Below, piece by piece: positions 1 through 42,185 of a stretch of DNA of 42,185 nt. Position numbers and translations under genes: made by a program. The notes beneath the pieces were generated by a model. The model had not been told where the DNA came from, searched no databases, and saw only the letters and a program-made list of their open reading frames with translations. Origin of the DNA: Fragilaria crotonensis (lineage: Eukaryota; Bacillariophyta; Fragilariophyceae; Fragilariales; Fragilariaceae); the NCBI GenBank assembly GCA_022925895.1, contig JAKSYS010000555.1, forward strand, positions 1 through 42,185, read 5' to 3'. Position 1 is the first letter of the stretch, and every line of letters starts with the position of its first letter.

Positions 1-180
1 ACAATAAATATATTGCAATAATCGTTTCCGCCAATACAATATATTGCAATATGAACAAACACCAATACAATATATTGCAATATTTCTTTCGACCAATACA
101 ATATATTGCAATATTTTACTTTGACAATAAAATATATTGTATTGTATTGTATATTGTATACAATATACTGCAATATATTG
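1..180. repeat. AT-rich palindromic minisatellite, 31-bp period
   Basis: A roughly 22-nt near-identical AT-rich core containing the palindrome CAATATATTG or its TATTGCAATA variant recurs at 31-52, 62-83 and 93-114, exactly 31 bp apart, with a diverged copy at 1-20. The 9-nt segments between cores differ from each other. From 120 to 180 the pattern dissolves into irregular TATTG/CAATA runs. The repeat-spacer look is superficial and there is no reason to call it CRISPR. A related array lies at 1150-1331. Confidence 0.85.
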
Positions 181-479
181 TTGAGTTTGGCAAGACTGTA
201 TTACATCTACTGTGCTACGGATACCTACGCAGCTTCATTGTATCATACTGAACTCGGTTGGCTACTAATAAATCATCAACTGAGATTTAACCGCCGTTTT
301 CTTCTAGTTTAAACTTGAAACCATATGCACTTACGACCATCTTTTCACACTACAATTCCAACTTTGAATCCTTGAGGCTGGTGCATCCCATGGCAACCAA
401 GCTGGCTAATCCTTGATGTTAATGACATAGTATGATAAGAGCTGAAAAGTGTATCATTAGATTTAACATGTACTCGGAG

Positions 480-900
480 TAGAATATAGATCACTGCACT
501 TTACCAATCCTGCTCCTCTTGGCCTCCTTCACCTTTGCCTTTGTCCTGTTCCTCGTCCGACTCCGCATCATCCCTGCCATTTACAACCAAAGCAACTGTG
601 GACAAATTCCACAGCTGTCTGTTTTGCATCTAGTGTTTTGTGCTTAACCTGCGCCAGTGAGGACAAAAGACTCGCTTTGCCATGGAGAAGAGTCTCTCAA
701 CCACACATGAGGTTGGAAGCAAAAACCTCGTGTTGATATACTTGCTGCCTTGAGCTTTTCTTGCACTGCACAGAAAGTCGCTTGAGTGCTTGCTCAGCAA
801 AGGACAGCTCACCATCATGATCCTCGCAGTTGCTTCCTTCTGCTATCGTGTCCTGCAACGACAAAGAAGGACTTTGTACTGAGAGAGTGGTTTGCTCGAC
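480..900 (-). pseudogene. hAT transposase C-terminal dimerisation region, decayed
   Basis: On the minus strand 818-630 reads through a segment with LPTSCVVERLFSMAK and a following R-x-x-L, which is the signature of the hAT family C-terminal dimerisation region (PTS-x-x-x-ERLFS). The same frame continues past an in-frame stop near 630 into MQNRQLW and then an acidic, Gln-rich tail to about 480, a usual way for these proteins to end. No DDE core or BED finger is visible upstream, so only the 3' end of an old element remains. No terminal inverted repeats were found. Sure of the family, unsure of the exact limits. Confidence 0.6.
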
Positions 901-1149
901 GCCATCGAAAAAGACTGTATTCAGCTACAGTACAATATATCCTACTATATTATAAATTAATTGTGTGCGTGCGTGTGTCCGTCCGTCCGTCTGTTACGAG
1001 GTATGACCACTCTGGGGTACTGTTGCACTGTTACGTGGATTACATGTACTACAGGTCTACAGTACATAAACGACCAGTACGACCCGGTTGGGGGTACTGT
1101 ACGTCCAGTTTCCTGTAGTAGACACTCCGATCAAATGTGAGGTACCCAC

Positions 1150-1331
1150 TAGTTGTACAATATATTTGTATTGTTCGACTTATCAATACACAATATATTG
1201 ATATTGTCGGAGTTAACAATACAATATATATTGATATTGTTAGATTCAACAATACAATATATTGATATTGTTCGACTGACCAATACAATATATACGACAG
1301 TATTGGTAACAATATATTGCAATATATTGTA
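1150..1331. repeat. AT-rich palindromic minisatellite, 31-33-bp period
   Basis: Units beginning CAATACA or CAATACAATA start at 1184, 1217, 1250 and 1281, giving steps of 33, 33 and 31 bp, with a diverged first unit near 1152. Each core carries CAATATAT followed by TGATATTGT, and the 8-10 nt between cores vary. The array ends in a perfect 22-bp palindrome at 1309-1330. Core and period match the array at 1-180, so both belong to one satellite family flanking the hAT remnant. Confidence 0.85.
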
Positions 1332-1635
1332 AGACGATCTATTGTTGCGCATCCCTGGTACAAGTACTAGAGTACTCGGAGTAAGCGTTTGGCGATCTCC
1401 TCGATGTTACTATGTATTCATACGCCTGGTACAATAACAGGTACTACCAGGTACTACAGCATTTGCGTATCTATTCACATTGCTATACTCACAATTCATC
1501 GAGCGACGAGCATACCGCAACGCGTGCATAGCCCCCTGTTCGACCAATGACAACGATAAGCAAGAAACAAAAGGAGCTGTCAGCATCCACCATCCACATG
1601 CTGGTGGAATTCGCCAGCTCGATTGAGGCAAACGC
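1332..1635 (+). other. Upstream region of the carbonic anhydrase gene
   Basis: About 300 bases without a supported gene. The stretch 1352-1455 is rich in GTAC, with GGTAC and GTACC half-palindromes and ACTCGGAGT. This GTAC-rich texture recurs in many intergenic parts of the window. It is the natural place for the promoter of the gene at 1636, but no single core element can be assigned. Confidence 0.3.
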
Positions 1636-2445
1636 ATGATCATGACGAATGGAGTTATTATTGTCATTGGAGCTGTTGGTCTCCTGGTTTTCTTAGCATT
1701 TGTCATCCCCCCTGGTTATGACGACAGCTGCGCCGCGTATTCGTACGGTGGAAGCGCTCTGGACTGGGGAGGCATACCATGCAAACGAGGTATTGTCAAT
1801 CAATGTGGTGATTCATATGGTCAAAGTCCAATTAATCTCATGACCAGTGATGAAAATTTTGAGGCCTCCGAGAATGATGTAGTCATCGTTTCTGACAACA
1901 TGTCATGCCAAGATGAGTTAAACGTCGTTCACAACAAACTTCTATTCCCAGAATCTTGTTCCCCGACTATCAGCTTGGCGAGCCTGGAGTATCGCCTTAG
2001 GCAGCTTCATTTCCACGTCGGAGGAAGCGAGCACACCGTTGATGATTTCCGATTCGATGGTGAGCTCCATCTCGTTCAAGAGGGTCTATCAGGTTTTGTC
2101 GTTATCGGAGTATTTCTAGATTCATCGCAAGATGAGGCAAACGAGGATCTTGAGTTCATCCTGGAAATCTACGAAGGTGGAGCGCATCGACGACTGGCGA
2201 ACGAAGCCTGGAATCCATACAGTTTGGTTCAATCGCTTAACACCTACTTTACCTATCAGGGTAGTCTCACTACACCACCGTGTAGCTCTGGCATTCGGTG
2301 GATTGTCACACAAGAACCGCTTGCCATTTCTCAAGATCAATTGGGGCGACTCGCAGCTTTGTATCCATATGTGCCGAACTATCGGCCACTACAAGCGAGA
2401 GGTTCGCGACAGGTTATTCAATACTCGTCGGACAAGTTAAGGTGA
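1636..2445 (+). CDS. Alpha-carbonic anhydrase, membrane-anchored or secreted
   Basis: A complete 269-residue alpha-type carbonic anhydrase, catalysing reversible CO2 hydration with a zinc ion. Residues 6-24 are a hydrophobic helix (signal peptide or type II anchor), so the enzyme should face the secretory lumen, cell surface or outer plastid compartments. Family landmarks are all present: YSYGG at 36-40, QSPINL at 63-68, and zinc ligands His125 and His127 (QLHFH) plus His145 (ELHLV). Glu132 and Thr212 match the Glu106-Thr199 gate of human CA II. Cys57 and Cys216 sit where secreted members form a disulfide. The proton-shuttle His64 equivalent is not obvious. The length is normal and the frame is intact, unlike several neighbours. 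The ATG chosen is the first in frame and directly precedes the hydrophobic segment. A role in inorganic carbon acquisition is inferred from the family in diatoms. Confidence 0.93.
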   Translation: MIMTNGVIIVIGAVGLLVFLAFVIPPGYDDSCAAYSYGGSALDWGGIPCKRGIVNQCGDSYGQSPINLMTSDENFEASENDVVIVSDNMSCQDELNVVHNKLLFPESCSPTISLASLEYRLRQLHFHVGGSEHTVDDFRFDGELHLVQEGLSGFVVIGVFLDSSQDEANEDLEFILEIYEGGAHRRLANEAWNPYSLVQSLNTYFTYQGSLTTPPCSSGIRWIVTQEPLAISQDQLGRLAALYPYVPNYRPLQARGSRQVIQYSSDKLR

Positions 2446-3115
2446 ACGACCGCCCCCGGTTAGCGAACACATACTCGAGTTACGCCTCAACTGCATGCGT
2501 TCTAGTCGTCTGCAGGGCTAGTTTGCTTGTACTCCAGGACATTTTGTTGCGCACATTAAATTGCTCCCACCCTCCCAGGTGCTACGGCAAGTTCATAACT
2601 ACACTCGTGGCGCGATTCCGAAGAGCGCTAACAAACGAAGAACGATTGCCGTCGCGATTTGCCATCTGAAAACCAACTTGGTGAACAGCGGATTGCTGAT
2701 TCGCTGTAGTCGACGATCGAATACACTTTTCATGCATACTTTTGTTATCGAGTGGTCTGCTCCAGCACAACCGAAGCTGCGGTACTTCCTGAACGTTGTG
2801 GAACTGTTTGACGATGGTCTGTCGTCAAGGAAGGTGGTGAATCTCAAGATCAGTTCCGGACAAGGGCATCAGGCGGTCGCGTGTAACTCAGATGTGCCTT
2901 TCCGGGTGCTCCCTGATAGAGACGATCCTCTGCCGCTTCAGACCTACATGTACGGTAAACATAACTTTAGTTTGGCTGTCAGCCAGGAATTGAAGACCAT
3001 TCAACAAGTGTACGTTTATTATTAACCCAGCATACTGTAGTACCTAACAAATAATCAAGCAAACAGTATCCGTGCGTCGGAGATCCAGTAAACAGAATCC
3101 TCTTCCCTGGTCTCC
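2446..3115 (+). other. Intergenic, with an unrecognised 154-codon open frame
   Basis: Between the carbonic anhydrase stop and the convergent methyltransferase stop, the plus strand is open from 2561 to 3025 (first ATG near 2731). The later part is protein-like in composition, reading LRYFLNVVELFDDGLSS and continuing for about 80 residues. I do not recognise it, and it lacks a good start. It could be a 3' exon of an unseen gene, a remnant, or chance. It overlaps nothing convincing on the other strand. Confidence 0.25.
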
Positions 3116-3934
3116 CTATGCCGCCATGGTTTTGACGTACTTGCTCTCCGAAATCTCTCTCAAAACAAAGATTTCGCTCGGCATACACTGTGGACGCTGG
3201 CTGCGGCACTCATCCAGCATGGAAAATGGGGTAACATACCCATGGCTGCGAAGAAGTTGACGAACTGCCTCGTCCTTCTGTACGTTGGTGCCGTCCATCT
3301 CGATCACAAACATGTCGATGGGAACACTCCAGTCAAAGGTTTCGAGGACGGTTAGCTCCCCTCCCTCTACATCCAAGTAGAACAAGTCCACATGATCAAT
3401 CTCATTCTTCTGGAACAATTCTGATAGCATCATGCATGGCACCTCCACCAATGCGGCGGACGCGTCGACAAATCTATCTTTGTGAATATCACTCATGTCC
3501 TGTGCAGCACCACCCGTAGCACCATTTTTGGCAGGTTGAAAAGAGATGGATTTTCCAGGACAAATTGCTCCGAAGACATTGGTAGCGTCGGGTCGGTTCA
3601 CAACCATCTTCGCGTAATTGTCGGGAAATGCTTCAACCAGAAGGGCTCGCCAATTGAGAGCATATTGAAAGAACCAAGAGTTACTGAAGGTTTTTCCATC
3701 AAAGCCCCCATCTCGACGATAACACCATCGCACTTGGGATCTTTTGCGAAGAAAGCATTGTAGACAACTTCGTCCTCCATGTACTGAGAGATACGGGACA
3801 TTCGGGGTTGCGAGGCACTTCTGTGTGATTGTCTTAGGATCAGCATGGCCAGGTCGTAGAAATTGACACTCAACAACCACCAGGCTGGAAAGGAAAGCAG
3901 AAAGCGCGCATAAACGAAGGGTGAAAGCAGGCAT
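3116..3934 (-). CDS. Secreted FkbM-type methyltransferase, with two frame slips
   Basis: The chosen ATG at 3934 begins a clear signal peptide (MPAFTLRLCALSAFLSSLVV). The C-terminal part matches the FkbM methyltransferase family: NSWFFQYALNWRALLVEAFP, then FYLDVEGGELTVLETFDW (acidic AdoMet-fold strand), then a VIEMDG strand and a C-terminal RSHGY. The block ISQYMEDEVVYNAFF...VIVEMG, which should precede FDGKTFSN, lies in another minus frame (open 3876-3598). The protein must therefore leave frame near 3790-3825 and return near 3701-3709. At the second point one more base in the AAA run (plus strand) would restore the expected VEMGAFDG. The two slips compensate, so the downstream frame is in register with the signal peptide. 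Substrate unknown. It converges with the carbonic anhydrase gene. Family assignment is secure. Whether the gene is broken or the sequence has indel errors is open. Confidence 0.75.
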   Translation of the reverse strand: MPAFTLRLCALSAFLSSLVVVECQFLRPGHADPKTITQKCLATPNVPYLSVHGGRSCLQCFLRKRSQVRWCYRRDGGFDGKTFSNSWFFQYALNWRALLVEAFPDNYAKMVVNRPDATNVFGAICPGKSISFQPAKNGATGGAAQDMSDIHKDRFVDASAALVEVPCMMLSELFQKNEIDHVDLFYLDVEGGELTVLETFDWSVPIDMFVIEMDGTNVQKDEAVRQLLRSHGYVTPFSMLDECRSQRPQCMPSEIFVLREISESKYVKTMAA

Positions 3935-4090
3935 GGTGATGGTTTTGAGTTGATCTTCGCTTGAATGAGGTTGGTAAGCTGGGCTTCGTTGAGTGAAGAT
4001 TGTGATGACCCCTATTGGCCACAATGACGCAATGCTCGATGTCGTTTTGACTACCGCCTGTATCATATGGGTTCGTACCAGGTAGGTCAT

Positions 4091-4490
4091 TGCATAAGTC
4101 GAACGTCACGGAAAGGGTGTACTCGGACATTCGATGGATGACTCTTGACTTTTCCAAGACATACTCCTCTCATAGCTCCAATGCGGCGGTTCGAGTGCAC
4201 ACGGTTTCAGGAAAATTCGTGCCAGTCTTGTTGACATTCACTATCGTAGCTCGTAGTAGTAATTTCACGTATTACTGTACTACGAGAATTAGAACATTCT
4301 CCGTATAAAAAATTCTCACTCGTCCTACTTCCACATTGAGTGACCATGGCATCCCCCATTACATCGCACAGCACCTACCATAACTTTGCCTTCAATATGA
4401 TAATGACATAATGAATCATGTACACATTGTGTTGCGCTTCATTCTTGAGTCCGGATGCCTTGCATTTCTTCTAGTTGGTGCTACTCGATA
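4091..4490. other. Intergenic region upstream of the methyltransferase
   Basis: No credible gene was seen. Short open frames here have no recognisable domain. The stretch presumably holds the 5' end of the minus-strand methyltransferase transcript and the 3' flank of the PS-rich remnant. Confidence 0.3.
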
Positions 4491-4940
4491 CTACCGGTAC
4501 TTCTCGGCTTCTACATCAACAGTCAAGAATAAATACACATGAACGTCGATTGGATCGGTGGAGGGCATTGCTGATCCAGTTGGCAACCCAGTTGGTTGTG
4601 GCGACGGGATATGACTAGATGACGGCAAAGTACTGCTGGGAGAAGCAAATGGGTGATGGCTCGGCACCGTTGAGGGCACGCTGGAGCCAGAACTAGGGGA
4701 GCTTGAAGGAGCCATATTTATGGAAGGACGGGATGTCGGGGTGTCAGACAGTTGCAACGATCCGAGTGGAGAAGTACTTGGAAATGACCACGGGTCCGCA
4801 CTTGATGACAGTGCACCTGTTGGGACCTCAGACCCGACTGAAGGCCCTCGGAAAACACTTGGAGAACCAGATGGGGTAGAGTTGATGATGACATTGGCGT
4901 TTGTTGTGCCTCTGAATTGCCATCCATCAACGATAAGTTG
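4491..4940 (-). pseudogene. Pro/Ser/Thr-rich PS-repeat surface-protein remnant
   Basis: The minus strand is open without an ATG from 4940 (just after an in-frame stop at 4941-4943) to a stop at 4491. The peptide is a run of PS, PT and SxP motifs, for example STPSGSPSVFRGPSVGSE and later SSPSSGSSVPSTVPS, ending in a short non-repetitive tail. Such low-complexity PSxxPS tracts are typical of diatom cell-wall or surface proteins, where they act as extended, probably glycosylated stalks. Just upstream another frame (about 5026-4940) continues with PTSAPISVPTTN, so one frame change again separates two halves of one tract. No anchor or folded domain is seen. Either a 3' exon or a fragment. Confidence 0.45.
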
Positions 4941-5901
4941 TTAAGGTTGGTTGTCGGCACCGAAATGGGAGCACTCGTTGGAATAGACGCGTGCTTCGCA
5001 CTGTGGCGAGAAACGCTAGCGCCCACTGGATATTGACATCATGACCTTGGGGGTGTCCGCTATCCTTAGCGATGGACAGCAATGCACAATTACATGTGAC
5101 GGGGTGCAAGGATGCATGGATCCGTATCATTGATGCCAACAAAGATAAACTGCTCAGAACCATGGGGGGTCATGATAAGCCGTCACAAATCTTGCATCTG
5201 CTTTATCAACCTATCTGTGTCAGCGACCAGACCAGCAGAACAATCAAATTCAGTATCAGTTGGTGCAGCCAACTATGGAAAATTATGGTTGCAATGAGTG
5301 GACAAGATGACCATGCAACAATTGAATGGCTGGGATGCTCCTCTTTATACTCATTTTGGCCTGACGTCCAATGAATTGAGCTGTAGATACCACTGGACGG
5401 GGGTGCAGAGGACAGCATTGATTCAAATCCAGATCTTCCGAGATTGAGTTCATTTAACGGGAAAGTGAGAAATGTTCCCGACAACTCGATTGTCCCTGAC
5501 TACGCTGGATTGTTAGGACCACTGCTTGTATGCGTGTTATCCATGGGATATAAGAAATGGTGATTCCCAGTTTTTTGTTTCTAAACGTGAACCTACTATG
5601 ATAATGGTCGTGGCACTATGTTCGTGGTCTGCTTAATTGATTTGATTAGTCTAGTCCCATAACAATGTTGAAGGTAACGTAGTTCATCAATGCTCAAACT
5701 TGTTGTAGTTTGCAATGATGACACAAGCAACCCCGTCATGGTGAAAGATAACGATAGCATCGGACCACTCCGTAGCCCGTGTTGGTTTTTTTTCAGTGCT
5801 GTAGATTTTGTACCAACAGCAGCTTGAAAAGGAAAAAATACTGCGAAAACCGTGTGCACTGGAACCGCCGCCTTGGAGGTCGTATCGTTCATTCAAAAGT
5901 G
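4941..5901. other. Gene-poor stretch left of the piggyBac-like element
   Basis: Open frames of up to about 100 codons exist on both strands (for example 5072-5374 plus and 5206-5484 minus), but none shows a domain or a convincing start. The minus-strand region 5163-4940 probably holds more of the PS-rich remnant out of frame. The last bases before 5902 are the left outer flank of the transposon. Confidence 0.3.
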
Positions 5902-5914
5902 TAGGACAAAAAAA
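5902..5914 (+). repeat. Left terminal inverted repeat
   Basis: TAGGACAAAAAAA, an exact inverted match to 10268-10280. It is followed at once by a second GGACAA motif. Confidence 0.8.
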
Positions 5915-6025
5915 GGACAATTTTTGGCGATCCTCGCTATCTCCAGATTTCCAATACGACTAAAATCGTAGTCGTACATCCTGTTCCTGACTTCATGACC
6001 TTTCCAAATCAGTGCTGCTTTCCTA

Positions 6026-6129
6026 TTTTGTCCTAAAAATGGTGGAGATACATTGATGCAAAGAAAGACCAATTTTGTGGTCGTCGCAAAACTTTTTGTC
6101 CTAAATGAATCGCTCTGGAAAGGACAAAA
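6026..6129. repeat. Left subterminal GGACAAAA motif cluster
   Basis: TTTTGTCCTA occurs at 6026-6035 and 6094-6103, and AGGACAAAA at 6121-6129, so the last two form an inverted pair about 17 nt apart. These repeat the core of the terminal inverted repeat and are candidate transposase binding sites. Confidence 0.6.
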
Positions 6130-6259
6130 TTCACAAAAATACTCCGTACAAAAGTCAATTTTTAGATTTTCTCGTGATAAATTCTCATGTTAAATCTAAT
6201 CACCATGATGAGCATGGCCGCTATCTCTGGTTTAATAGACAACACTACTTTCTATCACT

Positions 6260-9200
6260 TCAAAACCTCCGTCTTGTCCTCCTTTCGGGTACTGTAATCG
6301 TACCAATGTTCCTGCGACGACTTGGAGGATGCTCAGGACTGCTTTTGCAATCGTCATCACTGCTGGAATTTTCTGGAATGAAGTCTTCATCGTCGTCATC
6401 GTTCCATGAGGCAGATGGTTGCACCATTGTCCCTCCTGCAGTCACAGCGCTCACAGAGGGTGGCACTATCACGTCTTCTGCAGACACAGCAGACACATTA
6501 TTGGCTCGACGGGGTGGCGGAGGCTGTCGGTTGCCGTGTGCGCGGACCGACAGTTGCATGCTTTGTGCTTCAGCACAACACGGGTCAAACAATGTCTCCG
6601 CTTCATGAAACAGAAGAAAACAGCTCTGCCCATTGTATCTTGGTCTTTTGCACAGGGGAACCTCACATACTGAACACTTCCACGTTGTCTTCATTCCGTG
6701 TCGAGTGTGCTTCTGTCCAGTTGAATGATCAATACGACAACACCAGACACAACTGGATTGCCTGTTGACGGAGATAGGTTGGTGGTTGGCTCTTTGATTT
6801 TTCCTCCGTTCAATGAGTGGTAGCTTGGAAAAGTATGCTTCGCGTTTGTTGTATGAAATATTAACACCTCCTGAAGAAGCGGCGTTGTCTCCTCCGTCCT
6901 CGGTCCTTCTCATCATCTGGCCATCGTCATCATCGCTGCAGCTTTCATACATTGATGGTGGAACAACTTCAATGTTTAAATCATTGGCAAGCTCTAGACA
7001 GAATTGGCGGAATGGAGGTTGACGCGCACGCCTCTGTTGGAAGTTCTTGAATGATTTGCATTCGTCACTCATAAGATATGAAACAGTTCGACTGAGATTG
7101 TGTGCGTGGTATGCATTGTAGACACATGTCATGATGAGGCGTAACCAAATTGCACCCACTGGACCGAGATGAAAATGCGCTGATTTGCAATTCTTTTGAA
7201 AGCGACTGTAAACATCGATCGGACCCTTGCCCCGATTCCATGTCGCCACCACCTCTGGAATTAGGTGGCGACCTGCCGGAAGAGGTTTCATTTGCTCATA
7301 AATCAACTTGCAGAGAGCTCTCCACAAGTCCAAGGTGCACTGGACGCTATGCTGATCAACTGCGTGGGACCCTGCTTCGAATGTCATAGCTGGCACAATC
7401 CCCTCCTCTATCCAATTCAGATGTTGCCGACCCAAATTCGTTATCACAGAAAGGTACTGTTCTCGTATCAAGGACGACCCAACTTGAACATGAACAACAC
7501 GGATTATCTTCCGTAGCGATGCGACAACGTAGAATGCATGGTCGAGAGCACCAGACGCCATACCATGGAGCAGTTGGCATCGGTACGACGCATCAGGGAT
7601 GCTTCGTTTGAACAGTTCAGGATCCTCGTCAGCGTTGATTTCTTGATACTCTCCAAACTCCGCAATCAGGTTGTACTCTTGAGTTAAGGTTGCCTGAGAA
7701 CACTTAGACTTCATCTCCACCAACGCCACATAACGCGTAGGGCCGGAAGGCAATCCGTCAACAAGAACACCTGCTATTGCATCCGGTGAAAACGCAGCCA
7801 GTTTCTCATCGGCATGACAAAGTAGTCCTAAGTCGTGAACAGTCTCAATTTTGATCTGATGACCTGCGGGTGCCAAGCATTTAGCACTTTTCTCGGAAAC
7901 GAACGAAGGGAAATGAGAAAATATAAATGGTTCGTTTAGTGTGCCTTCACGACAAGCTTTTGATTTGAAGGGTGCCATAAACCATGTCTTCATTAGCACA
8001 CTCAACACCGTAGTAGCCTCTTGGTTGCCTTCGTTGCGTCCGCCTGATAGTATTCTCTCTATCACAGCCGCCTTCGTCCCCGACACAGCTAAGTTTTTGT
8101 TGCGACATATTTCGCGGAGATCAGGAAGACCCATTTCACTTAGACGTTCATGTGTGAAGACAACGTCATCCACCGCCTCGTGTGTCCGTAGCAGGCTGAG
8201 AATCCGCAGCACTGCATTGATGTTCTCGTCGCGATCAACATCTGGATAGCGACTGAGTAGCATCCAAATAGCGTATGCACCTGTTCCTGTTATCCGAAAC
8301 TTTCGAAGCAGAAACCATTCAGGAGTTCGCTGGCTTTCCGTCAACATGATTGGAACTTTGTCAAGATATGGCATTACTGGATCGTCGTCGCTCCAGAACT
8401 TAATCGGTGCGTTCGCATCCCGCTGCGTGATCAGAGTGTAACGCCCTGGACCCAACGTTTCATCCGTTGTGTGCATGAGTACAACGCGACCCAACCCACT
8501 CCTGTTAGCCAAGGCGAACTGCTTGTTTCGTCCGGTTCCCCTGACAGCCCAATATGCTGCGGCGGTGCCCTTCTCTTGGACGAGCCGGCGTGAAGGGCCT
8601 GGGTTTTGGTCAAAGGTGAACGGAAATGATTTCATGCGTTTCGACGTGCCCACAAGCACAGCACCCTTTGCACTTGCAAACGAATTCACTTCACCTTCGA
8701 CGCCGCCGTAGCCTCTGTCCCAAAAGAATTTTGTCCTGTTGAGATAGATCTGAGACTCAATTGACGCTCCAGACAATGCAAGAAGGAGTATCTTTACACA
8801 ATCAATCGTCGACTCTTTCCTTGATGCGACATGGCCTCCACAGTACAAAGAAGTACAGTTGGAGACAGCGCCATGGTGGACGACGCCCAGCCCCTTGTTG
8901 GGGTTGTTTATCTGAGAGTACCCTTCAAGCACAACTCTTCTAGAACAAAGTCGTAGCAGATCATCATCGAGCCCGATGTCTGTTGTGCCAGGAACAAAAG
9001 CAATCTCAGCACATGTTCTGCGAACGATTGACATGGCAGTTGCCATATCTGTGTTGTGTGTCATAGGGGGCTTCCAAACTCCAACTCCTAACGAATCAAC
9101 AGTAAGACCAGTTGTTCCACACACCACCTGCGTTCGTGGAGCACGGTTGGTGGTATCGAGTGCTTTCAGTATTTGGCTGTACCGATAGTGACTCATGCCA

Positions 9201-9879
9201 CCAGTGGAGGAAGGGAAGTTCGATGCATTTGCAGGATCAAAGTACATAGAGGGGGAAACCTAAGAAGAGGGATGAGAACAAAAAGGCAAATTGCCGGTCA
9301 GTCCATTGATCAAATTAAAAACACAAGGAAGGCTTGCGTTGATATCCGATGTTCTTACCTTATAAAACGAAATCATGAGCTCGACACGAATGAATGCAAT
9401 TATGTCGGAGCTTGATACTAGATCATTACTATTTCTCATGTTGGAATTAATGAAGGCCTTCATGTATCCCAGAAAGTGTGGATCCATGAAGGCCTTCAAG
9501 CAGTCACCGGGCGAAATTGTACGAACATCCCGATCGCGCCTTGAACCAATTCTCTTTTTCAGGTTTCGAAGCACAACAGGAACTTCTTCGCGAGCCCTGT
9601 CAAGCAGACGGTTGTTGATGCCATCAATGGAAATGGAAACGTCTGGACGGTTGGATCCAGTGAGATACGTCCAGCCTTGACTTGCCACATCATGGCAATT
9701 GTTCCTCAAACCGCGCTGGGCAGAGGTATCATCATCACTTTGTCGTCGTCCTCATCGTTGTTACTACCGCTGACGTATGCACTCAGGTTGAACATGGTCT
9801 CCATCATGCTATTGTCAACATCTTCAATCCCTCCAAGGAGGTCCTCATTAGCACCTTCATATTGATCATCATCATGCAT
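6260..9879 (-). CDS. piggyBac-like DDE transposase with internal SAP and YqaJ nuclease domains
   Basis: The main exon is open from 9259 to 6260; numbering is from its Met at 9247. It carries DDE_Tnp_1_7-like blocks: Asp90 (GTTDIG), Asp177 (FFWDRGYGG), GTSKRMKSFPF at 200-210, and Asp678 (GPID) followed by IWLRLIMTCVYNAYH. Between Asp177 and Asp678 lie a SAP domain (about 363-400, ending VSGTKAAVIERIL) and a YqaJ-type nuclease (about 435-615) with SPD (Asp489), VEMK (Glu511, Lys513) and a QLLHGM helix. A C-terminal zinc ribbon (Cys833 to His881) and an acidic tail close the protein. An upstream exon (about 9747-9359) encodes the piggyBac N-terminal block (ISPGDCLKAFMDPHFLGYMK...FIRVELMISFYK). 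A 99-nt GTAAG...TTAG intron at 9358-9260 joins it to VSPSMYFDP. A further acidic N-terminus starts at ATG 9879 (MHDDDQYEG) in another frame, so one more intron or a frame slip lies near 9750-9710. Likely acts in the nucleus on the element's own ends. Confidence 0.85.
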
Positions 9880-10205
9880 GATGAAGTTGCTGCTTCATTT
9901 GCAATGGAATTTGCAATGAAATGCGAGTAGTAAAGAACTCGCATTGTAACAAGGTTCAGGTCGTGTTCATCAGCAAAATTGTCTCAACGACCATGCCGTG
10001 ATACTGTCATAACGTACCAACCCGTCATTCAACGTCAAAACTGGATTGCATACGCATAAACAAGTGTACCCCGGAGGTGCGTTTGGTAGTTGTGAAACGA
10101 TCCGTGACACTGAGCGAGTAAGCCATGAAGAATGGTGTGATCAGATCATGGTCAACACGGTGCTCTTCGTGTTAAACTTGATTAACCCGTGGTTATAAGG
10201 TTTCT

Positions 10206-10240
10206 TTTTGTCCTATTGCTAAATCCGCCGAAGGACAAAA
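10206..10240. repeat. Right subterminal GGACAAAA motif pair
   Basis: TTTTGTCCTA at 10206-10215 faces AAGGACAAAA at 10231-10240, repeating the inverted-pair arrangement seen at 6094-6129 near the left end. Confidence 0.6.
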
Positions 10241-10267
10241 TGGATTCGGCGATCCGGAAATTAAATA

Positions 10268-10280
10268 TTTTTTTGTCCTA
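10268..10280 (-). repeat. Right terminal inverted repeat
   Basis: TTTTTTTGTCCTA, the exact reverse complement of 5902-5914. Confidence 0.8.
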
Positions 10281-13017
10281 CCCGGCAGGATAAAAATGTT
10301 TAAAATCTTGTTTTGGGGGGGGCGGGAGTCAGGAGGTTCCTGCCTTCGTAGCGTGGCATGCTGAAATGAAGCCAGACTACTATGTCATACATCAATTCAA
10401 GGTTAGGTAATGCTTTAATGCTGAATACAGGTGAGTCATTTGTTCAGGCAAATTGAAATGCCCGAGTCATTCATCCGCATCTCTATAGGTGGTGCACTTC
10501 AGTCATTCCAAGCTCAATTTTTTGCGTACCTCGACACAGAAATCTCTTCACCATCTCTAGTATTGATCCAACACGGATATCAATTGGCGTGACGAGTTTT
10601 TTTTCGATTTATACTCAGGGCTTGAATATCTGTAAGTGTCATTTGCGGAATCAACTTGCCGGCTGGAGTCGTTTAGCACCTGAGTCACTTGCTCAAATGA
10701 CGCATGACGCATGAATGACCTTGAAGGATCTCATAATGCAGTTTAAGAAAAGGAACAGTTCCAATTTCCAATCATGCGGAGGCTACCGGTAGGTGTCACA
10801 AGTCACAACTCCTGCAACAGTAGGCAGAAGAGATGGAATAATGGCCATTAGCCATTACAAGCCACAACGATAGAACAATAGAACAATAGAAACAAAGCAA
10901 TCATTATGAAAACAACGGCCACAGGGGGAAGGGGATTCAGGTGAAAGAGGTCAAAACGGAATAGGACGCGGAGGTGTTGGGGGACAAGGAAGTAATCCAT
11001 TGTCGTTCCGTGTATGCAGCATCAACAGAATGTGCCCAGCGCACGGAGGACATCTTTGGCGCGACTGTTTCGTATTTACACTATTAACTACCATTAGGAC
11101 AGGCCTCAGTGTTGTCAGAGATGCGTTATTTCTTGGCTCCAGCTACAAGGCTTTTCTGTGGACTGCTACAGCAGCAGGGTATGCTGACGACCATTAGCAT
11201 GAAAGTTGAGAAGAGTTTTTGTATTGTCGCAGTAATGTCATGCAAGGGATGACCTGACTCTATTTGTCTCATTTTTTGAATGAAGTGACTTGATGGACTC
11301 CAATGATTTGCATCATCATGATCACTCTATTGCTTGTCGTTCTTTTTAGATTTGATGGACTCCAATAATCTCCATCTGCATCATCACTTGGTTCATACAT
11401 CTGTTACACACATTTTCTTCGGTCTTAGCTGAAATCAGGACTCAGGAGGCCTGCTTTTTCAGGTTTTAAATTTCGGGAATTTTCTTGATATCATGGCCTG
11501 AGAAACTCCCAAAAATTATTTCAATGTGGCAATTTTGTGTTAAAAATGGTCAAGCTTTGAAATTCACTGGGAAAGTAAAAAAGTGGCAGACCTTCAATTC
11601 TGAACAGGTCACAACCCTTTCCCTATGACACCCCAGATGTCCATGCATGCATTGGAATCCATTGTAAGGTGAATTGTCCTGCGCAGATTTGCACAGCATG
11701 TGAGTTTGTGGCATTGGCAATGCTGATACTCTTGACACCAAGCTGCCTGCACATGAAAGTTGACATCATATGATGCAAACTTCACAACTCTAGTACTACT
11801 GCACGTAAATGGCATTGATAGCCATCCTTGAAAACAGCATACTACCTCAATGTGGGAGGACAATTATGATTATAGAAATAAGAAAGCTGGAGCAGTAAAA
11901 AGGCTGCATCACTATGATAACATCCAGTTGGACGGTTTATTCAAGTAGGAACAAGAAAGTGGAAGCAGTGAAACAAGATCACCATAGTAGTTTGCTGGTG
12001 ACCTGAAGGCCATGACATTTCCCTTGCTAAGAACTATGGCTGGTGGGGTGGTGGCTGTTTCTTAAATTGTGTTGTGGAGTAAGGCAGGTACAGGCAATGC
12101 TGGGGGCATCCTTGATGAGATTTTGCCCACAGTTCTTCAACAAGTTGATCTGCCTGTGTTTCATGACACCAAGGATTCCTCAACAGCAGATCATCATCAA
12201 AATAATTGCCTCTTATTAAACATCTGGTAAGAGGAAAGCATTGAGATCATTGATGCCCAAGCAGCAGAAGAATTGAATGTCAAGTTGGATGCAGTTAACT
12301 CATCATACAGGGAATTATTCAGAGACTGCTGTTTGAGCCCAGTAAGACAGCTTTACAGAATATGTTTGGTATGTTTCCCAGTATAAGCTTGGTGGAATCT
12401 GACTTTGATTTCATCAGTTGCTGGTGAAGGATCCTTTTAGGATGAGGCATTTCCAAACAGCACCTACTACAATGAATCACTTTTCCATTGCACGCAAGCA
12501 AGAACACAGAAACATTGGAGAGCCTTTCAACATAGTAATTTGTACATCAATTGAAAGAAAGGAGGTACTTTTAGGCTCTTAATGGTGAGTAAACAATCCA
12601 ATTTACCGGTAGAAATTCCTCCATTTAACCCGATAATAATTTTTCAAATCTCACAAATTCAGTGATTTTTCGGTTATGTTCGAGCTCTGGAGGTTGCGGA
12701 AAATTGACTTTCGCTACTGGAAACGAGTACTGGACTATTCTAGATGCAGACACCAGCACACCGCAGTTCTTGTGTGCCACCATTCCACGTTGCGAGGTAG
12801 TGCAACCTTTAAAACCCCAAATTCGAACTCACTACAATATTTCATTTACGTCAATATCAGCTGGACCAATTTTGATTGCTGATGCGGAGAACGTGCTAAT
12901 CGTTTGTTATATTAAAAAACGACATACACATTTTCAATTGATGTCAATTACATTGTTGATACGATTGTACTATATGTAAGGATCATGTAATTACTCCGAA
13001 AATAGATATCCGCATCA
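10281..13017. other. Gene-poor, partly CpG-free DNA between two transposons
   Basis: No gene can be supported in these 2.7 kb. 10432-10735 holds TGAGTCA-rich sequence (separate entry). About 11935-12490 contains no CpG at all and reads TG/CA-rich, as expected of old methylated repeat DNA. In one plus frame around 12230-12340 the peptide EIIDAQAAEELNVKLDAVNS is coherent but runs into stops on both sides, so a decayed gene is possible but unproven. Runs such as AGAACAATAGAACAATAGAA near 10870 are simple sequence. Confidence 0.4.
10432..10735. repeat. TGAGTCA-rich block, inverted relative to the 13.1- and 22.7-kb arrays
   Basis: TGAGTCATTTGTTCAGGCA at 10432-10450 is a perfect 19-nt inverted match to 22645-22663, and the next motif (CC-x-GAGTCATTC, after an 11-nt gap) also matches. 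At 10678-10695 a second stretch matches 13094-13111 inverted at 17 of 18 positions. The block is thus homologous to the termini of the large element to the right, in opposite orientation. Confidence 0.65.
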
Positions 13018-13050
13018 GGGTTAGTAAGCCGTGACCATAGTTCAGGTAAA

Positions 13051-13200
13051 GTGACTCATGGTGAGCAAATGACTCTGGTGAAGTGACTCATGGTGAGCAA
13101 ATGACTCAGGTAAAATGACTCATGGTGAGCAAATGACTCATGTAAAACGACTCAGGGTGAGCAAATGACTCAGGTAGAACGACTCATGCAGAGAAAATGA
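13051..13200 (+). repeat. Tandem 32-bp repeat with TGACTCA motifs
   Basis: Units start at 13051, 13083, 13115, 13147 and 13179, exactly 32 bp apart. Each contains two (T/C)GACTC motifs, the first as TGACTCATGG or CGACTCAGGG and the second as CAAATGACTC. TGACTCA is the classic AP-1/GCN4 bZIP site. The array ends about 120 bp upstream of the accessory gene, so it could serve as a transposase-binding subterminal array, as a promoter element, or both. Confidence 0.85.
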
Positions 13201-13322
13201 TGCACCCAACAGAACTCAACCAAAAACAAACCGGCATCGAAAACCTGAAAATATCTCCAACACGAACTCGAAAGCTCAACTGATGTCGTTGCTCCTGTTT
13301 CAACGGTACTCCCACGGTCACG

Positions 13323-13886
13323 ATGCACGACTTCAGTTTAAAATTCAGCACACTTTCTGCACAGCTCCCAATGACTACCACAGGGGAGCAATCAGCCTCT
13401 GCTGATGAGCCACCATGGAGAAACAGCAATGCGCAAAAGGAGCTACGCAATCTTTTGACAACTGGAACAGTGCCGAGTGTGTCGGGAATCATGTCGCCTG
13501 CAGACGTATGGAAGACGTTCTGTGCTCCTCGACCAGAGTTTTCAGGATTTCTCTACCAAAAGTTTCCTCAACGGCTTCGAGCAATGCAGAAGCAGCAACT
13601 TTCCAAGAGTGGCAGGGCTGCAGAAGAGAATGCTGCACTGCTGCATGACAGGATTCATTTCCCAACACCTACGCACAATTATCGTGGCGAGTTGCAATGG
13701 CATGGTTCAGAGGCTGAACGGCTTCTCAAATTTGATGTTTCCATCAAGAACCATGAGAGGATGACTCCGCATCAGCTCTATCATACTAGAATTCAGTACC
13801 AAGAGTACCCCTTGGAGGTCGTCCGAAAACACATTCATCAGGAAGTTCGATTGTTGAAACTGAAATCTCAATACGGCATTAAGTGA
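13323..13886 (+). CDS. PIF/Harbinger-type accessory protein, duplicated DNA-binding-like module
   Basis: A complete 187-codon single-exon gene. The protein has two related modules. The first (about residues 30-90) runs PPWRNSNAQKELRNLL, then MSPADVW, then PRPEFSGFLYQKFPQRLRAM. The second (about 125-185) runs LQWHGSEAERLLKFDV, then MTPHQLYHTRIQYQEYP, then VRKHIHQEVR. The shared pattern is W-x-x-S-x-A-x-x-x-L, M-x-P, an aromatic position followed by E, and a basic end. From memory this resembles proteins carried next to PIF/Harbinger transposases in algae, whose accessory factors help DNA binding and nuclear entry. The function is inferred from that and from the transposase gene 8 kb away on the other strand. 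No intron or frame break is visible. Confidence 0.65.
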   Translation: MHDFSLKFSTLSAQLPMTTTGEQSASADEPPWRNSNAQKELRNLLTTGTVPSVSGIMSPADVWKTFCAPRPEFSGFLYQKFPQRLRAMQKQQLSKSGRAAEENAALLHDRIHFPTPTHNYRGELQWHGSEAERLLKFDVSIKNHERMTPHQLYHTRIQYQEYPLEVVRKHIHQEVRLLKLKSQYGIK

Positions 13887-14311
13887 ATGGAGATAAGCAA
13901 GTGTGAAAGAAAAATCACTATTGAAGCTGGTTAGACATTAGTTATTGCCTTAGTAATAAACACTCTGTTCGCACTTCTAACTATCTTTACAATTTGCATC
14001 CCTCGCTTTTGGGCTCACATTGTGGGGTTGCGTCAAGCACTAGGCTTCTTGCATCATCCGATCCCCACTGTTGATTGACAAGTGTGTCTGTATAGTCTAC
14101 AACTGGCACTTGACGAAACGACGGTGAAATCGTAATCGTCAACTTCACAATTGACTAAAAACGTACGATAGACGGTAGGAAAACGAGATTCCGATAAAGA
14201 AAACGTTACATTGTGTTCAATCGCACATCAGTCGCACATCATGATCGTTCGTACGGTGACTCGCGTACCGAACACAATTCATACCGTATGCACAATAGTT
14301 TTATGGGGAAA
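13887..14311. other. 3' flank of the accessory gene
   Basis: No gene seen. The CpG content is normal, and the only open frames are short and domain-free. The left boundary of the Mutator-like insertion should fall near the end of this stretch. Confidence 0.3.
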
Positions 14312-14432
14312 TTACAATTTAGTCCTTTTTTAAAGATTTTTCAAAGTAGTACAATGACTTACTATTTAGTACAAATACGTTTGCACTTACAATTTAGTCC
14401 ATTTCTTTTGCCCACTTTTTACAATTTAGTCC
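14312..14432 (+). repeat. Three copies of TTACAATTTAGTCC
   Basis: Perfect copies lie at 14312-14325, 14387-14400 and 14419-14432, all in one orientation, with a degenerate ACTATTTAGTAC between the first two. They sit about 500 bp upstream of the Ulp1-Mutator gene, where subterminal transposase-binding repeats would be expected. A matching inverted set was not found on the right side, where only ACAATTTAATAT near 18038 is similar. Confidence 0.6.
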
Positions 14433-14959
14433 ATAATCACCAAAAATCCAATTTCCACGCCTGCCATCTTCATTTCTCACGAAATGAATGGTACCCCGTC
14501 CTGTAGAAGACATCAAAATGAGCATCATTGCCGTCGCATTTTCCTCAAACATTTCATTTCCAATGTGTTCACATCTCACTTATACTATTCAGAACTTTAC
14601 GCTTATGAATGATGTTGACTGTGGTCATAATTGTTGACCACAGAGGTCTGTTGCATAAATGGCTCTTCATCCATGAAGTCATTGTGGTGCTACCAAATTT
14701 CAGGTGTGCACGACAACAGTGTTTGACCTACTTCTTCCTCATACACAGTAGCGTTGACTTCATTGTTTGGAGGCAACTGCATCGAACACAGAGAATGGAA
14801 AAATCTTTGCACTCTCATCTGTCACACCACTCGCTCCCCTCAAACCAAACTTCTTGGCAATGCTGTCTTTACGAAAGCCTTCTCGTCATGCGCGAACTCA
14901 GTTGTTTCCTGGAGATCCCGTTTTGGAGTTGTCATCAAACCGCCGGCAAGTGATGTTGA

Positions 14960-17953
14960 ATGTCTAAAAAAAGAGCTTTTCTCAGTACTGCTCTTCTTGA
15001 CTACATCATCAACCTTACTAGTACAACTTTACTGCCTGACTCGACATTGTCACATACAGTACCGGCGGTTGAACCGTTGCTGGGTAGTCTTGGTGCAGAG
15101 GCATTTATATCATCAATGAATCTAACTGCCTCAATTAAAAGGGAACAAGCGAGAACAAAGAATGATTGGAAAGCATACCAGAATCACATTCGCAAGATTC
15201 GCACCAAGTTCAAGAATGTTCTCAAATACCATGTCAAGGATGGCGATTTCAAGAATATTCTCGATGAAAACATCGAGGATGTCCCACAGAGGCTTATTAT
15301 TCCAATTGTTCGGGGGCCACCTGATAGTCCCGGACATTTCTTTGTGGCATGCTTTGACTTTTCGGTAAATGATCCAAAATTCTTTGTGAACGTGTGTTTC
15401 TACGACTCTATGGAGCGCGCACGAACGAGAATTCATCGTTCCAGTACTGCTGCTGAAATTGTCGAGAAGGTCAACTTCTTCTTTAAGTTCTACATTCTTC
15501 ATGAAGCCAAATATCAGTCCCTACACCAGTCAGATGTCGACGTTCTTCAACGCGCACAATACAAAGAATGTCCTCGGCAGAACAATGGATACGACTGCGG
15601 AATCTTTACAGTCGCTGTCGTGTTACATCTTCTTGAACGAAAAGAAGTTGATGAGATGTCTTTCACTCAAAGTAATGTCACAGAAGGTAGGAAACACTTG
15701 GCGACGGCTTTGATTAATGCAAAATCCCCTTCACGTGAGCAGATTCGTGGCGTTTTCAGGAAATGCTTCCCTCTGCTCTTTGTCACCGAGGAGGGAAACA
15801 GTAGTGTCCCAACCATCGATTGTACTGAGGATCAGGATACACTATTGAGTGTTCCCTTGCAGGTCTGTGGTGGTGCCAACGACATCAAGGAGACCACCAG
15901 TGTGGACGACAAGGATGAGGACAACATAGCACTCCGGGTGAGAGACACAAAAGATTTGGCAACTCTGAGTGCAAGTGTGGACGACGAGGATGAGGACAAC
16001 ATAGCACTCCGGGTGAGAGACACAAAAGATTTGGCAACTCTGACTGCTGATGTGTTTCCTTCGAATAACAGAAACATAAGTAATGAGGCGAAGGTAAAGG
16101 ACGACGATGAAGAATTTTTTGACACCATCGACACTGACACTGAATCCCAGATGGAAGATGCTGCTGCTTCAAAGACAGAGAATGAAGATAGTGTTAGCGC
16201 TCTTTCAGGCGACACTACCTTCTACGACCTTATGAAGGAAGCAAAGTTGCAGTGCTTTCCAACACTGGAAGCTGTGAATCCTATTGTCGAAGCTTATGAA
16301 GTTCGGACTGGGAATTACTTGCGCATCAAGAGGTCAATCAACGACAAATTTCGTGTGTACGAATGCCGCGAGCATCTGGGGTGTCCTTTCCAAATTCGTA
16401 TCTCCCGCCGACGAGCCAATGGAAGTTTTGTGGTCTCGAAGATGAAGACCAAACACAGTGACGTTCGCCGCCCAGCAAAGGCAAAAGATGGGCGGAAATG
16501 GAAGAAGCGTCGCCATGCAAAGCTGAATGACATTGTCGTCAAGGTTCTCAAAACGAAGGATGGTGATCCGACACCGAACGACGTCATCAAAACCGCAGCA
16601 AACGAATGCGGTATAATTGTCCCTTACATGACGGCATACCGTGTAATAACAACCGATGCCGGGGTAGGACGGAGATTAATTGCGAAGAGTTTTGAGCAGA
16701 TTATCCCGTACGTAGAAGCCATGAAGAAATGCAACCCCAAGTCGGTCATCGGATGCACAAAGAGCGAAACCAACGAGTTGGTCGATGTCTATTTCTTTCC
16801 TGGTTTTATGAACGAGGCTCTGAAGTTTGTGCGACCTGTTGTTTCGCTTGACGCAACTCACCTGCGCAGCGAGTACAAGGGAACACTGTATGTCGCATCT
16901 GTGTTGTCAGGAAACAATGATGTGTTTCCCATTGGGCTGATGATATCTTCTGGTAACGAAGATGGAGCAACATGGACGAAGATGCTAAGGCTTCTCAAGC
17001 AAGCATCTCCTATCCTTAGTGGACGTTCATTTGTCTTTATTTCGGATCGGGATAAGGGTCTCAAGGCTGCCCTGGACGATGTTTTCCCAAGGAATTTGGA
17101 GTTTAGCTGTGCTAAGCACATAGAATCCAACGTGACCCAGCGGTTTGGAAAACAGTGTGGACGCTATGTTATGGCGATGGCCAAGACGTATTCTGCAAGG
17201 AATGCTGCTAATATGCTGGATCTGGTGCGCCAAATAAAGCCCAGCGCTGCTGCCTACATTGAAAGCATTGAAAGCGGCGGTGTGCTCTGGAAATGTTCAC
17301 AATGGATTGCCTGGCAACACTCAAACTTGCCCCCTCGATACGGAATTGTTACATCCAACACGAGTGAGAGCGTGAACAACATGTTCTCAGAGGCTCGGGA
17401 TCTGGCGTGGATGGAAGCTTTAGAAAAGATTGTTGACATTATGTCGACAAGGATTGGTGATTGTCGAACGAAGTATTTGAAGCGTGAGGATTCGGAAGTT
17501 GTTCCCCGTGTCGCTCAGATTTTGAAAGCACGTTGGGATGCTGCAGCATCCATGGCAGTGATGGAGATTGAACTTGGGTGTGGTGAGTTCAAAGTGACAT
17601 CATCAGAGTATGGTTCCACTGCTGACAAAGGCGAGCATGACATTGTCCTCTCCGTCGCCCACGGGTCACCAATGCACCAGCGAAGTATTCACATTGTAAG
17701 GCCTGGTGTACAATGGTGTTGGTGTGGGGCATGGCAAGATTGTATGTTTCCCTGCCGGCATGCCTGTGCGGTGTACAGAAAGTGGAAAGAAGTCGACTTT
17801 ATGACACCTTGTGTTCTTTTCCGCGTGAGCATACGAGCGTTGGGATTAACTCGACTCGGAAATGCCGTTCACACATCAAGAGTCAACGAGATGTTGTTGT
17901 GTTTGGGAATGATCCTATCGGTCAAGCCAGTCCGCAGTTCGGGGATGTACTGA
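14960..17953 (+). CDS. Mutator-like transposase fused to an N-terminal Ulp1 (C48) protease domain
   Basis: A 997-codon uninterrupted frame. Residues 1-250 form a Ulp1/SENP-type cysteine protease: STALLDYIINL at the start, His126 (GHFFVACFDF), Asp149 (CFYDSM), Gln207 and Cys213 (QNNGYDCGIF). All catalytic positions are kept. An acidic linker (about 290-420) holds a 25-residue tandem duplication. A MuDR-type zinc DNA-binding motif follows with Cys469, Cys475 and His499. The MULE transposase core shows Asp631 (VSLDATHL), Asp696 (ISDRDKGLKAA) with a C-x-x-H motif after it, and Glu803 (SNTSESVNNMF). A SWIM zinc finger has Cys920, Cys922, Cys932 and His934. Plant Mutator elements carrying Ulp1-like genes (Kaonashi type) are a known parallel. 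The frame just upstream (14767-14967, +) is protein-like and may be the true N-terminus after a one-base slip. Acts in the nucleus; may cleave SUMO-like conjugates (inferred). Confidence 0.9.
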   Translation: MSKKRAFLSTALLDYIINLTSTTLLPDSTLSHTVPAVEPLLGSLGAEAFISSMNLTASIKREQARTKNDWKAYQNHIRKIRTKFKNVLKYHVKDGDFKNILDENIEDVPQRLIIPIVRGPPDSPGHFFVACFDFSVNDPKFFVNVCFYDSMERARTRIHRSSTAAEIVEKVNFFFKFYILHEAKYQSLHQSDVDVLQRAQYKECPRQNNGYDCGIFTVAVVLHLLERKEVDEMSFTQSNVTEGRKHLATALINAKSPSREQIRGVFRKCFPLLFVTEEGNSSVPTIDCTEDQDTLLSVPLQVCGGANDIKETTSVDDKDEDNIALRVRDTKDLATLSASVDDEDEDNIALRVRDTKDLATLTADVFPSNNRNISNEAKVKDDDEEFFDTIDTDTESQMEDAAASKTENEDSVSALSGDTTFYDLMKEAKLQCFPTLEAVNPIVEAYEVRTGNYLRIKRSINDKFRVYECREHLGCPFQIRISRRRANGSFVVSKMKTKHSDVRRPAKAKDGRKWKKRRHAKLNDIVVKVLKTKDGDPTPNDVIKTAANECGIIVPYMTAYRVITTDAGVGRRLIAKSFEQIIPYVEAMKKCNPKSVIGCTKSETNELVDVYFFPGFMNEALKFVRPVVSLDATHLRSEYKGTLYVASVLSGNNDVFPIGLMISSGNEDGATWTKMLRLLKQASPILSGRSFVFISDRDKGLKAALDDVFPRNLEFSCAKHIESNVTQRFGKQCGRYVMAMAKTYSARNAANMLDLVRQIKPSAAAYIESIESGGVLWKCSQWIAWQHSNLPPRYGIVTSNTSESVNNMFSEARDLAWMEALEKIVDIMSTRIGDCRTKYLKREDSEVVPRVAQILKARWDAAASMAVMEIELGCGEFKVTSSEYGSTADKGEHDIVLSVAHGSPMHQRSIHIVRPGVQWCWCGAWQDCMFPCRHACAVYRKWKEVDFMTPCVLFRVSIRALGLTRLGNAVHTSRVNEMLLCLGMILSVKPVRSSGMY
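15899..16048 (+). repeat. In-frame 75-bp tandem duplication
   Basis: Two 25-codon copies, starting at 15899 and 15974, encode SVDD(K/E)DEDNIALRVRDTK followed by DLATL(S/T)A. They lie in the acidic linker between the protease and transposase halves. Only three residues differ if both ends are counted, so the duplication is recent. Confidence 0.9.
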
Positions 17954-18062
17954 AAACAATGGAGGATACTGGATCTCAGTCACACGTCGGTATTGCTTCC
18001 ACGGAACTATCTGTCAGGTTGGCAAATCAGCAAGGTCACAATTTAATATAGGGAAGTTGTTG

Positions 18063-18311
18063 CTAATCCACCAATGTACAATGGTGGTACCGATATATCT
18101 TCATCCTGAGAGGAAGCAATGGTCGTGTGGGAGATGGAGCTCCTCCTTGGATCAAGTAGTCCAACAGGTTCTTTGTACTCAAATACTTATTCTTGCGCAG
18201 CGCCTGCACATCTTCTGCATGTGCCGAGAGAGCAAAATTGAACCTTGGGTCTCGTGGAAAAAAGTTCTTCTCAACAGCACCTCCTCTACTTGGCTTCTTC
18301 TTTGGTGGCAT
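18063..18311 (-). pseudogene. Possible N-terminal fragment of a second Ulp1-like protein
   Basis: An 82-codon minus frame starts MPPKKKPSRGG, continues with a charged segment, and reaches KYLSTKNLLDYLIQ. That last part resembles FLSTALLDYIINL at the start of the protease domain in the plus-strand fusion gene just to the left. After it the reading degenerates, and no His/Asp/Cys motifs follow. It may be the first exon of another Ulp1-type gene truncated by the insertion, or a chance resemblance over about 13 residues. The basic start would suit a nuclear protein. Confidence 0.35.
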
Positions 18312-18942
18312 AATGAGACAAGAAATCAGAGACAGGGACTGTCAACAAGGGAAGGGCGAGAACGAGGGTGATTCTGTTGATGATGATGAATGGCTGATGA
18401 GATTGTGTTGTGTTGGTGTCAAAAAAGATTGTTGTTGTATTTGTACAGCACTGTATACGAGCATTTTGTTGTTGGTGGCCGGTCTCCAAGCCCAAGAAGC
18501 AAATCTGACGGCGTATGACAATGCAACCAGAATGTATCCAGGAGCACACAAGATGACCACATTCTTCCTCACACCATCAAGCCAAGCCTTGTCTAAAGAA
18601 TAGTAGATTACGACCGTTAATTTGTACTGTTCATTCTACAGGACATTGTACAATGCAAATAGATATTGTATGCAGCCCTACTAATCTTTGAGTTACTATC
18701 GTATGTACCATCATGTTATAGTTGTATGCAGGGTACGTACTCAAGACGAGAATTGTAAGTGTTACTGGAGTACAATCATACATGCATACACCATTGATCC
18801 TTGGATACTACAGTACAAGTACCTGGTAGGTATGCAGTAAGACAAATTACTGTGTTAAAATTCAACTAGAAGATTTTGACGGTTAATTCGAACAGATCAT
18901 TCTACAGTACTCCGAGTACATTGAAGCCGTGGTTGTTTGAAA
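18312..18942. other. Spacer with a diverged 30-bp direct repeat
   Basis: No supported gene. 18612-18641 and 18878-18907 are 30-nt direct repeats, identical at 25 positions; both begin GAC and end TCATTCTACAG. The stretch between them is GTAC-rich. The second copy lies 35 bp before the start of the three-exon gene, so these may be element ends or promoter repeats. Confidence 0.55.
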
Positions 18943-20967
18943 ATGGCACCTCGTGGGCACATTCACTTGGCCCATTCTTGGTGTGATTCACAATTTTGGA
19001 TTTGGTCAATGGAAGTCGACAACCGAAACAGAATCTCAGACGACAACGGCCAACAACAAGCAAACCAAGAATTGCCCTGTACTGCTCCCCATAGCACAGC
19101 TGTCAAGAAGACAAAGGGTCTGAGCGACGCAGTACTACGCCAGCTCTTGGTAGACATAGAAGAAAAGGTGGAATATATCAAGTATCTGCCAAAGTGTTTG
19201 TGATCGAAAGCCAGAGCTCTACGGGAGAACCAAGTCAGACCTGAGAAAGCAGGTTCGCAACAAGATAGCAAAGTGGAAACTTCTCCCAGCAGAGTCATTT
19301 CATCAAGTTGCTCTCCGTCTATTTTCTGGCACAACCTTCAAAATCGCCTCAAGCATTGTTCCATTCCACGGATCCCCGCCACCACCTGAACAAAGCACAT
19401 TTGGATCACCTCCTCCTATTCTGCATCAACCATTGTTTGCATCACTGCCAACAAACCCATCAGAAGCAACAAACATGATGTCCATTGCTACTACCATTCC
19501 AGCAACCGCAAGCAAAGATATGACGTACATTCACCGGGTTTTGATGGCGAAGGATTTTGGTAAGTTGTATTGACTTTCTTTTATTCCATTTTGTGTTTGC
19601 ATTCATTCTGATCAACACACCGTTTTCATGTATGATTAAGTTGAGATTGAAGTGGATATTGAAAGCCCCGAGAGGAACAGAGAGGCACAGGTGTTCCACT
19701 TCACGGGGAGAAGGACAAACGGAAAACTGCACAATGGATTCACGATTGAGATGTGTGTCGACCCCCGTGACTACACCAACCATCATTACCAAGCCTATTT
19801 ACTCCCCGATAAGCATCGGATCTTCATCAAAGTCCCTTCCCAGTGCGCATCGTTCACATTGGATCACGCGCTTGTTTCCGGTAGAGAGAGAGCTAATTTC
19901 TGCGACAGAGTGCAGGAGTCCAGAGATGTGGCCAGACATGCTATCCAAGACAGCGACAAGCGTGTTTACAAGCATATGGTTCTCATGTTCCCTGGCTACA
20001 TGGAGCTTTCTAATGCCATCTACAGTCCCACCACTGCTGATGGAAAGATAAGGATGGTTCCGGTACCATATGAAGGGAGTGTTACATTGGGCGGCACAGA
20101 GTATCCCACATTGTTGTGCCGCGTCGTGTGGAAGGTTCACATTGTTGAAGCAACGGATCGCGTCGTTGAAAGGGAACATCTCAACGAGGGCACTTACGAG
20201 GATGAGTTGGTGCAGGCACTCAGGGAAGGTATGGCTTGAAGTAGCTACTTTAGTATCTCATATTATTTCTCGTCGATTTTCTAAGCCTTGCCTTCTCTTT
20301 TCTTTCCTCCTTCTTAGGATTGGAGACTAACTACGAGCAATATATTTCTAGTAGACAACAGTGGCCCACTCATCAGACTGTGGCGGCATCTTCCACAGTG
20401 CTGAATAACCAGTATGCTGCCGTTCAAGCACTCGGAGCTGATGATACTCCCCCAGCATCCATTGTCAACCTTGCTTGTCCGCCAACAAAACTACCAGTTA
20501 TGGCGTTTGCTGACGGAAGATTCATTTTGTCGCCCCAGTATTCCGCACCACCCCCAGCATCCATTGTTGACCATGCCCATTCACCAACATCACTAGCAAA
20601 TATGCCGCGGGCTGATGAAAGATTCCACCAGAAGGAGGAGTCTGCGCTGCCAGCAGCATCCATTTTTGACCCTGCTCGTGCAGTTGCTCGTGCACCATCA
20701 GCACGAACTGTAGCGTGGGCTGATGAAAGATTCCATTTGTCGCCGCAGAAGCCCGCCCTTCAGCAGCATGCTGTCCATCCACCGTCATTTCCACAAGCAG
20801 CTACGGCACCCATTTTCGACTCTGCTCAACGTCTAACAAGAACAATGCAAGCAGGTGCCGAAGGTGCACCTCCCGATGTTCTCATGGATGATGAGGGAGG
20901 TCATTTGAAACGTACATACACAGATGCATTGGACGAGTCTGACTTATATCCAGATGTGGATGTCTAG
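18943..20967 (+). CDS. Unrecognised three-exon gene inside the mobile region
   Basis: Exon 1 (18943 to about 19559) starts MAPRGHIHL. It changes frame once near 19195-19203 (one base), then stays open with KPELYGRTKSDLRKQVRNKI and a Pro-rich part, ending at a GTAAGT donor at 19560. Exon 2 (about 19648-20228) encodes about 190 residues with HFTGRRTNGKLHNGFTIEM, VYKHMVLMFPGYMELSNAIY and a CRVVWKVHIVE strand. It looks folded but I do not recognise it. A GTATGG...TTCTTAG intron (about 20229-20317) joins in frame to exon 3 (LETNYEQYISSRQQW), which holds three or four degenerate repeats of about 36 residues built on PASI(V/F) and ADERFHLSPQ, and ends in an acidic tail. It converges with the Harbinger transposase. 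Either transposon cargo or a captured host gene; no function is proposed. Confidence 0.65.
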
Positions 20968-21216
20968 AACTGTCAGAAAAGGAAAGCAATGCTTAGTATT
21001 TATTCAAGATGCCAGCTATAGGACCGCAGCAAACCGGGGAACAAATTCAATGGGCATCCCAAAGCCATTTTCGTTCGCTCATAGGCTAGTACATCTGCTC
21101 TTTAGTAGCAGTAAATATGGAGAACTTTTGAGACGACCCGTCATTGGCACAAGCATTTTTACTGCAGGTTTGTCCTATCGACATCAGCTTCCAGTACACA
21201 ACCAAACCCATCACTA

Positions 21217-22506
21217 TTAGATATCGAAGAGTGGAGCCCCATTCTCAAGCTGGTATTGGACAATCACACAAATTGCCTCAAAGCAAATCTTATGCTTTGC
21301 CATTCCATGGCGAAACTGATTGTCCAGGGAGGCGAAGTTTTTGAGCCTACCATTGAATGTTTCATGTCTGGCTCGAGCTCGTGTCTGTGATAGTTGTCAT
21401 TGCAATGATAATGTGATGCGACATCAAATATCATGAGAAAATTCCTCCTGTTGGCAAGCACATGATTTTGCAAGCAAAGCAAGCTCGTGCTTGAACTTAC
21501 CTTGAACTCCCGAAGCGCTGGCGTGTCACGCGAGTTTGGTGTACAAAGGATTTCTTTCTCGCCACGGTACCCCTGATCTGCTATTCCCTTCTTTCCCGTT
21601 GGTGTCTTCTCTTTCAGTCCCCCATCTTCACGGAAAATAGAAACATCATGCTTTGAAGCGACAAAGGGACCATTCATCCATACAAGTGAGTTATCGGAGA
21701 GAGAAATTGCAAGCTCGTATGCGAATCCTGCTTGATTGAACTTGTGCGAATATAATTGTTTGTCTTTGGCCAATGTTGGATGCATAACTTCATTTGTTCT
21801 GCAATGAATGCCATCGACTGAGTATAGAAAGTTTGGAACAGTTATGTCGGCAACGTGCACATTGTTCACAGCACCCCAGTGCTCTGGCCATACAATCTAT
21901 ATGCATGCGATGATGTCAGTTGTTGGTTTGAGAACATAATAAAGTACTAGCTAGTGGAGCACGATTCTTACCTTCTTTGCCTTCAAAGCCTGAATCCTGG
22001 AAGCAATGAACCAAGCCCACTTTCGAGCTGTTGTCTCACAGAGTTTGGAACTTCCAGCCAACTTCTCTTCTGTCGGGTATACATTCAGGAGGTATAGAGC
22101 AAGAAAAACTTGTCCAGAGTTGTTGCAGGATTGATGCGGGCCTCTTGAATCTCAGTTGTCAGCAAATCTTCCCATATGACAGCGCAGACGAGTGGGAACA
22201 ACCAAAATGGGATTGGAAGCGCTTGATGTTGGTGGCCCTAATAACTCGCTCTCGTCGGCAAGCATCAAAGCCTGCCCAATCAAGGCCAATTCGCATCACC
22301 TGGTCGACTGTGAAGATCATTTGTTTGGTATCGCTTGCTCTTGGTTTCTTGTGTTTTGTGACATGCGAGGGCAAGGCAGTGTGCCTGTCATCGTGAACGC
22401 CACGATACTCGAAACGCCATCTCACACGATAGCCTTGCAAAATAAACGGTTGCGGACGGACAACACAGAGAAATTTTGTATCGAAACATAAGCGTATATA
22501 GGTCAA
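21217..22506 (-). CDS. PIF/Harbinger DDE transposase, three exons, two frame slips in exon 1
   Basis: Exon 1 (to 21972) has VDQVMRIGLDWAGFDACRR and NIKRFQSHFGCS, then NPATTLDKFF, then LLNVYPTEEKLAG and ARKWAWFIASRIQALKAKK. These blocks lie in three successive frames. One more C in the CCC run near 22186 and one more base near 22100 would join them. Intron 1 (21971-21897, GTAAGA...ATAG) and intron 2 (21500-21385, GTAAGT...ACAG) are both phase 0. Exon 2 begins IVWPEHWGAVNN and carries the first Asp (YSVDGIHC) and second Asp (IADQGYRG). Exon 3 carries Glu in RARHETFNGRLKNF and ends APLFDI. This is a complete PIF/Harbinger (DDE_4) catalytic triad. The start codon is not fixed: no clear ATG precedes the first conserved block, and 22506 is only the frame limit. 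Cut-and-paste transposition in the nucleus, probably with the accessory protein at 13323. Confidence 0.82.
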
Positions 22507-22594
22507 CTACGAAGTTCGAACTACATTTTCGAAAAAAGTTGGAGTTTAGCATGCCTCACCGGCTTGCATGCTCGTCATCTAAAATCAGGAAAAA

Positions 22595-22736
22595 TGACTC
22601 AGGCAGAAACTTAGCCTCGACGAATGACTCAGGTTTGTTCAGAATGCCTGAACAAATGACTCATGGGTGAGTCATTTTATTGATGCCGGAGAAAATGACT
22701 CAGGCATAAAACGACTCAGGCAGTGAAAACGACTCA
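22595..22736. repeat. TGACTCA-rich terminal block with nested hairpins
   Basis: TGACTCA or TGAGTCA occurs at 22595, 22625, 22657, 22668 and 22696, and CGACTCA at 22712 and 22730. Two perfect inverted repeats are nested: TTTGTTCAG (22634-22642) with CTGAACAAA (22648-22656), and AAATGACTCA (22654-22663) with TGAGTCATTT (22668-22677, 4-nt loop). It lies just upstream of the minus-strand transposase gene, mirroring the array at 13051-13200. Confidence 0.8.
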
Positions 22737-22755
22737 TGCATAAGTAAAAAACCCT

Positions 22756-23162
22756 AAGGTAAAGCTTAAATGCGAATCGTGGACATATGTTCTCTTCCAA
22801 TTGATTTTCGGATAATTCGAAGTTTACATTGGAAAAAAACTATGACCATTTTTGTCATGGTTTCTCAATCTTCTTCGTTGTGCTGTATGTAGCTTTTCTG
22901 ATTCACAGTCGAATTCGCCTCAAAGATAAAACGATAAAACACGCTCTCAATGTGTGCTCAGTCCGACACGACGGTTTTTTAATGAGGAAGAGCTCGCTTA
23001 AACAAATCCTTAACTCGTGATGACAAGCACGTCATTTTGAGTCGTTGTCAGTGTCTACGCCGGATTTGTACGACGAAAAGTCAATCTTCCGCAACCTCCT
23101 GGACTAAAGAAAGGGAGTGGTGACGTGTTGACGTGGTGACCTCCTGGTGTTACTACCCCAGT
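22756..23162. other. Spacer between the composite element and the tandem array
   Basis: No gene seen. The sequence is unique in the window, and its right edge CCCCAGT directly abuts the first copy of the 2.83-kb unit. Confidence 0.4.
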
Positions 23163-23282
23163 ACATTTCCGGTGTTTTGCAACCGAAGTAGTATTTTCAA
23201 CTCCCTCCGGTATGTGTATACGACAGGGACCTGTAGAACTTGCAGGTACTGTGACAAAAACGCAGTGCGGAACATCAGGATC

Positions 23283-23315
23283 TTTTGCAACCCAGTTGCA
23301 CGTAGGGTTGCAAAA
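23283..23315. repeat. Perfect 11-bp inverted repeat in each tandem unit
   Basis: TTTTGCAACCC at 23283-23293 faces GGGTTGCAAAA at 23305-23315 across an 11-nt loop. The same hairpin occurs near 26122 and 28952. Further GTTTGCAACCC and GGTTGCAAAA motifs lie near unit ends, so this heptamer family marks the unit border. Confidence 0.8.
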
Positions 23316-25590
23316 TTTCTACGAGAGAACGGCGTAGGTTTGCAACCCAATCCGTGTTTTTTTGCAACTCGAATTAGTCAATCACAGCAGTACCAGGTAC
23401 AGTAGCAAAGTAAGGGTGCATTGGGGTAACCCTGATTTTCACGAGTTCTCAGATACCGGGTACTCTAGCCAAGTACTACCGTACTCCACTACTCCACTAC
23501 TCCAGTGCTCCGGTCCGTTCCTCACTACTCCTGTACAGCGTCAACCAGCAAAGGAAGAACAAGCATATAAACATGGTGTCTGGATTAGAATTCTTTTGCC
23601 TTAAAGGCACACTTGTTGACAGTTTTCTTTAAGGTTGAACAAATAGATAGATGATGGGTATGCTATGCAGCTATTGTGATGGAAAATCATGAAGATGATA
23701 TGATTTGTCAAGTCTTCATTCTTTGAGTTTTTCCTTAACATGGCATCAGGACAGTTGAGTCACTCAAATTGAGTCCAATTTACAAAATCAAGTGGGTATG
23801 ACTTTTTTGCATGTTACACATTCATGTCAAATGTATGTGTTGTTATGAGTCTGCTGTTGTGGAAGTGGTTCTTGAGTCCTCAGAAAGGAACACATTCAAA
23901 TTGCTGGTGATCTGAACAACAGGAATATCTTGGAGTTTGTGGTGAAACTCATGCTTTTTGCAACTGACACTGGTTCAATTAAATTAGTAGCCAGTGCTGG
24001 TAGTTCTTTGGAATGTGCCATAGGATAAAAAATGAGTTGTCAACAAAATTTATTTTTCAAAAGTGATTGTGACTGTGACCATGCCTGTTGAGTTGTTTTT
24101 TGCTGGTGATGTTAGACTTGGCAAAACGTATGTAGTGGATCCTCACACCTTCACTAGCTTGCTGGAACATCAGTCTGACTACTTTAACACTGTGATTTCA
24201 TGTACTTGTTGTTACAGTAGTCAGCATTTAAACTACGAAGATAAAATTCTCGAGAGCAGGAAAAATCCCGAATTTAATGTGTTCTAACTTGTGAACGGTC
24301 ACTCCTCACCAAAAACAAGCTACTAGTACAGTAACACCATGTGTTTTAGGGTGTACTACAATATGCTGGGTAGTCACTACATAAATCTTCCTGAATGAAT
24401 ACAATCAAATCACCAATTTCTCAATCTGTCCAGGTACTGTGGTAGTTTGATTTGTCCAGATACTCTGTCAATGCTTGTACTGCTGGAGTTCTTGGAGTAA
24501 TAGAGTACTGTACTCCAAATAATTTTCTTATCCTACATTCAGCTCTGACTGTCACAACACCACCTCAGGAGTACTAGCTAACTACTTCCAATTTCCAGTT
24601 CAACCCTCCTGTATGACCTTTTGCATAAAATTGTCAACAATGACTGAACCTGGCTGTCACATACGTTAGTCTTGTGGAAATCATGATTTTCAAGCTTCAA
24701 TGCTGTATTTATACAGACTTTTGTCTGTCCCCCTGCTTCTTAACAGAGAGAACAACAAGGTACACAACACCCTCTTTTTCTATGTAGTGGAACCATGAAC
24801 CAGCATCACTAGAGCCAGCTCACAAGAAGGGTTGTTTCAAGGGTCTCTGCTATCTTGTGGACAGTACTATGGATCAGCTTCTCTCACACAGAAGCTAATC
24901 AAGAGATTAGTGGAGGGTGGGCCATATGACCATGTAGGAAACCCTCACCAGAAATGTTATGTACTTGTGGCTGGTGGGTGTGATTGATTCTGGTATCAGA
25001 TGTGTGAACACTGGTTCTTGAGAGTGGTGCAAGTGGGAGGAAGACTCAAACACAAAGACTTGAAGGGTGTGATGCTGCTTGTAATGCATCTGCTATTGAT
25101 GCCATGGTACAATGAGCCAATTCTTTTTGTGCGTTTGTGCCTTGGAGCTTGGTACTTGCCAAGACCTCAAGTACTTCTGTTGATGCAGCCAGTCTTACTG
25201 TGGTGGGAATTTAAAGATAGTAGATAAGCCATGACCGTAGCTCTAGAATATATGCTGCTGGTGTTGCTTTGAAAAACCAAGAATGGAAGACCAGGATAAA
25301 CTTCCTGGCATGCACAACTCTACTGAGAGATCCAAAAAGGCATACATGTCTTTTGAGAAATGAAGACTACATTGTGTAAGATCTACACCAAGGAAAGTAA
25401 TCTGGGGTCAGGCTGTTATGATTATGTTTGCAGTGTAATTTACTTAGTAGATTATCATTTTTGAAAGACTTACTGGTTCTTATCTTTGATTGATTTATGA
25501 CTTATAATGGAGTGTTGACAAACAACAAATAAGCTCACAATCCTACAGAGAAACAAACAAAGAAAAAGCAGAGTATAAATAATACTGTAT

Positions 25591-25614
25591 TACCAGGTAC
25601 TTGAGTACCTGGTA
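25591..25614. repeat. 24-bp GTAC palindrome, one per tandem unit
   Basis: TACCAGGTACT is followed by its near-perfect inverted copy at 25591-25614 and 28422-28445. In copy 3 (31253-31276) a single change makes the palindrome perfect, centred on CTCGAG. A TATAAATAATA motif lies about 14 bp upstream in every copy. Confidence 0.8.
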
Positions 25615-26001
25615 CTGTTTTATTGCATTTGCGTTCAGTATAGTTATCCTGGTACATACTACTGTACCACGACAATAAAGTCAACATGCCGGTAGGTCTG
25701 TAGTTTTCATATAACGTGATGTATGGTACACAACTACAGCAGACGTGTAGAGCATGAGATGTGTAGCGATGTACTACGTACAGTACCGAGTACCAAGTAC
25801 CAAGACAGCAGGTGTTATTCAGGAAGCAAGAGGTCTAATTTTTCGATATTCTCCTTCAGTACGGTAAATGTGCGCTCGGTGTGATGCATACTCTAGGAAT
25901 TGATCCAGTAGCGTGGACTTGGTACATCTGGCTACGTTTTGTACGATTAATACTAGGCCTACGGGGTTGCACAACCGGTTGCAAAAAAAATGGGTACGGG
26001 C

Positions 26002-28836
26002 ACATTTCCGGTGTTTTGCAACCGAAGTAGTATTTTCAACTCCCTCCGGTATGTGTATACGACAGGGACCTGTAGAACTTGCAGGTACTGTGACAAAAAC
26101 GCAGTGCGGAACATCAGGATCTTTTGCAACCCAGTTGCACGTAGGGTTGCAAAATTTCTACGAGAGAACGGCGTAGGTTTGCAACCCAATCCGTGTTTTT
26201 TGCAACTCGAATTAGTCAATCACAGCAGTACCAGGTACAGTAGCAAAGTAAGGGTGCATTGGGGTAACCCTGATTTTCACGAGTTCTCAGATACCGGGTA
26301 CTCTAGCCAAGTACTACCGTACTCCACTACTCCACTACTCCAGTGCTCCGGTCCGTTCCTCACTACTCCTGTACAGCGTCAACCAGCAAAGGAAGAACAA
26401 GCATATAAACATGGTGTCTGGATTAGAATTCTTTTGCCTTAAAGGCACACTTGTTGACAGTTTTCTTTAAGGTTGAACAAATAGATAGATGATGGGTATG
26501 CTATGCAGCTATTGTGATGGAAAATCATGAAGATGATATGATTTGTCAAGTCTTCATTCTTTGAGTTTTTCCTTAACATGGCATCAGGACAGTTGAGTCA
26601 CTCAAATTGAGTCCAATTTACAAAATCAAGTGGGTATGACTTTTTTGCATGTTACACATTCATGTCAAATGTATGTGTTGTTATGAGTCTGCTGTTGTGG
26701 AAGTGGTTCTTGAGTCCTCAGAAAGGAACACATTCAAATTGCTGGTGATCTGAACAACAGGAATATCTTGGAGTTTGTGGTGAAACTCATGCTTTTGCAA
26801 CTGACACTGGTTCAATTAAATTAGTAGCCAGTGCTGGTAGTTCTTTGGAATGTGCCATAGGATAAAAAATGAGTTGTCAACAAAATTTATTTTCAAAAGT
26901 GACTGTGACTGTGACCATGCCTGTTGAGTTGTTTTTGCTGGTGATGTTAGACTTGGCAAAGCGTATGTAGTGGATCCTCACACCTTCACTAGCTTGCTGG
27001 AACATCAGTCTGACTACTTTAACACTGTGATTTCATGTACTTGTTGTTACAGTAGTCAGCATTTAAACTACGAAGATAAAATTCTCGAGAGCAGGAAAAA
27101 TCCCGAATTTAATGTGTTCTAACTTGTGAACGGTCACTCCTCACCAAAAACAAGCTACTAGTACAGTAACACCATGTGTTTTAGGGTGTACTACAATATG
27201 CTGGGTAGTCACTACATAAATCTTCCTGAATGAATACAATCAAATCACCAATTTCTCAATCTGTCCAGGTACTGTGGTAGTTTGATTTGTCCAGATACTC
27301 TGTCAATGCTTGTACTGCTGGAGTTCTTGGAGTAATAGAGTACTGTACTCCAAATAATTTTCTTATCCTACATTCAGCTCTGACTGTCACAACACCACCT
27401 CAGGAGTACTAGCTAACTACTTCCAATTTCCAGTTCAACCCTCCTGTATGACCTTTTGCATAAAATTGTCAACAATGACTGAACCTGGCTGTCACATACG
27501 TTAGTCTTGTGGAAATCATGATTTTCAAGCTTCAATGCTGTATTTATACAGACTTTTGTCTGTCCCCCTGCTTCTTAACAGAGAGAACAACAAGGTACAC
27601 AACACCCTCTTTTTCTATGTAGTGGAACCATGAACCAGCATCACTAGAGCCAGCTCACAAGAAGGGTTGTTTCAAGGGTCTCTGCTATCTTGTGGACAGT
27701 ACTATGGATCAGCTTCTCTCACACAGAAGCTAATCAAGAGATTAGTGGAGGGTGGGCCATATGACCATGTAGGAAACCCTCACCAGAAATGTTATGTACT
27801 TGTGGCTGGTGGGTGTGATTGATTCTGGTATCAGATGTGTGAACACTGGTTCTTGAGAGTGGTGCAAGTGGGAGGAAGACTCAAACACAAAGACTTGAAG
27901 GGGTGTGATGCTGCTTGTAATGCATCTGTTATTGATGCCATGGTACAATGAGCCAATTCTTTTTGTGCGTTTGTGCCTTGGAGCTTGGTACTTGCCAAGA
28001 CCTCAAGTACTTCTGTTGATGCAGCCAGTCTTACTGTGGTGGGAATTTAAAGATAGTAGATAAGCCATGACCGTAGCTCTAGAATATATGCTGCTGGTGT
28101 TGCTTTGAAAAACCAAGAATGGAAGACCAGGATAAACTTCCTGGCATGCACAACTCTACTGAGAGATCCAAAAGGCATACATGTCTTTGAGAAATGAAGA
28201 CTACATTGTGTAAGATCTACACCAAGGAAAGTAATCTGGGGTCAGGCTGTTATGATTATGTTTGCAGTGTAATTTACTTAGATTATCATTTTTGAAAGAC
28301 TTACTGGTTCTTATCTTTGATTGATTTATGACTTATAATGGAGTGTTGACAAACAACAAATAAGCTCACAATCCTACAGAGAAACAAACAAAGAAAAAGC
28401 AGAGTATAAATAATACTGTATTACCAGGTACTTGAGTACCTGGTACTGTTTTATTGCATTTGCGTTCAGTATAGTTATCCTGGTACATACTACTGTACCA
28501 CGACAATAAAGTCAACATGCCGGTAGGTCTGTAGTTTTCATATAACGTGATGTATGGTACACAACTACAGCAAACGTGTAGAGCAAGAGATGTGTAGCGA
28601 TGTACTACGTACACGGAGTACCGAGTACCAAGTACCAAGACAGCAGGTGTTATTCAGGAAGCAAGAGGTCTAATTTTTCGATATTCTCCTTCAGTACGGT
28701 AAATGTGCGCTCGGTGTGATGCATACTCTAGGAATTGATCCAGTAGCGTGGACTTGGTACATCTGGCTACGTTTTGTACGATTAATACTAGGCCTACGGG
28801 GTTGCACAACCGGTTGCAAAAAAAATGGGTACGGGC
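26002..28836 (+). repeat. Tandem unit copy 2 (2835 bp)
   Basis: Copy-specific features: GCAAAGCGTATG near 26957, AAGTGACTGTGAC near 26897, shortened T and A runs, and GAGCAAGAG near 28582. It shares GAAGGGGTGTG and the shorter TTAGATTATC with copy 3. Confidence 0.9.
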
Positions 28837-31670
28837 ACATTTCCGGTGTTTTGCAACCGTAGTATTTTCAACTCCCTCCGGTATGTGTATACGACAGGGA
28901 CCTGTAGAACTTGCAGGTACTGTGACAAAACGCAGTGCGGAACATCAGGATCTTTTGCAACCCAGTTGCACGTAGGGTTGCAAAATTTCTAGAGAACGGC
29001 GTAGGTTTGCAACCCAATCCGTGTTTTTGCAACTCGAATTAGTCAATCACAGCAGTACCAGGTACAGTACCAAAGTAAGGGTGCATTGGGGTAACCCTGA
29101 TTTTCACGAGTTCTCAGATACCGGGTACTCTAGCCAAGTACTACCGTACTCCACTACTCCACTACTCCAGTGCTCCGGTCCGTTCCTCACTACTCCTGTA
29201 CAGCGTCAACCAGCAAAGGAAGAACAAGCATATAAACATGGTGTCTGGATTAGAATTCTTTTGCCTTAAAGGCACACTTGTTGACAGTTTTCTTTAAGGT
29301 TGAACAAATAGATAGATGATGGGTATGCTATGCAGCTATTGTGATGGAAAATCATGAAGATGATATGATTTGTCAAGTCTTCATTCTTTGAGTTTTTCCT
29401 TAACATGGCATCAGGACAGGTGAGTCACTCAAATTGAGTCCAATTTACAAAATCAAGTGGGTATGACTTTTTTGCATGTTACACATTCATGTCAAATGTA
29501 TGTGTTGTTATGAGTCTGCTGTTGTGGAAGTGGTTCTTGAGTCCTCAGAAAGGAACACATTCAAATTGCTGGTGATCTGAACAACAGGAATATCTTGGAG
29601 TTTGTGGTGAAACTCATGCTTTTTGCAACTGACACTGGTTCAATTAAATTAGTAGCCAGTGCTGGTAGTTCTTTGGAATGTGCCATAGGATAAAAAATGA
29701 GTTGTCAACAAAATTTATTTTTCAAAAGTGATTGTGACTGTGACCATGCCTGTTGAGTTGTTTTTTGCTGGTGATGTTAGACTTGGCAAAACGTATGTAG
29801 TGGATCCTCACACCTTCACTAGCTTGCTGGAACATCAGTCTGACTACTTTAACACTGTGATTTCATGTACTTGTTGTTACAGTAGTCAGCATTTAAACTA
29901 CGAAGATAAAATTCTCGAGAGCAGGAAAAATCCCGAATTTAATGTGTTCTAACTTGTGAACGGTCACTCCTCACCAAAAACAAGCTACTAGTACAGTAAC
30001 ACCATGTGTTTTAGGGTGTACTACAATATGCTGGGTAGTCACTACATAAATCTTCCTGAATGAATACAATCAAATCACCAATTTCTCAATCTGTCCAGGT
30101 ACTGTGGTAGTTTGATTTGTCCAGATACTCTGTCAATGCTTGTACTGCTGGAGTTCTTGGAGTAATAGAGTACTGTACTCCAAATAATTTTCTTATCCTA
30201 CATTCAGCTCTGACTGTCACAACACCACCTCAGGAGTACTAGCTAACTACTTCCAATTTCCAGTTCAACCCTCCTGTATGACCTTTTGCATAAAATTGTC
30301 AACAATGACTGAACCTGGCTGTCACATACGTTAGTCTTGTGGAAATCATGATTTTCAAGCTTCAATGCTGTATTTATACAGACTTTTGTCTGTCCCCCTG
30401 CTTCTTAACAGAGAGAACAACAAGGTACACAACACCCTCTTTTCTATGTAGTGGAACCATGAACCAGCATCACTAGAGCCAGCTCACAAGAAGGGTTGTT
30501 TCAAGGGTCTCTACTATCTTGTGGACAGTACTATGGATCAGCTTCTCTCACACAGAAGCTAATCAAGAGATTAGTGGAGGGTGGGCCATATGACCATGTA
30601 GGAAACCCTCACCAGAAATGTTATGTACTTGTGGCTGGTGGGTGTGATTGATTCTGGTATCAGATGTGTGAACACTGGTTCTTGAGAGTGGTGCAAGTGG
30701 GAGGAAGACTCAAACACAAAGACTTGAAGGGGTGTGATGCTGCTTGTAATGCATCTGTTATTGATGCCATGGTACAATGAGCCAATTCTTTTTGTGCGTT
30801 TGTGCCTTGGAGCTTGGTACTTGCCAAGACCTCAAGTACTTCTGTTGATGCAGCCAGTCTTACTGTGGTGGGAATTTAAAGATAGTAGATAAGCCATGAC
30901 CGTAGCTCTAGAATATATGCTGCTGGTGTTGCTTTGAAAAACCAAGAATGGAAGACCAGGATAAACTTCCTGGCATGCACAACTCTACTGAGAGATCCAA
31001 AAAGGCATACATGTCTTATGAGAAATGAAGACTACATTGTGTAAGATCTACACCAAGGAAAGTAATCTGGGGTCAGGCTGTTATGATTATGTTTGCAGTG
31101 TAATTTACTTAGATTATCATTTTTGAAAGACTTACTGGTTCTTATCTTTGATTGATTTATGACTTATAATGGAGTGTTGACAAACAACAAATAAGCTCAC
31201 AATCCTACAGAGAAACAAACAAAGAAAAAGCAGAGTATAAATAATACTGTATTACCAGGTACTCGAGTACCTGGTACTGTTTTATTGCATTTGCGTTCAG
31301 TATAGTTATCCTGGTACATACTACTGTACCACGACAATAAAGTCAACATGCCGGTAGGTCTGTAGTTTTCATATCACGTGATGTATGGTACACAACTACA
31401 GCAGACGTGTAGAGCATGAGATGTGTAGCGATGTACTACGTACACGGAGTACCGAGTACCAAGTACCAAGACAGCAGGTGTTATTCAGGAAGCAAGAGGT
31501 CTAATTTTTCGATATTCTCCTTCAGTACGGTAAATGTGCGCTCGGTGTGATGCATACTCTAGGAATTGATCCAGTAGCGTGGACTTGGTACATCTGGCTA
31601 CGTTTTGTACGATTAATACTAGGCCTACGGGGTTGCACAACCGGTTGCAAAAAAAATGGGTACGGGCACA
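28837..31670 (+). repeat. Tandem unit copy 3 (2834 bp)
   Basis: Copy-specific features: loss of GAA in the first CAACCG(AAG)TAG, a perfect rather than near-perfect GTAC palindrome at 31253-31276, TCTACTATC near 30509, and TATCACGTG near 31372. Confidence 0.9.
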
Positions 31671-32489
31671 GTACGTAGTGCACGCTACCATGAAGTAATA
31701 GTCTACGGTGGTACTGCATATAGTAGTAATGATACAACTGTGGCCTACATAAAGAAGGACTGGAGTACAAGTACAAAATTTGCGCATTGATTTAATGTAT
31801 CCCTATAAATCAGCTAGAAGCAGTATGACAGTGTACTAGCACTCTAACCCCTAAGCTCTAAAAAGGTACACAGTCTCACTCTTTGGATTTGTATCTTTTA
31901 TGATGTCCTTTTATTGCACATTTTCCTATTTTGTACGACCAATTTTACTCAGCTCATCAGACCCAACCGCTCTGGGATGGGCAATGACAACGCCATGCTA
32001 CCCATCATTCAATGATTTGTAGAATGTCCGTGGGAGACTCTGCATATTCTCAAATCATGTGGTGTGTTCTACGTTCCGGATGCCTTGTTGGTAAGCCTTG
32101 AACTGCCCTCGTCTTCCATTGAACTCGAACATAATATATGGATCATGTAGCCTGGAAGAGTATCCGGTGGTCTCCGCATCCCGATACATCTGCCTGTCAA
32201 ACGAAACGAGACAACCTCGACTAGACCCAAGGGGCGCCTTGACCCATGTCCATACCATCATGCTGGATGAATTCTATACGGACTACTGTGAGTCACTTCT
32301 GAACACCAGCAGGACATACATTTCTATAATCCGGTGATTAATATGTCCTGGCACAACCGATATCATGCCTAATTCAACCACGGTTGAACGGATCAACGGA
32401 CCACCAGCCATCCGAAAGGTTTTGGATCAACAACCGTTGGCTGGTGGTTTCTCATCATTACTCTTTTTGTTAAGACCACTCCGGTCAAC
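31671..32489. other. Spacer right of the tandem array, with a hairpin before the Copia gag
   Basis: No recognised gene. A minus frame at 32261-32055 (68 codons, with FEFNGRRGQF) looks protein-like but is unidentified. ACCACCAGCCA at 32400-32410 and TGGCTGGTGGT at 32438-32448 form an 11-bp perfect inverted repeat about 40 bp before the gag start, possibly in the element's leader. No long terminal repeat was found here. Confidence 0.4.
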
Positions 32490-33642
32490 ATGAACAATGC
32501 AGCAATGCGAGCAGTCATGACCCGCATTGGTTTTGTCGAGGCTGCCGCCCAAGCCCTCCTCATTGGAAGAACAGGGCCTGGACACCTTTGAGGAAATCAA
32601 ACTGCATGGTGATGATGAAATTGCAGCCTCATCAAGGTGATCTGCCGCCCTGAGGAGGGGGTCAATCCCAGCCCCATTGGGAGGCCATGAATCAGGCTGA
32701 AAGCCATCTCAAACTTGTACTTGCCTTTTATCTACAACACCAAGCTCGGAATAGCAAGATGGCCAACGCCCCAGATGTAACCTTACATGCAATCGGAGAA
32801 GTTCGTGAACTCCATGAGTTCGAGGCTACATACAAGAAGCCAGAGGATCTCCCATCTGTCAACGCCAGGATGGGCCAAGGACAATTGAGGCAATTGACAA
32901 ATACCTTTGGTGAGTACTGGGGGAACGTAAAATCTCACTCGCCTACGTCATCCGCACGCCAGACAACCAAGATTGGCCCGCCAACGCCGTATAAATTTCG
33001 GAACTCAAGGCAGGTGGAAAGCGAGATGCAATCGAAGATTGCTAGCTACTACACCGAGGAACAAGAATGAGTTTGCTGCCAAGCAACTCAAACGCGGTCT
33101 CAAACCTGCCGCCAAGGATGGTAAGGTCCACCAGGGTGGTGGAAATAAAGTTAAGGGCAGCTGAGGTCATTAAGAATCTCTGGAAGGCAATGAATTGCCA
33201 CGACTCTCAATTGGCAAAGCAAACGAGTGACACAGGAGTCAATGACAATCAAACGGTTGTCTCCACCAACTCTGCTTTTGAGGAGGAATCAGCACCTGCA
33301 GAGAAGGCAAAAGTTGTTACAAAACGCAGAAATGCCGCCCTCACTCGCCAGAAGAAGGTCAACCTAAATGACCTTATGGGGACTAGCAATGCGGTCTGGC
33401 AATCACTATGTTCAATGGACACCTCGGTCTCTTTGGTCCTTAACGAAAGTAGAACCGATTTGGACTCGTACGCCCACCAGTGTGCCGAAGGAAGCAACAA
33501 TGCTCTGATTGTACACGATAACGACCGACCAGTGGTCAACGTAAAGTGCCACAACCCCGATGGTCCCATCAATAAAGACATGCAAATAGTTGCCGGTGCT
33601 TTAGCATACAATGACTCAGTGGCTGGTGAGACTGTCACTTAG
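32490..33642 (+). pseudogene. Copia gag remnant
   Basis: Starts at ATG 32490 with MNNAAMRAVMTRIGFVEAAA, matching the usual start of diatom Copia gag. It then goes through a frame change and stops before AESHLKLVLAFYLQHQARNS (from 32687) and a block with LHEFEATYKKPEDLPSVNA. A third segment (33067-33642) is a long open frame rich in Lys, Asn and Ser, probably the gag-protease joint, without a clear CCHC or DTG motif. Several frame changes and stops show that it is dead. Confidence 0.65.
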
Positions 33643-35055
33643 TAGCTTGTCAGCAATCAGGCAATCTACCTTCCCAGCATGATAAGCTACAACCTGCTTC
33701 TGACATTCCAACTTCGGTTGAATGACGGTATTGTAGACACCAACTGCCCTCATTTCTTCTTAAGTGACCATATTACCAAACTGACACACTCGATTGTAAT
33801 TCCCCTTGACAGCACCGATCAAACTTATGTTATACCATTTCACTGAATGGCGTATTATCTTCTTTTCCAACGCGCAAACCTACTGTTGCGGACTACGAAT
33901 CACTACCGCACTTTTCCCTAACGAGCGACAAGCTGACATATGATCCGTACGATGTCTCATTTGCCCAGCAAGAGGAGACAAAATGAAATACATGTCGCAC
34001 AGGGGACCGTACAGGCGCTCCGCCTCCATCGCACCGCCTTTGCAGTGTCTCCAACATGTCTTCAACCGTTAATCATGATGGCCTGCCCCTGTCATTTTGA
34101 CAAACTATGCCGACTCTTGATATCTTTTCCGTCTCTGGCATGGTAAGCACCACGTTGGCAGGGAACATGCCTTCTTCTCCCGGTAAACAATTTGAGGCTC
34201 GTACATGACTGGCACTTAACCTTGGCATCAACCTCCAAACTGCCAAACGAATGATCAATACGACGACTCAGCGTGGAGTTCGATTTGTCCGACATTCATC
34301 CTTGTCGTGGCGCGTCGGGACAAACGATAGGCAGCACCGATATAAGCAACTACCCATAAACTGCTTCACCGACACATCGTTGAGATCTAACACAGCCTCG
34401 CCCCACAATAACAAGTATGCCCAAATCTTGGCGACTCCGGACGGCTGGTGCCGAGCGTTCCTTATGCCAAAGAAGTCCCTCGCGCACAAAGGACTATCTC
34501 AACTTGTCCATAGGGAAGGCACCTTGAACACCATCATCATGGACGGCGCACGGGAACAGACCATGCTGGGTTTGTTTTGGAAGAAGTATTGAGAAGTTGG
34601 TGTTTGAGTACGACAAACGGAACCGCACACACCGTGGGCGAATGCCGCAGAAGCCGCAATCCGTGAACTAAAGAAAGGCATCGGTTGGAAAATGGTTAGC
34701 TAGGCTGCACCTAAGCGCCTCTAGGATGATTGCATTGAATGCGAGGCGTACGTCAGATCTCATATGGCACACAACATCTATCGAGTGACTTGATGGGCAA
34801 GTGCCAGAGACCGTCGTCAGTGGTGAAACTGCCGATACATCACCTTTTTGTTGTTGAATTGGTACAAGTGGGCATTGTTCCGTGACATGTCTGTCACTTA
34901 CCCAGATGACATCATGGTAGTAGGCCGCGACTTTGACCCTGCCATTGATATTGGCCCTGCAATGACTCGCAAGATATTGAAGGAAAATGGGCAAGTCGTG
35001 TACAAAAAAACCTCAGATCTAATTTCACGTGCTGCCTCTTCTTTCATGATGTAAA
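33643..35055 (+). pseudogene. Copia integrase remnant
   Basis: The core reads TTQRGVRFVRH, NDRQHRYKQLP, then Asp in CFTDT, KYAQILATPDGWCRAF, Asp in IIMDGAREQT, and Glu in NAAEAAIRELKKGIG (about 34628-34672, other frame). These are the three catalytic acids of a Copia integrase. Past 34.8 kb it continues NWYKWALFRDMSVTYPDD and KILKENGQVVYKKT, the region that precedes the RT in diatom Copia. Frame changes occur near 34590 and 34830. The upstream part (33.65-34.2 kb) holds a degraded segment with ADYESLPHFSLTSDKLTYDP. Confidence 0.7.
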
Positions 35056-35399
35056 AGGTCAACTCACACGACCAGATACGATCCGAAGGGCACCATGTCC
35101 AGTAACCTTGCTTTCCCAACTTGTTTCTTCTTACCGTACGGGTGCAAAATATGACCGTATACTAGATCAAACTCCCGATATAGCTTTTTCTTTTGCTCTT
35201 CTCGCGCTTTTCCTTAATATTGGCCCATTCACTATTAACCAATTCCAAGTGACCCAAAGTGGCCGACGCATAGTATGTTTGTGTTCCTCTTGTAATAGTA
35301 ACCCTTGGACTCTGGGCTCTAGGTGGTTTCGCTTTGCATAGGCAGACCTAGCGTAATGCAGACTGTATCTCCCTCCGCTCCGATATTATTCTGGTTGCC

Positions 35400-38350
35400 G
35401 CGTCTCGGCCGTGTAATTCTTCATTCCTCAAACTTCCATAGTTTCATCCATTCCTTCCAGATCGCGCATATCAGTTTAACTTGAAAACATTGACCACTCC
35501 ACCAATCTTGAGTACCTTGATGGGAACGCAACCTTGCATAACAATCATCTTGCAATCTACTCCATTCAACACTAAATCGGCCATTGATAAGCAAGTTGTT
35601 GCCATCCGATCAAATTCTGTTGACTGATTGCTACTTAAACATCGTTATGAAATGGAATTGGTGAAATGTGAAACACATTCTGTTCTGTGGATACTACCAT
35701 TCAATTGCTCATTGTCTGGTTCCGCAGATTCCAAAATAGTGAGGGTTTGGTGTCCTACCATTTGGCATGATGGAACTCAATTATAAGTAGAAACTGTTGC
35801 TCCATTTCAGGCAACTAGTTGCTGACCTTTCAATATATGGTCTCATGTCTCGATACCTGCCGAGCATCCTGGACATGTTTGCCTACCGCTGTCGAATTTG
35901 TTTAGTCTTTCCAATGTAGGGAGGCACTTGTGTGGGTGCTATCATGGTAATATGTATGCATTTTTTGTTCATGGCATTCATTGCTTGACCGTGGGCTTGC
36001 CAATTGATTCTACTATACTACATAATCGCCTCGGTATTCCCGTACTTCTCCCCAGTACATTCTTGCAATGGTATTGTTGTAGCCCGATGACGAATATCTT
36101 GCACGTACTTTGAAGTCTTCGTGCCTTCCGGATACACTCATTACTTGGCGACGTCAATGCGAATGGGTGGGCACTTCTGAATTCCGGTTGATATCTTCAG
36201 CAAGTTTGTCGGCATCAATGTTGAGCTGCACTCTTTGACTGAGTCTGTTGTATGCCTTTTGCATGTCTCAGTGACCTTTGACATATACTAGTTTCACAAA
36301 GGCAGTTGCATGTGGGCACCACTAGTACGTATTTCAACGAGTTGATCCCACTCCGGTATTAAGGGGTCAAGTGGTACCTGCCTATTTGGGAGTGTTGCTG
36401 GGACTGATGCTGCCGGTCCTTTGTTCTCCTGTCCGAAGATAGTGTCTAGCATACTTTGGCTATCCGTCCCAATGGTACCATGCCACTCCTCTTAACCAAA
36501 TTAGTCTATTCAGATATTCGTATCAAGAACCTTAAAATGAACAACATGCTGCTGCACTCAGCGCAATAAGTGTCCGTTACTTGGCATCTCGAAGGTCCCA
36601 TTCCCATTCTTGATGTGCGTTCTCCTTGTGACATTCTAATAAACCATCCAAATGAGCCGTTGGCGGTTCCAAGCTTCTCAGAACCATCGCTTCCGGCTTC
36701 GAACCCTTGATGTAGTTCCAGACATGCCGCACAAGGATCGACAAAGAGTTCTGAATGTCGCAATATATCAACCTCCCATGCATCAAGTTGTCGGAGAAAG
36801 TCTTCGAAAGTAGCTGCAGTTGGTTGTTTTAGTGGGGTGATTCTTTGTGAATGACAAATTATCCTCCATTGTTGATCACCTTCTGGCGCTCGGATTTCCA
36901 CTGGGATTGCTTTTCGCGGTATCTTGTTGCTCGCTTTGATGATATAAATATTTCGTTCAGCATGTATTTGTTTTGCTTTGTTGAACGTTCTGCGTTTTAT
37001 ATATTCACCGTCCGACCTTCTGACATAGTATAGTCTGGATCAATGCACATAAGCAAATTGGGATATTCAACTTTCATCATTGTATACTAACCACGATCCC
37101 AAAGGCTGGATCAGATTGCCGTCGGTTTAACTCCATAATTTGTTCGCTCTTTTCCATACTTTCCTCATTGCTATTGATGGTGCCTTGTCTTGATACACAT
37201 TCATCCATCTTGTACAATTAACTAGCTACGAAACAATAATTCTTGACCCATATGTTTGGTCTGATCTAACTGATTGCCGTGTGTCATCAATAGATCGGAG
37301 AAAGTGAGTTCTCCCACAAATGGCTGACAGTAATTGAGTCTCTTGATTTCATTTTGGTTGAATTTCCTTGACAATAGCATCCAATGCATTATGATTTCAT
37401 CTTAATGTCATTATAAGAGTGCCACTCCTGTCTGATCCAGGTGCAAGCTAGTATCAATAAATGCCAAGTATTCTTGCAGTGAACGCAGCCATTAAGACTC
37501 GAGATGTGGGAGATACTCCTGAACATATTCCAAGAGCGGCTTTGAGGTGCCGATTCTATATTGGGCCCACCCAACAACGTATCTGAGTAATTTTCCATCT
37601 GTTGTTGTCATCCGCCAGTGTCTCATAAAGAGTTGAATTTGCCCAATGCCTTGTTGATCGTATAATCTCCTGAAGTTGGCTCCTCCATATTCTAACGCAC
37701 CATAAATGATTGTTGGTTTGGTGTTGCAATTGTAGCCGCATTTTGCAATGATAATGGACATCGCTTTCCGCTGGATATTCTTTGCCAGCCAGTTGAGCCT
37801 CCGTGCGATACAAGTTTGCCAGAGGATGGCCAATAGCCAAAACTTGGTAGATAGCATGCATAGTAATACAGCATCCATGCCTCTTCTGGCTGGTGTTAGA
37901 CAACATAGATGCAAAAAATTGACTGACATGTTGCTCTTTGACTTCAACTGTCAATATTGCACTTGTTGTGTCCCAGCTGGATCATTATAATGCCCCAAGG
38001 TCTTATGCGCTGTGTATGGATTTAGTAGGTAATCTAGTCCTGAGGATCTTCCCTGATACGGGATCTTTGACAATTAATCCTGATGAGTCGGTGACGAGCA
38101 TTGGTGCTCCTGTCATGCATAGCCACGTCATGACATGGCTGATATGAGCACTTTGATAATTCCAATGCCCCTCCTGTAAGTCCAAATCGTTCTGCCCATA
38201 GCTGCGCGTTGTTTTTCAACTCTGCAATTATCCTCTGTCATGTGATTTCTGATTCATGTTGATCAAGCAAATTGGTTTGACCATTTGAGTCGTCGACGAA
38301 ACCAACCATCCCAAGTTTCACATTTTCAGATTGGCTTGGATTGGTGTATG
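35400..38350 (-). pseudogene. Decayed RT/RNase H retroelement nested in the Copia element
   Basis: Read on the minus strand: RT active-site block GFVDDSNGQTN (about 38306-38275), then NAQLWAERFGLTGGALELSKCSYQ (about 38213-38140), HKTLGHYNDPAGTQ, and the thumb-like AKCGYNCNTKPTIIYGALEYGG to YLPHLES (37947-37492). RNase H follows with AGSDGSEKLGTANGSFGW (36901-36506), VKGH with AYNRLSQRVQLNIDADKLAEDI (about 36285-36190), NWQAHGQAMNAM (about 36020) and a C-terminal C-P-G-C/His zinc motif (CPGC at 35875-35864). The order and wording match a diatom RT family I recall, but I cannot name the clade. Stops replace Gln and Arg codons, as C-to-T change would do. Confidence 0.7.
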
Positions 38351-38385
38351 TTGCTTTTGCTGCTTTTCATCATGACAATTGTATA

Positions 38386-39744
38386 GAATGCGGATGACGG
38401 CGATGGTGAAGAGCCTTTAGCCCTAGACGCCGATGACGAAGTCGACGTGGATACGTACGACCAGTACGTGGGGACACAAGTCCCATTTCCCATTAGGACA
38501 AGATGCTCACAGTAGAGTCCGCGGTTGCAAACAATTGGCAGATGGAAAACTAACTGGTGGGAAAGTTAACGTGAACGCAATACTTGATTCACGAGCAAAC
38601 ATATGAGGTCAAGTTAAGAACATGATCACCCAGAGTAATGCATGCTTCATGTGTGACACTGAGGGGATTCACCAATTCATCTTGCTGGAAGACATTGTCA
38701 GACATGGAAAGGATGACCCAGCACTAGAAAATGCTGATGTGATGTATGTTCAGCATGGATCCAATTGTCAGCACATGCGCGGCAAGACCACGAGGAAGGG
38801 CTGGAAGCTTTCTTGCGTGGAATGGAAAGATGGCGGTACGACGTCCTTCTTGGAACGGCTCGCCGACATTAAAGAGTCAAATCCCGTTGAGGTGGCCGAG
38901 TATGCCATGCCCATGGGATAGACGGTGAACCAGCTTTTCCGTGGTCGGTACCGTATACGTTGCATCGACGTAATTGGATTCTTATCGCTGCTGTAAATGC
39001 GCATTGCTATAAGTGCTCACATAAGTATTGCATTGAAATGCCAAACATGTTAGAGGAGGCCTGCCTTCTTACTAGGATCGATAGTGAAAATGGTAAGACA
39101 TTATGGCATGATGCAATCCGAAAGGAAATGGCAAACATAAAGGTTGCGTTTGAGGTACTCCAAGATTGAACTCTTCCACCACCAACAACCTTCCAAGGAA
39201 TCAGCAGGTGCCGCCTTGTATTTGATATCAGCCAAGATGGAAGATTTCCAGTGAAAGGCAAGGCTGATTGCAGGTGGACACATGACTGAGTCACCACCAA
39301 CATACGTGACAAACGCTAGTGTTGTTTCAAGGAAGTCTGTCCGAATTGCCTTACTACTCACCGTTCTGAATGATTTAGAGGTCAAGAAGACTGCCAATAT
39401 TGAGAACACATACTTCACGCTCCTGTTCGAGAGAAGCTTTGGTGCAGGCTTGGACCAAATTTGGGCGATATGCCGGCAACAAGATGGCACTAATTGTCTG
39501 CACTGTGTATGGTTTGAAGTCCACAGGTGCCTCCTTTAGGAACCACTTGGCGGACTGCATGCAACACTCGGGTTGGTCATCCTGCATTGCTGATGCAGAC
39601 GTGTTGATGAAACTCGAGATTTTGGGTGAAGATGGGTATATGTTTTCTGCCTATTGTGTGCTTTATGTTGATGACATCCTAATGGTTCATCATAACAGTA
39701 TTGGTGCCTCGAATGAAATCGTCCATTTCAATAACTTTTTCTAG
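38386..39744 (+). pseudogene. Copia pre-RT and RT remnant
   Basis: Resumes with an acidic segment DADDEVDVDTYDQYVG (about 38420-38470). A chromodomain-like block follows (38622-38921) with CVEWKDGGTTSFLERLADIKESNPVEVAEYAM. The RT begins with RIDSENGKTLWHDAIRKEM (about 39077), continues ASVVSRKSVRIALLLTVLND (about 39316), then VYGLKSTGASFRNHLADCM and the catalytic LYVDDILMVHHN (about 39662-39697). It stops at 39744. In-frame stops and frame changes separate the blocks; the RT thumb and RNase H are absent. Confidence 0.75.
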
Positions 39745-39745
39745 T

Positions 39746-40036
39746 TCAATGTGCTCCTGATATCGCACGTTTTCTTCCTTTTAGGACCGCTTTTACTCAC
39801 AAGAATCGTGTACGCTACTGTTACCTGGTACAAGTACGAGTACCACCACGCAGCACTCCTATCATAATGCGTGTTTGTCAATCAGACGTTTGGCGACGAT
39901 CAAACATAGGTTCTCGCTCAGACGAAACGTTGAGTTGCAGCTAGCCCAGTGGCATGACGACAATGATGACAACTTTGTAATTCTGATCCCGTCGCCCTCT
40001 TGCATCTCCAATAGAGGCACTCAAATTCACTGAAAA
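39746..40036. other. Upstream region of the TRAPPC11-like gene
   Basis: No gene. GTAC-rich sequence with CTGGTACAAGTACGAGTACC near 39827 resembles other intergenic parts of the window. The promoter of the gene at 40037 should lie here. Confidence 0.3.
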
Positions 40037-42185
40037 ATGGATTCCTATCCCGGTGATCTCTTGACTGGAGTATTTCCTCTTGTATTTGCTGTTGATGCGA
40101 TCCTTCCAACAACGAGTTCACCGTCTGGTGAAGGTGCAGCAGGTGAGCCTCCCCTTATTCCACGGACATCGTCCACGCGTAGTCTCTTTGATCGTTTTCT
40201 TGATGCAATGGCGTCGTATCTTAGTGATGATAGCGACGGTAGCTTAGCGCCGAAGGTACCGTCCCGTCGCTCTGGAACTGATACATTCGCGTCTCTATTG
40301 CGCGGAGATGATATGTTTGGCGGTGGAGAGGAAGACTCTTCAGACGACGAGGACGAATCCATAGACTCTAATGCCGGTCGCCGTTTTCGTGGTCTCGGAT
40401 CTCCTTCTCTCGTAGTGCCCGGAATTAATAACGCCCGAGGAATAAAAAGCACGGCGCCTCGGTCTCAGTCGACGGCGTTCGCCAGGAGCCTGAAACTTGA
40501 TGGTTTCTTTGATCGTGCTCGCATTCTCTCCATCTCCAACCGGCATGGGTTTCCACCTAGCAAAGATTCGACAGGCCAGATGAATCGCACCTCAAGCTCA
40601 GTCAAGCGCGTTCCGCCTTGGCCATGAATCCCACGGATGCCAACGCCCTACGCCTCAAGAGAGTGGTTGACACTCATCCCATAGACGGCATTTTAAATGC
40701 GGGATGGCTTGAAAAGCATGCTGCAGCACTTCCTTCAGTATTGCTGATAGTGACTACGTTTCAAATTCTTGACAAGATGGCTCAAGATGAGCAAGACGCG
40801 CACTTGGTGGAAACGTTGGAACACCTTCGAGAATCGCTGGCTGCGAAGCGAGCGTGTTCAATCCGCCTTGTTTGTCTTGCAGATACACCAGACCAACCAA
40901 CGACGCCTGCCAAGGTGGATGAATGGATTTCGAGGATGAAAAAGAGTGTGATTTGACAACGGCAGATGTCACAATGCTGCAGATTTCTCATGACTTGAAA
41001 CTGCGTCCCTGAATTCCCAGAATAGCACTTCCGTCATTGGTCCAATGCAAAAACTTCACAGAAAATCCGGGACGCCAGTTGGTCTTACTATCAATCTCTA
41101 AATCGTCGCGTCAAGCTCAAACTGAATCTTCTGGCTCATGATAGCCAACCGATGCTCGTGCCTTTGGCTGTGCGCTACTGCTTTAAGATCGGTGTATTTT
41201 ACGAGTTCCTTCTCGTCCATACCAAGGCCTTGAAGTACTTTTACAAGGCCTATCGACTCCTCCAGACATACTATCTTCATTTGTTGGGAAAGTCGACTCC
41301 GTGGAACCCGGTCGCAGCTTCGTCTGTTCCAGCAATCGTCAATCCCCAATCGGACGAAAGTGGTGGAATCGAACTAGCTCTGGGAATCAATCAATACGGA
41401 GCGAACGACGAAGGCGGCGTCAGTTCGGGAGTGGAAGTTGCTTTGGCGGATGATTCCTACGATGACGATGATGACTTGGATGACGAGAGCGACCGACTAC
41501 AAGGAACTCAGCCAAAGATCGCTACCACAGTTCCGCTGGATATTCGCAAGGTTTTTACAGAAATCAACGCTCCCTTTGACATGGCCAACCAGTGTAGAAA
41601 AATTGCCGACTGGCTCAACTTCAAGCTTCTACAGGCTGGGCTGCAGTCGTCCTCCTTTTCCGACTCAGACCAAGGAATTCTCGCCGCATCCTCGCAGTGG
41701 CGACGGCATTGCCAAGTCTTCCTTAAGCACGACGATGTGAATGATCCTGCTTGGAGCTACTGGGCCTACGCATCGCATCAGCGTCTAGTGATGTCGCAGT
41801 TGGTGGAGCGTTTCCCTCCTCGCAAATTGACCTCCTTGTCAGGATTGGTGAGGGATGAGGTATTGATGCAGTGCAGCGCATGGCGAAACTATGGCGGCTG
41901 CCGAAGCCAGTCTCCGAGTTGGTGTTGAAGTTCGTAAAGCTGTAGTAGACGCTGATGCGCTCGACAGCACCGTTGCCGAAGGCAAATCTTCGCGGTCGCT
42001 TTATTGGGTCGATGGATAGCGAAGGACTTGCTCCGCTGCTACAAGACGAAGCGAAGAGAGATCACACAGGTGAGTTTGTTTGTGAGGTAGAAGTGCTTGA
42101 TGTTCGATCTATCTCACAGCTTTTCCGAAGAAATCGCGTTGGATATGCTCACTCGAGCTGTCACTCGCTTCGAGAAGGAACTGGA
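40037..42185 (+). CDS. TRAPPC11-like trafficking protein, 5' part, frame broken several times
   Basis: TRAPPC11 is the foie gras subunit of the TRAPP tethering complex, acting in ER-Golgi transport. Matching landmarks occur in order: SYPGDLLTGVFPLVFAVDA at the start, an acidic diatom-specific insert, ILNAGWLEKHAAALPSVLLI (about 40690), WSYYQSLNRRVK then RYCFKIGVFYEF with ALKYFYKAYRLLQTYY (about 41080-41270), IADWLNFKLLQAGL (about 41600), WRRHCQVFLKHDD and AWSYWAYASHQRL (about 41700-41780), then RFIGSMDSEGLAP (about 42000). The reading frame must change near 40625, 40950-41060, 41890 and 41990. Some of these could be short introns, but 41890 and 41990 look like losses of one or two bases. A GTGAGT donor at about 42070 and an acceptor at about 42130 would join to EIALDMLTRAVTRFEKEL. 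The gene continues beyond the window. Confidence 0.8.

Follow-up and report, generated by a model that had tools for sequence, protein, structure and literature searches.

A predicted lambda-exonuclease-type nuclease, itself holding a SAP domain, within a piggyBac-related transposase of Fragilaria crotonensis

The transposon copy and its surroundings

The window analysed here is contig C509 of the Fragilaria crotonensis assembly (JAKSYS010000555.1, 42,185 nucleotides; the assembly comprises 62.1 Mb in 881 contigs). At 5890..10301, on the minus strand, it carries a transposon copy, delimited as the stretch common to other copies: in blastn comparisons with 20 loci, the left end fell at 5890-5902 in 10 and the right end at 10298-10301 in 8. 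The transposase gene of this copy runs from 9879 to 6260 on the minus strand. Exon 1 (9359..9879), which encodes an acidic N-terminus and the start of the piggyBac DNA-binding/dimerization region, begins by counting with the ATG at 9879, the same end as in an earlier note on this DNA. It is followed by a 99-nt GT-AG intron (9260..9358, minus strand), which carries an in-frame stop upstream of exon 2, and by exon 2 (6260..9259, minus strand), which is open over 999 codons plus a stop. In the spliced product SFYK of exon 1 is joined to VSPSMYF of exon 2; residues are numbered here from the V of VSPS, so that the earlier note's numbers are 4 lower.

Besides the window, we read 23 loci of the same genome (L009-L028 and L041-L043). 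Exon 1 was matched in all 20 of L009-L028. An intron-bearing lineage comprises the window, L009-L015, L017, L019, L024 and L025 (L021 was left out), while L016, L020, L023, L026-L028 and L042, together with L018, L022, L041 and L043, are intronless; in L016, L020, L022, L023 and L026-L028 the two coding parts are contiguous at the intron site. One locus of the intron lineage, L012, is intact: it has its own GT-AG intron at the same site as the window's and reads through 1215 codons without it, its exon 2 being 64% identical to that of the window. The earlier note had called the frame of the window copy clean, which holds for the open exon 2 but not for exon 1, where the reading frame is shifted near 9745 relative to copies L009 and L010. 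At both of its terminal inverted repeats the window element has also lost the outermost bases; in copies where the repeats could be read, they start with CCCC or CCCCC. The window copy is itself unlikely to be intact.

Elsewhere in the window lie two likely host genes, a eukaryotic-type carbonic anhydrase (1636-2445, plus strand; 1.5e-34) and an FkbM-type methyltransferase (3116-4090, minus strand; 2.2e-13). In a 997-aa ORF at 14960-17953 (plus strand), a Ulp1-type cysteine protease (PF02902, 1.4e-8) is fused with a MULE transposase (PF10551, 5.6e-11); the ORF contains a 75-nt tandem duplication at 15899-16048. A Harbinger-type transposase fragment (PF13359, 2.2e-7) occupies 21264-21896 on the minus strand. 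At 23163-31695 a unit of about 2.83 kb occurs in three head-to-tail copies, whose compared pieces are 78-100% alike, mostly above 93%. Rfam had no match anywhere in the window.

The transposase core and the enzyme within it

Profile searches of the spliced protein agree with the earlier assignment to piggyBac-like transposases. DDE_Tnp_1_7 (PF13843) matched the spliced window protein at E 1.2e-6 (28.6 bits against a curated cut-off of 22.4) and spliced L012 at E 1e-9 (38.6 bits). The match in the window (9140..9514, minus strand) covers profile positions 1-95 of 349 and crosses the splice junction; exon 2 alone returned only SAP families from Pfam. In 75 rows that represent the window and a further 22 loci, Pfam at E 0.1 found DDE_Tnp_1_7 in 8 (best 2.4e-7), zf-Tnp_2 in 6 and SAP in 15. 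The PF13843 matches end at profile positions 94-97, before the first catalytic Asp, and rows beginning past this region had no match above cut-off. In hhalign comparisons with the genome's own compact piggyBac-like proteins, the N-terminal half of the family aligned with a local E of 1e-5 (for the pre-catalytic part) and a global E of 0.0015; among 60 column-shuffled decoys, none reached these scores locally or globally. One of these compact proteins, L036, matches piggyBat (9c0f) at 4.3e-13 and 6x67 at 0.013, and its first and second Asp align to piggyBat's own.

The global alignment places GLDDD on the VDES motif of the compact piggyBacs and FWDRGYGG on their ADSYF motif, and thereby marks Asp98 (8966..8968, minus strand) and Asp181 (8717..8719, minus strand) as the first and second putative catalytic residues. 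They are conserved in 19/19 and 19/20 loci, respectively; such counts here refer to loci with a letter at the position, the window included. The earlier note had proposed Asp90 (94 in our numbering) as the first catalytic residue, a position that is Asp in only 8 of 19 loci, Gln in 10 and Met in 1, and we replace it with Asp98. The third Asp, residue 682 in WNRGKGPID (7214..7216, minus strand), is assigned from its motif and its conservation (16/18 loci). Against the compact piggyBacs, profile tests of the third-Asp region were matched by 11 of 100 decoys locally and 47 of 100 globally, those of the whole C-terminal half by 38 of 60 globally, and hhalign of two short family alignments came back empty. 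Locally, the C-terminal half aligned to the compact proteins in the zinc ribbon only (E 0.006, score 30.8 against 30.0 for the best decoy). This C-terminal Cys/His domain (residues 837-885; 6605..6751, minus strand) keeps its Cys and His residues in 17-21 of 19-21 loci; the best of the six zf-Tnp_2 rows reached 9e-5 at 23.4 bits, just below the cut-off of 24, and none was found in the window's row or in the C-terminal parts of the window, L012 and L016.

AlphaFold on exon-2 residues 1-910 with 75 partial rows gave a pLDDT of 37.4 and no usable RNase H model around the insert. In PDB sequence searches the window protein had no match and the spliced N-terminal half of L012 none of relevance; the family profile matched an ABC transporter at 0.95 and, at 0.015-0.12, three SAP or DNA-binding chains. 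We read the protein as the transposase of a piggyBac-related DNA transposon that moves by cut and paste.

The distance from Asp181 to Asp682 is 501 residues; in the genome's own compact relatives it is 119-126 (from the 8 of 11 compact ORFs in which both Asps were readable). The excess is about 377 residues, larger than the roughly 320 first estimated. According to excerpts of the piggyBac structural work (PMC7351741), the RNase H domain of piggyBac is split downstream of its fifth strand by an insertion domain at residues 372-433, which shares its topological place with those of other insertion-domain DDE/D transposases and lines the target-DNA channel. The extra residues of the family, which we predict to form a nuclease, sit in this same interval between the second and third Asp.

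The residues that define the nuclease begin upstream of the SAP domain. Motif I (residues 309-327; 8279..8335, minus strand) forms an N-terminal nuclease part that is conserved across loci, and its residues and their spacing equal Q19-W24-R28-S35 of the lambda exonuclease alignment. The SAP domain follows at residues 374-404 (8048..8140, minus strand; PF02037, E 1.3e-5), at 25.2 bits in the window and 29.6 in L012 against a cut-off of 23.9. Next comes a core of the PD-(D/E)XK, lambda exonuclease/YqaJ type (residues 430-600; 7460..7972, minus strand), recognized by AlphaFold and by PDB and BFVD matches. It contains Glu443 of a G-x3-E motif (7931..7933; E in 16/16 loci), Asp493 of an SPD motif (7781..7783; 17/18), Glu515-x-Lys517 (7709..7717; 16/18 each) and Gln562 of a Q helix (7574..7576; 18/18), all on the minus strand. 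Asp493, Glu515 and Lys517 are the residues that the earlier note had singled out as Asp489, Glu511 and Lys513. It had placed the SAP domain ahead of the nuclease; since motif I precedes SAP and the remaining motifs follow it, SAP is instead nested within the predicted nuclease.

The AlphaFold model of the nuclease core (pLDDT 67, pTM 0.71) supports the predicted nuclease fold, its nearest matches being LHK-Exo and lambda exonuclease, with moderate scores. The phage alignment has 11 invariant columns, 10 of which are present here; the nearly invariant E64, G68 and F206 could not be placed. Comparison of the two short family alignments with the phage nuclease alignment by hhalign gave E values of 0.003 and 0.006 (probability 10.6 and 6.6%) in the right register, and relatives matched phrog_434 weakly. 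The Pfam YqaJ family (PF09588) matched none of the 75 rows at E 0.1, none of 33 at E 10, a run in which filters discard most matches above 0.1, and nothing in the genome. Of the three Pfam families that had been expected in this protein, PF13843 and PF02037 thus exceed their cut-offs and PF09588 is unmatched; the predicted YqaJ-type identity rests on the motifs, the modelled fold and the weak PHROG match to relatives. When phages were searched by tblastn with the nuclease and SAP part, the sole matches were to a SAP-like stretch, seen in 4 phages with values of about 0.5. No relatives were found in viral contigs or prokaryotic genomes, non-eukaryotic collections that have little bearing on the distribution of the family.

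With PF13843 and SAP above their cut-offs, a predicted nuclease fold and recurrence in diverged copies, the central proposal of the earlier note, that a YqaJ-type nuclease with a SAP domain lies between the second and third Asp of a piggyBac-like transposase, is upheld. We consider it very likely that a lambda-exonuclease-type nuclease lies inside a piggyBac-related catalytic domain and that a SAP domain lies inside the nuclease in turn, and we predict that the nuclease of intact copies is probably catalytically active.

Copies, target duplications and selection

The family has at least 72 matching stretches on at least 27 contigs, in at least 28 places; some are fragments, and not all span the full protein. 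Compared row by row, the intronless loci mostly share 35-65% identity with the window, and both sets of catalytic residues are kept at about 45% identity. One intronless lineage consists of seven copies that are 98.4-99.5% identical over about 4.0 kb, which indicates recent movement of that lineage; all seven have frame breaks. At L025 (C38:73000-82900), the stretch equivalent to 6303-8427 of the window has been deleted while the terminal parts are kept, so that this copy is a possible non-autonomous derivative. Genome-wide, PF13843 matched 84 stretches, and the genome is rich in compact piggyBac-like stretches, which have diverse ends.

We surveyed the ends of 23 copies (the window and 22 loci, L043 being excluded), of which 16 had both ends readable. 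The other seven were the window, without repeat ends, L012, L014, L018, L025 and L042, with one end each, and L021, which was not looked at. Among the 16, the 4-bp flanks were identical in 10, differed by one base in 4 and were unrelated in 2; those of the seven-copy intronless lineage were read by eye. The ten exact pairs all have a central TA, three being TTAA and seven CTAA, ATAA/TTAT or CTAG. The family has been mobile, with 4-bp NTAN target duplications, and because seven of the ten are not TTAA, we call it piggyBac-related rather than piggyBac sensu stricto. The one-base differences occur in L020, L026, L009 and L015, the first two of which belong to the young lineage, in which mutations should be few; such mismatched duplications could reflect the joining of mismatched flaps. 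Compact piggyBac-like elements also had non-TTAA 4-bp flanks, in 3 of 7 looked at by eye, and on this ground we dropped the idea that relaxed target choice is an effect of the nuclease.

We also compared the constraint on different parts of the protein. Between the window and L012 or L013, dN was 0.26 or 0.24 in the nuclease core, 0.18 in both cases in the first DDE part (92 codons in L013) and 0.20 or 0.19 in the third-Asp part, as against 0.43 or 0.53 in the SAP stretch and 0.46 or 0.57 in the acidic tail. As synonymous sites are saturated or beyond estimate, dN/dS ratios against these two copies are rough, and the dN values indicate that between diverged copies constraint on the nuclease has come close to that on the transposase core. 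For the window and its nearest copy, L009, the nuclease-core dN/dS is 1.09, calculated from very few changes in 124 codons. Nuclease residues have been lost in L009 (E515K) and L041 (K517N). Given this ratio and the Lys at the nuclease Glu of L009, selection may have ceased to act on the window copy's youngest relatives.

Alternative explanations and possible functions

Could the arrangement be an accident? Two neighbouring elements or genes might have been joined by an assembly error or by a chance insertion in one degenerate copy, and the window copy is partly degenerate. Yet the nuclease Asp is in place in 17 of the 18 loci that cover it, on separate contigs, and L012 is intact; this recurrence refutes a chance fusion, to which we give practically no credence. 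Very improbable, too, is a transposase from another DDE superfamily that also uses YqaJ. ISL2EU elements encode a YqaJ exonuclease protein, as excerpts of PMC4482050 describe, and the third-Asp region of our family has no significant profile link to piggyBac. Against this stand the PF13843 match of the spliced protein, the zf-Tnp_2 matches in 6 of 75 rows and the lack of any DDE_Tnp_4 match in the window protein and the 75 rows; moreover, the ISL2EU nuclease is a separate ORF in the same excerpts (PMC4482050).

If the predicted nuclease is active, what might it do? The earlier note thought of a part in processing ends or donor sites, which is a reasonable possibility. In piggyBac, as outlined in excerpts of PMC7351741, the transposon end forms a hairpin over the 4-nt flank, which becomes a 4-nt flap before the end joins a new TTAA. 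In the family described here, the DDD centre would make the strand cuts and joins, and the nuclease would be kept near the DNA by SAP and by its position beside the target and hairpin channel. It might then trim the 5' (non-transferred) strands, most plausibly the four-base tails from the old site, which in this family would often fail to match the new NTAN target. Where donor and target tetramers differ, as can happen in an NTAN family, the flap would be left unpaired with the new target and would need to be removed, a task for which a 5'-strand nuclease fixed by the hairpin/target channel would be suited. That trimming of these strands is the nuclease's particular task is a tentative suggestion. 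Relatives that lack the nuclease also use variable tetramers, which suggests that the host can do without it.

The main rival to flap trimming is a role at the donor site, where 5' to 3' resection of the excision break would channel repair to the sister chromatid, restore the element and so raise its copy number. The characterized member of the lambda-exonuclease-type fold resects in the 5'-3' direction, and the matches on at least 27 contigs and the recent burst of seven near-identical copies would fit such a role. However, copy-number bursts also occur in transposons that have no nuclease, and 74 of the 84 PF13843 stretches lie outside the nuclease-bearing family (not each was checked for an insert); we think resection rather unlikely. 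Less probable still is that SAP and the nuclease fold are an idle scaffold that merely binds DNA or enlarges the insertion domain. In other DDE transposases the insertion domain is not known to be a nuclease, and the residue losses in L009 and L041 and the ratio of 1.09 between the window and L009 could also be read this way. Retention of 10 of 11 phage-invariant residues across lineages at about 45% identity, and constraint on the nuclease core near that on the DDE parts between diverged copies, argue against an idle fold. Returning to the preferred account, we lean towards the combination of the architecture, two active centres and a trimming role.

Like piggyBac and piggyBat (PDB 6x67 and 9c0f), the family has a PF13843-matched N-terminal region and 4-bp target duplications, and it would share with them three conserved Asps, an extra domain between the second and third of these and a C-terminal Cys/His domain. 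It differs from both in having the predicted nuclease plus SAP in that interval, in the intron of the window gene and in duplicating NTAN rather than strictly TTAA; D2-D3 spans 501 residues, compared with 101 (D346-D447) for piggyBac in excerpts of PMC7351741. With lambda exonuclease, LHK-Exo and phage YqaJ-domain exonucleases it would share the fold and the motifs Q-x4-W-x3-R-x6-(S/T), G-x3-E, SPD, E-x-K and the Q helix; it departs from them in the SAP interruption, which adds about 67 residues between motif I and G-x3-E, in being embedded in another enzyme, in having Phe for G30 and in falling below Pfam detection.

The combination of a DDE transposase and a YqaJ exonuclease in a eukaryotic DNA transposon is shared with ISL2EU of the PHIS superfamily. 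In excerpts of PMC4482050, however, the YqaJ of ISL2EU lies on a separate ORF, not inside the transposase ORF as here, and its transposase is placed with PIF/Harbinger, ISL2EU and Spy instead of being piggyBac-related; the same excerpts give the roles of the additional PHIS ORFs, YqaJ among them, as unknown. KolobokP, whose transposase is accompanied by a His-Me finger nuclease, is likewise a eukaryotic DNA transposon with an accessory nuclease, but the nuclease is unrelated. We found no description of a piggyBac-type transposase with an internal nuclease in the open-licence PMC literature, although an undiscussed Repbase entry may exist, and excerpts of PMC9942806 and PMC3212892 contain no nuclease inside a piggyBac transposase.

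We see an even chance that the family represents a new lineage of DDE transposases, in which an RNase H-type DDD site and a lambda-exonuclease-type site, seated in its insertion domain and holding SAP in turn, would cooperate in one chain to process both strands of the transpososome DNA. As the nuclease would be held covalently within the catalytic domain, its geometry and stoichiometry would be fixed relative to the active site of the transposase, and single-residue knockouts of either centre would directly test the roles of such accessory nucleases. The architecture would also mean that RNase H-like transposases can take up, in their insertion slot, a complete enzyme with a further domain inside it.
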